Assembly: GCF_000412695.1 (NCBI RefSeq)
Contig: NC_021499.1
Location: 4,774,001-4,838,000, forward strand
Length of the DNA stretch: 64,000 bases
Reading direction: 5' to 3'
From: Pseudomonas resinovorans NBRC 106553
GTDB taxonomy: Bacteria; Pseudomonadota; Gammaproteobacteria; Pseudomonadales; Pseudomonadaceae
Shown here in pieces: positions 1 to 64,000 of the stretch. The stretch's first letter is position 1. Each line of letters begins with the position of its first letter. The notes below the pieces were generated by a model that searched no databases, was not told where the DNA came from, and saw only the letters and a program-made list of their open reading frames with translations. A program made the translations under genes and the position numbers.

Positions 1-60
1 CGCTGAAATCGCTACAGTGAAATCAGCGAAACCGCTCTAGGCCGCGCCATCCGTGGCCCT

Positions 61-117
61 TGTTGGCATCATGCGACATTTCCTTATAAGATCGCGCCTT
101 CCCCCTAAATTGTCGCC
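61..117 (+). promoter_or_regulatory. Putative argF promoter with ArgR-like half-sites
   Basis: A TTGTTG hexamer (61-66) and a TTATAA hexamer (85-90) lie 18 bases apart upstream of argF. A GCGACA motif (74-79) falls inside the spacer, and its inverse TGTCGC (112-117) lies just downstream. TGTCGC is the conserved part of Pseudomonas ArgR sites as I recall it, so arginine repression is plausible. The AA positions expected downstream in the consensus are not well matched, so this is tentative. Confidence 0.35.
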
Positions 118-210
118 ACGTGCGGCTTCAACCGCCCGTCCCGCCTGCATTGTTCCCGCAATATCCGGCCAGGACACGCGGCCAGTGGCAAAAGAAGAAA
201 GGTAGTAACC

Positions 211-1128
211 ATGAGCGCTAGGCATTTTCTCTCCCTGATGGACTGTACTCCCCAGGAGCTGAACAGCCTGATCCGTCGAGGCACCGAGCTGAAGGATCTG
301 CGCAACCGAGGCGTGCGTTACGAGCCCCTGAGAAGCCGCGTACTGGGCATGATCTTCGAGAAGGCCTCCACCCGTACCCGCCTCTCCTTCGAGGCCGGCA
401 TGATCCAGCTCGGCGGCCAGGCGATCTTCCTTTCGCCGCGCGATACCCAGCTGGGTCGCGGCGAGCCCATCAGCGACTGCGCCATCGTCATGTCGCGCAT
501 GCTCGATGCGGTGATGATCCGCACCTTCGCCCACAGCACGCTCGTCGAGTTCGCCGCCCATTCGCGGGTGCCGGTGATCAATGGCCTGTCCGATGACCTG
601 CACCCTTGCCAGCTGCTGGCCGACATGCAGACCTTCCTCGAGCATCGCGGCAGCATCCAGGGCAAGACCGTTGCCTGGATCGGCGACGGCAACAACATGT
701 GCAACACCTACATCGAGGCGGCCATCCAGTTCGATTTCCAGCTGCGCGTCGCCTGCCCCGAGGGCTATGAGCCCAACGCCGATTTCCTCGCCCAGGCCGG
801 CGACCGCGTCAAGGTCGTGCGCGACCCGCGCGAAGCCGTGGCCGGCGCCCACCTGGTCAGCACCGACGTATGGACCTCCATGGGCCAGGAAGAGGAAGCC
901 CTCCAGCGCCTGGCGCTGTTCGCTCCCTACCAGGTGAACAAGGCGCTTCTCGACCTGGCCGCCGACGACGTGATATTCATGCACTGCCTGCCGGCCCACC
1001 GTGGCGAAGAAATCAGCGTCGACCTGCTCGACGATCCGCGTTCGGTAGCCTGGGATCAGGCGGAAAACCGTCTTCACGCCCAGAAGGCCCTGCTCGAACT
1101 ACTGGTCGAACACGCCCATCACGCATGA
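211..1128 (+). CDS. argF: Ornithine carbamoyltransferase, anabolic
   Basis: Cytoplasmic transcarbamylase that joins carbamoyl phosphate and ornithine to give citrulline in arginine synthesis. The 305-residue product has the carbamoyl-phosphate motif STRTR at residues 53-57, HPCQ at 131-134, the ornithine-side SMG loop near 223-225 and the catalytic HCLP motif at 258-261. The length fits anabolic ArgF rather than the catabolic ArcB of about 335 residues. The ATG at 211 is preceded by the purine-rich AAGAAAGG. The stop overlaps the start of the next gene by four bases (ATGA), so the two are probably translationally coupled. The same argF-ABC ATPase pairing is familiar from Pseudomonas aeruginosa. 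The upstream region carries possible ArgR half-sites. Confidence 0.97.
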
Positions 1129-2234
1129 ATCGCGAAACACTGCTCAGCCTGCGCAACCTCAGCTGTGGTTACCACGACCAGCAGGTTGTGCGGGGCCTGA
1201 ACCTTCATCTCAACGCCGGTGACATCGGCTGCCTGCTCGGCCCCTCGGGCTGCGGCAAGACCACCACCCTGCGCGCCATCGCCGGTTTCGAGCCGGTGCT
1301 GGAAGGCGAGATCCAACTGGCCGACGAGATCATCTCCCGTGCCGGCTTCACCCTTGCGCCGGAAAAACGCCGGATCGGCATGGTGTTCCAGGACTACGCG
1401 CTGTTTCCGCACCTGACCGTGGCCGACAACGTCGCCTTCGGCATCCGCAAGGAAGCCGACTGTGCGCAACGGGTTGGCGAGCTGCTGGAGCTGGTGAAGC
1501 TGGACCACCTGGCCAGGCGGTATCCCCACGAACTCTCCGGCGGCCAGCAGCAACGGGTCTCGCTGGCCCGCGCCCTGGCGCCGGAACCACGCCTGCTGCT
1601 GCTCGACGAGCCCTTCTCCAACCTCGACGGCGAACTGCGCCGCCGCCTCAGCCAGGAAGTTCGCGAGATCCTCAAGGCACGCGGCACCAGCGCCATCCTG
1701 GTGACCCACGACCAGGAGGAGGCCTTCGCCGTCAGCGACCATGTCGGCGTCTTCCGTCACGGCCTGCTGGAGCAGTGGGACACCCCGTACAACCTCTACC
1801 ACGAACCCATGACGCCCTTCGTCGCCAGCTTCGTCGGCCAGGGATACTTCATCCGTGGTCAACTGGCCTCCGCCGATTCGGTGTCCACCGAACTGGGTGT
1901 CCTGCGCGGCAACCGTGCCTACACCTGGCCGCAAGGTGCCGCGGTGGACGTACTGCTGCGCCCGGATGACATCGTCCACGCACCGGACAGCGAGCTGCGT
2001 GCCACGGTGATCGGCAAGACCTTCCTTGGCGCCGCCACGCTCTACCGCCTGCTGCTGCCCACCGGCAGCCAGCTGGAATCCATCTTCCCCAGCCACGCGG
2101 ACCACCAACCCGGCCAGGAAGTCGGTATCCGCGTCGCCGCCGAGCACCTGGTGGTGTTCCCCGCCCAGGGCAGCGTCGCCGCCCAGTTCACGCCCCAGGA
2201 GTCCGGGGTACGGCGCATCAGCGGCGCACTCTGA
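1125..2234 (+). CDS. ABC transporter ATP-binding protein, FbpC/PotA-like
   Basis: ATPase subunit of an importer, expected at the inner face of the cytoplasmic membrane. The 369-residue protein has Walker A GPSGCGKT (39-46), signature LSGGQQQR (137-144), Walker B ending LLLLDEP (157-163) and the switch histidine at 195. A C-terminal TOBE-like extension follows (about 240-369), as in iron(III) or polyamine importers. I chose the ATG at 1125 because it overlaps the argF stop and leaves no room for an independent leader; an earlier in-frame start would lie inside argF. No permease or binding protein gene is adjacent, so the ATPase must pair with subunits encoded elsewhere. The substrate cannot be read from the sequence. 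A bidirectional-looking terminator follows. Confidence 0.9.
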
Positions 2235-2240
2235 AATGAA

Positions 2241-2268
2241 AAAGGGGCCGCAAACGCGGCCCCTTTTT
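2241..2268 (+). terminator. Intrinsic terminator after the ABC ATPase
   Basis: GGGGCCGC and GCGGCCCC flank a short AAAC loop, with A residues before and five T residues after the stem. The element lies seven bases after the stop codon. The A-run and T-run make it usable from both strands, so it may also end the leftward PhzF-family transcript. Confidence 0.88.
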
Positions 2269-2341
2269 CGTCCTCTACTACAGCGTGCCCGGAATCGTAG
2301 CCCGGAAGAAATCCAGGCTACGAACTGTGTACAGGTAGTCG

Positions 2342-3124
2342 TTACACCCACAGCCGACCACTGGCCACCAGTACCGAATGCCCGGCAATGCTCACCCGGT
2401 CGCCATCCAGGCGGCACCAGAGTTCGCCGCTACGCTCGGAACACTGCTCGGCACGCAGCACGCGCTTGCCCAGGCGGTTGGCCCAGTAGGGGATCAACGC
2501 GCAATGGGCGGCACCGGTCACCGGGTCTTCGTCGAGGCCGATCTTGGGTGCGAAGAAGCGCGAAACGAAATCATGCTTCATGCCCGCTGCGGTGACGATC
2601 ACGCCCGACCAGGGCAGCTTGGCCAGCGCCTTGAAATCCGGCGTGCATTCGCGCACCGCCTGTTCCGACTCCAGGACCACCAGCAGGAAGTTCGCGCCCA
2701 GGGCATCCACCGGCGCCACGCCCAGGGCGTGCTCCAGTTCCAGGGTCACCCCGACCTCCTGGGGCACCTGGGCCGGAAAGTCCAGGGCCAGGCGGCCCTC
2801 CTCTTCCCGGGTCACCCGCAGCTCACCGGACTTGCTGGTGAAGGTCAGGCGATCGCCCGGCTCCTGGTAGAGCTCGAACAGCACATGGGCGCTGGCCAGG
2901 GTCGCATGGCCGCACAGCGGCACTTCGGCCCTGGGGGTGAACCAGCGGATGTGCCAGCTGCTGCCTTCCTTCACCAGGAAGGCGGTTTCCGAAAGATTGT
3001 GCTCGGCGGCGATGCGTTGCATGAGCTGGTCGTCGAGCCAGGAATCGAGCCGATAGACCACCGCGGGATTGCCGCCGAAGGGGCGTTGGCTGAAAGCGTC
3101 GACCTGATGGAAATCCAGCTGCAT
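2342..3124 (-). CDS. PhzF-family isomerase/epimerase-like protein
   Basis: A 260-residue protein of the diaminopimelate-epimerase fold family that includes PhzF and E. coli YddE. The N-terminus shows the family pattern (FHQVDAFSQRPFGGNPAVV at residues 4-22), followed by NLSETAF, which carries the conserved glutamate equivalent to the PhzF catalytic residue. A GGxP-like DPVTGAAH segment in the second half matches the mirror domain. I start at the ATG at 3124 because GGAG lies about seven bases upstream and the conserved N-terminus begins there; a longer frame exists without support. No phenazine genes are nearby, so a phenazine role is not implied. The true substrate of most family members is unknown. 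It follows the solute-binding protein gene by about 100 bases. Confidence 0.85.
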   Translation of the reverse strand: MQLDFHQVDAFSQRPFGGNPAVVYRLDSWLDDQLMQRIAAEHNLSETAFLVKEGSSWHIRWFTPRAEVPLCGHATLASAHVLFELYQEPGDRLTFTSKSGELRVTREEEGRLALDFPAQVPQEVGVTLELEHALGVAPVDALGANFLLVVLESEQAVRECTPDFKALAKLPWSGVIVTAAGMKHDFVSRFFAPKIGLDEDPVTGAAHCALIPYWANRLGKRVLRAEQCSERSGELWCRLDGDRVSIAGHSVLVASGRLWV

Positions 3125-3223
3125 GAAAAGCTCCTTGAGGTGGGGTCGAAAAGTTACCAGCATGCCGATCACCGAGGCCCCACGCGCCGTACAGTGGCCA
3201 GCTTTTTTTGCGCCGCAGCGCGC

Positions 3224-4015
3224 TCAGTCTAGCGGAGAGAGGCCGTAGCGCTGCAGCAATTGGTTCAACCGCCCGCTCTCGCGCATGCGTTTCAGCCCGG
3301 CCTCGAAGAGCGCCGCGTGCTGCACACTGGTCGCCAGGGCCGGGGAAAACGCCAGGTAGATGGGCACATCCGGCGACCGGCATCCGGCCTGCACCAGCTT
3401 GTCCCGCTGGCCGCTGCCGGCCAGGTGGGCATCCATGACCCAGGCGTTCTCTATGGTGGCGTCGATGCGGCCGAGCAGCACCTTCTCCACGTTCATCTCC
3501 AGGGCCTGGTCGCCGGACACCACCTGCACCCGCGCCGGATCATTGCGCTTGATGCGGATATAGGCGTCGATCTCCTGGCCATAGCTGTAGCCGTTGATGC
3601 TGCCCAGGCGGACCCGGGCCAGGGAATCCAGGTTCCGGTAACGCCACTTGGCATCGGGGGAGACGTAGAAGCACATGCGCGACACCCCCGGCGCGGTGGG
3701 GGTGAAGACGAAATCGGGAGCGTCCTGGACGCCGGCGCCGATCAACGCATCCACGCGACCGTTGCGGGTGTCGTGGATGGCCCGGGCCCAGTTCACCAGG
3801 CGGTAGTCGACGCTGATGCCGGCGTCGCCGAAGATCTCCCGCGCCAGCTCGACGAACAGGCCCGGCCGCTCGGAGCCCGGCTCGCAATTGATGGGGCACC
3901 AGATATCCCCGGCGATGACCAGGGTCTCGGCGCGCGCCGACGGAAAGAACAGAGGTGCGACCAGCAAGGCCAAGACCTGCCAGCGACGCTTCAGCGACCC
4001 TACCCCTGCTCCCAT
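3224..4015 (-). CDS. Periplasmic solute-binding protein, family 3-like
   Basis: A 263-residue exported protein resembling bacterial family 3 extracellular solute-binding proteins, which bind amino acids or related small solutes in the periplasm. A short basic N-terminus and a hydrophobic stretch (residues 10-28) ending in ARA form a signal peptide. The mature part starts with the strand-type sequence LVIAGDIWCPINCEPG and then GLFVELAREIFGDAGI, typical of lobe one. The ATG at 4015 has AGGAGG just upstream. The gene starts 28 bases after the glpK stop, so it could be read through from glpK, yet no permease or ATPase is adjacent. Such orphan proteins are common in Pseudomonas. The ligand is unknown. 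Confidence 0.82.
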   Translation of the reverse strand: MGAGVGSLKRRWQVLALLVAPLFFPSARAETLVIAGDIWCPINCEPGSERPGLFVELAREIFGDAGISVDYRLVNWARAIHDTRNGRVDALIGAGVQDAPDFVFTPTAPGVSRMCFYVSPDAKWRYRNLDSLARVRLGSINGYSYGQEIDAYIRIKRNDPARVQVVSGDQALEMNVEKVLLGRIDATIENAWVMDAHLAGSGQRDKLVQAGCRSPDVPIYLAFSPALATSVQHAALFEAGLKRMRESGRLNQLLQRYGLSPLD

Positions 4016-4043
4016 CCCACCTCCTGGCCTGACCAGCGCATCC

Positions 4044-5531
<1,488 letters not shown>

Positions 5532-5562
5532 GGCGATGTTTCCTGATTCTTGTTATGGACGG

Positions 5563-6033
5563 TCAGGGACGGCCGATATCGGCGAACTGACCTTGGGTGT
5601 GAACGGCGAGGGTGTCCGCGCTCAGTTCCACTTCAAGTCCGCGCCGTCCGGCGCTGACGTGGATGCTGGCGAAATTCCGCGCGCTGTTGTCGATAAAGGT
5701 CCGCAGCCGCTTCTTCTGCCCCAGCGGGCTGATGCCGCCCACCAGGTAACCGGTGGCGCGCTGGGCCTGGTTGGGATCGGCCATGTCGGCCTTCTTCGCA
5801 CCGGCGGCATGGGCCAGGGCCTTGAGGTCCAGGCTGCCCACCACCGGTACCACTGCCACCAGCAACTCGCCCTTTTCGGTGGCCGCGAGCAATGTCTTGA
5901 ACACCCGGGCGGGGTCCAGGTTGAGTTTTTCGGCGGCTTCCAGGCCGTAGGACGGTGCCTTTGGGTCGTGGGTATAGCTGTGCACCTTGTGCTCAGCCTT
6001 GGCCTTCTTCAGCAGATCGATGGCGGGGGTCAT
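5563..6033 (-). CDS. ybaK: Cys-tRNA(Pro)/Cys-tRNA(Cys) deacylase, YbaK/EbsC type
   Basis: A 156-residue member of the YbaK family, which in E. coli and Haemophilus hydrolyses cysteine mischarged onto tRNA(Pro) by prolyl-tRNA synthetase. The conserved pattern is visible: VHSYTHDP near the start, then VFKTLLA, the catalytic lysine region within it, and the C-terminal GGISPLGQKKRLRTFID segment with the glycine-serine/proline turn. I start at the ATG at 6033, since the frame upstream encodes a composition typical of antisense to glpR. A candidate GlpR operator (6030-6050) overlaps this start codon. It is 31 bases upstream of glpK, which places an editing enzyme inside the glycerol regulon. The reason for that link is unclear. 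Confidence 0.92.
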   Translation of the reverse strand: MTPAIDLLKKAKAEHKVHSYTHDPKAPSYGLEAAEKLNLDPARVFKTLLAATEKGELLVAVVPVVGSLDLKALAHAAGAKKADMADPNQAQRATGYLVGGISPLGQKKRLRTFIDNSARNFASIHVSAGRRGLEVELSADTLAVHTQGQFADIGRP

Positions 6034-6050
6034 GTTCGATTGTGAAAATC
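6030..6050 (-). promoter_or_regulatory. Candidate GlpR operator at the ybaK-glpK start
   Basis: Read on the minus strand, these 21 bases match the E. coli GlpR consensus (WATKTTCG-WWAW-CGAACATKW) at 18 of 21 positions by my count, with an intact right half CGAACATGA. The site overlaps the ybaK start codon and lies in the divergent region between ybaK-glpK and glpR. It would place both units under GlpR. The E. coli consensus is used as a proxy for the Pseudomonas one. Confidence 0.6.
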
Positions 6051-6123
6051 CTGCGACAGATTTGGCGTACCTTAGCGGAAAAGCCACGATTGGGCATAAT
6101 GCCGCGCAGCACAAGGAGCCAGC

Positions 6124-6882
6124 ATGAACCTGGGGCCACGACAACAAGACATCCTCGACCTCGCCCGCGAGCGCGGCTACGTCAGCATCGATGAGCTGGC
6201 ACAGGCCTTTGCGGTCACCCCGCAGACCATCCGCCGCGACATCAACCAACTGGCCGAACACGGCCTGTTGCGCCGTACCCATGGCGGCGCGGCCAGCGAG
6301 GCCTCGAGCACCCAGAACACCGCCTACGCCATGCGCGCCGGGCAGAACCGCGACGAGAAGCAGCGCATCGCCGATGCCGTGGCCGAACACATCCCCGACC
6401 ACGCGTCGCTGTTCATCAACATCGGTACCACCACCGAAGCCATCGCCCGCGCACTCATGGGCCACAAGGGCCTGAAGGTGATCACCAACAACCTGCACGT
6501 GGCCGCGCAACTCGCCGACAAGCAGGATTTCGAAGTGCTGGTGGCCGGCGGCACCGTGCGCAGCGACGGCGGCATCGTCGGCCAGGCGGCGGTGGATTTC
6601 ATCCAGCAGTTCAAGGTGGACTACGCCCTGGTCGGCATCAGCGGCATCGACGAAGACGGCAGCCTGCTGGACTTCGACTACCAGGAAGTGCGCGTGTCCC
6701 AGGCCATCATCGAGAACGCCCGGCAGGTGTTCCTCGCCGCCGACTCCAGCAAGTTCGGGCGCAACGCCGTGGTGCGCCTGGGCTCCATCGCCCTGGTGGA
6801 TCGACTGTTCACCGACCACCAGCCCTCCCCCGCACTGGCCCGCCTGCTGGCCGAGCACAAGGTGCAACTGGAAGCGGTCTGA
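6124..6882 (+). CDS. glpR: DeoR-family glycerol-3-phosphate regulon repressor
   Basis: A 252-residue transcriptional repressor. The N-terminal DeoR helix-turn-helix (about residues 5-57) has the family pattern [14 protein letters not shown] and the recognition segment [26 protein letters not shown]. The C-terminal sugar-phosphate-binding domain (about 75-240) contains the conserved [14 protein letters not shown] and [12 protein letters not shown] motifs of GlpR, where glycerol 3-phosphate would bind and release the repressor from DNA. It is divergent from ybaK-glpK and precedes glpD by 136 bases. Two matching operators, one at the ybaK start and one before glpD, support the assignment. ATG 6124 follows AAGGAG. 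Confidence 0.96.
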
Positions 6883-6968
6883 GCCCCCCCGACCTCGATG
6901 AATTTTTCATGACCACCCGGCGCGAGAGCGCATGCCGGGCTGGTCATTTGCTGTTCGCTCGTCTAGGC

Positions 6969-6989
6969 TATTTTCGGAAGTGAACATTA
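6969..6989 (+). promoter_or_regulatory. Candidate GlpR operator upstream of glpD
   Basis: The 21 bases starting TATTTTCGG and ending GTGAACATTA fit the GlpR consensus WATKTTCG-WWAW-CGAACATKW at 18 of 21 positions by my count. They end 29 bases before the glpD start codon, where bound repressor would block transcription. A short inverted repeat (TGAAC at 6981-6985, GTTCA at 6993-6997) overlaps the right half. Confidence 0.6.
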
Positions 6990-7018
6990 AAAGTTCAATT
7001 TCGACTTCGGTGCCTGCC

Positions 7019-8548
7019 ATGAACCACAACCATTCCCCCATCGCCGAAGTCTATGACCTCGCCGTCGTCGGCGGCGGCATCAATGGCGTCGGCATCGCCG
7101 CCGACGCGGCCGGTCGGGGCCTGTCGGTGTTTCTCTGCGAGAAGGACGACCTGGCCCAGCACACCTCCTCGGCCAGCAGCAAGCTGATCCACGGCGGCCT
7201 GCGCTACCTGGAGCACCGCGAATTCCGCCTGGTGCGCGAGGCCCTGGCCGAGCGCGAAGTCCTGTTGGCCAAGGCGCCGCACATCGTCAAACCACTGCGT
7301 TTCATCCTCCCGCACCGGCCGCACCTGCGCCCGGCCTGGATGATCCGCGCCGGCCTGTTCCTCTACGACCACCTCGGCAAGCGCAAACGCCTGCCCGCCT
7401 CACGCAGCCTGCGCTTCGGCGCCGGCAGCCCGTTGCAGGCGGAAATCACCCGGGGCTTCGAGTACTCCGACTGCTGGGTGGACGACGCCCGCCTGGTGGT
7501 GCTCAACGCCATGGCCGCCCGCGAACGCGGCGCCCACATCCATACCCGCACCCGCTGCGTCAGCGCCCGGCGCAGCAAGGGGCTCTGGCACATCCACCTG
7601 GAACGCGCCGACGGCAGCCTGCTGTCGATCCGCGCCCGCGCCCTGGTCAACGCCGCCGGCCCCTGGGTGGCGCGTTTCATCAAGCAGGACCTCAAGCAAC
7701 AGGCGCCCTACGGCATCCGCCTGATCCAGGGCAGCCACATCATCGTGCCGCGCCTGCACGACGGCGAGCAGGCCTACATCCTGCAGAACGAGGACCGCCG
7801 CATCGTCTTCGCCATCCCCTACCTGGAACGCTTCAGCCTGATCGGCACCACCGACCGCGAATACCATGGCGACCCGGCCGCGGTGGCGATCACGCCGGAA
7901 GAAACCCGCTACTTGCTGGACGTGGTCAACCGCCACTTCAAGCGTCAATTGAGCGAACAGGACATCCTCCACAGCTACGCGGGCGTGCGCCCGTTGTGCG
8001 ACGACGAATCGGCCGACCCGTCAGCGGTGACCCGCGACTACACCCTGTCGCTCTCCGCCCACCCCGGTGCTGCGCCGCTGCTCTCGGTGTTCGGCGGCAA
8101 GCTCACCACCTACCGCAAGCTGGCCGAAGCCGCCATGGCGCAGCTCACCCCCTGGTTCCCCTTCGCCAAAGGACCCTGGACCGCTACTGCGCCACTGCCT
8201 GGCGGCGAACAGATGGATACCCGCAGCGCCCTGGTGGAAGCCCTCTGCTCCAGCTTCGGCTGGCTACCCACCGCCATCGCCCGGCGCTGGGCCAACCTCT
8301 ACGGCAGCCGCAGCTGGCACCTGCTGCGCGGCGTGCGGGAACTGGCCGACCTCGGCGAACACCTGGGCGCCGGCCTCTACACGCGGGAAGTGGACTACCT
8401 GTGCCAGGAAGAATGGGCGGTGAGCGCCGAAGACATCCTCTGGCGCCGCACCAAGCTAGGCCTATTCATGAGCGCCGGCCAGCAGGCGCGCCTCGTCCAG
8501 TACCTCAAGCAGGAACACCCGCGTCGGCCTAGGGCGAATGCGGCGTAG
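7019..8548 (+). CDS. glpD: Aerobic glycerol-3-phosphate dehydrogenase
   Basis: Membrane-associated flavoprotein that oxidises sn-glycerol 3-phosphate to dihydroxyacetone phosphate and passes electrons to ubiquinone. The 509-residue chain begins with the FAD dinucleotide fold VVGGGINGVGIAADAAGRG (about 15-33) and the GlpD signature SSKLIHGGLRYLE. The family motif IGTTDREY appears mid-protein, and a C-terminal helical domain follows. The ATG at 7019 is chosen because family sequences start a few residues before the FAD fold and the GlpR box would otherwise be inside the coding region. The gene follows glpR and is under a predicted GlpR operator. A REP-like inverted repeat pair follows the stop. 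Confidence 0.96.
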   Translation: MNHNHSPIAEVYDLAVVGGGINGVGIAADAAGRGLSVFLCEKDDLAQHTSSASSKLIHGGLRYLEHREFRLVREALAEREVLLAKAPHIVKPLRFILPHRPHLRPAWMIRAGLFLYDHLGKRKRLPASRSLRFGAGSPLQAEITRGFEYSDCWVDDARLVVLNAMAARERGAHIHTRTRCVSARRSKGLWHIHLERADGSLLSIRARALVNAAGPWVARFIKQDLKQQAPYGIRLIQGSHIIVPRLHDGEQAYILQNEDRRIVFAIPYLERFSLIGTTDREYHGDPAAVAITPEETRYLLDVVNRHFKRQLSEQDILHSYAGVRPLCDDESADPSAVTRDYTLSLSAHPGAAPLLSVFGGKLTTYRKLAEAAMAQLTPWFPFAKGPWTATAPLPGGEQMDTRSALVEALCSSFGWLPTAIARRWANLYGSRSWHLLRGVRELADLGEHLGAGLYTREVDYLCQEEWAVSAEDILWRRTKLGLFMSAGQQARLVQYLKQEHPRRPRANAA

Positions 8549-8573
8549 AGTCTGACCTGCAGCCTGGTTGTCC

Positions 8574-8670
8574 TGTAGGGGCGAATTCATTCGCCAAGGG
8601 ATGCGTAGCGTCCCCGGTCAGATCTGAAGTCCGAACCTGCGGTCCGGTTAGCGAATAGATTCGCCCCACA
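8574..8670. repeat. REP-like inverted pair after glpD
   Basis: Two related imperfect palindromes face each other: one beginning TGTAGGGGCGAAT with a GCGAATTCATTCGC core (8574-8595), the other GCGAATAGATTCGCCCCACA (8651-8670). The outer arms are complementary, giving a paired REP-like (BIME-type) layout. A close relative is at 61578-61650. Such repeats are typical of Pseudomonas intergenic DNA and can protect or terminate transcripts. Confidence 0.75.
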
Positions 8671-8696
8671 GATAGAAGCACCCCGGAGCAACACAA

Positions 8697-9692
8697 TCAC
8701 AGCTGCGCCACATGCCCCTCGGCCCGGTGGGCCCGCAGGTGCGGCAGCACCGCCGACAGCAGCGGTTCCTTGAAGGCCTCCTGGAAGCGATGGGCGAGGC
8801 CGGGGATCAGTTTCAGTTCCGAACCCTTGATATGGGCCGCCACGTGCACGCCATGCATGACCGGCAGCAACGGATCGGCGGTGCCGTGAATCACCAGGGT
8901 CGGTACCTGCAGGCGATTCAACAGGTCGACGCGGCTGGGCTCGGCGAGTATCGCCAGGATCTGGCGCTGCACGCCTTCCGGGTTGAACGAGCGGTCGTAG
9001 GAGCGCGCCGCCTGCTCCAGCAACTGTCCACGGTCATCGCTGACCTGGGGGCTGCCCAGGGCGGCCAGCAGGTCGGCCTGCTGGGTGATGGCCACGTCAC
9101 GGTTCGGCGCCTCGCGCCGGGCCAGCAGTTCCAGCAATGCCGGGCTCGGCGCCGGCAGGCCCTGGGCGCCGGAGCTGGTCATCACCAGGGTCAGGCTGAG
9201 CACCCGCTCGGGTGCGAGATCCGCCAGGTGCTGGGCGATCATCCCGCCCATGCTGGCGCCCAGCACGTGGGCGCGCTGGATACCCAGGGCATCCAGCAGG
9301 TGCAGGGAGTCCATGGCCATGTCGCGCAGGCCGTAGGGCGCAGACACCGGCAGACCGAGGCGATAGCGCACCACTTCGAAAGGCAGGTTCACCGAGGGTT
9401 CGGCGCCGGTCCAGGCGGAAAGGCCGACATCCCGGTTGTCGAACCGGATCACGCGAAAACCGCTCTGGCACAGACTCTGCACCACTTCGTCCGGCCAGTG
9501 GATGAGCTGTCCACCCAGGCCCATGATCAACAGCAGCGCCGGGTCCCGCTCGCCGCCGATGCTCTGGTAGGCCAGGCGCACCGGGCCCAGGTCGACGGTC
9601 TCCGTCGGCACGGCCACATCGCAACGCGCATTGGCAAAAGCAAAGGAAGGCAGGCCGCAAATGAGCACGGCCAGCAGGATCAGCACACGCAT
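8697..9692 (-). CDS. Exported alpha/beta-fold hydrolase
   Basis: A 331-residue alpha/beta hydrolase. A signal peptide is visible (residues 1-20, hydrophobic, ending AFA), so the protein should work in the periplasm or outside the cell. The nucleophile elbow is GASMG with Ser147; the likely acid is Asp273 in HGTADPLLP and the likely base His301 in GLAHRF. The oxyanion region MGLGGQ is at about 57-62, and RFDNRDVGLS at 83-92 matches the family's DxRGxGxS strand. This is a complete catalytic triad. Substrates in this large family range from esters to lactones and haloalkanes and cannot be inferred. It stands alone between the glpD repeat and the GMC operon. Confidence 0.85.
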   Translation of the reverse strand: MRVLILLAVLICGLPSFAFANARCDVAVPTETVDLGPVRLAYQSIGGERDPALLLIMGLGGQLIHWPDEVVQSLCQSGFRVIRFDNRDVGLSAWTGAEPSVNLPFEVVRYRLGLPVSAPYGLRDMAMDSLHLLDALGIQRAHVLGASMGGMIAQHLADLAPERVLSLTLVMTSSGAQGLPAPSPALLELLARREAPNRDVAITQQADLLAALGSPQVSDDRGQLLEQAARSYDRSFNPEGVQRQILAILAEPSRVDLLNRLQVPTLVIHGTADPLLPVMHGVHVAAHIKGSELKLIPGLAHRFQEAFKEPLLSAVLPHLRAHRAEGHVAQL

Positions 9693-9809
9693 GATGGAAA
9701 TCCAGAACGCAAAACCCCAGTTGAGCGCGATTCTGATGAATTCCTTGCGTTCGCACTGCCACAGAACGGTGACAGTTTGATGACCAGCGCTGAACGGTCG
9801 TTACCGTAA

Positions 9810-9842
9810 CCGAAGAAGCGGCCCGCACGGCCGCCTCTTCGG
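9810..9842 (-). terminator. Possible terminator after the GMC operon
   Basis: CCGAAGA (9810-9816) pairs with TCTTCGG (9836-9842), and an inner CGGCC/GGCCG stem closes the hairpin. It begins a few bases after the stop of the GMC dehydrogenase gene. The T-tract is weak, so it may act as an mRNA end or a Rho-stopped hairpin. Confidence 0.45.
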
Positions 9843-9849
9843 TGGCGGC

Positions 9850-11535
9850 TCAGGCGCCTACCTGGCGCCGGGGAGCATTGCTGCGCTGGGCGTTTTCCCA
9901 GTTGGCGGCCAGGCCCACCGGCAGGTCCTCGGGTTCCAGCGTCCGGCGACCGCGCACCAGGTCCGACGCTCGTTCGGCGAGCATGATGGTCGGTGCGTTG
10001 AGGTTGCCGTTGGGCTCGGTGGGGAACACCGACGAGTCGATCACCCGCAGTCCCTTGATGCCCCGAACCCGCAGTTCCGAATCCACCACCGCCAGGTCGT
10101 CCTCGCCCATGCGGCAGGAGCCGCAGGGGTGCATGGTGCTTTCCATGTTGGCGCGCACGAAGGCGTCGATCTCCTCGTCGGTCTGCACCTGCGGGCCGGG
10201 CGCCAGCTCCGCGCCACGGTAACGGTCCATGGCCGGCTGGCCGATGATCTCGCGGGTCAGGCGCACGCAGCGGCGGAAGCCTTCGCGGTCCTCTTCGCTC
10301 TCCAGGTAGTTGAAACGGATTTCCGGATGCACGTAGGGGTCGGCCGACAGCGCGCGGACATGGCCACGGCTCTTCGGCTTGTTGGGCCCCGTCAGCACCA
10401 TGAAACCATGGCCCTTGAACGGCTTGTCGCCGTCGTAGCGCATCGCCGCCGGCAGGAAGTGGAACTGGATGTCCGGCCAGCGCAGCCCCTGCTCGGAACG
10501 GATGAAGCCGCCGGCCTCGAAGTGGTTGCTGGCGCCCAGGCCGTCCTTGAACAGCAGCCAGCGCAGGCCGATCAGGGCCTTGCCCAAGAGGCTCATCTTG
10601 CCGTTGAGGGTAATGGGCTCCTTGCACTCGTACTGGATGTAGATCTCCGAGTGGTCCTGGAGGTTTTCCCCCACGCCCGGCAGGTGATGGCGCACCTCTA
10701 TGCCGGCCTTCTCCAGCACCTCGCGCGGGCCGATTCCGGAGCGCTGCAGCAGGTGCGGCGAGCCGATGGGGCCGGAGGACACCAGCACCTCGCGATTGCA
10801 GTACACGGTGTGGGTGGTGCCGCCCTGGTCGTACTCCACCCCCACCGCCTGCTTGCCGTCGAGGAGGATGCGCCGGGTCATGGCGTGGGTAACCACCGTC
10901 AGGTTGGGCCGCTCCATGGCCGGACGCAGGTAGGCGTTGGCGGTGGACCAGCGCACGCCGTCCTTCACCGTCATGTGCATGGCGCCAAAGCCTTCCTGCA
11001 TGTAGCCGTTGCAGTCGTCGGTCTTGATGTAGCCGGCCTCCGCGCCGGCCTCCACCCAGGCGCCATACAGAGGGTTCTGCATGTTGTTGCCGTTGTTGGT
11101 GGCCAGGGGCCCGCTGGCACCGCGGTAGTCGTCGCCGCCGAACTTGTAGTGCTCCGCGCGCTTGAAGTACGGCAGGCAGTTGCGATAGCCCCAGTTCTTC
11201 GCCCCCAGGCTTTCCCACTCGTCGAAGTCGTAGGCGTGGCCACGGATGTAGACCAGGCCGTTGATCGACGACGAGCCACCCAGCACCTTGCCGCGCGGGC
11301 AGTGCAGGCGGCGGTTGTCGAGGTGCGGTTCGGCCGCCGTCTCGTAGCGCCAGTTGTACTTCTTGGTGTTCATCGGGATGGAGAAGGCGCTGGGCATCTG
11401 GATCAGCACGCTGCGGTCGCTGCCGCCGAATTCCAGGACCAGCACCGAGGTGCCGGCGTCCTCGGTCAGGCGGTTGGCCAGGACGCAGCCGGCCGAGCCC
11501 GCACCGATGATGATGTAGTCGTAGCGCTTATTCAT
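9850..11535 (-). CDS. GMC-family alcohol dehydrogenase, BetA-like
   Basis: A 561-residue FAD-dependent GMC oxidoreductase, close in length and motifs to choline dehydrogenase BetA. It should oxidise a primary alcohol to an aldehyde. The FAD-binding GAGSAG is at 11-16, the GMC signature is in [19 protein letters not shown] (about 82-100), and the catalytic histidine and asparagine lie in HPCGSCRMG (about 469) and NGNLNAP (about 509). The ATG at 11535 overlaps the NCS1 transporter stop by eight bases, so it is the last gene of a five-gene unit with an aldehyde dehydrogenase and a ureohydrolase. There is no betI or betT here. The company of a ureohydrolase argues for a guanidino alcohol rather than choline, which is inference. 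Confidence 0.88.
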
Positions 11536-13009
11536 TGCTGTAGCCCTTTGCGGTGAGGCCCAGGGCCTCTGTCTTGCGATCGTTGCCCTTCGGGTAGGCA
11601 CCCCAGGCCAGGTGGGCGGCCAGTACGCGGGTCAGCGCGTAGTGCACCACCCCGGCCAGCAGGCAGGACGGCAGGGAAGCGGTGGCGAAGGTGAAGAAGG
11701 TGGTGTTGGCCAGGGTCTGCGGGTTGAACACCACGATGTAGATGACGAAGCCCGCCACCAGTGCCACCAGGGCCGCCGGGTTGAACCCGCGCCAGAAGTG
11801 GAATGGCGACTGCTCACCCTCGGTGTAGAGGTGGCGCAGGTTCAGGCGCTGGCGGCGGAGGAAGAAGTAGTCGGCGATGCCGATGCCCGCCAGGGCGCTG
11901 TTCAGGGCCGAGGTCCAGACCAGGAAGATGAAGAAGCCGTCATAGATACCCGGGGCGAACAGCACGATCAGCGCGGGGGCCAGGCAGAACAGCACCACCA
12001 GCCATTCCCAGCTCATGTCCCGCAGCTTCTGCCCCACCACCTGGCGCAGGCCGACGATGGAGGTGTAGAGGATATTCACCATGCTGGTGACGTTGGCGAA
12101 GGCCACGAAGCCCAGGGCGATGACGCCGAAGGTCAGGCCGCCGATGCGGGTCATCCACACCGTCGGGTCGCTGTCGCCCAGCGCGGCGGCGGCCAGCAGG
12201 CCCACCACTTCGCCCAGGGCGGCGGCACCGAAGATGCCGATGATGTTCGGCCAGTACGAGGTGCGCTGGTTCTTCGACAGGCGCGCCAGGTTGCCAACAT
12301 AGGGCCACCAGGAGAAACCGGCGGCCATGTTCACCTCGACGGCGATCATGAAGTTGACCCGGTTATCGTCGAACGGCGCGTCCAGCGCGGGCATGGCCAT
12401 CAGCTCGGAGAAGGCGTGCTCGCTGAGGATCATGTAGAACATCACCCCCATGATCACCACCAGGGCCGGCGCCACGATCATGTTGAACACCTTGATCGAG
12501 GTGGGCCCCTTGGCCACCACGAAGCCGGTCAGGACGATGGCGAAGAAGCCCGACGCCAATACCAGCCAGCCGTTGGCGTCGGTCTTGTGCTCCGACACCA
12601 GGCCGGAAAGGCCGTCGATGGAGCGGCCGAACATCAGCCCCAGCACCGCCAGCCAGCCCATGGTCAGGAACACCACCGCCAGCACGTACACCAGCCGGCT
12701 GCCATTGCCGCCGAACATGCTGCGCAGGAAGGTGAACTGCTCGGTGCCGTACTTGCCGCAGGGCACGCAGGTGGCGAAGGTGGTCAGTAGTACCCCGAGG
12801 ATATTGCCGATGACGATGGCGGCGATGCCCTGCTTGGGCCCGACGAACAGGGCCGTGGCGCCGCCGATGAGGAAGGCCCAGGTGGCGATGGCCAGGGCCG
12901 AGTTGGCGTAGGTGAATTCCCAGAAGCCCCACATGCGTTCGTTGGGCAGCAGCGGCGTGTCGCCGCGCTCGGCTTCCAGGCCGTGATTGACGGGTTCCTG
13001 ATGGGCCAT
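11528..13009 (-). CDS. NCS1-family (purine/cytosine permease-type) transporter
   Basis: A 493-residue polytopic inner-membrane protein with about twelve hydrophobic segments. The layout resembles the nucleobase:cation symporter-1 family: an N-terminal [20 protein letters not shown] helix, then GNILGVLL, and a [24 protein letters not shown] segment that carries the conserved aromatic-rich substrate region. Known NCS1 substrates are nucleobases, hydantoins, allantoin, thiamine and related nitrogen compounds. The start ATG lies three bases after the stop of a 57-residue membrane protein gene, and its end overlaps the GMC start. This coupling suggests it imports the substrate of the operon. The substrate itself cannot be read out. 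Confidence 0.88.
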
Positions 13010-13012
13010 GGC

Positions 13013-13186
13013 TCAGTACCCCCAGAGGTAGAAGCCGACGACCAGGACCAGCGTCATCAGGGTGGTGGCGATGTAGTCGACGGCGTTCAACGCCCCCGGC
13101 CACGCCTTCAGTTCTTCCAGCTGTTCGTAGACGCGGATGCGTCTTTCCAGTTCTTGCGCACGCTCGATATCGGGTTGGCTGTTCAT
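13013..13186 (-). CDS. Small single-helix membrane protein next to the NCS1 gene
   Basis: A 57-residue protein that I do not recognise by name. Residues 1-35 are charged and helical (DIERAQELERRIRVYEQLEE), and residues 36-57 form one hydrophobic helix ending in a short GFYLWGY tail. It looks like a one-pass inner-membrane protein. I take the ATG at 13186; an earlier frame start is not supported. The stop codon is three bases before the transporter start, so translation is probably coupled. Other secondary transporters have small partner proteins in the same place (DUF485 with ActP, DUF997 with PanF). A similar accessory role for an NCS1 carrier is inference from position and size. Confidence 0.75.
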   Translation of the reverse strand: MNSQPDIERAQELERRIRVYEQLEELKAWPGALNAVDYIATTLMTLVLVVGFYLWGY

Positions 13187-13285
13187 CTGGGCATCACCTC
13201 TAGGGGTTCTTGTTCTTGAAATTCGATGCATCCCGGCCAATCAGGGCCGCCGCCCGAAGGCGACGGCACGCTAGTGCCCAGCTCC

Positions 13286-14794
13286 TCAGGGCAGTGTGAT
13301 CCACACGGCTTTGGTTTCCAGCAGGTAATCCAGCTGTTCCGACCCGAGGTCCTTGCCATAGCCGGACTGCTTGTAGCCGCCGAAAGGCATGGAGGGGTCG
13401 AGGGTGCTGTGGGCGTTGACGTAGACGGTGCCGGCCCGCAGTTTCGGGATCAGGCCGTGCACGCGACCGAGGTCTTTGGAGTAGAGCGCCGCGGCCAGGC
13501 CGAAAGCGGAATCGTTGGCCAGGGCCAGGGCCTCGTCCTCGCTGTCGAAGGGCGCGGTCACCAGCACCGGGCCGAAGATCTCCTCCTGGACGATGCGCAT
13601 GTCGTTGCGGCAGTTGGCGAAGATGGTCGGCTGCACGTAGAAGCCGGGGCCTTCCACCGGCTCGCCGCCGTAGTACAGCTCCGCGCCTTCGGCCTTGCCG
13701 GTGGCGATGTACTCCAGCACCCGCTGCTGTTGCTGGCGCGACACCATGGGGCTGATGAAGCAGTCCGGGTCCAGGCCGGGGGCGATCTTCAGCGTCGCGG
13801 TGTAGGCGGCCAGTTCGCGCAGGAACTCGGCGTACACGCTGCGGTGCACATAGGCGCGGGTGCCCGCGTCGCAGACCTGGCCGGAGTTGAAGAACACGCC
13901 GTTGGCCACCGCCTGGGCCGCGGCCTTGATATCCGCATCGGCGAAGACGATCACCGGCGACTTGCCGCCCAGTTCCAGGGTCAGGCGCTTCATCTGGTCC
14001 ATGGCCGCCTTGCCCACGGAGCAGCCCACGGGGGTCGAACCGGTGAAGCTCAGCTTGTCGATGCCCGGGTGGCCGGACATCGCCGAGCCCACCACGCTGC
14101 CGCGCCCGCTGACGATGTTCACCACCCCGTCGGGGATGCCCGCTTCCTGGACCAGTTCGGCGAAACGCAGGGCCGAGAGGGAGGTCAGCTCGGCCGGCTT
14201 CACCACCACGGTGCAGCCCACCGCCAGGGCGGCGCCCAGCTTCCAGGCCATGGTTTGCAGGGGGAAGTTCCACGGCACGATGACGCCCACCACGCCCACC
14301 GGCTCCTTGCGCGTGTAGGCCAGGTAGTTGCCGGGCAGCGACGGTTCGACGGTGCGGCCGTGGATCTTGCTGGCCCAGCCGGCAAAGTAGCGGAAGGTAT
14401 CGATGGTGCCCTGGATATCCACGGCGCGGGCCTGGGCCACCGACTTGCCCATGTCGATGGATTCGATCTCGGCCAGCTCGTCGGCGTTGTCTTCGATCAG
14501 GTCGGCCAGGCGATGCAGCAGGCGCTCGCGCTCCAGGGGCTTGAGCTGGCTCCAGGGGCCGCCATCGAACTGCGCGCGGGCCGCCGCCACGGCGCGGTCC
14601 AGGTCCTCCACCGTGCCCATGGGAATGCGCGCGAGCACACCGCCGGTGGAGGGCTCGATCACCTCGGCGCTGGCGCCGTCGGCGGCATCCAGCCAGGCAC
14701 CGCCCACGAACAGCTTCTTGGCCTTGCCGAGGAAGCGCTGGGTGGCTTCGGATACGCCGAATTTCTGCAGATAGTCTTTAACCGTGTTGTCCAC
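13286..14794 (-). CDS. NAD(P)-dependent aldehyde dehydrogenase
   Basis: A 502-residue cytoplasmic aldehyde dehydrogenase that oxidises an aldehyde to the acid with NAD(P). The catalytic cysteine is Cys308 in FFNSGQVCDAG, the general base Glu274 in LTLELGG, and Asn176 lies in PWNFP. The C-terminal GGYKQSGYGKDLG oligomerisation motif is intact. Family members of this length include betaine aldehyde, gamma-guanidinobutyraldehyde (KauB) and phenylacetaldehyde dehydrogenases; the sequence alone does not decide. It lies between the ureohydrolase (57 bases upstream) and the small membrane protein gene. The natural reading is that it takes the aldehyde from the GMC enzyme and makes the acid that the ureohydrolase hydrolyses. 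Confidence 0.93.
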   Translation of the reverse strand: MDNTVKDYLQKFGVSEATQRFLGKAKKLFVGGAWLDAADGASAEVIEPSTGGVLARIPMGTVEDLDRAVAAARAQFDGGPWSQLKPLERERLLHRLADLIEDNADELAEIESIDMGKSVAQARAVDIQGTIDTFRYFAGWASKIHGRTVEPSLPGNYLAYTRKEPVGVVGVIVPWNFPLQTMAWKLGAALAVGCTVVVKPAELTSLSALRFAELVQEAGIPDGVVNIVSGRGSVVGSAMSGHPGIDKLSFTGSTPVGCSVGKAAMDQMKRLTLELGGKSPVIVFADADIKAAAQAVANGVFFNSGQVCDAGTRAYVHRSVYAEFLRELAAYTATLKIAPGLDPDCFISPMVSRQQQQRVLEYIATGKAEGAELYYGGEPVEGPGFYVQPTIFANCRNDMRIVQEEIFGPVLVTAPFDSEDEALALANDSAFGLAAALYSKDLGRVHGLIPKLRAGTVYVNAHSTLDPSMPFGGYKQSGYGKDLGSEQLDYLLETKAVWITLP

Positions 14795-14851
14795 TGTCTG
14801 TTCCTCGTCGCCGGCCCCCCTGCGAGGCCCGGCTGCTGGGTGGGCCGCGTC

Positions 14852-15829
14852 TCAGCGGTTGCGGGCGCGTTCGTGGAAGATGAAGCCGATGCTGTTCATC
14901 AGCAGTTGCGCCGCGAGGATCGACGTGGCGCCGGTGGGGTCATAGGCGGGCGCGACCTCCACCAGGTCCATGCCGACCACGCGTCCCTGGCTGCGGCGGG
15001 CCAGCGCCTGGATGATTTCCAGCACCTCGTAGTAGAGGAAGCCGCCGTGGCTGGGCGTGCCGGTGCCGGGGGCGATGGAGGGGTCGAAGCCGTCGATGTC
15101 GATGGTGATGTAGTAGTCCAGGCCTTCCGGAATCTTCGCCATTACCCCTTCGACGCCCAGGCGGCGCACGTCGCGCACCGAGAGGATCTGCGAGCCGGCG
15201 GCGCGCGCGGCGTCGTAGTCGTCGCGGTTGGAGGAAGACACGTTGCGGATGCCCATCTGGGTCATGCCGACGATATGGTCCAGTTCGGAGGCGCGGCGCA
15301 GCGGGTTGCCGTGGCCGTAGCGCACGCCGTGGCGTTCGTCGACGAAGTCCAGGTGCGCGTCGAAGTGCACGATGTGGATCGGCGCGTGACCCTCGAAGGC
15401 CTTGATCACCGGGGCGTGGATCGAGTGGTCGCCGCCCAGCACCACCGGCATGGCGCCGGAAGCGAGGATCTTGCGCACGGCGAACTCGATGTTGTCGTTG
15501 CTGGTGGCCATGTCGGTGTGGACGATGTCCGCGTCCCCCACATCCATCATGCGCACCTGGTCCTGGGTCAGGTAGAGCGCGTCGTCCTCGTGGTCGTAGG
15601 CACCGGAGTGGCCGAAAGAGAAGAGCGTGGACGCTTCGCGGATGCTGCGCGGTCCGAAGCGCGCACCGGAGCGCCATTGGGTACCCATGTCGTTCGGTGC
15701 GCCGAGGATGGCGACGTCGGCATCGATGTCATCCCAATCGGTGCAGATCGGGGATTTGGCAAAGGTGCAGTGACCCACGAATGGGAGATTCAACCGCCCG
15801 GACTCATACGCGTTCTTCGGCATTTTCAT
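14852..15829 (-). CDS. Agmatinase-family ureohydrolase, substrate unknown
   Basis: A 325-residue enzyme of the arginase/agmatinase family, which uses a binuclear metal centre to hydrolyse a guanidino group and release urea. All metal ligands are present: His135 in GGDHS, Asp157, His159 and Asp161 in DAHLD, and Asp244 and Asp246 in TIDIDGFDP. The substrate-side loop reads APGTGTPSHGG, with Ser-His where many agmatinases have Glu followed by a hydrophobic residue. That difference suggests another substrate. The ATG at 15829 has GGAGG upstream; Met3 is an alternative. It is first in the operon with aldehyde and alcohol dehydrogenases and is divergent from a LysR gene. Guanidinoacetate is an attractive candidate because the next locus degrades glycine, but guanidinobutyrate, guanidinopropionate or agmatine are possible. 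Confidence 0.9.
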   Translation of the reverse strand: MKMPKNAYESGRLNLPFVGHCTFAKSPICTDWDDIDADVAILGAPNDMGTQWRSGARFGPRSIREASTLFSFGHSGAYDHEDDALYLTQDQVRMMDVGDADIVHTDMATSNDNIEFAVRKILASGAMPVVLGGDHSIHAPVIKAFEGHAPIHIVHFDAHLDFVDERHGVRYGHGNPLRRASELDHIVGMTQMGIRNVSSSNRDDYDAARAAGSQILSVRDVRRLGVEGVMAKIPEGLDYYITIDIDGFDPSIAPGTGTPSHGGFLYYEVLEIIQALARRSQGRVVGMDLVEVAPAYDPTGATSILAAQLLMNSIGFIFHERARNR

Positions 15830-15926
15830 GCGCCTCCGTTTCTTGTTTTCTGTCGTCGGCGAACCGGCTTCGAATTCGCCGTTGCAGGAACTATGGGCGC
15901 GGGATTAATTTGGAAAAATGCAAAAC

Positions 15927-15948
15927 ATCAGATACTCAAATCGCTGAT
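15927..15948. promoter_or_regulatory. Candidate LysR-type operator
   Basis: ATCAG (15927-15931) and CTGAT (15944-15948) form an inverted repeat with a 12-base spacer in the 149-base divergent region between the ureohydrolase and LysR genes. The size and position are right for a LysR-type recognition site. No known consensus was matched. Confidence 0.4.
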
Positions 15949-15978
15949 AACGATGTATCCATCGACCGGGAGGCTCCC

Positions 15979-16890
15979 GTGATCCAGTTGCATGATGTCG
16001 ACCTGAAGCTCCTGCGAGTCTTCGCCACCATCGTCAAATGCGGGGGATTTTCCGCCGCCCAGGCCGCGCTCAACGCGGGCCAGTCCACCATCAGCGAACA
16101 GATGACCCACCTGGAGACCCGGCTCGGGGTCAAGCTCTGCCAGCGCGGCCGCAGCGGCTTCCGCCTCACCGAGCAGGGGGTGGCCATCCATGAGGCCACC
16201 CAGCGCCTGCTCTCGGCGGTGGAAACCTTCTGCATGGACGCCGACGTGCTCAAGCAACGCATCAGCGGCAAGCTCAACCTCGGCATCATCGACAGCACCC
16301 TCACCGACCGCGATTCCCCCCTGCCCCGCGCCACCCAGCGTTTCGTCTCCCGTGGGCACGACGTCCACCTCAGCGTCTACGTCGGCACGCCGGCGGAGCT
16401 TGAGGAGCGGGTGCTGGACAACCGCCTGCACCTGGCCATCGGGCACTTTCCCGCGCGCATCCCGGGCCTGGCCTACGACCCGCTCTACCGGGAGTCCCTG
16501 GGGCTCTACTGCGGGCGCCACCACCCATTGTTCGGCAGCGAGCTCGGCGGCAAGGCGCTGAAGGACGCCATAGTCGCGAGCCGGATCGTCGTGCGCGGCT
16601 ACATGCAGCAGTACGACCTGGACGTGCTCGGCGTGAGCAAGGCGGCGGCCACCGTGGACAACATCGAGGCACTGGCCATCCTGATCATTTCCGGCGCCTA
16701 CCTCGGCCTACTGCCGATGCACGTCGCCGAGCAGTGGGTACGCACCGGCGAGATGCGCCAGCTGTCCACCCAGGGCGATCACCTGGAATCGCCCTTCGAC
16801 GTCATCACCCGGCGCGGTGTGAGCCCGCCGATCCTCACGGCCTTCCTCGAAGACCTGACCGCCTGCACCAGCGGCGCAACCCGCAACTGA
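15979..16890 (+). CDS. LysR-family transcriptional regulator
   Basis: A 303-residue LysR-type regulator. The winged helix-turn-helix is at residues 5-64, with DLKLLRVFATIVKCGGFSA and the recognition part LNAGQSTISEQMTHLETRLG. The effector domain occupies the rest. I assign a GTG start at 15979: no in-frame ATG occurs near the domain start, and GGGAGG lies five to six bases upstream. The gene is divergent from the ureohydrolase operon, the classical arrangement of a LysR activator with its target, and a candidate inverted repeat lies between them. The gcsR start follows 21 bases after the stop, so this gene may be transcribed together with gcsR. The inducer is unknown. Confidence 0.88.
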   Translation: MIQLHDVDLKLLRVFATIVKCGGFSAAQAALNAGQSTISEQMTHLETRLGVKLCQRGRSGFRLTEQGVAIHEATQRLLSAVETFCMDADVLKQRISGKLNLGIIDSTLTDRDSPLPRATQRFVSRGHDVHLSVYVGTPAELEERVLDNRLHLAIGHFPARIPGLAYDPLYRESLGLYCGRHHPLFGSELGGKALKDAIVASRIVVRGYMQQYDLDVLGVSKAAATVDNIEALAILIISGAYLGLLPMHVAEQWVRTGEMRQLSTQGDHLESPFDVITRRGVSPPILTAFLEDLTACTSGATRN

Positions 16891-16911
16891 ACCCGCGGCG
16901 ACGGAGACCCC

Positions 16912-18450
16912 ATGCGCATCCACGTCACCTTCATCGACCGTGTCGGCATCACCCAGGAAGTCCTCGCCCTGCTCGGCGGACGCAACCTCAACCTCGAGGC
17001 GGTGGAAATGATCCCGCCCAACGTCTACATCGACGCCCCCGCCCTCGGCCCCGAAGTGCTCGACGAACTGCGCGACGCTCTCTACGCGGTGCAGGGCGTC
17101 AAGGACGTCACCCTGGTGGACATCCTCCCCGGCCAGCGCCGGCACCTGCAGCTGGACGCCCTGCTGGCCGCCATGACCGACCCGGTGCTGGCGGTGGATG
17201 GCGGCGGCCGCGTGCTGCTGGCCAACCCCTCGTTCGTGGCGCTCCACGGGCGCGACCCCACGGGCGAGCCGCTGTCCGGCCTGTTCGACGACCCCAACCT
17301 GGCCCGGACCCTGATCGAGCGCGGATTCCGCCTGCCCATGTGCGAGGTGGCCCTCAAGGACATCGCGCTGCTGCTGGACGCCACGCCGGTCAGCTCCGGA
17401 ACGGACGGCGGCGTACCGCTGATCGCCGGCGGCCTGCTGACGCTCTACCCGCCGAGCCGCATCGGCGAACGCCTGGCCTCCCTGCGCCACGAAGGTGGCG
17501 AGGGGCTGGAGAACCTGCTGGGCAAGTCGCCGCCGCTGAAGCAGCTCAAGGCGCGCCTGCGCAAGGTCGCCCGGCTGGACGCGCACTTGCTGATCCGGGG
17601 CGAAACCGGCACCGGCAAGGAACTGGTGGCCCGTGCCTGCCACACCCTGAGCGACCGCCGGGACGCCCCGTTCCTCGCGCTGAACTGCGCCGCATTGCCG
17701 GAAAGCCTCGCCGAAAGCGAACTCTTCGGTTACTCGGCGGGAGCCTTCACCGGCGCCCAGCGCGGCGGCAAGCCGGGCCTGCTGGAACTGGCCGACGGCG
17801 GCACGGTGTTCCTCGATGAAGTCGGCGAGATGTCCCCGTACCTGCAGGCCAAGCTGCTGCGTTTCCTCAGCGACGGCTGCTTCCGCCGGGTGGGCGGCGA
17901 CCGCGAAGTGCAGGTGAACGTGCGCGTGGTCGGCGCCACCCACCGGCCCCTGGAACGCATGGTCAGCGAAGGCGGCTTCCGCGAGGACCTGTTCTATCGC
18001 CTGAACGTGCTCAACCTCGACGTGCCGCCCCTGCGCGAACGCGGCCAGGACATCCTCCTGCTCGCCGAGCACTTCCTCGACCAGGCCTGCGCGCAGATCC
18101 AGCGGCCGCCCTGCCGCCTGGCCCCGGCCACCTACCCGGTACTGCTGGGCAACCCCTGGTCGGGCAACGTGCGCCAGCTGCAGAACGTGATCTTCCGGGC
18201 CGCCGCCATCAGCGAAAGCAACCTGATCGACTGCGACAACCTGGAACTCGCCGGTACCGCCCTCACCCCGCGCCAGGCCGACGCCCTGCAGGTCACCAGC
18301 CTGGAAGAAGCGGTGCAGGGCTTCGAGAAGGACTTGCTGCAGCAGCTCTATGCCGCCTTCCCCTCCACCCGGCAGCTGGCCGCCAGGCTGAATACATCCC
18401 ACACCGCCATCGGCCAGCGCCTGCGCAAGTACGGCATCCCCAGGGGCTAG
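16912..18450 (+). CDS. gcsR: TyrR-like sigma-54 enhancer-binding protein, GcsR
   Basis: A 512-residue activator of the TyrR family. It has an N-terminal ACT domain (about 1-72, starting MRIHVTFIDRVGITQEVL), a PAS-like segment (about 78-185), an AAA+ sigma-54 interaction domain with Walker A GETGTGKE (230-237), the sigma-54 contact motif GAFTGA (277-282) and Walker B near 296-305, and a TyrR-type helix-turn-helix at the end (LAARLNTSHTAIGQRLRKYGI). An intact GAFTGA shows that it can activate sigma-54, unlike E. coli TyrR. In P. aeruginosa the homologue GcsR activates the gcvH2-gcvP2-glyA2-sdaA-gcvT2 operon in response to glycine. The same operon follows here, with a consensus -24/-12 promoter and matching palindromes. 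Confidence 0.93.
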   Translation: MRIHVTFIDRVGITQEVLALLGGRNLNLEAVEMIPPNVYIDAPALGPEVLDELRDALYAVQGVKDVTLVDILPGQRRHLQLDALLAAMTDPVLAVDGGGRVLLANPSFVALHGRDPTGEPLSGLFDDPNLARTLIERGFRLPMCEVALKDIALLLDATPVSSGTDGGVPLIAGGLLTLYPPSRIGERLASLRHEGGEGLENLLGKSPPLKQLKARLRKVARLDAHLLIRGETGTGKELVARACHTLSDRRDAPFLALNCAALPESLAESELFGYSAGAFTGAQRGGKPGLLELADGGTVFLDEVGEMSPYLQAKLLRFLSDGCFRRVGGDREVQVNVRVVGATHRPLERMVSEGGFREDLFYRLNVLNLDVPPLRERGQDILLLAEHFLDQACAQIQRPPCRLAPATYPVLLGNPWSGNVRQLQNVIFRAAAISESNLIDCDNLELAGTALTPRQADALQVTSLEEAVQGFEKDLLQQLYAAFPSTRQLAARLNTSHTAIGQRLRKYGIPRG

Positions 18451-18457
18451 CGACTGG

Positions 18458-18494
18458 CGGCGCGATAACGTTCCACCGGAGCGATTTCGCTCCA
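18458..18494 (+). promoter_or_regulatory. Two adjacent candidate GcsR boxes
   Basis: CGGCGCG-ATAA-CGTTCCA (18458-18475) and CGGAGCG-ATTT-CGCTCCA (18477-18494) are 18-base sites one base apart. They have the 7-4-7 architecture of the P. aeruginosa GcsR site, which I recall as TGTAACG-N4-CGTTCCG. They lie 150-185 bases upstream of the sigma-54 promoter, a normal enhancer distance. The base match is to the layout rather than every position. Confidence 0.6.
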
Positions 18495-18504
18495 CCTCTC
18501 CACA

Positions 18505-18525
18505 AGCCCCGGCGTCCGGGGCTTT
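18505..18525 (+). terminator. Terminator after gcsR
   Basis: AGCCCCGG and CCGGGGCT flank a CGT loop and are followed by TTCC. The hairpin lies 55 bases after the gcsR stop and separates gcsR from the gcv operon. The T-run is short, so strength is uncertain. Confidence 0.65.
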
Positions 18526-18560
18526 CCTCATCCGTGGCGGCCGCAAGGGCCTTCCCGGCC

Positions 18561-18578
18561 TGGAGCGATATCGCTCCA
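18561..18578 (+). promoter_or_regulatory. Third candidate GcsR box, perfect palindrome
   Basis: TGGAGCGATATCGCTCCA is a perfect 18-base palindrome with the same TGGAGCG-N4-CGCTCCA layout as the two boxes upstream. It lies 64 bases before the -24 element. Three sites upstream of a sigma-54 promoter fit binding by an oligomeric enhancer-binding protein. Confidence 0.65.
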
Positions 18579-18641
18579 AGCCAACTCAGCTCGTCAACAA
18601 TATTCACACCAAGCCTTTGAAATACATGGATTTTCAATAAC

Positions 18642-18656
18642 TGGCACCACCCTTGC
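18642..18656 (+). promoter_or_regulatory. Sigma-54 promoter of the gcv operon
   Basis: TGGCAC-N5-TTGC matches the -24/-12 consensus exactly, with GG and GC ten bases apart. A start of transcription near 18668 would leave a leader of roughly 54 bases before gcvH, too short for a tandem glycine riboswitch. Together with the upstream boxes and gcsR this defines the regulation of the operon. Confidence 0.9.
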
Positions 18657-18721
18657 TCTTGTTCTCTCAACCGAGCCTCACCCAACACTCGGAACCCAAA
18701 CCGATAACAAGAGGAAGTCCC

Positions 18722-19099
18722 ATGAGCACACTGCGTTTCACTCCCGAACACGAATGGCTGCGCGTCGAAGCCTCCGGCGAACTGACCGTCGGCATCACCA
18801 GCTTCGCCCAGGAAGCACTGGGCGACGTGGTGTTCGTGCAGCTGCCCGACGCGGGCCGCTACGAGCAAGGCGCCGAAGTGGCCGTGCTGGAGTCGGTGAA
18901 GGCCGCCAGCAACATCGCCATGCCGCTGGACGGCGAAGTGATCGAAGTGAACCAGGCCCTGGCCGACAACCCCGAGCTGGTCAACGAAGCCCCCATGGAC
19001 GGCGGCTGGTTCTTCCGCATCCGCCCGGACAACCCCGAGGCACTCGCCAGCCTGATGGACCAGGCCGGCTACGACGCCTTCCTCGCCGACCACGCCTGA
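18722..19099 (+). CDS. gcvH: Glycine cleavage system H protein
   Basis: A 125-residue carrier protein whose lipoyl arm shuttles the aminomethyl group between the P, T and L proteins. The lipoylation site is Lys60 in LESVKAAS, in the expected hairpin. The length is standard. The start at 18722 follows AGAGGAAG and matches family N-termini (LRFTPEHEWLR). It is the first gene of a six-gene unit (gcvH, gcvP, glyA, sdaA, gcvT, lipA) under a sigma-54 promoter. In Pseudomonas this is the inducible, catabolic copy of the glycine cleavage genes, distinct from a housekeeping set elsewhere. Lipoate needed by Lys60 may be supplied by the lipA copy at the end of the locus. Confidence 0.96.
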   Translation: MSTLRFTPEHEWLRVEASGELTVGITSFAQEALGDVVFVQLPDAGRYEQGAEVAVLESVKAASNIAMPLDGEVIEVNQALADNPELVNEAPMDGGWFFRIRPDNPEALASLMDQAGYDAFLADHA

Positions 19100-19114
19100 G
19101 CCGGAGGAACCGCC

Positions 19115-21979
<2,865 letters not shown>

Positions 21980-22043
21980 GCACCGCTGGAACGACCTCTA
22001 CACGGTAATTGCCGCCCCTTATCGAACAAGAAGGAAACCGACC

Positions 22044-23297
22044 ATGTTCCACAAGAGCCTGACCCTCTCCGATTTCGACCCCGCCCTGGCCGAGGCCATC
22101 CGCCAGGAAACCGCCCGCCAGGAAGACCACATCGAGCTGATCGCCTCGGAGAACTACACCAGCCCGCAGGTGATGGAAGCCCAGGGCTCGGCGCTGACCA
22201 ACAAGTACGCCGAAGGCTACCCGGGCAAGCGCTACTACGGTGGTTGCGAGTTCGTCGACAAGGTCGAGCAGTTGGCCATCGATCGTGCCAAGCAGCTGTT
22301 CGGCGCCGACTACGCCAACGTCCAGCCCCACGCCGGTTCCCAGGCCAACAGCGCCGTCTACCTGGCCCTGCTGTCGGCCGGTGACACCATCCTCGGCATG
22401 AGCCTGGCCCACGGCGGTCACCTGACCCACGGCGCCAGCGTCTCCTCCTCCGGCAAGCTGTACAACGCCGTGCAGTACGGCATCGACGCCAACGGCCTGA
22501 TCGACTACGACGAAGTCGAGCGCCTGGCCGTGGAGCACAAGCCGAAGATGATCGTCGCCGGCTTCTCCGCCTACTCCAAGACCCTCGACTTCCCGCGCTT
22601 CCGCGCCATCGCCGACAAGGTGGGTGCGCTGCTGTTCGTCGACATGGCCCACGTCGCCGGCCTGGTGGCCGCCGGCCTGTACCCGAACCCGCTGCGCTAC
22701 GCCGACGTGGTCACCACCACCACCCACAAGACCCTGCGCGGTCCGCGCGGCGGCCTGATCCTGGCCAAGGCCAACGAAGAGATCGAGAAGAAGCTCAACT
22801 CCGCCGTGTTCCCCGGTGCCCAGGGTGGCCCGCTGATGCACGTGATCGCGGCCAAGGCGGTGTGCTTCAAGGAAGCCCTGGAGCCCGGCTTCAAGGAGTA
22901 CCAGGCCCAGGTCATCAAGAACGCCCAGGCCATGGCCAAGGTGTTCATCGAGCGCGGCTACGACGTGGTCTCCGGCGGCACCGACAACCACCTGTTCCTG
23001 GTCAGCCTGATCAAGCAGGGCAAGACCGGCAAAGAGGCGGACGCCGCCCTCGGCCGCGCCGGCATCACCGTGAACAAGAACGCCGTGCCCAACGACCCGC
23101 AGTCGCCCTTCGTCACCTCCGGCGTGCGCATCGGTACCCCGGCCATCACCAGCCGCGGCTTCAAGGAAGCCCAGAGCCTGGAACTGGCCGGCTGGATCTG
23201 CGACATCCTCGACCACCTCGGCGATGCCGACGTCGAGGCCCAGGTGGCCCGGCAAGTGGCGGCGCTCTGCGCACGCTTCCCGGTGTACCCGGCCTGA
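22044..23297 (+). CDS. glyA: Serine hydroxymethyltransferase
   Basis: A 417-residue pyridoxal-phosphate enzyme that interconverts glycine plus methylene-tetrahydrofolate with serine. The cofactor lysine is Lys229 in [14 protein letters not shown], the same number as in E. coli GlyA. In this operon it uses the methylene-tetrahydrofolate made by GcvTHP to turn a second glycine into serine, which SdaA then deaminates to pyruvate. It lies 64 bases after gcvP and 17 bases before sdaA. This is probably a second glyA beside a housekeeping copy, as in P. aeruginosa glyA2. Confidence 0.97.
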
Positions 23298-23314
23298 CCG
23301 AGCGGAGACGGACC

Positions 23315-24691
<1,377 letters not shown>

Positions 24692-24702
24692 TTTTTTTCG
24701 CG

Positions 24703-24735
24703 CCCTCTCCCCTTGGGAGAGGGCTGGGGTGAGGG
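24703..24735. repeat. Hairpin repeat in the sdaA-gcvT gap
   Basis: CCCTCTCCC and GGGAGAGGG flank CTT, followed by CTGGGGTGAGGG. This type of element is widespread in Pseudomonas intergenic regions. Inside an operon it could stabilise the upstream message or reduce readthrough into gcvT and lipA. A partial relative lies near 34274-34292. Confidence 0.7.
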
Positions 24736-24774
24736 AAGTCCCACCCCGCTTGGAATTCAACTTTGGAGCCTTAC

Positions 24775-25893
24775 ATGACTGACCTCGCCAAGACCCCGCT
24801 GCACGCCCTGCACCTCGAACTCGGCGCGCGCATGGTGCCCTTCGCCGGCTACGACATGCCGGTGCAATACCCCCTCGGCGTGCTCAAGGAGCACCTGCAC
24901 ACCCGCGCGCAGGCCGGCCTGTTCGACGTCTCCCACATGGGCCAGATCATCCTCCGTGGCGAGAACGCCGCCCGCGCCCTGGAAAGCCTGGTGCCGGTGG
25001 ACATCCTCGACCTGCCGGCGGGCACCCAGCGCTACGCGATGTTCACCGACGAGCACGGCGGCATCCTCGACGACCTGATGGTGGCCCGCCTCGCGGACGA
25101 CGAACTGTTCCTGGTGGTCAACGCCGCCTGCAAGGACCAGGACCTGGCCCACCTCAAGCAGCAGATCGGCGAGCAATGCGAGATCGAGCCGCTGTTCGAA
25201 TCCCGCGCCCTGCTGGCCCTGCAGGGCCCGGCCGCCGCCGAGGTGCTCGGCCGTCTGGCGCCGGAAGTGCAGAAGATGACCTTCATGCAGTTCGGCAGCG
25301 TGCGCCTGGAAGGCGTGGAGTGCTTCGTCAGCCGCTCCGGCTACACCGGCGAGGACGGCTACGAGATTTCCGTGCCCGTGGCCCAGGCCGAAGCCCTGGC
25401 CCGCACCCTGCTGGCCCAGCCGGAAGTCCAGCCCATCGGCCTCGGCGCCCGCGACTCGCTGCGCCTGGAAGCCGGCCTGTGCCTCTACGGCCACGACATG
25501 AGCCAGGCCACCACCCCCATCGAAGCCGGCCTGGCCTGGGCCATCTCCAAGGCCCGCCGCGCCGACGGCCTGCGCGCCGGCAACTTCCCCGGCGCGGATC
25601 GCATCCTGGCTCACCAGCGCGACGGCGTGGCGGCCAAACGCGTCGGCCTGCTGCCCAGCGGCCGTGCCCCGGTTCGCGAAGGCACCCAGTTGGTCAACGC
25701 CGAGCAGCAGGTCATCGGTGAAGTCACCAGCGGCGGTTTCGGCCCCAGCCTGGGCGGCCCACTGGCCATGGGCTTCATCGACAGCCGCTACGCGACACTG
25801 GACACCGAAGTATTCGCCCTGGTGCGCGGCAAGCCACTGCCCATGCGCGTGGTGCGCACGCCCTTCGTACCCCAGCGCTACTACCGCGGCTGA
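24775..25893 (+). CDS. gcvT: Aminomethyltransferase, glycine cleavage T protein
   Basis: A 372-residue tetrahydrofolate-dependent enzyme that releases ammonia from aminomethyl-GcvH and forms methylene-tetrahydrofolate. It begins with [27 protein letters not shown], the T-protein signature, followed by FDVSHMGQI with the conserved aspartate region. The C-terminal part has the GCV_T barrel motif ending [12 protein letters not shown]. The start at 24775 has GGAG upstream. It follows sdaA after an 83-base gap with a hairpin repeat and precedes lipA by 37 bases. Together with gcvH and gcvP it completes the system apart from the shared L protein (dihydrolipoamide dehydrogenase), which is not in this window. 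Confidence 0.96.
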
Positions 25894-25930
25894 TGGCGCG
25901 CGGCTTCCTCGAACGGACAGGAGCAAGTGC

Positions 25931-26923
25931 ATGACTGAAACCCAGATCGCGTCGCGTCCGCAGCCCGTAGAGGCCGGCGTGAAACTGCGCGGCGCCGAAA
26001 AGGTGGCGCGCATTCCGGTGAAGATCATTCCAACCGAGGAGGTACCGCGCAAACCGGAGTGGATTCGCGTACCCATCGCTTCCTCGCCGGAGGTCGCACG
26101 GATCAAGCAACTGCTGCGCAAGCACAAGCTGCACAGCGTCTGCGAGGAAGCCTCCTGCCCGAACCTGGGCGAATGCTTCGCCGGCGGCACCGCCACCTTC
26201 ATGATCATGGGCGACATCTGCACCCGCCGCTGCCCGTTCTGCGACGTCGGCCACGGCCGGCCGAAGCCGCTGGATGCGGACGAGCCGAAGAACCTGGCCA
26301 TCGCCATCGCCGACCTGCGCCTGAAGTACGTGGTGATCACCTCGGTGGACCGCGACGACCTGCGCGACGGCGGTGCCCGGCATTTCGCCGACTGCCTGCG
26401 GGAAATCCGCTCCCTGTGCCCCGGCATCCAGCTGGAAACCCTGGTGCCGGACTACCGCGGGCGCATGGACGTGGCCCTGGACATTACCGAGCGGGAGCCA
26501 CCGGATGTGTTCAACCACAACCTGGAAACCGTGCCGCGCCTGTACAAGGCCGCACGCCCGGGCTCGGACTTCGAGTGGTCACTGGACCTGCTGGAGAACT
26601 TCAAACGGCGCGTGCCCCAGGTGCCGACCAAGTCCGGCCTGATGCTGGGCCTGGGCGAGACCGATGACGAAGTGATCGAAACGATGCAGCGCATGCGCGA
26701 GCACGGTATCGACATGCTCACCCTCGGCCAGTACCTGCAACCCTCGCGCAGCCACCTGCCGGTACAGCGTTTCGTCCACCCCGACACTTTCGCCTGGTTT
26801 GCCGAAAAAGGTGCCGGGATGGGCTTTTCGAATGTCGCCTCGGGCCCGCTGGTGCGTTCTTCCTACCACGCCGACCAGCAGGCCCACGGCCTAGGGGAGC
26901 AACTCCCGCCGATCAGGCAATGA
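25931..26923 (+). CDS. lipA: Lipoyl synthase
   Basis: A 330-residue radical SAM enzyme that inserts two sulfurs into octanoyl-lysine to make lipoyl groups. The auxiliary cluster ligands are Cys71, Cys76 and Cys82 ([12 protein letters not shown]), and the radical SAM cluster ligands are Cys97, Cys101 and Cys104 (CTRRCPFC). The C-terminal RSSYHADQQ carries the conserved serine ligand of the auxiliary cluster. It closes the glycine cleavage operon, so this copy may supply lipoate to GcvH during growth on glycine; a housekeeping lipA next to lipB is expected elsewhere. Its last 11 bases overlap the end of the convergent RTX gene. Confidence 0.94.
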
Positions 26924-29900
26924 TGCTTTCGGCCGTCAAGGTCGACACCCCCACTAGGGAAATCTCGAACTCTGCCGCGGCGTCCGCATCGGTACTGCCC
27001 GAGAGGATGCCGTTGGCAAAGCGAAGCTGTCCCGTGGCGTCGGTGGCACTGAACGCCGCCGAACCAATGAAGCTGAACGCGTCATTGGCCACTGTACCGG
27101 GCCGCGCATCGATGGCGGACAGGACGATCCTGTCGCCGTCGCTGCTGCGGAAATCAGTGATCACGTCACGCAGCGCACCAATCCCCATGTCGCTCAGGGC
27201 AGCAAAGGCGAACAGGTCGGCCCCCGCCCCACCGGTCAACTGGTCCGTGCCGCCACCGCCGACCAGCACGTTCGCGGCGGCGTTGCCGGTCAGCCGGTCG
27301 TTGAAGGCGCTGCCAGTCAGGTTCTCGAATGCCAGCAGGGTGTCGGTGCCAGAACCACCGGTGGCCTGGGCGGTAGTCACAGCCAGGCTGGCCGTCACGC
27401 CCGCAGTGGCAAAGGCATAGGACGCGGTGTCCACGCCCGCGCCGCCATTCAGCACGTTGTTGCCGGCGCCCGCGTAGATCACGTTGTTCAGAGCATTGCC
27501 GGTGCCATTGGCCACACCGGCGGCCATCAGGCGCAGATGCTCGACATTGGCGCCCAGGGTATAGGCCGACAGGTAGCTGTAGACCGTATCGGAGCCACCG
27601 GTAGCCAACACCGCGTTGGTCTCCTGGACCACGTCGCCGACACTATCCACGTAGTAAGTATCGGAACCGTCGCCACCGATCATGATGTCGTTGCCGGCAC
27701 CACCGTTGAGGATATCGTTGCCCGCCTGGCCATTCAGGACGTTGGCGGCCGCGTTACCGGTCAACCGGTCGTTGAAGGCGCTGCCGGTCAGGTTCTCGAA
27801 TGCCAGCAGGGTGTCGGAGCCCGAACCGCCCGTGGCCTGGGCGGTAGTCACCGCCAGGTTGGCCGTCACGCCAGCGGTGGCAAAGGCATAGAACGCGGTG
27901 TCCACGCCCGCGCCGCCATTGAGCACGTTGTTGCCGGCGCCCGCGTAGATCACGTTGTTCAGAGCGTTGCCGGTGCCATTGGCCACGCCGGCGGCCATCA
28001 GGCGCAGGTGCTCGACATTGGCGCCCAGGGTATAGGACGACAGGTAACTGTAGACCGTATCGGAGCCACCGGTGGCCAGCACCGCATTGGTCTCCTGGAC
28101 CACGTCGCCGACGCTATCCACGTAGTAGGCATCGGAACCGTCCCCTCCGATCATGGTGTCGTTGCCGGCACCACCATTGAGGATATCGTTGCCCGCCAGG
28201 CCGCTCAGGACGTTGGCGGCCGCGTTGCCAGTCAGCCGATCGTTGAAGGCGCTGCCAGTCAGGTTCTCGAATGCCAGCAGGGTGTCGGAGCCCGAACCGC
28301 CCGTGGCCTGGGCGGTGGTCACCGCCAGGTTGGCCGTCACGCCAGCGGTGGCAAAGGCATAGGACGCGGTGTCCACGCCCGCGCCGCCATTCAGCACGTT
28401 GTTGCCGGCGCCCGCGTAGATCACGTTGTTCAGAGCATTGCCGGTGCCATTGGCCACGCCGGCGGACATCAGGCGCAGGTGCTCGACATTGGCGCCCAGG
28501 GTATAGGACGACAGGTAGCTGTAGACCGTATCGGAGCCACCGGTAGCCAACACCGCATTGGTCTCCTGGACCACGTCGCCGACGCTATCCACGTAGTAGG
28601 CATCGGAACCGTCCCCTCCGATCATGGTGTCGTTGCCGGCACCACCATTGAGGATATCGTTGCCCGCCAGGCCACTCAGGACGTTGGCGGCCGCGTTGCC
28701 GGTCAACTGGTCGTTGAAGGCACTGCCGGTCAGGTTCTCGAATGCCACCAGGGTGTCGGAGCCCGAACCACCAGTGGCCTGGGCGGTGGTCACCGCCAGG
28801 CTGGCCGTTACGCCCGCAGTGGCAAAGGCATAGGACGCGGTGTCCACGCCCGCGCCGCCATTGAGCACGTTATTGCCGGCACCCGCATAGATCACGTTGT
28901 TCAGAGCGTTGCCGATACCGTTGGCCGCGCCACTGGAGAGCAGGCGCAGGTTCTCGAGATTGGTGCCCAGGGTATAGGACGCCAGGTAGCTGTAGACGGT
29001 ATCGGAACCACCACTGGCCAGTACGGCGTTGGTTTCCGAAACCACGTCGTCGACGCTGTCCACGTAGTAGGTGTCGGAACCATCCCCACCAATCATGGTG
29101 TCGTTACCGCCGCCGCCATTGAGTACATCGTTGCCAGCCCCGCCATTCAACTGGTCAAGGCCCTCCCCCCCGATCAGCGTGTTGGCCAGGGCGTTACCAG
29201 TGAGCGTGTCGCCCCGGTCCGTCCCGATGACGCCTTCGATCGAGATGAAGGTATCGCTACCGTGACTGGTGAACTGGGACGCTGTCTGGGACAAGTCGAC
29301 GGTGACGCTGCTGGTGGAGAATTCGTAGGAGACGTAATCGAATCCGCCAGCGCCATTGAAGACGTTGTTGCCGAGGTTGCTGAACAAGGTGTTGTTGCCA
29401 GCGTTACCGGTTCCATTGATGTTGCCGGTGCCCGCCAACACCAGGTTCTCGAAGTTGTTCAGCAGTGTGTAGTCGAAGCCTGCCTGGACGGTGTCGACCC
29501 CTTCGTTCGCCAGTTCGTACAGGGCGTCCTGGGCGTCGATGACGTAGGTATCGTCACCCGTACCACCGTAGAGGCTATCGGTTCCGCCACTGCCATAGAG
29601 GAGATCGTTGCCCGCCAGGCCGCGGATGATGTCGTTGCCGGTGGAGCCGTAGAGGGAGTCGTTGCCCGCCGTGCCGACCATGTTGTCGTTGCCGGCGGTA
29701 CCGCTGACCACGCTGAAACGATAATAGCCCGCGACCCCCGTGTTCCCCGGAGTGGTTTCCAGGTCGAGAATCGCTGACTGGTTGCCGGACTGAGACAACT
29801 CGTACCAGGACGTACCGTCCCCGGTGGAGTAGCCGGCACGCGCCACGGTCCCACCCAAGCCATTGGTGCCGCCACTGGCGCTACCGGTGGTCCAGTTGAT

Positions 29901-30383
29901 GTTCTCGTAGCGGAAAATCACATCGAAGTTGCCGTTGCCGGTGCCGACCAACTGGAGCTGGAAGGCATTGAGCTTGTCGATTTTCGAGTTGTAGTAACCC
30001 ACATCGTCCCAGGTGACGGTCAGCACGCCGTTGCCGGTCGAATCCAGGTCGTAGTGGACCAGGTTGGTACCCTTGGAAGTGCCGCCCGGCGTGGCTGTGG
30101 TCGTGCCACCACGGGTATCCACGTCCGCGAAGAAGGGCGCGATCATGGCTCGCGAGGAGTTCTGCATGCCGTAAGGCGTGTAGGTGGATTCGCCAGAGCC
30201 GAAGGTGATGCTGCCGTTGGTGTTTACAAAGAGACTGGTGTAGTTCGTACCGAAGAAGTTGATCCCGGCGGCACCGAAGATCGAACTGACATCGATGCTC
30301 GACGAATAGCCATCGTCATTTCGCGTCACCTGGTTCTCGCCGAAACCCGAAGCTCCGCCCAATCCACCGACCAAATTTGCCAT
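26913..30383 (-). CDS. Large secreted NIDO-RTX calcium-binding repeat protein
   Basis: A 1156-residue protein without a classical signal peptide. Residues about 40-225 resemble a NIDO (nidogen-like) domain, with [11 protein letters not shown] and [14 protein letters not shown] nonapeptides of the type GNDxLYGxxG follow (about 227-282). Four tandem 157-residue units occupy about 415-1040, each pairing [19 protein letters not shown] RTX turns with a [11 protein letters not shown] segment and a conserved [10 protein letters not shown] motif. The last 95 residues ([15 protein letters not shown], then a serralysin-like tail) are typical of uncleaved C-terminal type I secretion signals. AAGGAG precedes the ATG. 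A complete type I exporter lies 4.4 kb upstream on the same strand. An extracellular structural or adhesive role is likely; no protease motif was seen. Confidence 0.88.
27262..29140. repeat. Four tandem 471-bp repeats inside the RTX gene
   Basis: The same landmark bases recur at 27682, 28153, 28624 and about 29095, a strict 471-base period (157 codons). The two middle copies are nearly identical; the outermost copies have diverged more, especially the one nearest the N-terminus (29.0 kb side). This points to recent expansion by unequal recombination, and copy number may vary between strains or be misassembled in short-read data. Confidence 0.93.
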
Positions 30384-30839
30384 TTTTCAGAATCTCCTTT
30401 TCGTTACGTGCTGTCCGCCGAAACGCTCAACGGATGTCGAACCGAATTCCGGTGCGGGCAAATCGACGATGGCCCACGAGGAATGACCGGTAATGTAGCC
30501 ACTGGCCATCAATCAGGCATCATTCATCTGAATGAGCTGACCGAGGCGGCCACGCAGCGTTCGAGTCCGGGAAAATGGCTGCCAGTCCCGGAACTGGTGG
30601 CCGAGGACTGGAGATTGCGCGAGGGGGGGAACCTGCATCGGGAGACGGGCCAGGGCCCTGGGGGGAAATCGCCCAATCCTGCAAGACTGGGCGATACGAA
30701 AAATCCCGACAGCTCCGCGTTCCTTTGCCTGGCAAGTCTTCATCCGTGAGACCAGGCTCGGATCCTAGCTCAGGTTCCATATCGGGTAAAAGACAGTTAC
30801 GCGTTCAAACCGACCTTGTGTCGTGCAGACGGGTGCAAC
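30384..30839. other. Intergenic stretch upstream of the RTX gene
   Basis: These 456 bases contain no convincing gene. The RTX ribosome binding site is at the left edge. The only clear structure is an inverted repeat, ATCGCCCA (30668-30675) and TGGGCGAT (30688-30695), with a 12-base spacer and no T-tract, which could be an operator or a hairpin. Promoters for the RTX gene must lie here, but none is obvious by eye. Confidence 0.5.
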
Positions 30840-33140
30840 TCAACGGCAGTTGAACTCCGCCCGCAACTGCCGCGCCGCCGCCACCATGTTCACCAGCGCC
30901 GCCTCGGTTTCCGGCCAGGCACGGGTCTTCAGGCCGCAGTCCGGGTTGACCCAGAGCCGCTCGGCGGGGATGCGTTCGGCGGCCTTGCGCAGCAGCTTGG
31001 CCATCTCGGCGCTGTCCGGGACCCGTGGCGAGTGGATGTCGTAGACCCCCGGGCCGATCTCGTTCGGGTAGGCGAAGGCCTCGAAGGCGTCCAGCAGTTC
31101 CATGTCCGAGCGCGAGGTCTCGATGGTGATGACGTCGGCGTCCATGGCGGCGATGGACTCGATCACGTCGTTGAACTCGCTGTAGCACATGTGGGTGTGG
31201 ATCTGGGTTTCGTCCCGCACACCGCTGGCGGTGAGGCGGAAGGCCTCGGTGGCCCAGCCCAGGTAGGACTGCCACTCGGCCTTGCGCAGCGGCAGGCCTT
31301 CGCGGAAGGCCGCCTCGTCGATCTGCACGATACGGATACCGGCCGCTTCCAGGTCCAGCACTTCATCACGGATGGCCAGTGCCAGCTGCCTGGCCTGCAC
31401 CTCGCGGGATACGTCCTCGCGGGGGAAGGACCACATCAGCATGGTCACCGGGCCGGTCAGCATGCCCTTCATCCACTTGGCGGTCAGGCCCTGGGCGTAC
31501 TTGATCCATTCCACGGTCATGGCCTGCGGACGGCTCAGGTCGCCGACGATCACCGCCGGTTTCACGCAGCGCGAACCGTAGCTCTGTACCCAGCCGAAGC
31601 GGGTGAAGGCGTAGCCGTCCAGTTGTTCGGCGAAGTACTCCACCATGTCGTTGCGCTCGGCCTCGCCATGCACCAGCACGTCCAGGTCCAGGCGCTCCTG
31701 CACCTGCACCGCGTGGCGGATTTCGCTGTGCATGGCCTCGGTGTATTCGGCCTCCGACAGCTTGCCCTGCTTGAAGGCCTGGCGCGCCAGGCGGATGGCC
31801 GCGGTCTGCGGGAAGGATCCGATAGTGGTGGTGGGGAACGCCGGCAGGCAAAGGCCTTCACGCTGCTTGGCGATGCGTTCGGCGAAGGGCGACGGACGCT
31901 GGCTGTCCTCGGGACGCAACGCCGCCAGGCGAGCCTGCACCTGCGGTTTGTGAATGCGCGGCGAGGCGGCGCGGCTGGCCTGCACGGCACGGCTGGCGGC
32001 CAGGGCCGCGAGCACTTCCGGCGCTTCCGGCTCGGTCAGGGCATGGGACAACAGGGCAACCTCTTCGCACTTCTGCACCGCGAAGGCCAGCCAGCCCTTC
32101 AGCTCGGCATCCAGCTTGTCTTCTCGTCCTAGGTCCACCGGGCTGTGCAGAAGGGAGCAGGACGGCGCGACCCACAGACGATCCCCCAGGCGCTCATGGG
32201 CATGGCGCAGCACGTCCAGCGCCTTGTCCAGGTCGCAGCGCCAGACGTTGCGGCCGTTGACCAGGCCCAGGGACAGCACCTTGTACGCCGGCAGACGGTC
32301 GAGGATGGTCGGGTACTGCTCGGGGGCCCGCACCAGGTCGATGTGCAGGCCATCCAGGGGCAGGCTGGCGGCCAGGCCGAGGTTGTCCTCCAGGCCGCCG
32401 AAATAGGTGGCGATCAGCTTCTTCAGCGGCTCGCGCTGGATCAGGTTGTAGGCGCGCTCGAAGGCGTTCTTCCAGTCCTGGGGCAGGTCCAGGGCCAGGA
32501 TCGGCTCGTCGATCTGCACCCACTCCACGCCCTGGTCGGCCAGGCGCTGGAGGATCTCGCCATAGACCGGCAGCAGGCGGTCGAGCAGTTCGAGCTTGTC
32601 GAAGCCTTCGGTTTCGCCCTTGACCTTGCCCAGCCAGAGGTAGGTCAGCGGGCCGATGATCACGGGCTTCACGGTGTGCCCCAGGGCCCGGGCTTCGTCC
32701 ACTTCCTCGAACAGCTGCTCCCAGCTCAGGGCGAACTGCTGGTCAGCGGTGAATTCGGGGACGAGATAGTGATAGTTGGTGTCGAACCATTTGGTCATCT
32801 CCTGGGCGTGGGCGCCGCCGCAGCAGCCCTTGCCGACGCCGCGCGCCATGGCGAACAGCGTCGAAAGATCCGGCGTGCCGGAGTGGGGACGGAAACGCTC
32901 GGGAACGACACCGAAGGTCAGGGAATGGGTGAGCACCTGGTCGTACCAGGCAAAGTCGCCCACCGGCAGCAGCTCGATGCCGGCATCCTTCTGCAACTGC
33001 CAGTGCTCGGCGCGCAACTGGCGGCCAACGGCGCGCAGGCCGGCTTCGTCCAGCTCGCCCTTCCAGAAGGCCTCCTGTGCCTTCTTCAGTTCACGGTCGC
33101 GACCGATGCGCGGGAAGCCGAGGGAATGGGAAAGGGCCAT
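30840..33140 (-). CDS. metE: Cobalamin-independent methionine synthase
   Basis: A 766-residue zinc enzyme that transfers a methyl group from methyltetrahydropteroyl-glutamate to homocysteine. Zinc ligands are His650 and Cys652 in HTHMCYSEF and Cys735 in NPDCGLKTR, each nine residues beyond the E. coli numbering. The N-terminus [18 protein letters not shown] is diagnostic. I start at 33140; an ATG five codons earlier lacks family support. The gene is divergent from metR, whose product activates metE with homocysteine in E. coli, and a MetR-type palindrome lies between them. It sits between the RTX gene and its likely exporter, with no functional link visible. Confidence 0.97.
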
Positions 33141-33192
33141 GTGTCGAATCTCCATCTAAGTAATGGAGCGAATTGTCGACAGTCGTGGCTAC

Positions 33193-33227
33193 TTGAGACA
33201 AACTCAATAAATTCGTGTTTGTCTCAA
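33193..33227. promoter_or_regulatory. MetR-type operator region between metE and metR
   Basis: TTGAGACAAAC (33193-33203) and GTTTGTCTCAA (33217-33227) form a perfect 11-base inverted repeat with a 13-base spacer. The left arm also contains TGAGACAAACTCA (33194-33206), which fits the E. coli MetR pattern TGAA-N5-TTCA except at two bases. The position in the 108-base divergent gap supports joint control of both genes. Confidence 0.65.
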
Positions 33228-33248
33228 ATTTCATTCATGGAGCCACCC

Positions 33249-34166
33249 ATGCTTGAGCTGCGCCATCTCAAGACCCTGCAAGCCCTGCGCGAAGCCGACA
33301 GCCTGGTGGAAGCCGCCGAACGCCTGCACCTGACCCAGTCCGCCCTCTCCCACCAGTTCAAGGAACTGGAAGAGCGCGTCGGGCTGCCATTGTTCGTGCG
33401 CAAGACCAAGCCCGTCCGCTTCACCAGCGCCGGCCTGCGCCTGCTGCAACTGGCCGACAGCGTGCTGCCGCAACTGCGCAGCGCCGAACGCGACCTGGCG
33501 CGCCTGGCCGGCGGCACCGCGGGCCGGCTGCACATGGCCATCGAGTGCCACAGCTGCTTCCAGTGGCTGATGCCCACCATCGACCAGTTCCGCGACGCCT
33601 GGCCGGAGGTGGAACTGGACCTGGCCTCGGGCTTCTCCTTCGCCCCCTTGCCCGCTCTCGCCCGTGGCGACCTGGACCTGGTGGTGACGTCGGACCCGGT
33701 GGAGCTGGCCGGCATCACCTATGTGCCCCTGTTCACCTACGAAGCGCTGCTGGCGGTGGACAACCAGCACGCCCTGGCGGGCAAGCCCTTCATCGTCCCC
33801 GAAGACCTGGCCAGCCTGACCCTGATCACCTACCCCGTGGAACGGGATCGGCTGGATATCTTCACCCGTTTCCTCGAGCCGGCCGACATCGAACCGGCGC
33901 AGGTGCGCACCTCGGAACTCACGGTGATGATGATGCAGCTGGTGGCCAGCGGCCGTGGCGTCTGCTGCCTGCCGAACTGGGCGCTGCACGAATACAGTTC
34001 GCGGGGCTATGTGACCGCCAAGCGACTTGGCGAGAAGGGCCTGCTCTGCACCCTCTATGCGGCTATCCGCGCCGACATGCTCGACGCGCCCTTCATGCGC
34101 GACTTCCTGCTGACCGCCAAGGACACGTCCTTCGCCACCCTGGAAGGGGTGAGTGCGGCGCGGTGA
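33249..34166 (+). CDS. metR: LysR-family regulator MetR
   Basis: A 305-residue LysR-type activator of methionine synthesis genes. The N-terminus LELRHLKTLQALREADSL and the recognition part LHLTQSALSHQFKELEERVGLPLFVRK match E. coli MetR closely. The effector domain would bind homocysteine. I use the ATG at 33249, which aligns with family starts and has GGAG nine bases upstream; an in-frame ATG four codons earlier is possible. The gene is divergent from metE across a perfect inverted repeat, the same arrangement as in enterics. Confidence 0.93.
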   Translation: MLELRHLKTLQALREADSLVEAAERLHLTQSALSHQFKELEERVGLPLFVRKTKPVRFTSAGLRLLQLADSVLPQLRSAERDLARLAGGTAGRLHMAIECHSCFQWLMPTIDQFRDAWPEVELDLASGFSFAPLPALARGDLDLVVTSDPVELAGITYVPLFTYEALLAVDNQHALAGKPFIVPEDLASLTLITYPVERDRLDIFTRFLEPADIEPAQVRTSELTVMMMQLVASGRGVCCLPNWALHEYSSRGYVTAKRLGEKGLLCTLYAAIRADMLDAPFMRDFLLTAKDTSFATLEGVSAAR

Positions 34167-34296
34167 GGCAATTGGGAGAAATGACCGCGGGGGAAGACAC
34201 AACGGACTGGCGATTTGCGGATGAGCGCCACGTCCCTGAACCCTGCGCTCTGACACTTCCCACACCCCCCGGCCCTCTCCCGCAAGCGGGAGCGAC

Positions 34297-34383
34297 GTAG
34301 GATGGGTCGGGCGGCGTTCCGTTGAGCTTGCGATACCCATCAGCCTTGTCCGCATGGGTATCGCTCCGCTCAACCCATCCTAC
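34297..34383. repeat. GTAGGATGGGT inverted-repeat element, copy 1
   Basis: The element starts GTAGGATGGGT and ends ACCCATCCTAC, with inner complementary arms around GCGATACCCAT and ATGGGTATCGC. It can fold into one long hairpin. Related copies are at 50427-50512 and 56014-56112. It is intergenic in every case, as expected of a non-autonomous repeat family. Confidence 0.8.
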
Positions 34384-34479
34384 AAGCTGAAAACTGATGC
34401 CTATACCAGCCTGAAGCGAGGCAGCGAAGATGACGCCGCGCGAATCGCCCCTTCAGGAGGCCGAGCGGAATCCTTGCAG

Positions 34480-34700
34480 AGGGGGGCGAGCGGCATGGAT
34501 GCCGCGAGAGCCGCGCAGGGCCATGGATGGCCCTTCGCGGCGGCCCCCCGGCGCAAGGATGGAGCGAGGGGAGTTTGGCGCAGCCAAACCCGCATGGTGG
34601 GGCAAGCCCTCTTGGTTACTTCTGGGTGGTTCGGCACCCCGACGACTGCCAGAAGTGACTCGCCCGGGAGGGCGAAACAGAAACCCAATGCCCACTCGGC
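34480..34700. other. Structured intergenic element with multiple hairpins
   Basis: Four base-paired blocks occur in 160 bases: CGGCAT/ATGCCG (34491-34504), GGGCCAT/ATGGCCC (34518-34533), GTTTGGC/GCCAAAC (34573-34589), and a longer pair TTACTTCTGG with CCAGAAGTGA flanking a C/G-rich loop (about 34617-34659). No credible protein is encoded. I recall similar TTACTTTTGG...CCAAAAGTGA elements in other Pseudomonas intergenic regions, without a confirmed function. It may be a mobile repeat or a small structured RNA. It follows a repeat element and precedes the 3' end of the type I outer-membrane gene. Confidence 0.55.
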
Positions 34701-34753
34701 AATAAAAATAACGACCTAACTTGAAGCCCCCTCCACCCGATAACCAATTACCC

Positions 34754-36097
34754 TCACGGGTGCATCGACAGCGACGGCCCCAGGTACTCGTTGGCCTGCT
34801 GGATATCATCGGTGCCCAGGGAGCCCACGGACGCCGCCAGGCGCAGGCGCGACAGCAGGTAGCGCAGCTTGGCCTCCAGCAGGTCGCGGCGGGCGATGAA
34901 CGCCTGCTCCTCGGCATTGAGGATATCCAGGTTGGTACTGGTGCCGGCCTGGAAGCCCTTGCGCGCGGAGTCCTGGGCCCGTTCGCTGGACACCACCGCC
35001 TTCTCCAGCGCACGTACCCGCTGCTCGCCGCTCTGCACGCCACGGAACTCGCGGGTGGTACCGGAGAGCACTTCCTCGCGGCTGGAATTCAGCTGGTCGT
35101 TGGCCAGCTCGCGGTTGGCGGCCGCCTGGCGCACCTGGGCGCTGGTGGCGCCACCGGTGAAGATCGGCACGCGCAGTTCCACCCCGAGGGAGCCGTATTT
35201 GTTGCGCTGGTCCTGGGTGGAAACCGAGTCGCTTTCCGAATCGTTGTAGGCCGCCACCAGGTCCAGGGTCGGCCAGTGCCCGGCCTTGGCCCGGTTCACT
35301 TCTTCGTCGGCGATATCCAGGCTGCGGGTGCGGGCGATGATGCCGGGGTTGTTGGCCCGCGCATCGTTGATCCAGTCCTGCAGGGTCGGTGGATCCAGCG
35401 GAGGGGTGGGGAACTCGGTGCGCAAGGTGGACATCTCTTCCGGCAGCACGCCGAGCAACTCCTGCAACAGGCGCCGGGCCACCAGCAGGTTGTCCTCGGC
35501 CTCGATCACTTCGGCCTGGGCCAGGTCGCGCCGGGCGGAGGCCTGGTCGATGTCGATCACGGTACCGTCGCCCAGCTCGAAGCGGCGCTTGGCCGACGCC
35601 ACCTGGTTATCCAGGTTCTTCAACTTGACCCGCGCCAGGTCGATGGTTTCCAGGGCCAGGAGTACGGCGAAATAGCGGCTGGCCAGGTTGACCGCGGACT
35701 CCTGGGTCTTGGCATCGAACACCGCATCACTGAAATCGGTGCGCTGAATTCCCTGGCGGTATTCGGCCATGCGCTGCTTGTTGAACAGGGGTTGGCGCAG
35801 TTCCACCACCGCGCCCTGCGAGTCGTACTTAAGGTCGCTTTCGTTGCTGCGGCCGAGAAAGTCGTCCTGCTCGCTGGTGCCGTCCACCCGCTTCCAGAAG
35901 GCGGTGCCGCTGATATTGGGCAGCAGGCCCGCCTTGCCCAGGTTCTCGTACTCCTGGCCGGCCTGGCGCTCATGCACCGAAGCCAGGTAGGTGGGCCCCT
36001 GGACCTGGTAGGTGCCCCAGGCTTCAGTGAGGTCCATGGCGGTCGCGGGCAGGGCGACGGCTCCGAGGAAACCGGCTATGGCCGTCCGGGCTCTCAT
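34754..36097 (-). CDS. TolC-family outer membrane channel of a type I secretion system
   Basis: A 447-residue outer-membrane efflux protein. A signal peptide (residues 1-20, ending ATA) precedes a mature chain with two internally related halves rich in long helices, as in TolC, AprF and HasF. Visible family features include YLASVHERQAGQEYENLGKAGLLPNIS near the start and RRFELGDGTVIDIDQASARRDLAQAE in the middle. It starts one base after the stop of the membrane-fusion gene, so the three exporter genes (ABC ATPase, fusion protein, channel) form one operon in that order. This is the exit duct of the exporter that probably secretes the RTX protein. Confidence 0.92.
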   Translation of the reverse strand: MRARTAIAGFLGAVALPATAMDLTEAWGTYQVQGPTYLASVHERQAGQEYENLGKAGLLPNISGTAFWKRVDGTSEQDDFLGRSNESDLKYDSQGAVVELRQPLFNKQRMAEYRQGIQRTDFSDAVFDAKTQESAVNLASRYFAVLLALETIDLARVKLKNLDNQVASAKRRFELGDGTVIDIDQASARRDLAQAEVIEAEDNLLVARRLLQELLGVLPEEMSTLRTEFPTPPLDPPTLQDWINDARANNPGIIARTRSLDIADEEVNRAKAGHWPTLDLVAAYNDSESDSVSTQDQRNKYGSLGVELRVPIFTGGATSAQVRQAAANRELANDQLNSSREEVLSGTTREFRGVQSGEQRVRALEKAVVSSERAQDSARKGFQAGTSTNLDILNAEEQAFIARRDLLEAKLRYLLSRLRLAASVGSLGTDDIQQANEYLGPSLSMHP

Positions 36098-36098
36098 A

Positions 36099-37442
36099 TC
36101 ACTGCTCCTTGAATGCGCTTCCGACGCGGCCCAGCAGAGGTTTCATCAGGTAGCTCATGAGGCTGCGCTCGCCGGTCTTGATGGTCACGGTGGCCGGCAT
36201 GCCCGCCCGGATATTGTTCGGCCCGAGCAACTTCATGCCTTCTTCGGTCACTTCCACCTGGGTCAAGTAATAGGGCTGTTTGCTCGCTTCGTCCACCAGG
36301 CGGTCGGCGGCCACCGTCATCACCCGTCCGGGAATGTTGGGGGTCTGCGCATGGTTGAAGGCCGGGAAGGTGATATCCACAGGCAGCCCCGGCACCATCT
36401 TGTCGATCGCCTGCACCGGCACCTGGGCGTCCACTTGCAGCGGCTCCTTGTCCGGCACCACGTCCATGATCCGCGCACCCGGCTGGATGACACCGCCGAT
36501 GGTGGCGACGTTGAGGCCCAGGACTATGCCGTCGATGGGCGAGCGGATCACGGTGTTGTCCACCTGGTAGTCCACCGAGCGCAGGCGTTCGCCGAGGGAG
36601 GTGGTCTCCTTCTGCACGTCGGTCAGCTGGGATTCCACTTCCTTCTGGAAGTCCTGCTCACGCTGCAGGACGCGCAGCTTGAGCTCGGCGATTTGGTTAC
36701 GGGTGCGGCCGATGTCGGCGATGTTCTGCGCCATGGAACCATTGAGTTCCGAGGCACTGCGCTCCAACTCCAGCATGCGGTTACGCGGGATGTAGCCCTC
36801 GGCTGCCAGGCTGCGTACCCCTTCCAGCTCCTGGCCGAGCAGGCCCGACTGGCTGGCGCGGGTCGCCTGGACCTGGCGCAGCCCCTTGAGTTGTTCTTCG
36901 GCGCCGTTGAGGTTCTCGCGCAGGATGCTGATCTCGCCCAGCAGTGCCTTGCGGCGGGTGTGGAACAGGCGCTGTTGCAGGGCGATGGCCTCCTGCAGGC
37001 GCGGGTCGCCAGCGAAGCGCTCCAGCAGGAACGGGGTGAAGGTCACCGAATCGGCGCCATCGCGTTCGGCCACCAGGCGGTCTTCCACCGTCTTGGCGAC
37101 TATGTACTGGGAGCTCAGGGCGCCCTGTTCGGCGATCGCCTGGGTCGGGTCGAGCCGCAGCAGCTCCTGGCCGGCGCGCACCTTGTCGCCCTCACGCACC
37201 AGGATGGCGTCCACCGTGCCGCCGGTAAGGTGCTGGACGGTCTTGCGCGCATTGGTGACGTTGACCGTGGCGTTGGCCACCACGCCGGCATCCAGCGGGG
37301 CCAGCACGGCCCAGACCAGGAAGCCGCCGAAGCCTGCCAGGACCATCCAGACGCCCCAGCGGGCCGGACGGGTGTCGTCCATGTCCACCTGCGCCGGTTG
37401 TTCGACCCGTACCAGGGCCTTGCTTTCGCTTGCCGCTTGCAT
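36099..37442 (-). CDS. HlyD/AprE-family membrane fusion protein
   Basis: A 447-residue periplasmic adaptor of a type I secretion system. It has a short cytoplasmic N-terminus, one transmembrane helix (about residues 28-48, WGVWMVLAGFGGFLVWAVLAP), a first lipoyl-like half (GGTVDAILVREGDKVRAGQ), a long coiled-coil hairpin (about 130-300), and the C-terminal barrel ending in GMPATVTIKTGERSLMSYLMKPL, which is the HlyD/PrtE signature. It follows the ABC gene by six bases and precedes the TolC-type gene by one base. Adaptors of this length pair with PrtD-type exporters of proteases, lipases and haem carriers. Confidence 0.94.
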   Translation of the reverse strand: MQAASESKALVRVEQPAQVDMDDTRPARWGVWMVLAGFGGFLVWAVLAPLDAGVVANATVNVTNARKTVQHLTGGTVDAILVREGDKVRAGQELLRLDPTQAIAEQGALSSQYIVAKTVEDRLVAERDGADSVTFTPFLLERFAGDPRLQEAIALQQRLFHTRRKALLGEISILRENLNGAEEQLKGLRQVQATRASQSGLLGQELEGVRSLAAEGYIPRNRMLELERSASELNGSMAQNIADIGRTRNQIAELKLRVLQREQDFQKEVESQLTDVQKETTSLGERLRSVDYQVDNTVIRSPIDGIVLGLNVATIGGVIQPGARIMDVVPDKEPLQVDAQVPVQAIDKMVPGLPVDITFPAFNHAQTPNIPGRVMTVAADRLVDEASKQPYYLTQVEVTEEGMKLLGPNNIRAGMPATVTIKTGERSLMSYLMKPLLGRVGSAFKEQ

Positions 37443-37448
37443 GATCGA

Positions 37449-39185
37449 TTACTCCTTAGCCCGCATCGACGCCAGGTTGGGTGTGCCCACGGAAGGCATG
37501 ACACTGGCCTGGCGCAGCGCCGCGAACACTTCGTCGCGAGGACCGAACACCTGCATGCCGCCGTCACGCAACAGCAGGACCTTGTCCACCGTGCTGAGCA
37601 CGCTGGGGCGATGGGAAATGAGGATCAGCGTCTTGCCACGCTTCTTCAGGTCGAGGATGGCTTCGACCAGCGCCGCTTCGCCCACGTCGTCGAGGTTGGC
37701 GTTGGGTTCGTCGAGCACGATCATCGAGGGATCGCCGTAGATGGCGCGAGCCAGGGCGATGCGCTGCTTCTGCCCGCCGGACAGCGGGCTGCCGTCCAAC
37801 CCGAGGATCGTGTCGTAGCCCTTCTCGAAGCGCAGGATCATCTCGTGCACCCCGGCGCGCTTGGCCGCCAGGATCACCTCTTCGCTGTTCAGCTCGCCGA
37901 AGCGGGCGATGTTGTCGGCGATGCTGCCTTCGAACAGCTCCACATCCTGGGGCAGGTAGCCGATCCAGGGGCCGAGCTCTTCCTTGTTCCACTGATAGAT
38001 GTCCGCACCGTCCAGGCGCACCTTGCCCGACTGCGCCGGCCACACCCCTACCAGCAGCCGCGCCAGGGTGGACTTGCCGGCCGCCGACGGACCGATGATG
38101 CCGACGGCCTCGCCGGGCGAGAGGTTGAAGTTGATCCCGCGCAGGATGGTGGCGACGCCACCGGGCGCGGCGGTCATGGCCTGCTCCACCGACAGCTCGC
38201 CCTTGGGCTTGGGCAGCGACATGGCGTCCTTGCGGGCCGGGAAGTCCTGCAGCAGCTTGGACAGGCGCTCCCAGGAACCACGTGCGGAGAGCAACTGCTT
38301 CCACACGCCGATGGCCTGCTCCACCGGCGCCATGGCACGGCCGCTGAGCACCGAACTGGCAATCATCATCCCCGCAGTGATCTCGCCCTTGATCGCCAGC
38401 AAGGCGCCAGCACCGAGGATCAGCGACTGCAGGGTGACGCGCACGAAGCGGCTGACGCCGTTGATGTAGGCGGCGCGGTCGGAGGCCTGGGTCTGCTTCT
38501 CGAGGATGCGCTGGTGGCTGCCGTACCAGCGCTCGCGGATCGCCGGCAACATGCCCATGGCCTCGATCACTTCGGTGTTGCGCAGGTTGTTGTTGGCGAA
38601 GGCGCCGGAGGACATGGACGCCTGGTTGGCTTCCATCAGCGGGCCGCGAGTGACCACTTCGGTGAGCAGCGCCAGGCAGAAGAGGATCGCCGAACCCACG
38701 AGGGTGACGATGCCCAGCAGTGGGTGCACGAGGAAGATCACCAGCAGGTAGATGGGCGTCCAGGGTGCATCGAAGAAGGCGAACAGGCCGTTGCCGGTGA
38801 GGAACTGGCGGACCTGGGACAAGTCCTGCAACGCCTGGGCGGGGTTACCGCCGGCGCGGCGCAGGTTGCGCTCGAAGGAGGCATTGAAGATGCGCTTGTT
38901 CAGGCTCATGTCCAGCCGGTTGCCGAGGCGGATGAGCACCGTCGAACGCACCACCTCGAGCAGCGACATGAGCACGTAGAGGCCGAGCATCAGCACCGTC
39001 AGCATCAACAACGTGGTGATGTTGCTGCTGGCCAGCACGCGGTCGTACACCTGCAGCATGTAGAGCGCGGGCGCCAGCATCATGAGGTTGATGACGCCGC
39101 TGAATCCTCCCACCACATAGAAGGTGCGGCGCAGGCGATTCAAGGCTTCGGACAATTCGGTACGGGGCTGCGAGAAATTCTTCAT
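37449..39185 (-). CDS. Type I secretion ABC transporter, PrtD/AprD type
   Basis: A 578-residue inner-membrane exporter with fused transmembrane and ATPase domains. The membrane domain (about 20-300) has six predicted helices. The nucleotide domain has Walker A IIGPSAAGKST near 360-370, signature LSGGQKQR near 463-470 and Walker B MIVLDEP near 485. There is no C39-like N-terminal domain, so it belongs with PrtD, AprD, HasD and LipB rather than with HlyB or LapB. Substrates of this class carry C-terminal signals like that of the nearby RTX protein. It is the first gene of the exporter operon; a possible Fur box lies about 200 bases upstream. Confidence 0.94.
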   Translation of the reverse strand: MKNFSQPRTELSEALNRLRRTFYVVGGFSGVINLMMLAPALYMLQVYDRVLASSNITTLLMLTVLMLGLYVLMSLLEVVRSTVLIRLGNRLDMSLNKRIFNASFERNLRRAGGNPAQALQDLSQVRQFLTGNGLFAFFDAPWTPIYLLVIFLVHPLLGIVTLVGSAILFCLALLTEVVTRGPLMEANQASMSSGAFANNNLRNTEVIEAMGMLPAIRERWYGSHQRILEKQTQASDRAAYINGVSRFVRVTLQSLILGAGALLAIKGEITAGMMIASSVLSGRAMAPVEQAIGVWKQLLSARGSWERLSKLLQDFPARKDAMSLPKPKGELSVEQAMTAAPGGVATILRGINFNLSPGEAVGIIGPSAAGKSTLARLLVGVWPAQSGKVRLDGADIYQWNKEELGPWIGYLPQDVELFEGSIADNIARFGELNSEEVILAAKRAGVHEMILRFEKGYDTILGLDGSPLSGGQKQRIALARAIYGDPSMIVLDEPNANLDDVGEAALVEAILDLKKRGKTLILISHRPSVLSTVDKVLLLRDGGMQVFGPRDEVFAALRQASVMPSVGTPNLASMRAKE

Positions 39186-39770
39186 CTCGTCGACGCTCCA
39201 TCAGGAGATGGTGGGCAGGCCGGCAATGGCCGTTCTTATCGTTGTAACCCGCGGAGCATATCGGCATCAGCCCCCGCGATAGCCTCATAACAGGCTTAGC
39301 CAAGGGTGCACCGCTATTCCAATCGGATCCCGCGTTGGCAGACGGTAGTGGGGCATAGTCCGACCAACGCAACTCCGGGGCTCTCGACAATGATTTGCAT
39401 TACCGTGGAATACAACGCTGTAGCGGCTCTGGCCTGGTAGTTTCAGCGATTGCTGCGCTTTTCGGGGCGCCCGCTTGACGTCGCCTCAGCCGGGAAATGA
39501 ACGCCATTTTCATGACGAACCGGCAAAACCAGGGCTGCTGGCGAATCGATTGGCTAGCGAGGCCCCGGCGGATGGGGGACGAACGACAGATCTCCGCTGT
39601 GTTTCTCTAGAGTGCGCATCATTTGACTCTTCGCTGGTGGTGGCCGCCGGGCGCAGTAGGCCGTGGCCGTGGAGGGGCGCCCGGAGCCGGCAAACAGCCA
39701 TCACTCAGGAGCAGGTGCAGCATCTTGCTCGGCCCCGGGCGCGGAAGCAAGCGGCGGCGCCCTCTCCGGC
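39186..39770. other. Intergenic stretch upstream of the exporter operon
   Basis: I find no credible gene in these 585 bases. Open frames on the plus strand near 39475-40439 run antisense through the TetR gene and have the composition of shadow frames. The stretch should contain the exporter promoter. The one recognisable signal is a Fur-box-like palindrome at 39386-39404. Confidence 0.5.
39386..39404. promoter_or_regulatory. Possible Fur box
   Basis: GACAATGATTTGCATTACC matches the 19-base Fur consensus GATAATGATAATCATTATC at 14 positions by my count. It is about 200 bases upstream of the exporter ABC gene. Iron control would fit known type I exporters of proteases and haem carriers, but the distance is large and chance matches occur. 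Confidence 0.35.
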
Positions 39771-40412
39771 TCAACCGGCCTGGATACGCAACGCCGGGCT
39801 GGCCCGCAGCATGTCCATCAGGCTATTCACCAGGTTCTCGGCCTCCGCCGCCAGGGAGAAGCCCTCCGGCACCAGCAGCCAGTTGGTCTGGACGCCTTCC
39901 ATATAGGCATGGACGCTGATGGCGGCACGCCGGCAGTCCAGGTCGCCGGGCAATTGGCCACGACTCACCGCGTTGCGCAGGGCCTTGGCGATGCGCAGAT
40001 CGCAGTCGGCGCTCAGGTCCTGCATCTTCCGCCGCAGGTCACCGAGTTCCTCGGTGTACTCCACCTTGAGTCGCAGGATCTCGTGGATGCGGCGGCTCTG
40101 CGGGTCGAGCTCCACGCGCCGGAGCAGGCGCACCAGCAACTGGTGCATGCGCCCCAGCGGGTCGGGCTCGTCCTCGCTTTCACTGGCGCGGGCCAACTCC
40201 TCCAGCGGCATGCGGATGCGCTCCAGCATGGCCTGGAACAAATCGGTCTTGTTCTCGAAATGCCAATAGATGGCACCTCGGCTCACCCCGGCGGCAGCGG
40301 CGATTTCCGCCAGGGAAGCACGGGAGACACCCTTTTCGTGAAACACCCGCTCGGTAGCGTCGAGTATCTGCACCCGGGTTTCCTCGGCTTCCTCTTTGGT
40401 GCGTCTGGCCAT
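39771..40412 (-). CDS. ttgR: TetR-family efflux repressor, TtgR-like
   Basis: A 213-residue repressor. The N-terminal helix-turn-helix (about 10-56) reads ARRTKEEAEETRVQILDA and then the recognition part GVSRGAIYWHFENKTDLF, as in TtgR, AcrR and SmeT. The C-terminal domain would bind hydrophobic drugs or plant phenolics and release DNA. It is divergent from an RND efflux operon, and the gap contains a sequence very similar to the P. putida TtgR operator as I remember it. It therefore most likely represses ttgABC and itself. Confidence 0.9.
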   Translation of the reverse strand: MARRTKEEAEETRVQILDATERVFHEKGVSRASLAEIAAAAGVSRGAIYWHFENKTDLFQAMLERIRMPLEELARASESEDEPDPLGRMHQLLVRLLRRVELDPQSRRIHEILRLKVEYTEELGDLRRKMQDLSADCDLRIAKALRNAVSRGQLPGDLDCRRAAISVHAYMEGVQTNWLLVPEGFSLAAEAENLVNSLMDMLRASPALRIQAG

Positions 40413-40500
40413 ATGCCAAAAGACCTATCTGATTGCTGACAAAGGGAAAACTTAATTCCATCACCGCAACAAAATCTGACATCGGTGCAGGATTATGCGA

Positions 40501-40530
40501 TTTACAAACATTCACGCATGTAAGTATATT
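40501..40530. promoter_or_regulatory. TtgR-type operator and overlapping promoter
   Basis: TTACA (40502-40506) and TGTAA (40519-40523) form the inverted repeat. The surrounding pattern TTTACAAACA ... ATGTAAGTATATT resembles the ttgR-ttgA operator of P. putida from memory. TTTACA (40501-40506) and TATATT (40525-40530) are also 18 bases apart, a good -35/-10 pair for the efflux operon, so bound repressor would cover the promoter. Confidence 0.72.
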
Positions 40531-40614
40531 TCACAGCATTCGCTCAGATTCCACAACCTGCCCCCGCGCCTGACCCGTTCTTGGGTCGCACTCCAGAAAA
40601 TGAGGTCCCTTCAG

Positions 40615-41757
40615 ATGCCCATGAAGCCAGCCTTTGCCGCCTTGGTTTCCGCCATCGCACTGGCCACCCTCAGCCTTGCCGGCTGTAAGGAAGCCTCGGC
40701 ACCGCCGCCCGCCCAGACGCCCAAGGTTGGCGTCGTGACCCTGCAACCGCAGGATTTCACCCTGACCACCGAACTCCCCGGCCGCACCACTGCCTACCGC
40801 ATCGCCGAAGTGCGCCCGCAAGTGGACGGCATCATCCAGAAACGCCTGTTCACCGAGGGCAGCGAGGTCAAGGCCGGCCAGCAGCTCTACCAGATCGACC
40901 CCTCCGTCTATACCGCCACTCTCAAGAGCGCCCAGGCCACCCTGGCGTCGGCCCAGTCCCTGGCCGATCGCTACAAGGACCTGGTCAGCGACCAGGCGGT
41001 GAGCAAGCAGGCCTATGACGAGTCCCAGGCCGCGCGCCTGCAGGCCGAGGCCGCCATGGAGAAAGCCCGGATCGACCTGCGCTACACCAAGGTGCTGGCG
41101 CCCATCTCCGGTCGCGTCGGCCGCTCGGCGGTCACCGAAGGCGCCCTGGTGAACAACGGCCAGTCCCAGGCCATGGCCACCATCCAGCAACTCGACCCGA
41201 TCTTCGTCGACGTCACCCAGTCCACCAAGGACCTGCTGCGCCTGCGCCGCGACCTGGAAAGCGGACGCCTGGAAAAGGCCGGCAAGAGCGGCGCCAAGGT
41301 GTCCCTGCTGCTGGAAGACGGCAGTGCCTATCCGCACCAGGGAAGCCTGGAGTTCTCCGAAGTCTCGGTGGACGAAGGTACCGGCTCGGTGACCCTGCGC
41401 GCGGTCTTCCCCAACCCCGACCACAGCCTGCTACCGGGCATGTTCGTCCATGCGCGCCTGGGTTCGGCGATCAAGCAGCAGGCCATCCTGGCGCCGCAGC
41501 AGGGCGTGACCCGCGACCTCAAGGGCCAGGCCACCGCGCTGGTGGTGAACGCCGAGAACAAGGTGGAACTGCGCCAGCTCAAGGCCGAGCGCACCGTCGG
41601 CGACCTCTGGCTGGTCAACGAAGGCCTCAACGCGGGCGATCGCCTGATAACCGAAGGCCTGCAGTTCGTGCACCCGGGCGTTGAAGTGAGCGCCGCGCCG
41701 GCCACCAATGTCGCCCCCCAGAAACCAGTGGCTGATGGCCTGACCAGCAACCACTGA
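40615..41757 (+). CDS. ttgA: RND efflux periplasmic adaptor lipoprotein
   Basis: A 380-residue membrane fusion protein of the MexA/TtgA/AcrA family linking the inner-membrane pump to the outer-membrane channel. The lipobox LAGC places the lipidated cysteine at residue 24. The family sequence is clear: [26 protein letters not shown], then the coiled-coil hairpin, then [20 protein letters not shown] lipoyl sequence and [20 protein letters not shown] choose the ATG at 40615, with GAGG eight bases upstream; ATGs at 40600 and 40621 are alternatives. It starts the ttgABC operon, under the TtgR-type operator. Confidence 0.94.
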
Positions 41758-41768
41758 GGAGCCCCCAG

Positions 41769-44700
41769 ATGTCGAGATTCTTCATCGATCGCCCCATCTT
41801 CGCCTGGGTGATCGCGCTGGTGATCATGCTCGCCGGCGGCTTGTCGATCCTCAAGCTACCGATCAACCAGTACCCCAGCATCGCCGCGCCCGCCGTCGGT
41901 ATCCAGGTTTCCTACCCGGGCGCCTCGGCGCAGACGGTGCAGGACACCGTGGTGCAGGTGATCGAGCAGCAACTCAACGGTATCGATGGCCTGCGCTACA
42001 TCTCCTCGGAGAGCAACTCCGACGGCAGCATGACCATCACCGCCACCTTCGAGCAGGGCACCAACCCTGACATCGCCCAGGTGCAGGTGCAGAACAAGCT
42101 GCAGCTGGCCACCCCGCTGCTGCCGCAGGAAGTGCAGCAGCAAGGCATCCGCGTGACCAAGGCGGTGAAGAACTTCCTGCTGGTGATCGGCGTGGTGTCC
42201 GAAGACGGTTCCATGGACAAGAACGACCTGTCCAACTACATCGTCTCCAACATGCAGGACGCGATCTCGCGGACCAAGGGCGTGGGCGACTTCCAGGTGT
42301 TCGGCTCGCAGTACGCCATGCGCATCTGGCTCGACCCGGCGCGGCTGAACAACTTCCAGCTGACCCCGGTGGACGTGAAGACGGCCATCCAGTCGCAGAA
42401 CGTGCAGGTCTCCTCCGGCCAGCTCGGCGGCCTGCCCGCCTCCCCCGGCCAGCAGCTCAACGCCACCATCATCGGCAAGACCCGCCTGCAGACCCCCGAA
42501 CAGTTCGGCGAGATCCTCCTCAAGGTGAACCGCGACGGCTCCCAGGTCCGCCTGCGTGACGTGGCGAAGATCGAGCTGGGCGGCGAGAACTACAGCATCA
42601 GCGCCCAGTTCAACGGCAAGCCCGCCTCCGGCATCGCGATCAAGCTGGCCACCGGCGCCAACGCCCTGGACACCGCCAAGGCACTGCGCGCCACCATCGG
42701 CGAGCTGGAACCCTTCTTCCCCGCCGGGATGAAAGTGGTCTTCCCCTATGACACCACCCCGGTGGTTTCCGCCTCCATCGAAGGGGTTATCCACACCCTG
42801 GGCGAAGCCATCGTCCTGGTGTTCCTGGTGATGTTCCTGTTCCTGCAGAACCTGCGCGCCACCATCATCCCCACCCTCGCCGTCCCCGTGGTGCTGCTCG
42901 GTACCTTCGGCGTGCTGGCGATGTTCGGCTTCACCATCAACACCCTGACCATGTTCGCCATGGTCCTGGCCATCGGCCTCTTGGTGGACGACGCGATCGT
43001 CGTGGTGGAGAACGTCGAGCGGGTCATGGCCGAGGAAGGCCTGTCCCCGCTGGAAGCCACCCGCAAGTCCATGGGCCAGATCCAGGGCGCGCTGGTGGGC
43101 ATCGCCCTGGTGCTCTCGGCGGTGTTCCTGCCGATGGCCTTCTTCGGCGGCTCCACCGGTGTGATCTACCGGCAGTTCTCCATCACCATCGTCTCGGCCA
43201 TGGCCCTGTCGGTGCTGGTGGCGCTGGTCTTCACCCCGGCCCTGTGCGCCACCATGCTCAAGCCCGTCGCCAAGGGCCACCATGAGAAGCGCGGCTTCTT
43301 CGGCTGGTTCAACCGCAGCTTCGACCGCAGCGTGCGCGGCTACGAGCGCGGCGTGCGCGGCATCCTCACCCGCAAGGCGCCGTACCTGGTGCTCTACGCG
43401 GTGATCCTGGTGGCCATGGGCTGGCTGTTCACCCGCATCCCCACCGCCTTCCTCCCCGAGGAAGACCAGGGCGTGCTCTTCGCCCAGGTGCAGACCCCGT
43501 CCGGCGCCAGCGCCGAGCGTACCCAGGCCGTCGTGGACCAGATGCGCGAGTACCTGCTGGACGCCGAGAAGGACACCGTGCAATCCGTGTTCACCGTCAC
43601 CGGCTTCAACTTCGCCGGCCGCGGCCAGAGCTCGGGCATGGCCTTCATCATGCTCAAGCCGTGGGAAGAACGTACCGCCGCGGGCCAGAGCGTGTTCGAC
43701 CTGGCCCAGCGCGCCCAGCAGCACTTCTTCAGCTTCCGCGACGCGATGGTCTTCGCCTTCGCCCCGCCGGCGGTGATGGAGCTGGGTAACGCCACCGGCT
43801 TCAACTTCTTCCTGCAGGATCGCGCCGGCGTCGGCCACGAAGCGCTGAACGCCGCCCGCGACCAGTTCGTCGAGCTGGCGTCGAAGGACCCGGTACTGGC
43901 CCGCGTGCGCGCCAACGGCCTGCGCGACGAGCCGCAGTACCAGTTGCTGATCGACGACGAGAAGGCCCGCGCCCAGGGCGTGTCCCTGGCCGACATCAAC
44001 AACACCGTGTCCATCGCCTGGGGCGCCAGCTACGTCAACGACTTCATCGACCGTGGTCGGGTGAAGAAGGTCTACCTGCAGGGCGAGCCCGAAGCGCGGA
44101 TGAACCCGGAAGACCTGAGCAAGTGGTACGTGCGCAACGACCAGGGCCAGATGGTGCCGTTCAGTTCCTTCGCCAGCGGCAAGTGGACCTACGGCGCGCC
44201 CAAGCTCGCCCGCTACAACGGCGTGCCGGCGGTGGAAATCCTCGGCGAGGCGGCTCCTGGCCACAGCTCGGGAGAAGCCATGGCCGCGGTGGAAGAGATC
44301 GCCAAGCAGCTGCCTGCGGGCGTCGGCTACTCCTGGACCGGCCTCTCCTACGAGGAACGCCTGTCCGGCTCCCAGGCCCCGGCCCTCTATGCGCTGTCGC
44401 TGCTGGTGGTGTTCCTCTGCCTGGCGGCGCTGTACGAGAGCTGGTCGATTCCGTTCTCGGTGATGCTGGTGGTTCCGCTCGGGGTGATAGGCGCGCTGAT
44501 GTTCACCAGCATGCGTGGCCTGTCCAACGACGTGTTCTTCCAGGTCGGCCTGCTCACCACCATCGGCCTCTCGGCAAAGAACGCGATCCTCATCGTCGAG
44601 TTCGCCAAGGAGCTGCACGAACAAGGCAAGAGCCTGTTCGACGCCGCCGTGGAAGCCTGCCGCATGCGCCTGCGCCCGATCATCATGACCTCGCTGGCGT

Positions 44701-44903
44701 TCATCCTCGGCGTGGTGCCCCTGGCCATCTCCAACGGCGCCGGTTCCGGCAGCCAGCACGCCATCGGTACCGGCGTGATCGGCGGCATGTTCACCGCCAC
44801 CGTCCTGGCCATCTTCTGGGTGCCGCTGTTCTACGTGCTGGTCTGCTCCCTGTTCAAGGACAAGGCGAGCAAGGCCGCGATCAAGAAGGAGGCCCTGCAG
44901 TGA
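41769..44903 (+). CDS. ttgB: RND multidrug efflux pump, inner-membrane transporter
   Basis: A 1044-residue HAE1-family proton-drug antiporter, similar to TtgB, MexB and AcrB. Twelve transmembrane helices and two large periplasmic loops are evident. The N-terminus [28 protein letters not shown] helix, the proton-relay pair of aspartates in [16 protein letters not shown] (about residues 405-420), and the second-half lysine region [16 protein letters not shown] (about 935-950) are all intact. It would export a broad range of drugs, solvents and plant compounds. It lies 11 bases after ttgA, and its stop overlaps the GTG start of the channel gene. Confidence 0.97.
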
Positions 44904-46333
44904 GGCATTCCCTGTTATCCCTGACCATCGCCGCCACCCTGCTCGGTGGCTGCTCGATGATCCCCGACTACCAGCGCCCGGAAGCGCCGGTGGACGCCGC
45001 CTGGCCCGAGGGCGAGGCCTACAGCAATGGCGCGGCCCAGGTCAGCACCGCCGCCGCCGACCTCGACTGGCGCGAGTTCTTTCAGGACCCGGCTCTGCGC
45101 CAGCTGGTGCAGCTCTCCCTGGACAACAACCGCGACCTGCGCGTCGCCGCGCTGAACGTCGAGGCCTACCGCGCGCTCTACCGTATCCAGCGCTCGGAGC
45201 TGTTCCCCAGCCTCTCGGCCGACGGCAGCGGTACCCGCCAGCGCCTGCCCGGCTCCCAGAGCCAGACCGGCGAGGCCAACACCAGCGGCCAGTACAGCGC
45301 CACCTTCGGCACCAACGCCTGGGAACTGGACTTCTTCGGTCGCCTGCGCAGCCTCAACGAGCAGGCCCTGGAACAGTACTTCGCCACCGAACAGGCGCGC
45401 CGCAGCACCCAGATCAGCCTGGTGGCCGCGGTGGCCACCGCCTACCTCGACTGGCAAGCCGACCAGGCCCTGCTGCAGCTGACCCGGGACACGCTCAAGA
45501 CCTACCAGGAAAGCTACAACCTGACCCAGCGCAGCTTCGACGTCGGCGTCGCCGATGCCCTGGCCCTGAGCCAGGCGCGCACCGCGGTGGAAAGCGCCCA
45601 GGTCACCCTCGCGCAGTACACCCGCCTGGTGGCCCAGGACCGCAACGCCCTGATCCAGCTGGTGGGCGCCGGCCTGCCGGCGGACCTGCCCAAGGGCCTG
45701 GCCCTGGACGCCGACCTGTTGGCCGAAGTGCCGCCGGGCCTGCCCTCCGACCTGCTGCAACGTCGCCCCGACGTGCTCCAGGCCGAGCATCTGCTCAAGG
45801 GCGCCAACGCCAACATCGGCGCGGCGCGCGCGGCCTTCTTCCCCAGCGTCAGCCTGACCGCCAACGCCGGCAGCATGAGCAACGAACTGTCCGGCCTGTT
45901 CGATGCGGGGTCCGGCAGCTGGCTGTTCCAGCCCAGCATCAGCCTGCCGATCTTCACCGCCGGCCGCCTGAAGGCGAACCTCGACTACAGCGAGCTGCAG
46001 AAGGACATCCAGGTGGCGCAGTACGAGAGCGCCATCCAGGTGGCCTTCCAGGAAGTCGCCGACGGCCTTGCCGCACGTACCACCTACCAGCAGCAGCTGG
46101 GCTACCAGCGCGACCTGGTGAAAACCACCGAGGAGTACTACCGCCTCGCCGATCGCCGTTACCGCACCGGCGTCGACAGCTACCTGACCCTGCTCGACGC
46201 CCAGCGCCTGCTGTTCAGCTCCCGCCAGCAGCTGATCGGCGACCGGCTCAACCAGCTGACCAGCGAAGTGAACCTGTACAAGGCACTCGGCGGCGGCTGG
46301 AAGGAACAAGGGACGACCATCCCGCAAGCTTGA
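44900..46333 (+). CDS. ttgC: RND efflux outer membrane channel lipoprotein
   Basis: A 477-residue outer-membrane factor of the OprM/TtgC family. The lipobox LLGGC puts the acylated cysteine at residue 18, followed by [13 protein letters not shown], almost the OprM mature start. The GTG at 44900 overlaps the pump stop and has GGAGG upstream, so coupling is likely; no ATG is available nearby. The tail of each half contains the typical [16 protein letters not shown] and [22 protein letters not shown] sequences. It completes the tripartite pump, and a strong terminator follows 42 bases later. Confidence 0.95.
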
Positions 46334-46374
46334 TCCGCGACTCCCCAATCCTCAGGGACGAGGAATCCACGCGG

Positions 46375-46406
46375 CGCCCCGGCTGTTGTTGGCCGGGGCG
46401 TACTTT
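46375..46406 (+). terminator. Terminator after the efflux operon
   Basis: CGCCCCGGC (46375-46383) pairs with GCCGGGGCG (46392-46400) around an eight-base loop and is followed by TACTTTTAT. It lies 42 bases after the channel gene stop. Confidence 0.85.
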
Positions 46407-46629
46407 TATCCGCCCCCGCCAGACCGCCCTCGCCTACCGCCGCCATGCCCCATCACAGGGCACCCCGAACGGGCACAAAACCCGGAAATCACCATGCCAA
46501 TCAGGGGCTTGCACAAGCCCATCGGTCGAGTTTTTCACCTTTTGTCAGGCAATCGTCCCAGCCCGTAACAAACCCCGTTCAAGTTCATCCAATTCATCGG
46601 GGCAAGTGGGGGAACAAGAGGACAAGACA

Positions 46630-46923
46630 ATGAAATCGCGACTCGACACTACAGCCCTCAGCGGCCTGTTCCTGGCCCTGGCGCTGACAACGGGACCGGG
46701 GACGGTCCTCGCGGAGAACGGAAGCGACCGCCTGGGCGATTACCACATGCGTAACCAGCAAATACTGCAGATGCGGGAGGATTCCAGCGAAAGTTTCACC
46801 CAGATGGTCGAACGAGAACCCACCGCGGCCGGCTACCCCAGTGAAGACATCGGCCCCGATGTCCGCCAACCACCGAAATACCAATCCTTGATCCACCAGC
46901 AGAAAGTCGAATTCGGTAAATAG
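46630..46923 (+). CDS. Small exported protein of unknown function
   Basis: A 97-residue protein that I do not recognise. Residues 1-28 form a likely signal peptide: basic start, hydrophobic core LSGLFLALALTTG, and a VLA cleavage site before ENG. The mature part of about 69 residues is polar, with MREDSSESFTQMVEREP and GYPSEDIGPDVRQPPKY, and no cysteine or lipobox, so a soluble periplasmic or secreted protein is likely. The ATG at 46630 follows GAGGACAAG. It lies about 300 bases before lapG in the same direction, though no shared operon is evident. Confidence 0.65.
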   Translation: MKSRLDTTALSGLFLALALTTGPGTVLAENGSDRLGDYHMRNQQILQMREDSSESFTQMVEREPTAAGYPSEDIGPDVRQPPKYQSLIHQQKVEFGK

Positions 46924-47219
46924 CCGAATCCACCGCCCGTCGGGTGCGCCCCCTTCCCGCGCGCCCGTCGGGCAGAGCGTCGGCTTGGTTTCCGACAACC
47001 GGCGAACGACGCCAACTCCCGTTCCAGAGCCTTACCGGCGCCCAGCCAAACGCTCAGCCCTGCCGTGCGTCTCCCGACGGTTGCGGCGCCGGCCACCAGG
47101 GTCCTAGTGTGACGCCATCCCCGAACTGGCGGAGGGTGTTTCCTTTGCCAGTGATTCGCTCAACGGATTGATTGACCGCTGAACCCGGCCTCGGCCGCCT
47201 TCCCTGGAGAATCGACCCG
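46924..47219. other. Intergenic stretch before lapG
   Basis: These 296 bases carry no convincing gene. GC-rich sequence with the partial palindrome CGCGCCCGTCGGGC lies near 46957-46973, and a lower-GC segment near 47115-47175 could hold the lapG promoter. An in-frame TTG at 47172 is an alternative lapG start. Confidence 0.4.
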
Positions 47220-47912
47220 TTGCAGAAGCCCGTCTTCGGCCGCCGTGGCCTGTCCCTGCATTCCCTCGCCCTGGTCCTGCTCAGCGGCAGCCTGCTGCTG
47301 GGTGCCGCCGATGCCGGGGCGGCCTGGAGCCTCGACCCGGTGCTGCGCAAGGCAGAGAAACGCTATGGCCGCAGTGGTCCGGCCAAGGATCGCCTGCAGG
47401 CCTGGCAGGACCTTCTGCAAAGCGGCCGCCAGCTCACCGAGCGGCAGCAGCTGGAGGCGGTCAACCGGCAGATCAATCAACAGGTGCGTTTCACCGACGA
47501 CCGCGCGCTCTGGCAACGCAGCGACTACTGGGCCACACCGGTGGAAACCCTGGCCAAGGGCGCGGGCGATTGCGAAGACTTCGCCCTGGCCAAGTACTTC
47601 ACCCTGCTGCAGCTCGGCGTCGCGCCGGACAAGCTGCGCATCACCTACGTCCGGGCGCTGAAACTGCGCCAGGCGCACATGGTGGTGAGCTACTACGAAA
47701 CCCCGGATGCCGAGCCGCTGGTGCTCGACAACCTGGTGGACGACATCCTTCCCCTCTCCCGCCGCGACGACCTCGCCGTGCGCTATGCCTTCGATGCCCA
47801 GGGGCTCTACTCGATGAAAGGCGACGCCCCCCGGCGCATCGGCGACACCGCCGAACTGCCGTTCTGGCGCGGGCTGCTGGCGCGGATGGAGCGCGAAGGT
47901 TTCAGCCTCTAG
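47220..47912 (+). CDS. lapG: LapG-type periplasmic cysteine protease (BTLCP)
   Basis: A bacterial transglutaminase-like cysteine protease of about 230 residues. In P. fluorescens, LapG cleaves the N-terminus of the giant adhesin LapA and frees the biofilm cell; the c-di-GMP receptor LapD normally holds LapG back. The triad is Cys118 in GDCEDFA, His153 in AHMVV and Asp170 in LVLDN, with spacing like the known enzyme. Asp117 and Glu119 beside the cysteine match the calcium site. Residues about 11-34 form the signal peptide. No ATG is available; I take the TTG at 47220, with GGAGA eight bases upstream, and TTG 47172 is possible. No lapD or LapA-like gene is adjacent, which is unusual. Confidence 0.87.
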   Translation: MQKPVFGRRGLSLHSLALVLLSGSLLLGAADAGAAWSLDPVLRKAEKRYGRSGPAKDRLQAWQDLLQSGRQLTERQQLEAVNRQINQQVRFTDDRALWQRSDYWATPVETLAKGAGDCEDFALAKYFTLLQLGVAPDKLRITYVRALKLRQAHMVVSYYETPDAEPLVLDNLVDDILPLSRRDDLAVRYAFDAQGLYSMKGDAPRRIGDTAELPFWRGLLARMEREGFSL

Positions 47913-49495
47913 CCCGCGTCGTCCTCCGCCAGCCGGCGCAAGGCGTCCTTGGTCACCTTGCCCGCGGCGTTCAGCGGCATGGCCTGCAGCACCCGGACCC
48001 GGCGCGGCACCTTGTAGTTGGCCATCTGCTCGCGGCACCAGGCGAGGAAGGCGTCGCCATCCAGGCTGCAGCCGGCGGCCGGCAACAGGAAGGCCATGGC
48101 CACTTCCCCCAGGCGCTCGTCGGCGATGCCGATGACCGCCGCCTGGGCCACCCCCGGATAGCCCAGGAGCACCTGCTCGATCTCCGCCGGGTACACGTTG
48201 AAGCCGCCGGTGATGAACATGTCCTTGATCCGGTCGGTGATACGCAGGTAGCCCGCCTCGTCCAGCACGCCGATATCGCCGGTGTGCAGCCAGCCGTCGG
48301 CGTCGATGGCCTCGGCGGTGGCCTCGGGGTCGTTGAAATAACCCTTCATCAGGTTGTAGCCGCGCACCAGCAACTCCCCCGGCTCGCCGGCCGGCACCGG
48401 GTTGCCGGCGCCATCCACGCAGCGCACCTCCACGTTCGGGAAGGCACGGCCCGAGGTGGTGGCCACCCGTTCGGCGGAATCCCCCGGACGGCAGATAGTG
48501 ACGAAGCCGCAGGCCTCGGTCAGGCCGTAGGCCGTGACAATGGTCTCGAAGCCCAGCTCGCTGGCCATGCGCCGGACCATCTCCACCGGCACCGACGCCG
48601 CGCCGGTCACCGCCACCCGCAGGCTGGAAAGGTCGTAGTCGCGGCGTTTCGGGTGGCTGAGGATGGACTGGTACAGCGTCGGCGGGCCGGGCAGCACGCT
48701 GACCTTCTCCCGCGCGACGCGCTCCAGCATCACCGGCACATCGAACACCTGCTGCGGCAGGATGCAGCAGCCGCTCATCAGCGCCGCCAGCCAACCGGCC
48801 TTGTAGCCGAAGCTGTGGAAGAACGGATTGACGATCAGGTAGCGGTCCCCCGGACGCAAGCCGACCATGGTGCTCCAGTCGCGGACGATGCGCAGGTTCT
48901 GCCCGTGGGCGCTCATCACGCCCTTGGGCTTGCCGGTGGTGCCGGATGTGAACAGCAGGTCCGACAGGTGGTCCGGGCCTACCTGGCGCTGGCGCACCTC
49001 CAGTGCGGCCGGGGAAACCTCGGCGGCCAGGGCCATGAACTCCGTCCAGCCGAGGCAGCCTGGCGCTTCGCCGCGCAGGCAGATACGCGTGCGCAGCGCC
49101 GGCAGGTCCTCGCCGTCCAGCAGCGCCGGGTAGCGGGTGCCGAGGAATTCGCCGACCACGAACAGCAGGCTGGCGCCGCTCTGGCGCAGGATGTAGGCCG
49201 CTTCCGCGCCCTTCATCCGGGTATTGAGCGGCACCAGCACCGCGCCCACGCTCTGCAGCGCGATGGCGGCGACTATCCACTCATGGATGTTCGGCGCCCA
49301 GATCGCCACCCGCTCGCCGACCCGCAGGTCGAGCGCCAGCAGGGCCCGGCCGGCCTGCCGGCGCAACTGGTCGAGCTGTCGGTAGGCGAGACGGGTATCC
49401 CCGTCCTCGATGGCCGTGGCGTCGCCGTATCGGGTCGCGGCGGCCGCCAGCAGGTCGGGTATGGTCAGGGCGCTTTCCAGGTCGGTCATGGGCAT
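47909..49495 (-). CDS. Acyl-CoA ligase, FadD3-like
   Basis: A 528-residue adenylate-forming enzyme that activates a carboxylic acid with ATP and CoA. The P-loop motif LLFTSGTTGKPKG is near 185-197, the A5 motif YGLTEACG near 325, and the C-terminal catalytic lysine lies in NAAGKVTKD. The stretch CRPGDSAERVATTSGRAFPNVEVR resembles FadD3, the ligase that activates the indanedione propionate left from steroid rings C and D. It overlaps the convergent lapG gene by four bases and follows the first SDR gene by 58 bases. In this cluster it probably activates an acid produced by ring opening. The substrate is not determined. Confidence 0.85.
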   Translation of the reverse strand: MPMTDLESALTIPDLLAAAATRYGDATAIEDGDTRLAYRQLDQLRRQAGRALLALDLRVGERVAIWAPNIHEWIVAAIALQSVGAVLVPLNTRMKGAEAAYILRQSGASLLFVVGEFLGTRYPALLDGEDLPALRTRICLRGEAPGCLGWTEFMALAAEVSPAALEVRQRQVGPDHLSDLLFTSGTTGKPKGVMSAHGQNLRIVRDWSTMVGLRPGDRYLIVNPFFHSFGYKAGWLAALMSGCCILPQQVFDVPVMLERVAREKVSVLPGPPTLYQSILSHPKRRDYDLSSLRVAVTGAASVPVEMVRRMASELGFETIVTAYGLTEACGFVTICRPGDSAERVATTSGRAFPNVEVRCVDGAGNPVPAGEPGELLVRGYNLMKGYFNDPEATAEAIDADGWLHTGDIGVLDEAGYLRITDRIKDMFITGGFNVYPAEIEQVLLGYPGVAQAAVIGIADERLGEVAMAFLLPAAGCSLDGDAFLAWCREQMANYKVPRRVRVLQAMPLNAAGKVTKDALRRLAEDDAG

Positions 49496-49553
49496 TTCTC
49501 GGGCATGACGAAGCAGCGGCCTGGAGTTCCAGGCCGCGCAGGGGTAGTGGCGA

Positions 49554-50327
49554 TCAGGCTTGCGGTGGTGCGAAGCGGCGGCCGGCGGAGAAACCGCCGT
49601 CGACGCCGATCATCTGCCCGCTGACGAAAGAGGCGTCATCCGAGGCGAGGAACAGCGCCACGTTGGCCACCTCTTCCGGCTGGCCGGCACGGCACAGCAT
49701 GTGCTGCGAGGCGAAGAAGGCGTGGAAGGCCTCCTGCTCCTTGACCATCTGGGTCATGGGGGTGTCGATCAGCCCCGGGCAGAGGCCGTTGACGCGGATG
49801 TTGGCGTGGCCGTAGTCGATGGCCAGGGAACGGGTGAGCTGGCTGATGCCGCCCTTGGAGACGTTGTAGGCGGTGTTGTTGTCGCAGCCCTGCTCACCGA
49901 AGATCGAGCCGACGTTGATGATCGAACCGGCCTTCTGCGCCAGCATCGGCACCAGGGCGTACTTGCTGGTGAGCATGCTGCCGGTGAGGTTGATATCCAG
50001 CACCCGTTGCCACTCGCTGGTGGGCGCGCTGGTGATGTTGCCCTGGCTGGCGACGCCGGCGGCGTTGACCAGCGCATCGATGCGGCCGAAACGCGCCACC
50101 ACCTCGTCCATCACCGCCTTCACCCGCGACTCGTCGCGCACATCCAGGCTCATGAACAGGGGAGCGGGCTCCAGCCCCTCCAGGCTGGCGGCGATATCCG
50201 CCCGGGGTTCCCCCACATCCAGCCCGACCACCTGCGCACCTTCGGCGGCGAAACGACGTACACAAGCCAGACCTATACCCGATGCGGCTCCGGTGATGAC
50301 CGCGACCTTGTTGGACAGACGTGCCAT
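49554..50327 (-). CDS. Short-chain dehydrogenase/reductase (first SDR)
   Basis: A 257-residue classical SDR that should oxidise or reduce an alcohol or ketone with NAD(P). The cofactor motif TGAASGIG is at 12-19, NAAG near 88, and the catalytic tyrosine and lysine lie in AYNVSKGG with the serine in NVGSIFGEQG. An aspartate at the end of the second strand (GLDVGEP) suggests NAD preference. It is followed by the FadD3-like ligase gene and is separated from the reductase gene upstream by a terminator and a repeat element, so it likely has its own promoter. The substrate is unknown. Confidence 0.9.
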   Translation of the reverse strand: MARLSNKVAVITGAASGIGLACVRRFAAEGAQVVGLDVGEPRADIAASLEGLEPAPLFMSLDVRDESRVKAVMDEVVARFGRIDALVNAAGVASQGNITSAPTSEWQRVLDINLTGSMLTSKYALVPMLAQKAGSIINVGSIFGEQGCDNNTAYNVSKGGISQLTRSLAIDYGHANIRVNGLCPGLIDTPMTQMVKEQEAFHAFFASQHMLCRAGQPEEVANVALFLASDDASFVSGQMIGVDGGFSAGRRFAPPQA

Positions 50328-50426
50328 GGAAAACCTCGTTGCTTGTTCTTGGAATGGGGTTTCGGAGGAGTCTACCTAAGCCGGAGGCGGGGATGATCGT
50401 CCGATGGGACTATCCAGATTCGAGCC

Positions 50427-50512
50427 GTAGGATGGGTAGAGCGGAGCGAAACCCATGCGGTCGGTATTGATGGGTATCGCAAGCTCGCGGAACGCCGCCC
50501 GACCCATCCTAC
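50427..50512. repeat. GTAGGATGGGT inverted-repeat element, copy 2
   Basis: Starts GTAGGATGGGT and ends ACCCATCCTAC, with complementary inner arms (GGTATCGCAAGC and related). Its layout matches the copy at 34297-34383. It sits between the first SDR gene and the terminator of the reductase operon. Confidence 0.8.
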
Positions 50513-50531
50513 AAAGGCAGTCCGTGCGCCC

Positions 50532-50556
50532 AAAAAAAACCCGGCCGAAGCCGGGT
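50532..50556 (-). terminator. Terminator of the leftward catabolic operon
   Basis: Read on the minus strand, ACCCGGC and GCCGGGT flank TTCG and are followed by eight T residues counting the last base of the stem. The hairpin is about 60 bases after the reductase stop. It ends the flavin reductase-FAD enzyme-SDR-reductase transcript and sets it apart from the first SDR and ligase genes. Confidence 0.88.
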
Positions 50557-50614
50557 GAAATTGGCACAGACATACACGCTCAATACCACCGGTGAGGGTG
50601 GCAGCCCCCGGCTG

Positions 50615-51670
50615 TCACCCCGGAAACTTCAGTTTCAGCCTCGCGCTGCCCGGGCGGCCCTGGCACGCCAGGGTCCAGCCTTCGGCCAGTTCGGCGGGGC
50701 TGAGGATATCGTTGCGGGAAAGCACCACGTCGCCCGCTTCCACCTTGCACATGCAGGCCCCGCAGAAGCCCTCCTCGCAGGAATAGGGGGCATCCAGGCC
50801 GGCATTGCGCATGCTCTGCAGCAAGGTCTCGCCGGGCTGCACGGGCACCTCGCTGAGCTGGCCATCGAGCTCCACCAGCAGTTGCTCAGCGACCGCGCCA
50901 TACGCCGGGGCCAGGTCCTGGGTGTCCGGATCAGGCGGTGAAATGAAGCGCTCCACATGGATGCGTTCGCGCGGCTCGCCCAGGCCCAACAGCGCCCGCT
51001 CCACGGTGTCCATGAAGGGCCCCGGCCCGCAGATGTAGAACTCAGCGCCAGCGTGGCCGCGCACCAGGTGGCGCACCTCGCCTTCACCGAGAAAGCCCTG
51101 CACTGAATCCAGCACATGCACCACGTCCAGCTGGTCCACATGGGCCTTGGCCAGGGCACGCAGCTCGTCGCGGAAGATCACCGAGCCCTCGTCCCGGTTG
51201 GCGTACACCAGCTTGATCCGCCGCCCGCTGGTTTTCAGCGCCGACTTGAGAATGGAGAACACCGGGGTGATCCCCGAACCGCCGCCGAACAGCACCAGGT
51301 CATGCTCGCCGGGACGCAGATGGAAATGCCCGGCCGGTGGCAGCACCTCCAGCCGGTCGCCGGGGCGCACCTGGTCGTTGAACCAGTTGGAGACCCGGCC
51401 TCCATCCACCCGTTTGATGGTGACCTTCGGCAGGGCGTCGCAATCCGGCGAGCTGGACATGGAATAGCAGCGCGTCAGCCGCTTGCCGCCGAGCACCACA
51501 CGGAACCCGAGGTACTGTCCCGCCTTGTAGCGGAAGCGCTCCTCCAGCCCGGCCGGCACCCGCAGCACCAGCGAGTGGCTGTCGTGGGTTTCGGCGATCA
51601 TCTCCGCCACTTCCAGCTGGAAGGCACCGCCCTGCTGGGGCTCGACTACCGGCGACTGCACGCTGCCCAT
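50615..51670 (-). CDS. Ferredoxin-NAD(P)H reductase, KshB-like
   Basis: A 351-residue electron-transfer protein with an FAD domain (RCYSMSSSP, about 68-76), an NAD domain (FGGGSGITP, about 128-136) and a C-terminal plant-type [2Fe-2S] domain. Cluster ligands are Cys298, Cys303, Cys306 and Cys336 (CEEGFCGAC...C). This FNR-NAD-ferredoxin order is that of KshB, HmpA-like and PaaE reductases, which feed electrons to Rieske oxygenases or diiron enzymes. No oxygenase gene such as kshA lies in the window, so its partner must be encoded elsewhere. It follows the second SDR gene by 13 bases and is the last gene before the terminator. Confidence 0.9.
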   Translation of the reverse strand: MGSVQSPVVEPQQGGAFQLEVAEMIAETHDSHSLVLRVPAGLEERFRYKAGQYLGFRVVLGGKRLTRCYSMSSSPDCDALPKVTIKRVDGGRVSNWFNDQVRPGDRLEVLPPAGHFHLRPGEHDLVLFGGGSGITPVFSILKSALKTSGRRIKLVYANRDEGSVIFRDELRALAKAHVDQLDVVHVLDSVQGFLGEGEVRHLVRGHAGAEFYICGPGPFMDTVERALLGLGEPRERIHVERFISPPDPDTQDLAPAYGAVAEQLLVELDGQLSEVPVQPGETLLQSMRNAGLDAPYSCEEGFCGACMCKVEAGDVVLSRNDILSPAELAEGWTLACQGRPGSARLKLKFPG

Positions 51671-51683
51671 GTCCGACTCCGTC

Positions 51684-52442
51684 CTACAGCAGGCCGCTGA
51701 TGGTCTGCGCGTTGTCGATGCGCAGCTCAGTGCCGTTGATGAAGCGCGACTCGTCCGAGGCCAGGAACAGCACCAGGTTGGCGATATCGCGCGGCGCGCA
51801 CATGCGGTTCTTCGGGTCCTGATCCAGCAGCTCCTGGGCGATCGCCTGGCCGCCCATCAGGGCCTGGGTCATGGGCGTGTTGATGCCGTCCGGGTGCACG
51901 CTGTTGCAGCGGATGCGGTAACCCTCCTGCTTGCAGTGCAGCGCCACCGAACGGGTCAGCGCCGCCACCGCGCCCTTGGAGGCGGAGTAGGCGCAGAACG
52001 CCGGCATACCCCCCAAGGCCGCCACCGAGGACATGTTGACGATGGAACCGCCGCCGCTGTCCTTCATCGCCGCGATGGCGTACTTGCAGCCGAGGAAGTA
52101 GCCGTCACTGTTGATTCGCTGGACCTTCTGCCAGAGCTCCAGGCTGGTGTCCTCGACGCTGCCGAGAGCCAGGATGGCGGCGTTGTTCACCAGCACATCG
52201 AGCCGGCCGAAGGTCTCCAGCGTGACCTTGACGAGGTTCTGCCAGTCCGCCTCGCTGGCGATGTCCTGGCGCACGAACAGCGCGTTGGCGCCGATCTCGG
52301 CGACCACCTGGCGACCGGCCTCCTCGTTGAGGTCGGTGAGCACCACCTTCGCCCCTTCACTGGCCAGCAGCAGCGCATCCTCGCGCCCCACGCCACTGGC
52401 GGCGCCAGTGACGATGCAGACCTTGCCTTCGACTCGCTTCAT
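51684..52442 (-). CDS. Short-chain dehydrogenase/reductase (second SDR)
   Basis: A 252-residue classical SDR. The cofactor motif TGAASGVG is at 12-19, NNAAIL near 87, the catalytic serine in NMSSVAALGG and tyrosine-lysine in CAYSASKGA. The aspartate in VLTDLNEE at the end of strand two favours NAD. The sequence resembles 3-alpha or 3-beta/17-beta hydroxysteroid dehydrogenases and related cyclic-alcohol dehydrogenases. The start codon at 52442 overlaps the stop of the FAD enzyme by four bases, so the two are coupled. A hydroxyl-to-ketone step just before the ring dehydrogenation enzyme is a natural guess. Confidence 0.9.
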   Translation of the reverse strand: MKRVEGKVCIVTGAASGVGREDALLLASEGAKVVLTDLNEEAGRQVVAEIGANALFVRQDIASEADWQNLVKVTLETFGRLDVLVNNAAILALGSVEDTSLELWQKVQRINSDGYFLGCKYAIAAMKDSGGGSIVNMSSVAALGGMPAFCAYSASKGAVAALTRSVALHCKQEGYRIRCNSVHPDGINTPMTQALMGGQAIAQELLDQDPKNRMCAPRDIANLVLFLASDESRFINGTELRIDNAQTISGLL

Positions 52443-54115
52443 TGTTGTTCTCCTCGGGTGGACCGTACGGCTCGCGCCAGGCCCGCGACATGGGCACCGG
52501 CACGGCGCCCGGAATGGACGCAATCGGCCAGGGACAGGCCGGACACGTAGAAATGGGAGGCCACGCCGACGGCGTTGCGGCCGGCACTGAACAGGCCATC
52601 GATGGGCGCACCGTCCTGGTCCAGGACCTGGCCGCTGCGCTCGCATACCTTGAGCCCGCCGAGGGTGATCACCGGGCAGGGAAACAGCTTGCTGGCGAAG
52701 GACAGGTCCATGGCGTACCAGGGCCCCTGCTCCAGCGAGGCCAGCAGGCCCGCGGACTTGCCCAGCTCGTCGGCGCATTCGCCACGGGCCGCGGCGTTGT
52801 AGGTGGCGAGGGTCCGCTGCAGGTTCACCAGCGGTAGCCCCACGCGCTCGGCCAACTGCGCCAGGCTGTCGCCGCGACGGGCATTGCACAGCATGTTCAG
52901 CAGTGCCGGCAGGCGCTGGAAGGCCCACACCTTGCCCGGCCCCACCTGGGCGAAGGCTTCCTTCATCAAGGCGCGGTTGAGGATGAGGATGGCGCGGCCA
53001 CCCTGCTCTTCCACCATGGCGTGGCCGAGCTTGGCGCCGTAGACTTCTTCGTTGCAGTAGCGGCGGCCGTCGGCATTGACGATCAGCCCTCGGGCCCAGG
53101 CCAGCGGCGGGTTGATGAAGCGCCAGGCGCTGGCGCGCTCCATGTGTGCGGTTGCGCCGCCCGCGCTCTCGCCGAGACGGATGCCGCTGCCGTCGCAACC
53201 GCTAGTGCCCAGGGGCAGGCCATCGAGGTAGCGCGGCGCGTGCTGGCTGAGCATGGCGCGGTTGAACACGAAGCCGCCGGCGCTGAGCAACACGCCGTGC
53301 TGGGCGCGGATCAGGCGGCGCTCGGCATGGGCCGTTTCCAGCGCCCGCAACTTGCGCCGCCAGCGAGCAGCAAGCGCCGGCGCATAGGGATGCAGGGCAT
53401 CGGTCCAGCGGCTCAGTCGTGCATGAGTTCTCGCCGCCCGGCTGCCCGGTGGCAGCACCCAGGCCTCGACGCCAAGCACGGCACCGGCGGCATCCAGCAC
53501 CAGGCGCCGGACTTCGCACTGGCGCTGCAGGCGCACACCCAGTTGTTGCGCGCTGGCGGCCAGCGGACGGAACAGATTGATCCCGGACATGCCCGAGCCC
53601 AGGGCGCGGTGGCCGCGCGGCGCCGGACGGGCCAGCGCCGCGTAGTCGGGCACCGCCTCGTTGCCGGAGTAATAGAGAAAATAGCGGTCGCTGGGGTAGG
53701 AGGTTTTCAGCGGCGGCACGCTGCCCTGGAAGGCCGCGCCATGCCGTTCCAGCCAGGCCAGGTGGGCGCTGCTCTGCTGGCAGAAGCCACGCAGGGTCTC
53801 GGCGGAAACGACATCCCCGACTTCCTGGCGCAGGTAGTCGTACATGGCCTCAGGGGAATCTTCCACGCCCGCCTCGGCCTGCTGCGGCGTGCCGCCACCG
53901 GCGTAGACCACGCCACCGCTGCGCGCCGTGGCGCCACCGCCGGCGAAGCGTTCCAGGGCCAGGACGGAGGCGCCCCGGCTCGCGGCTTCGAGGGCGGCGC
54001 ATACGCCGGCCCCACCGAAGCCGACCACCAGCAGGTCGGCGCCGTCATCCCACGCCAGCTGCGCGGCGTCACGAACCCGCAGCGGTGCTTCGGGGTGCTG
54101 CTCCATTGCCGTCAT
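52439..54115 (-). CDS. FAD-dependent dehydrogenase, 3-ketosteroid delta-1-dehydrogenase-like
   Basis: A 558-residue flavoprotein of the FAD_binding_2 (fumarate reductase/KstD) family. The dinucleotide fold is DLLVVGFGGAGVCAALEAASRG (about 28-49), followed by ARSGGVVYAGGG. The C-terminal flavin motif is ITLGGLKVCE and GLFSAGRNAVGVASHFYVSG. Members of this family put double bonds into ketosteroid rings or reduce enoates. The conserved tyrosine pairs of KstD could not be checked by eye. The start at 54115 has GAGG upstream; Met4 is possible. It lies nine bases after the flavin reductase gene and overlaps the second SDR gene. Aromatising or desaturating a ring ketone is the most likely job. Confidence 0.85.
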   Translation of the reverse strand: MTAMEQHPEAPLRVRDAAQLAWDDGADLLVVGFGGAGVCAALEAASRGASVLALERFAGGGATARSGGVVYAGGGTPQQAEAGVEDSPEAMYDYLRQEVGDVVSAETLRGFCQQSSAHLAWLERHGAAFQGSVPPLKTSYPSDRYFLYYSGNEAVPDYAALARPAPRGHRALGSGMSGINLFRPLAASAQQLGVRLQRQCEVRRLVLDAAGAVLGVEAWVLPPGSRAARTHARLSRWTDALHPYAPALAARWRRKLRALETAHAERRLIRAQHGVLLSAGGFVFNRAMLSQHAPRYLDGLPLGTSGCDGSGIRLGESAGGATAHMERASAWRFINPPLAWARGLIVNADGRRYCNEEVYGAKLGHAMVEEQGGRAILILNRALMKEAFAQVGPGKVWAFQRLPALLNMLCNARRGDSLAQLAERVGLPLVNLQRTLATYNAAARGECADELGKSAGLLASLEQGPWYAMDLSFASKLFPCPVITLGGLKVCERSGQVLDQDGAPIDGLFSAGRNAVGVASHFYVSGLSLADCVHSGRRAGAHVAGLARAVRSTRGEQQ

Positions 54116-54124
54116 GGCGGAACC

Positions 54125-54631
54125 TCAGTTGGCGATGGCCAGCGACGGCGCAGTGGTGGTGTAGGCGCCGTTGAGGTAGACCAGCGGACTGATGTCGGCA
54201 CTGTTGTGGATCTGCACGATGCGGCCGATGAAGACCGTGTGGGTGCCATAGCTGAAGGAGCCGTCCTGCTGGCAGAGGATCGCCGACTGGGCGTCGCCCA
54301 GGTAGGGAATGCCGCCTTCGCTGGTGCGCCAGTCACCCTGCTGGAAGCGCGCCTCGCCCTTCACCGGGCCGCTGCACAAGTGCGACAGCTGTTCCTGCTC
54401 CAGGCCGAGGATGTTCACGCAGAAATCGGCGCCGGCGGCCAGCACGCGGTGCAGGGACGCCGTCTTGTTCACGCAGATGAGCAGCGACGGCGGCTCGGTG
54501 GACAACGAATCCACGGCGGTGGCGGACATGGCGAACCGCTCCTGGCCGTTGCTGGTGGTAATGATGGTGACGGACTTGGCCAGACGACGCATCGCCTGGA
54601 GCATCTCGCCTTTCAGATCGGCCTGGCTCAT
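54125..54631 (-). CDS. Flavin reductase, HsaB/HpaC-like
   Basis: A 168-residue flavin:NAD(P)H oxidoreductase that supplies free reduced FMN or FAD to a two-component monooxygenase. The family pattern is clear: AMRRLAKSVTIITT near the start, AMSATAVDSLSTEPPSLLICVN (about 34-55), and a GDAQSAILCQQ strand with the C-terminal GTHTVFIGRI motif. The partner is almost surely the HsaA-like protein encoded divergently, 189 bases away. It heads the leftward operon that also encodes the KstD-like enzyme, second SDR and KshB-like reductase. No regulator gene is nearby. Confidence 0.92.
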   Translation of the reverse strand: MSQADLKGEMLQAMRRLAKSVTIITTSNGQERFAMSATAVDSLSTEPPSLLICVNKTASLHRVLAAGADFCVNILGLEQEQLSHLCSGPVKGEARFQQGDWRTSEGGIPYLGDAQSAILCQQDGSFSYGTHTVFIGRIVQIHNSADISPLVYLNGAYTTTAPSLAIAN

Positions 54632-54819
54632 CGCACTGCCCTCTTGTTGTTCTCACGGTGAGACTGATTCTTCGCCAGGGCCTGGCCGGCAACATCGTCC
54701 GAGGGGACTAGTCGAAGCGCCGCATTCCCATATGGTCCGTTTGAGGGATGCCCGCCCGCTTGCCCGTTGTTTGAATGCCTGGCGATAGGTGGAAAAGCCT
54801 TCAACAGGAGAACAACAAG

Positions 54820-56004
54820 ATGCTCGACCACGACCTGATCCGCGAACGCCTGAAACAACGTGCCCGTGAACTGGTGCCGGTGCTGCGCGAGCGCGCGCCG
54901 CTGGCCGCGAAGAACGGCCAGCTACCCGAGGAAACCCTGCGCGACTTCCACGAAGCCGGCTTCTTCCGGATTCTCCAGCCGGCGCGCTGGGAGGGTTACG
55001 AACTGGAGCCCAAGGACTTCTTCGAGGTGCAGATGACCCTCGCCGAAGGCTGCATGTCATCGGCCTGGGTGCTGGGCGTGGTGGCCATCCACAACTGGCA
55101 GCTGGCGCTGTTCGACGACCGCGCGGCGCAGGCGGTCTGGGGCCAGGATTCGAGCGTGCTGATCTCCTCGTCCTACATGCCGGTGGGCAAGGTCACCCGC
55201 GTGGACGGCGGCTTCCGCTTGAGCGGCCGCTGGGGCTTTTCCTCCGGCAGCAAGCACTGCCAGTGGGCGTTTCTCGGCGCCATGGTGCCGCCGGAAAACG
55301 AAGGCGACGGCCCGGACTACCGCACCTTCCTGGTACCCCGCGCGGACTACGCCATCCTCGACAACTGGGACGTGATGGGCCTGGAAGCCACCGGCTCCCA
55401 CGACGTGCTGGTGGAGGACGTCTTCGTGCCGGAACACCACACCCACCGATCCATCGACGGATTCCTGCAGAACAGCCCGGGCAACTCGGTGAACACCGCA
55501 CCGCTGTTCCGCCTGCCCTTCGGGCAGATCTTCGTGCGCGCGGTATCGTCCGCCACCATCGGCGCGCTGCAAGGCGCCATCGACCTGTTCATCGAGGCCA
55601 ACAAGGGCCGCGTGGGCGTCAATGACGGCCGCCGCATCATCCAGGACCCCGGCGCCCAGACCGCCCTGGCCAACGCCATGGTCACCGTGGACGAATGCCG
55701 CACCGTGCTGCTGCGCAATTTCGAGCTGATGACCCAACGCGCCAAGACCGGTGAGCCGCTGACCATGGCCGAGCGGGTGAAGATGCGCTACGACTCGGCC
55801 ATAGTCCCGGACAAGTGCGCCCAGGCGGTGGAAGCCCTGATGTACAACAGCGGCGCCTCCACCATTTTCCGCCAGCACGGCATCAACCGCGCCTTCCGCG
55901 ATATCCACACCGGCCGCGCCCACGTGGCCAACTGCCCGGGCAAGTACGCACTCAACCTGGGCGCCGTGGGGATGGGGTTGGATAGCAACGACTACTTCCT
56001 TTGA
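54820..56004 (+). CDS. Flavin-dependent monooxygenase, HsaA-like
   Basis: A 394-residue acyl-CoA-dehydrogenase-fold hydroxylase of the group D flavin monooxygenases, which use free reduced flavin. HsaA of mycobacterial cholesterol degradation, which hydroxylates the phenolic 3-HSA ring, has the same length. Visible features are the ASGxxGxSSG-like RLSGRWGFSSGSKHCQW stretch (about 133-150), the loop GLEATGSHDVLVEDVFVPEH (about 187-206), and the C-terminal AVEALMYNSGASTIFRQHGINRAFRDIHTGRAHV motif of this subfamily. The ATG at 54820 follows AGGAG. It is divergent from the flavin reductase gene. The substrate is likely a phenol or ring ketone formed by the neighbours. Confidence 0.9.
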   Translation: MLDHDLIRERLKQRARELVPVLRERAPLAAKNGQLPEETLRDFHEAGFFRILQPARWEGYELEPKDFFEVQMTLAEGCMSSAWVLGVVAIHNWQLALFDDRAAQAVWGQDSSVLISSSYMPVGKVTRVDGGFRLSGRWGFSSGSKHCQWAFLGAMVPPENEGDGPDYRTFLVPRADYAILDNWDVMGLEATGSHDVLVEDVFVPEHHTHRSIDGFLQNSPGNSVNTAPLFRLPFGQIFVRAVSSATIGALQGAIDLFIEANKGRVGVNDGRRIIQDPGAQTALANAMVTVDECRTVLLRNFELMTQRAKTGEPLTMAERVKMRYDSAIVPDKCAQAVEALMYNSGASTIFRQHGINRAFRDIHTGRAHVANCPGKYALNLGAVGMGLDSNDYFL

Positions 56005-56013
56005 TCCCTCATC

Positions 56014-56112
56014 GATGGGTATCGCTTCGCTCAGCGGAACGCCGCCCGACCCATCCTACGAAACTGAAAAACCGCTCCCGTAGGATGGGTTGAGCTTGCG
56101 ATACCCATCAAT
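56014..56112. repeat. GTAGGATGGGT element, inverted-order copy
   Basis: Two half-elements in reversed order: one ending CCGCCCGACCCATCCTAC (to 56059), the other beginning GTAGGATGGGTTGAGC (from 56080). They are related to the copies at 34297 and 50427 but face outward instead of inward. A rearranged or doubled insertion is the simplest explanation. Confidence 0.75.
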
Positions 56113-56291
56113 CCGCGCAGGGTATCGTTCCACCCTGCCACGACGCCCGCCCTGCGCGGGCGTCGTGCTTTGCGCGGGGGCAAAGTGACTAGTCCCTTTG
56201 GAGGATTCCGGCCCGTCGGCGATCCCACACCATGGCTTCAAGGCCCGGGATTTCCGGGTTGACCGCTCAAAGAACAAAAAGGGCCAAGCGC

Positions 56292-57425
56292 ATGAAATTC
56301 TCCCTGATCTACGAGGCACAGACGATCGACTCCAGCCGCGAGGGCGACCGTCGCATCTTCGACGAAACCGTCGAACAGGCCGTGCTCGCCGACAAGCTCG
56401 GCTTCGATACCTTCTGGTGCGTGGAGCACACCGCACTGACCAACTACTCGCACATGTCGGCGCCGGAAACCATGCTGGCCTTCGTCGCCGGCAAGACCGA
56501 GCGCATCGGCATCGGCCACGGCGTGGTCTGCCTGCCGCCGGCGATGAACCACCCGGTGAAGGTGGCCGAGCGCATCGCCACCCTCGACCTCCTGTCCAAG
56601 GGCCGCGTGCACTTCGGCGTGGGCAAGGGCGGCACCCAGCAGGAGGCCGGCACCTTCGGCTACGACCTGGCCACCCTGCAGCCGCAGATCGACGAAGCCA
56701 TGTACCTGATCCCGAAGATGTTCGTGCAGGACGAGATCGAACATAACGGCGACTTCGTGAAGATCCCCAAGCGCCCCATCCATCCCAAGCCCTACCAGGA
56801 CCCGCACCCGCCGATGTACCTGGCCTGCACCAACACCGAGTCGCTGAAGAACGCCGGCGGCCGGGGCATGGGCGCCCTGGTGCTGGGTTTCGGCGGCCCC
56901 GAGGAAATCGCCAAGAAGGTCGCCGTGTACCACGAGGCCTGGGACAACCGCGACGAGAAGAACCAGGTGGGCTTCCGCCCCAATCGCCACATCGCCGCCC
57001 TGTGCCCGGCCATCGTCCTGGACGACAACGACAAGGCCCGCGCCATCGGCATCCGTGGCCAGCGCTACTTCATGGAATCCCTGGCCTACTGGTACGCCGG
57101 CGGCGAACGTCCGGACCCGGAGCAGTGGAAGGACGACACCTTCGTCGACGGCAACGGCCAGGCGGTGATCAAGTCGCGCTTCGCCTCCGAGGAGGTCAGC
57201 GTGGACTTCTCCGACCCGACCATGGCGATGATGAACCCCAACCATGCCTACGGCACGGTGAACGACTGCATTGGCTATGTGCAGCGCCTGATCGATGCCG
57301 GCGCCGATGAAATCCTCTTCATCTGCCAGATGGGCACCGTGCCCCAGTGGGCGCAGCTGGAAACCCTGAAGAACATCGGCGAACACGTGATTCCCTACTT
57401 CCGCAAACAGAACGGACTGACCTGA
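56292..57425 (+). CDS. LLM-class flavin-dependent oxidoreductase
   Basis: A 377-residue luciferase-like TIM-barrel enzyme that uses FMNH2 or F420 to oxidise a small molecule. The family start MKFSLIYEAQT, the EHTALTNYSHMSAPETMLAFVAGKTERIGIGHGVV segment (about 46-80) and LDLLSKGRVHFGVGKGG (about 100-116) are typical. It likely receives reduced flavin from the same reductase as the HsaA-like protein. It follows that gene after a repeat-filled gap of 287 bases. Baeyer-Villiger type ring or ketone oxidation is possible. Terminator follows. Confidence 0.87.
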   Translation: MKFSLIYEAQTIDSSREGDRRIFDETVEQAVLADKLGFDTFWCVEHTALTNYSHMSAPETMLAFVAGKTERIGIGHGVVCLPPAMNHPVKVAERIATLDLLSKGRVHFGVGKGGTQQEAGTFGYDLATLQPQIDEAMYLIPKMFVQDEIEHNGDFVKIPKRPIHPKPYQDPHPPMYLACTNTESLKNAGGRGMGALVLGFGGPEEIAKKVAVYHEAWDNRDEKNQVGFRPNRHIAALCPAIVLDDNDKARAIGIRGQRYFMESLAYWYAGGERPDPEQWKDDTFVDGNGQAVIKSRFASEEVSVDFSDPTMAMMNPNHAYGTVNDCIGYVQRLIDAGADEILFICQMGTVPQWAQLETLKNIGEHVIPYFRKQNGLT

Positions 57426-57448
57426 GCGGCGGGAGCAAGGAAGGAAAA

Positions 57449-57471
57449 ACGGGCCTCGCGGCCCGTTTTTT
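57449..57471 (+). terminator. Terminator after the LLM gene
   Basis: ACGGGCC and GGCCCGT flank TCGC and are followed by T residues, 24 bases after the stop. It is preceded by AAAAA, so it can also serve the convergent fusA2 gene. Confidence 0.92.
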
Positions 57472-57509
57472 ATGGGAGATTCCAAGCGTTGCCAGGTTGT
57501 GCTGGCGCT

Positions 57510-59612
57510 TCAACCCGATTTCTTGACGATCGCCTCGGCGATGCTCGCCGGCGCATCGGCATAGCGGGCGAACTCCATGGAGAAACTCGCCCGCCCCTGG
57601 GACATGGAGCGCACATCGGTGGCGTAACCGAACATCTCGCCCAGGGGCACCTCGGCGCGGATGATCTTGCCGGACACGCCGTCGTCCATGCCATGGATCA
57701 GGCCACGGCGGCGGTTGAGGTCGCCCATGATGTCGCCCATGTAGTCCTCGGGGGTCACCACCTCCAGCTTCATCACCGGTTCCAGCAGCACCGCGCCGCC
57801 CTTTTGCGAAAGCTGCTTGGTGGCCATGGAGGCGGCGATCTTGAAGGCCATCTCGCTGGAGTCGACGTCGTGGTAGGAACCGTCGAACACCGCGGCCTTC
57901 AGCCCCAGCAGCGGGTAGCCGGCGAGCACGCCGTTCTTCATCTGCTCCTCGATGCCTTTCTGGATGGCCGGCACGAACTCGCGGGGAATCGCCCCGCCCA
58001 CCACCTCGTTGACGAACACCAGGCCCTCGCTGCCCTCGTCCGCCGGGGCGAAGCGGATCCAGCAGTGGCCGTACTGGCCACGACCGCCGGACTGGCGGAC
58101 GAACTTGCCTTCGATCTCGCAGGTCTTGCGGATCGCCTCGCGGTAGGCCACCTGCGGCTTGCCGGTGTTGGCCTCGACGCCGAACTCGCGCTTCATTCGG
58201 TCGACGATGATGTCCAGGTGCAGCTCACCCATGCCGGAAATGATGGTCTGCCCGGTTTCCTCGTCCGTGCGCACCCGGAACGACGGGTCTTCCTGGGCCA
58301 GCCTGCCGAGGGCGATGCCCATCTTCTCCTGGTCGGCCTTGGTCTTGGGCTCCACGGCGATGGAGATCACCGGCTCGGGGAAGTCCATGCGCTCGAGGAT
58401 GATCGGCTTGTTCAGGTCGCAGAGGGTGTCGCCGGTGGTGACGTCCTTCATGCCGATCAGCGCGGCGATGTCGCCGGCACGCACTTCCTTGATCTCGGCG
58501 CGGTGGTTGGCGTGCATCTGCACCATGCGGCCGACCCGCTCCTTGCGGCCCTTCACCGAGTTGAGCACGGCGTCCCCGGAATTCAGCACGCCGGAGTAGA
58601 CCCGGACGAAGGTCAGGTTGCCGACGAAGGGATCGGTGGCGATCTTGAAGGCCAGGGACGAGAACGGCTCGCCATCGTCGGCATGCCGCTCGTCGCTCTT
58701 CTCCGGGTCGTCCGGATGGGTGCCGTGGATCGCCGGGATTTCAGTGGGCGCCGGCAGCAGCTCGACCACCGCGTCCAGCACCAGGGGCACGCCCTTGTTC
58801 TTGAAGGACGAGCCGCATACCGCCGGCACCACCTCGCAGGACAGTGTGCGGATGCGCAGGCCGGCCTTGATCTCGTCTTCGCTGAGCTCGCCGCCGTCGA
58901 GGTACTTGGTCATCAGTTCCTCGTTGGCCTCGGCCGCCGCTTCCAGCATCTGGTTGCGCCAGTGCCGGGCCTCTTCCTGCAGCTCGGCGGGGATCTCCTC
59001 CTCGCGGAAGCTGGCGCCCTGGTCGGCGTCGTTCCAGTAGATGGCCTTCATGCGGATCAGGTCGATCTGGCCGTTGAAGTTCTCCTCCTGGCCGATGGGC
59101 AGCTGGATCGGCACCGGCGTGTGGCCGAGGCGCTTCTTGATCTGCTCCACCACCCGCAGGAAGTCGGCGCCGGCGCGGTCCATCTTGTTCACGTAGGCGA
59201 TGCGCGGCACGTGGTACTTGTCGGCCTGGCGCCACACCGTCTCGGACTGCGGCTCAACGCCGTCGGCGCCGCTGAACACCACCACCGCCCCGTCCAGCAC
59301 GCGCAGGGAACGCTCCACCTCGATGGTGAAATCCACGTGGCCGGGGGTATCGATGATGTTGATGCGGTACTTGTCGAGCTGCTTGCGCGAGCCGCTCCAG
59401 AACGCGGTGGTGGCGGCCGAGGTGATGGTGATGCCGCGCTCCTGCTCCTGGACCATCCAGTCCATGGTGGCGGCGCCGTCGTGCACCTCGCCCATCTTGT
59501 GATTGACGCCGGTGTAGTAGAGCACCCGTTCGGTGGTCGTGGTCTTGCCGGCATCCACATGGGCCACGATGCCGATGTTGCGGTAGTGGCTGATGGGTGT
59601 TGTACGGGCCAT
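57510..59612 (-). CDS. fusA: Elongation factor G, second paralogue
   Basis: A 700-residue translational GTPase. The G1 motif AHVDAGKT is at 17-24, G3 DTPGHVD near 90 and G4 NKMD near 144. The length and all five domains match EF-G. The ATG at 59612 has GGAGGTGATC upstream. It stands alone, away from rpsG, rpsL and tufA, so it is the second copy (fusA2) that Pseudomonas species carry beside the str-operon gene. Whether it works in elongation or mainly in ribosome recycling, as reported for other EF-G2 proteins, cannot be judged here. Confidence 0.94.
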
Positions 59613-59949
59613 GGCGATCACCTCCGTGCGGGTTGTCAGGTCTTGGCAGGGCCGCACAGGCCTTCCGGCGACGCCGCGCGGCATCGGGTTCGATGACGGA
59701 AGGTTGTGGGCGGCGAAAGGCCGAGTGGCCCAGCCACAATGGGCTCGGCGCGACACTCAGGCCGGCACCGCCCCCTTCTCTAACGCTAGCACCGCCTCGA
59801 CCCGGGCACTGGCCGCTCATCCGGACACGGGACGCCCATGCCCCACCTATACTGATTGCCCGGCAGGCCAACGCGCACCGGAGCCTGCCACGACGGCCGC
59901 CGCCAGCGGGCGGTAGTGCCCATGACAACCGGCATACAGGAGGTCGAAC
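59613..59949. other. Divergent gap between fusA2 and peroxiredoxin genes
   Basis: The 337-base gap holds the fusA2 ribosome binding site at the left edge and AGGAGG before the peroxiredoxin start at the right. A TATACT hexamer near 59848 could be a -10 element for the peroxiredoxin gene; I cannot match a -35. No gene is seen. Confidence 0.4.
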
Positions 59950-60603
59950 ATGGTTATCCGCATTGGTGACGAAGCACCCGATTTCACCGCCGACAGCACC
60001 GAAGGCACCATCAACTTTCACCAGTGGATCGGGGACCAGTGGGCCATCCTGTTCTCCCACCCGAAGGACTTCACCCCGGTCTGCACCACCGAGCTGGGCT
60101 ACATGGCCAGGCTCAAGCCCGAATTCGACAAGCGCAACACCAAGGTGGTGGGCCTCTCCGTGGACCCGGTCAGCGACCATCACCGCTGGGCCGGCGATAT
60201 CGAGGAAACCCAGGGCTGCGCGGTGAACTACCCGATGATCGGTGACGAAAACCTCACCGTCGCCAAGCTCTACGACATGATCCACCCCAATGCCAGCACC
60301 GGCCCGCGCACCGCCGTGGACAACGCCACGGTGCGCTCGGTGTTCATCATCGGCCCGGACAAGAAGGTCAAGGCCATGCTGATCTACCCCATGAGCGCCG
60401 GACGCAATTTCGACGAGGTGCTGCGGCTGCTGGATTCGCTGCAACTGAACGCCAAGCACACGGTGGCGACACCGGTGAACTGGCGCCCGGGCGACGACGT
60501 GATCATTCCCACCTCGGTCTCCGACGAAGACGCGAAGAAGAAGTACCCCGACGGCTTCAAGACCCTGAAACCGTACCTGCGGGTCGTCGCACAACCCAAG
60601 TGA
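59950..60603 (+). CDS. lsfA: 1-Cys peroxiredoxin
   Basis: A 217-residue AhpC/TSA-family peroxidase of the Prx6 (1-Cys) class that reduces hydrogen and organic peroxides. The peroxidatic cysteine is Cys45 in DFTPVCTTELG. The C-terminal extension with VNWRPGDDVIIP matches LsfA and Prx6; Cys90 is not in a resolving position. In Pseudomonas the protein is linked to sulfate starvation and peroxide defence. It is an isolated gene. A 23-base tandem duplication and a strong GC hairpin immediately follow. Confidence 0.93.
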   Translation: MVIRIGDEAPDFTADSTEGTINFHQWIGDQWAILFSHPKDFTPVCTTELGYMARLKPEFDKRNTKVVGLSVDPVSDHHRWAGDIEETQGCAVNYPMIGDENLTVAKLYDMIHPNASTGPRTAVDNATVRSVFIIGPDKKVKAMLIYPMSAGRNFDEVLRLLDSLQLNAKHTVATPVNWRPGDDVIIPTSVSDEDAKKKYPDGFKTLKPYLRVVAQPK

Positions 60604-60639
60604 GCGACCGCGCGCCACCCAAGTGAGCGACCGCGCGCC
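60594..60639. repeat. 23-bp tandem duplication across the peroxiredoxin stop
   Basis: Two identical 23-base units (60594-60616 and 60617-60639) begin ACCCAAGTGAGCG and are directly joined. The first contains the peroxiredoxin stop codon. The duplication looks recent because both copies are identical. Confidence 0.95.
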
Positions 60640-60660
60640 CTTCTCCGGGAGGGCGCGCGG
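60631..60660 (+). terminator. GC-rich hairpin after the peroxiredoxin gene
   Basis: CCGCGCGCCCT (60631-60641) pairs with AGGGCGCGCGG (60650-60660), an 11-base perfect stem with an eight-base loop. No T-tract follows. It may stop transcription with Rho or stabilise the message end. Confidence 0.55.
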
Positions 60661-60681
60661 GCGCCTGCCATACTCTTCCCC

Positions 60682-61440
60682 ATGGCCAGGGCGACATTCC
60701 GTTTCTACGAGGAGCTCAACGACTTCCTGCCCGCCGAACGGCGTCGGCTCTCGTTCAGCTGCGCCTGCGCGCGGGCGGCCACGGTCAAGCACATGATCGA
60801 GGCCCTCGGCGTGCCCCACACAGAGGTGGAGCTGGTGCTGCTCAATGGCGAGTCGGTGGGCTTCGAGCGGTTGATCGAGGACGGTGACCGGGTCGCGGTC
60901 TACCCCAAGTTCGAGACACTGGACATCAGCCCGTTGCTCAAGGTCCGCGACCGTCCCATGCGCGTGCTCCGCTTCGTGGCCGATGCCCACCTCGGCGGCC
61001 TAGCCAACCTGCTGCGCATGAGCGGCTTCGACACCCTCTACGACAACCGCTTCGAAGACAGCCAGATCGCCGATATCTCCGTCCATCAGGGGCGCATCGT
61101 GCTGACCCGCGACCGCGAACTGCTCAAGCGCCGCATCATCACCCACGGATGCTACGTGCATGCGCTCAAGCCCGCCCTGCAGCTGCGCGAGCTGTTCGAG
61201 CGCCTGGACCTGGCCCGCAGCGCCAATCCCTTCAGCCTCTGCCTGCACTGCAACCACCCCCTGCAGGAGATCGCCCCGGAACTGGCCCGCCCGCGCGTGC
61301 CGCCGCGAATCGGCGCGCGGCATACGCGCTTTCTCAACTGCGTGGCCTGCGACCGCCTGTACTGGGAAGGCTCCCATTGGCGCAGCATGTGCGCCCTGCT
61401 GGAGCCCCTGCTGGCTGTGGATAAATCGGCCGGAGACTGA
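60682..61440 (+). CDS. Mut7-C RNase-domain protein with N-terminal ubiquitin-like domain
   Basis: A 252-residue protein with two parts. Residues 1-85 resemble a ThiS/ubiquitin-like beta-grasp domain (FRFYEELNDFLP, VELVLLNGESVGF). Residues about 93-245 are a Mut7-C domain, a PIN-like nuclease fold with acidic residues in FVADAHLGGLANLLRMSGFDT and IVLTRDRELLKR, followed by a zinc ribbon with CLHC and CVAC pairs. The family is widespread and uncharacterised; an RNase role is inferred from the fold. It has no clear ribosome binding site and follows the peroxiredoxin gene by 78 bases. Whether the beta-grasp domain has a protein-modifying role is unknown. Confidence 0.88.
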   Translation: MARATFRFYEELNDFLPAERRRLSFSCACARAATVKHMIEALGVPHTEVELVLLNGESVGFERLIEDGDRVAVYPKFETLDISPLLKVRDRPMRVLRFVADAHLGGLANLLRMSGFDTLYDNRFEDSQIADISVHQGRIVLTRDRELLKRRIITHGCYVHALKPALQLRELFERLDLARSANPFSLCLHCNHPLQEIAPELARPRVPPRIGARHTRFLNCVACDRLYWEGSHWRSMCALLEPLLAVDKSAGD

Positions 61441-61577
61441 CCGGCCTTTACCCACAAACCCAGTGGATGAAGCTGTGGATAAGCTGTCGGGAGATGGCCA
61501 GGCGCCATGTGTGGCGCGGGCTACCGGGGTTGGGTCAATTTCTGAGCGGTTTCAAGCGCTTACGACGGCGATACGCC

Positions 61578-61650
61578 TTGTAGGAGCGAATTCATTCGCG
61601 AAGGGCCGAAAGGCCCGTTGCCCGACACAGCGAATAATTTCGCATGTAGC
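61578..61650. repeat. REP-like inverted pair
   Basis: TTGTAGGAGCGAATTCATTCGCG (61578-61600 region) and AGCGAATAATTTCGCATGTAGC (61629-61650) face each other across GGGCCGAAAGGCCC. It is the same family as 8574-8670 and lies between the Mut7-C gene and the 3' end of lhr. Confidence 0.7.
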
Positions 61651-61681
61651 ACGTCACTCCCGGATTTCATCCGGGCCTTGA

Positions 61682-64000
61682 TCAAAGCGGCATCCGCGCC
61701 CTTCTCGACTGCTGCCCCAGGGGCGTTGCCGCCGGCTGCCGGATCAGCGCCGCGCGCCATTCATTGGCGGTGGCCGGATCGACGTCTTGCAGCAGGTTGA
61801 CCTTGCCCGCCACCAGGCTCGCCACCGGCACCCCGTCCCTGAACAACAGGCGGTTGCCCGCCAGCGCCGGCACCTTGGCACCATTGAGCAAGGTGCCCAG
61901 CAGGTTCAGCGGATCGCAGGCAGACAGGCTCACCAGGCTGCCGGCCTGCGGGTGCTTGCGCACGTCCCGCAGCAGTCCCACGGCCTCCGCCAGGGCGAAC
62001 TGTTCGCCGGAGACACCGGCGACGAAGCGACCACCGCGAATCTCGCCCCGTGCTTCCAGGCGGTGGTACACCCGCAGCAGGTCGCGCCAGGGGGGCAGCC
62101 AGTTGGCCTCCCGTTCCAGCAGGCGCCAGCACACCACGCCGTAGCGTCGCAGCAGGGTGCGCGCGACGTGTTCCAGGGCCTCGGCGGGCAGCTTGCCGCC
62201 CTCCTCCGCCCTGCCGCGCAGCAACGCCCAGCGCCCGGCGTCCTGCATATTGGCCAGGGCCAGGCGAGCGCGGCGGTCGTGGCGGCTGCGCCGCGCCGCC
62301 GGCAGCAGCAGGGAACGCAGGCCGGCGAAACTGTCGGCATTGGCCAGCCCCAGGGCGACCAGCTCGCCCAGGCAATCCTCCAGCTCGCTGCGCAACAGGT
62401 GGGCCTCGTCCATCAGTTCGTCGAAGAACAACGCGCCCTGGCTGGCCAGCACCTGGCGCACCCGCTCGGCGCGGGGTGAGGGTTCGGCGGGCGGCGCTTC
62501 CTGCAGGCAGGCCCGCCACAGCGCCAGGCTCTTGCGTGGCAGCAGCAGGATGGGCGTGCCGCGCACCGGCCCCACCACCGCCTTGCCGCGCCCGCCGAGA
62601 CGGCACCAGACCACCCGGCCGGCACGGCACAGGTCGTCCAGCCAGTTGATGCCGTAGTCGGCCACCCGGCTCGGAAGTATCTCGCTCTCCCAGGCGGCGG
62701 CCGCCGCCTCGAAGCCTTCCAGCTGCCCCAGCACGCCGGCCAGGGCCTCGGCGCCGCGCACCTGGGTATCGGCGGCGACGCGCTGCCAGTCGAACAGGAA
62801 ACGCATGAAATCGGCGGGTTCCACCGGCTCGATCTCGCGGCGCAGGCGCTTGACCGTATAGCGGTGGATGCGCGCCAGCAGATGGCGCTCGCACCACTCC
62901 TCTTCCGTCGCCGTCGGGCTGAAGCGCCCACGCAGTACATGGCCCTCGCCCTCCAGGCGGGCCAGGGCCATAGCCAAGGTCGACGGGGGCTGATGCAGAT
63001 CGGCGGCCAGGCGCGCCAGGGTCAAGGGGCCGAACCCGCCCAGCCGACCGCGTACCACCTCCACCAGGGCGGCTTCCGCCTCCCACGCGGCGTCGAAGCC
63101 CTCGGGCGCGGTTATGACCGGTTTCAGCGTCGCCTGTGGATAAAGCGCCTGGAACAGCGCCAGGCGCTCGGCCGCCAGCCACAGCACCGGCTTGCCAGCC
63201 AGCTGCAGGCAGGCGGCGCGACGGGCCTTGGCCAACTGCGCGAGCCAGGCCGACCAGCCCGTGTTGGCCTCGGCTTCCGACGCCGTGATGCAAGCCAAGG
63301 TCAGCAGCGCTTCGTGCATCTCGTCGGCATCGCGCACCAGGGGCCAGGCCTCCTCGGCCACGGCGGCGATGGCCTCCGGGTCCAGGGCGCCGAGATCGTC
63401 GGCCGACTCCGGATCACTCCAGCGGCGTTGCTGCACGGCCTGGGTGCGGCGTTCCTCCAGTGGCGCGTCGTCGAGGAAGGCGTAGGGCCGCGCGCCGAGA
63501 ATCTCCGCCGCCAGGGACGATGGCGCCGGCAGGTCGCGGGCCAGCAATTGCACTTCGCCGCGCTCCATGCGCCGCAGCAGGGCCAGCCAGCCCTCGGTAT
63601 CCATGGCGTCGTGCAGGCAGTCGTCGAGGGTCTGGGCTACCAACGGATGGTCGGGAATCTCGCGCTCGCCCACCAGGTTCTCCTGGCAGGCCACCTGGTC
63701 GGGGAACACGCTGGCCAGCAGGTCTTCGCTGCGCATCCGCTGGATCTGCGGCGCCACCTTGCGCCCGCCGGAATAGCGCGGCAGGGCCAGGGCGGCGGAG
63801 GCGTTCCAGCGCCAGCGCACGCCGAACAGCGGCGCGTCGAGCACCGCCTGGATCAGGATGTGCTCGGCGCTACCCGAATGGAGGTAGCGCCAGACCTCCT
63901 CCAGCGGGAAGCTGTGGCTGGTGGACAGCGAGAGGATCAGCGCATCCTCGGTGGCCGCCGCCTGCAATTCGAAATTGAAGCTGCGGCAGAAACGCTTGCG
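61682..64000 (-). CDS. lhr: Lhr-type ATP-dependent helicase, C-terminal part (cut by window)
   Basis: An open frame of at least 772 codons that runs off the right end of the window; the start and the helicase motor domains lie outside. The visible part resembles the long C-terminal region of bacterial Lhr (large helicase-related protein), including winged-helix-like segments, LARIHRYTVKRLRREIEPVEPADFMRFLFDWQRV, and a C-terminal domain ending FRDGVPVASLVAGKVNLLQ. Full proteins are about 1400-1500 residues. The apparent TTG at 63967 is internal, because RKRFCRSFNFE continues the frame upstream. A DNA-repair helicase role is known for mycobacterial Lhr. Confidence is limited by the missing motor. 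Confidence 0.85.
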   Translation of the reverse strand, partial: RKRFCRSFNFELQAAATEDALILSLSTSHSFPLEEVWRYLHSGSAEHILIQAVLDAPLFGVRWRWNASAALALPRYSGGRKVAPQIQRMRSEDLLASVFPDQVACQENLVGEREIPDHPLVAQTLDDCLHDAMDTEGWLALLRRMERGEVQLLARDLPAPSSLAAEILGARPYAFLDDAPLEERRTQAVQQRRWSDPESADDLGALDPEAIAAVAEEAWPLVRDADEMHEALLTLACITASEAEANTGWSAWLAQLAKARRAACLQLAGKPVLWLAAERLALFQALYPQATLKPVITAPEGFDAAWEAEAALVEVVRGRLGGFGPLTLARLAADLHQPPSTLAMALARLEGEGHVLRGRFSPTATEEEWCERHLLARIHRYTVKRLRREIEPVEPADFMRFLFDWQRVAADTQVRGAEALAGVLGQLEGFEAAAAAWESEILPSRVADYGINWLDDLCRAGRVVWCRLGGRGKAVVGPVRGTPILLLPRKSLALWRACLQEAPPAEPSPRAERVRQVLASQGALFFDELMDEAHLLRSELEDCLGELVALGLANADSFAGLRSLLLPAARRSRHDRRARLALANMQDAGRWALLRGRAEEGGKLPAEALEHVARTLLRRYGVVCWRLLEREANWLPPWRDLLRVYHRLEARGEIRGGRFVAGVSGEQFALAEAVGLLRDVRKHPQAGSLVSLSACDPLNLLGTLLNGAKVPALAGNRLLFRDGVPVASLVAGKVNLLQDVDPATANEWRAALIRQPAATPLGQQSRRARMPL

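Follow-up and report, generated by a model that had tools for sequence, protein, structure and literature searches.

The DNA analysed, referred to as the window, is a stretch of 64,000 nucleotides from Pseudomonas resinovorans NBRC 106553 (NC_021499.1), and all coordinates are positions within it. Between 9850 and 16890 lie six intact genes, five on the minus strand and a divergent LysR gene (Table 1). From the ureohydrolase to the GMC gene, the five are separated by gaps of 57, 99 and 3 bases, followed by an 8-base overlap. The initial annotation, which described five co-directional genes with short gaps or overlap beside a divergent LysR gene, as well as a ureohydrolase with all its metal ligands and a TPSHGG loop, was confirmed in all these points. 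The encoded proteins fall into the Pfam families Arginase (PF00491), Aldedh (PF00171), Transp_cyt_pur (PF02133), GMC_oxred (N- and C-terminal parts) and LysR (PF00126 and PF03466). In the profile searches (Pfam, NCBIfam) the GMC query was 22 residues too long at its start and the LysR query 94 too long; the membrane-protein query was one residue short (from 13183) in the profile and homologue searches, and the LysR query two residues short in tblastn.

Table 1. Genes and sites of the operon and of the adjoining glycine genes in the window
Feature	Position	Strand	Remarks
GMC enzyme	11535-9850	-	561 aa
NCS1 transporter	13009-11528	-	493 aa
Membrane protein	13186-13013	-	57 aa
Aldehyde dehydrogenase (ALDH)	14794-13286	-	502 aa, GTG start
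Ureohydrolase	15823-14852	-	323 aa; alternative ATG at 15829 possible
CATAGT, conserved, likely -10 element of the operon promoter	15890..15895	-	gap alignment
LysR-type operator, conserved, two overlapping dyads (15954-15940, 15942-15931)	15931..15954	-	gap alignment
LysR regulator	15979-16890	+	303 aa, GTG start
TyrR-like sigma-54 activator, GcsR-like	16912..18450	+	NCBIfam TyrR 439 bits, cut-off 576
gcvH	18722-19099	+	125 aa; named by eye and position
gcvP	19115-21979	+	NCBIfam cut-off passed
glyA	22044-23297	+	NCBIfam cut-off passed
sdaA	23315-24691	+	NCBIfam cut-off passed
gcvT	24775-25893	+	NCBIfam cut-off passed

The LysR regulator, the ureohydrolase, the ALDH, an NCS1 transporter and the GMC enzyme occur together in 77 of 80 named genome loci, which were fetched by their ureohydrolase and whose neighbouring genes were mapped by tblastn; therefore, the grouping is not a product of chance. 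The set is also carried by three plasmids. The initial annotation had named a lack of conservation as evidence against its operon, and the opposite was found. The LysR gene, at an identity of at least 45%, is present in 79 of the 80 loci; in two of them (L073 and L076) it is 51-52% identical, lies on the opposite strand and is perhaps not an orthologue. There are 327 matching stretches, and the databases use the names agmatinase, choline dehydrogenase and cytosine permease for such genes.

The ureohydrolase belongs to the ureohydrolase (arginase) superfamily (PF00491, 267.6 bits), carries the metal ligands H135, D157, H159, D161, D244 and D246, plus E291, and is 34.5-38.6% identical to GpuA, GbuA and the Deinococcus agmatinase. 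With P. aeruginosa GbuA and GpuA (37% and 35% identity) it shares the fold and the metal ligands, whereas it differs from them in a five-residue loop insertion and in having TPSHGG in place of TPEIGG. A signature made up of R166, TPS-H261-GG and the loop insertion is invariant in all 106 relatives of at least 60% identity and is found in none of eight paralogues, and the same distribution holds for R166, N196, S260, H261 and H74 taken as residues, Arg166 also being found in the Deinococcus agmatinase sequence. Judged by these identities and residues, the enzyme is a subfamily of its own. It passes the cut-off of the agmatinase equivalog model TIGR01230 (189.5 vs 174.3 bits) and misses that of the agmatinase subfamily PRK02190 (205.8 vs 302). 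The specificity residues of guanidinobutyrase (GbuA R72, M161) and guanidinopropionase (GpuA Y157), as given in PMC9772407 and PMC10833137, are absent, the enzyme having S71 and R166. Moreover, the same genome holds elsewhere a separate GbuA (96%) and a GpuA relative (55%), which, like the operon enzyme, have an adjoining LysR-type gene.

The same active-site letters are also seen in ureohydrolases unaccompanied by the GMC enzyme and the ALDH. The neighbours of 22 such GMC-free loci are variable (ten were read by eye), with a GpuA-like gene nearby in 4, and at three plasmid loci a signature-bearing ureohydrolase lacking both dehydrogenases adjoins amino-acid ABC importers. Since the signature is common to these relatives, and 4 of the 22 lie near a GpuA-like gene, the substrate is likely to be a short guanidino acid, and the operon enzyme is predicted to be a guanidinoacetate amidinohydrolase, yielding glycine and urea. 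This reaction, predicted from context, is that of glycocyaminase (guanidinoacetase, EC 3.5.3.2); to our knowledge, no sequence is assigned to that activity, nor do we know of any sequenced enzyme with guanidinoacetate-cleaving specificity. Human GDAH, also a ureohydrolase, did not cleave guanidinoacetate (PMC9772407), and S. meliloti SpeB2 acts on 4-guanidinobutanoate (PMC7268258); SpeB2 might belong to the 70% ureohydrolase group, a membership which would count against the guanidinoacetate reading. In the guanidine hydrolase GdmH of Synechocystis the guanidine-specific residues are T97 and W305 (PMC11410670).

The GMC enzyme passes the cut-off of the BetA model TIGR01810 (777.4 vs 732.1 bits), its best solved chain is 9lq0, named oxygen-dependent choline dehydrogenase, and it is 53% identical to the BetA of its own genome. 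A 63% relative, the one examined, sits in a betIBA operon; this and the BetA-model pass fit a substrate of the form HO-CH2-CH2-N+, and the enzyme is predicted to convert guanidinoethanol into guanidinoacetaldehyde. The ALDH matches PF00171 at 586 bits and has its Cys in FNSGQVCDAG (by inspection). Among the NCBIfam models those of StyD and BADH come out on top, the best 25 of 43 families listed all being below cut-off, and that of betaine aldehyde dehydrogenase, TIGR01804, is missed (510.5 vs 668.6); guanidinoacetaldehyde to guanidinoacetate is its predicted reaction. What the operon has in common with choline oxidation by betIBA is the BetA-model pass and a pair of GMC enzyme and ALDH that would successively oxidize a cationic alcohol of two carbons. 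In contrast to betIBA, however, the operon adds a ureohydrolase, an NCS1 transporter and a LysR regulator, the partners of its GMC enzyme being these and the ALDH, with no betB or betI linkage, and its ALDH fails the BADH cut-off, while the genome has its own betBA pair (L145), above both model cut-offs (BetA 921.7 bits, the other 758).

The NCS1 transporter is a member of PF02133 (89.4 bits vs a cut-off of 23.5), remains below the TIGR00800 cut-off (110 vs 353 bits) and has no PDB relative by sequence search at E up to 1; it is the predicted importer of the substrate. The 57-residue protein, with a single membrane span as judged by eye, has no match in Pfam or NCBIfam. It has 37 homologues, every one of 57 residues, and by tblastn it was found in 25 of 25 NCS1a loci and in none of 53 NCS1b loci, so that it is likely to be a partner of the NCS1a transporter. 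Small reading frames before NCS1b, in the position occupied before NCS1a, had nothing in common in 11 NCS1b loci compared by eye. In the metformin hydrolase cluster (MetT, MetCaCb), as described in PMC11271267, a ureohydrolase acting on a guanidine compound likewise adjoins an NCS1-like importer, although the operon differs in having a single ureohydrolase instead of paired subunits, in its GMC enzyme and ALDH, and in carrying no nickel-chaperone genes.

Beside the operon, gcvH, gcvP, glyA, sdaA and gcvT (18722..25893) form a route from glycine to pyruvate. The activator gene before them, whose TypR helix-turn-helix scores 80 bits against a cut-off of 30, is called GcsR-like on the basis of position and kinship with the GcsR described in PMC4894688. 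The gcsR-like gene and the five others follow the order of P. aeruginosa gcs2, while the portions of that account which cover gcs2 mention no ureohydrolase operon beside it (PMC4894688). In the window, GcsR boxes were no more frequent than expected by chance (5 matches with up to 3 mismatches vs 4.2 expected).

The association with glycine genes recurs. Within the stretch available for each locus, gcvH, gcvP, glyA, sdaA or gcvT is present at 53 of the 80 named loci, and at 59 when TyrR-like, cycA and DadA-like genes are counted; 21 have no glycine gene, some of these stretches ending at contig ends, and among them are three Enterobacterales loci (L050, L062, L068) in which none of seven neighbours is related to glycine or guanidines. 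The arrangement varies: the glycine genes lie on the LysR side in the window and the P. fluorescens group, and on the GMC side, with cycA, in the P. putida group; in Azoarcus sp. Aa7 one strand carries ureohydrolase-gcvH-gcvP, then glyA, a CycA-like permease (below the CycA cut-off) and sdaA; in Zobellella glyA lies beyond the GMC gene; and in four of the six Burkholderiaceae loci searched a glycine riboswitch precedes a D-amino-acid-dehydrogenase-like gene. As a control, the three loci of the window genome that encode paralogous ureohydrolases gave no gcv, glyA or cycA matches within 6-7 kb on each side. The distance between gcvP and the ureohydrolase gene is 3.3-3.6 kb in all 14 Pseudomonadaceae genomes with the orthologue, and in none of 22 genomes from outside the family are the two close together (same contig at a distance of at least 184 kb in 4, another contig or absent in 18); the linkage in Pseudomonas may have arisen just once or twice and then been inherited.

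Regarding control, the gap between the LysR and ureohydrolase genes was aligned for the window and 20 chosen loci, and the conserved sites of Table 1 emerged; the LysR protein would bind the operator-like sequence, presumably in response to an inducer. Rfam searches at gathering thresholds in the window and 18 loci showed no regulatory RNA, guanidine riboswitches included, ahead of the ureohydrolase gene: TwoAYGGAY, far away, was the sole match in the window, and neither a glycine nor a guanidine riboswitch was found in the window or in 8 plasmid loci.

Taken as a whole, the operon may serve to break down a guanidino alcohol with a chain of two carbons, 2-guanidinoethanol being the best candidate, to glycine and urea; we give this reading about an even chance, its substrates, step order and direction of transport being predicted from gene neighbours and active-site residues. 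2-Guanidinoethanol would be imported by the NCS1 transporter with its 57-residue partner, oxidized by the GMC enzyme to guanidinoacetaldehyde and by the ALDH to guanidinoacetate, steps which would mirror those from choline to betaine with guanidinium replacing trimethylammonium, and the ureohydrolase would then release glycine and urea. The urea would pass to the urease present in the genome and the glycine to the neighbouring glycine-cleavage genes, the LysR protein controlling the operon through the conserved operator. The initial scheme of alcohol import, two oxidations and urea cleavage is partly supported, by the conservation of the set, the subfamily active site and the separate GbuA and betBA, its substrates and step order being still predictions. 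It had left the carbon chain open, with guanidinoethanol and guanidinoacetate among the compounds proposed for testing; the recurrent glycine neighbours, together with the relatedness of the GMC enzyme to choline dehydrogenase, now point to two carbons.

A longer chain, by which 4-guanidinobutanol or 3-guanidinopropanol would give guanidinobutyrate or guanidinopropionate and then GABA or beta-alanine, is unlikely. The GMC and ALDH families are broad enough for it, the window shares a downstream alpha/beta hydrolase with three other loci (L025, L026, L048), and 4-guanidinobutanol could come from leonurine-type esters; nevertheless, the genome already has its GbuA and GpuA relative elsewhere, the corresponding specificity residues are replaced, and GABA or beta-alanine would leave the glycine-cleavage, glyA, cycA and riboswitch neighbours unexplained. 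It is rather improbable that the scheme is right and the named substrate wrong, with glycine or a close relative arising from some other amidino or guanidino compound whose arm has two carbons: the neighbours do fix the product better than the substrate, and NCS1 carriers are known for transporting ring compounds, but nothing positive points to any other named compound. A reversed order, in which the ureohydrolase would cut guanidinoethanol to ethanolamine and urea before the GMC enzyme and the ALDH turn ethanolamine into glycine, would share the end product, and a human GDAH variant is weakly active on guanidinoethanol (PMC9772407); it is improbable, since the ureohydrolases that lack both dehydrogenases are found next to amino-acid ABC importers or near GpuA-like genes, as expected of a guanidino-acid hydrolase. 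Finally, an ordinary agmatinase loosely grouped with spare choline-oxidation enzymes agrees with the TIGR01230 and TIGR01810 passes and with the database names, and is very improbable given the recurrence of the full set at 77 loci and on plasmids, an active site unlike those of GbuA, GpuA and the Deinococcus agmatinase, and the higher scores of the genome's betBA (921 and 758 bits). With GbuA and betBA encoded separately, the operon is unlikely to serve simply in the use of guanidinobutyrate or choline.

Beyond the two-carbon route itself, it is conceivable, as a long shot, that the operon forms the central part of a salvage route in soil for lombricine and opheline, the guanidinoethyl phosphagens of invertebrates, which in some strains a neighbouring module would import and strip of their phosphoester, freeing guanidinoethanol. 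That module comprises a MocR regulator and a xylose-isomerase-like TIM-barrel protein, to which two plasmids add an aminoethylphosphonate-like ABC importer and a HisN-like phosphatase.

No guanidinoethanol-to-glycine pathway was found in searches of the open-licence texts of PubMed Central, a scope in which subscription papers are mostly not included; a soil-adaptation study gives similar gene names (PMC8905175), for loci that may or may not correspond to this operon. A conserved gene set labelled as polyamine and choline enzymes would probably let soil bacteria use a guanidine-bearing alcohol, with glycine and urea as products. If so, several hundred genes named agmatinase, choline dehydrogenase or cytosine permease would form one unrecognised route for nitrogen and carbon. 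Furthermore, a sequence would be in hand for a guanidinoacetate-cleaving enzyme, of medical interest because guanidinoacetate accumulates in GAMT deficiency (PMC8917272), and guanidino alcohols would be a nutrient for soil bacteria.

The host genome (6.48 Mb, two contigs) carries all five operon genes intact on the minus strand, in the order ureohydrolase, aldehyde dehydrogenase (ALDH), 57-residue membrane protein, NCS1 transporter and GMC enzyme. Successive genes are separated by 57, 99 and 3 bases, the last two overlap by 8, and a LysR gene is divergent from the ureohydrolase, the first gene of the operon. The initial annotation had described five co-directional genes with short gaps or overlaps and a divergent LysR regulator, an arrangement borne out by gene mapping, and family searches returned the protein families it had assigned. 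Alignment of the LysR-ureohydrolase gap of the window with its counterparts from 20 chosen loci shows that a pair of overlapping dyads and a CATAGT motif are conserved across gamma- and betaproteobacteria, the remaining gap sequence drifting. After the GMC gene, as in the related loci L025, L026 and L048, stands an alpha/beta hydrolase gene, macrolide-esterase-like though far under the cut-offs of those models. Elsewhere the window holds a TwoAYGGAY RNA match (48.8 bits) and a gene for a 1156-residue protein with many near-identical repeats rich in glycine and aspartate.

Coordinates of features in the window and in two related loci
Feature	Position	Strand	Basis
Overlapping dyads, putative LysR operator	window 15954-15931		gap alignment, window and 20 chosen loci
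CATAGT motif	window 15895-15890		gap alignment, window and 20 chosen loci
57-residue membrane protein gene	window 13013-13186	-
Alpha/beta hydrolase gene	window 8697-9692	-
TwoAYGGAY RNA match	window 34483-34547	+
Repeat protein gene	window 26913-30383	-
Two SDR genes and a polysaccharide-deacetylase-family gene, after the ureohydrolase gene (Gemmobacter, Roseovarius)	L131:9976-12370; L137:9963-12384

An alignment of 13 ureohydrolases, scanned against one genome per species, gave 327 matching stretches, and among the best 80 of these (the named loci; gene presence at 45% identity or more) the set of LysR, ureohydrolase, ALDH, NCS1 transporter and GMC genes was present in 77, so that the neighbourhood whose search the initial annotation had proposed is conserved in other genomes. 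The 77 include L076, whose LysR is 51% identical and on the opposite strand; of the incomplete loci, L051 and L065 reach contig ends, while L073 has the ureohydrolase and LysR genes only. L092 differs in gene order, its ureohydrolase gene being found at the opposite operon end, behind a porin gene. The genera include Pseudomonas, Caballeronia, Paraburkholderia, Azoarcus, Aromatoleum, Serratia, Citrobacter, Buttiauxella and Zobellella, and plasmids of Shinella, Ensifer canadensis and Roseateles sp. XES5 (the last a record flagged as unverified) also carry the operon, in their case with a LysR gene only 37% identical. The window enzyme is nearest to Pseudomonas ureohydrolases; a close orthologue occurred in 13 of 18 genomes of the genus and 14 of 95 sampled relatives (own genome counted in both), and a phylum-wide set of 398 genomes yielded 2 with a close orthologue, 21 with a relative at 65-78% and 3 more with weaker relatives still above the limit. 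In a Gemmobacter variant the ALDH is replaced by two SDR proteins and a deacetylase, and the partner set of L131 and L137 differs from that of the window. In L132, L137, L152 and L153 a GMC-free ureohydrolase shares its stretch with a gene 58-65% identical to GpuA, the guanidinopropionase of P. aeruginosa.

The 57-residue protein, which may be a small transporter subunit, was encoded in all 25 loci with the NCS1a form of the transporter, and tblastn found none in the 53 loci with the NCS1b form. L026 has NCS1b in an otherwise window-like locus, which suggests an exchange of one transporter form for the other.

Next to the window operon lie a gcsR-like gene and gcvH, gcvP, glyA, sdaA and gcvT, ordered as in the glycine operon of P. 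aeruginosa (PMC4894688). In all 14 Pseudomonadaceae genomes with the orthologue, gcvP lies 3.3-3.6 kb from the ureohydrolase gene; in 22 other genomes it was on the same contig at a distance of at least 184 kb (4) or on another contig or absent (18). A core glycine gene was found in the stretch examined for 53 of the 80 loci (59 by wider criteria; none in 21), with gcvH in 45, glyA in 30, gcvP in 12, sdaA in 1 and gcvT in 0, besides TyrR-like genes in 50, cycA in 16 and DadA-like genes in 4. By chance, gcvP would be expected near about one locus in a hundred (a rough estimate from some three copies per 6 Mb), the expectation being higher for the wider gene list; related loci are not independent, and about five arrangements were counted. 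The window and the P. fluorescens group have their glycine genes on the LysR side; the P. putida group has them, together with cycA, on the GMC side. In Azoarcus sp. Aa7 glycine-cleavage genes directly follow the ureohydrolase and lead on to glyA, a CycA-like permease gene and sdaA; in Zobellella glyA lies beyond the GMC gene and one unidentified ORF. A glycine riboswitch was present in 4 of 6 Burkholderiaceae loci scanned (with two aptamers in each of L038, L054 and L055 and a single one detected in L064), before a D-amino-acid-dehydrogenase-like gene adjoining the LysR gene. Within 6-7 kb on each side of the three paralogous ureohydrolase loci of the same genome there was no gcv, glyA or cycA match; one of them includes a gene for a sigma-54 activator that resembles the window's TyrR-like protein at 43%.

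The window ureohydrolase is 38.6% identical to a Deinococcus agmatinase chain, 36.8% to the guanidinobutyrase GbuA and 34.5% to GpuA. In an alignment of 115 ureohydrolases (81 at 83% identity or more, 25 at 60-82%, 8 paralogues and a 51% relative left ungrouped), R166, N196, S260, H261 and H74 were present in all 81 and all 25, the first four in none of the paralogues. The position of R166, an arginine also found in the Deinococcus agmatinase and hence not unique, corresponds to GbuA M161 and GpuA Y157, which PMC10833137 reports as substrate-recognising; that of S71, followed by five residues missing in GbuA and GpuA, corresponds to GbuA R72, a residue of the adjacent subunit that caps the carboxylate, as reported in PMC9772407. 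In a quick 65-sequence tree GMC-linked ureohydrolases form two groups, one of which (four plasmid sequences) is nested among GMC-free, mostly alphaproteobacterial enzymes, and GMC linkage requires three changes; enzymes with identical active-site letters are thus found whether or not GMC and ALDH accompany them. Since GMC-free ureohydrolases lie near amino-acid ABC importer genes (3 of 6 plasmid loci), a urea-carboxylase-associated gene (one plasmid locus) or GpuA-like genes (4 of 22 loci), the evidence favours a short guanidino acid as substrate, preceded by two oxidations.

The GMC enzyme scores above the cut-off of the choline dehydrogenase model, its best solved relative bears that name, and a 63% plasmid relative, the one annotated example examined, lies in betIBA. 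Choline and guanidinoethanol share the HO-CH2-CH2-N frame. The same genome encodes urease, a 96% GbuA, a 55% GpuA relative, a fourth ureohydrolase and a betBA pair that exceeds the cut-offs of both models, so that guanidinobutyrate and choline are catered for. A MocR gene and a xylose-isomerase-like TIM-barrel gene stand beside the operon in 7 of the 80 loci (L027, L029, L059, L061, L076, L078, L081); on plasmids L165 and L166 the pair accompanies an aminoethylphosphonate-like (PhnST-like) ABC importer and a HisN-like phosphatase, both scoring under their model cut-offs, while L169 shows the first genes of this module and ends ahead of the TIM-barrel gene. Speculatively, the module hints at a phosphoester precursor.

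In the proposed scheme, guanidinoethanol would be oxidised to guanidinoacetaldehyde and then guanidinoacetate, which the ureohydrolase would cleave to urea and glycine. No description of this combination of known enzyme families was found in open-licence PubMed Central texts, subscription papers being mostly outside that collection. With every substrate inferred, the guanidinoethanol-to-glycine route accounts for all operon genes and their neighbours, and represents a specific, testable prediction.
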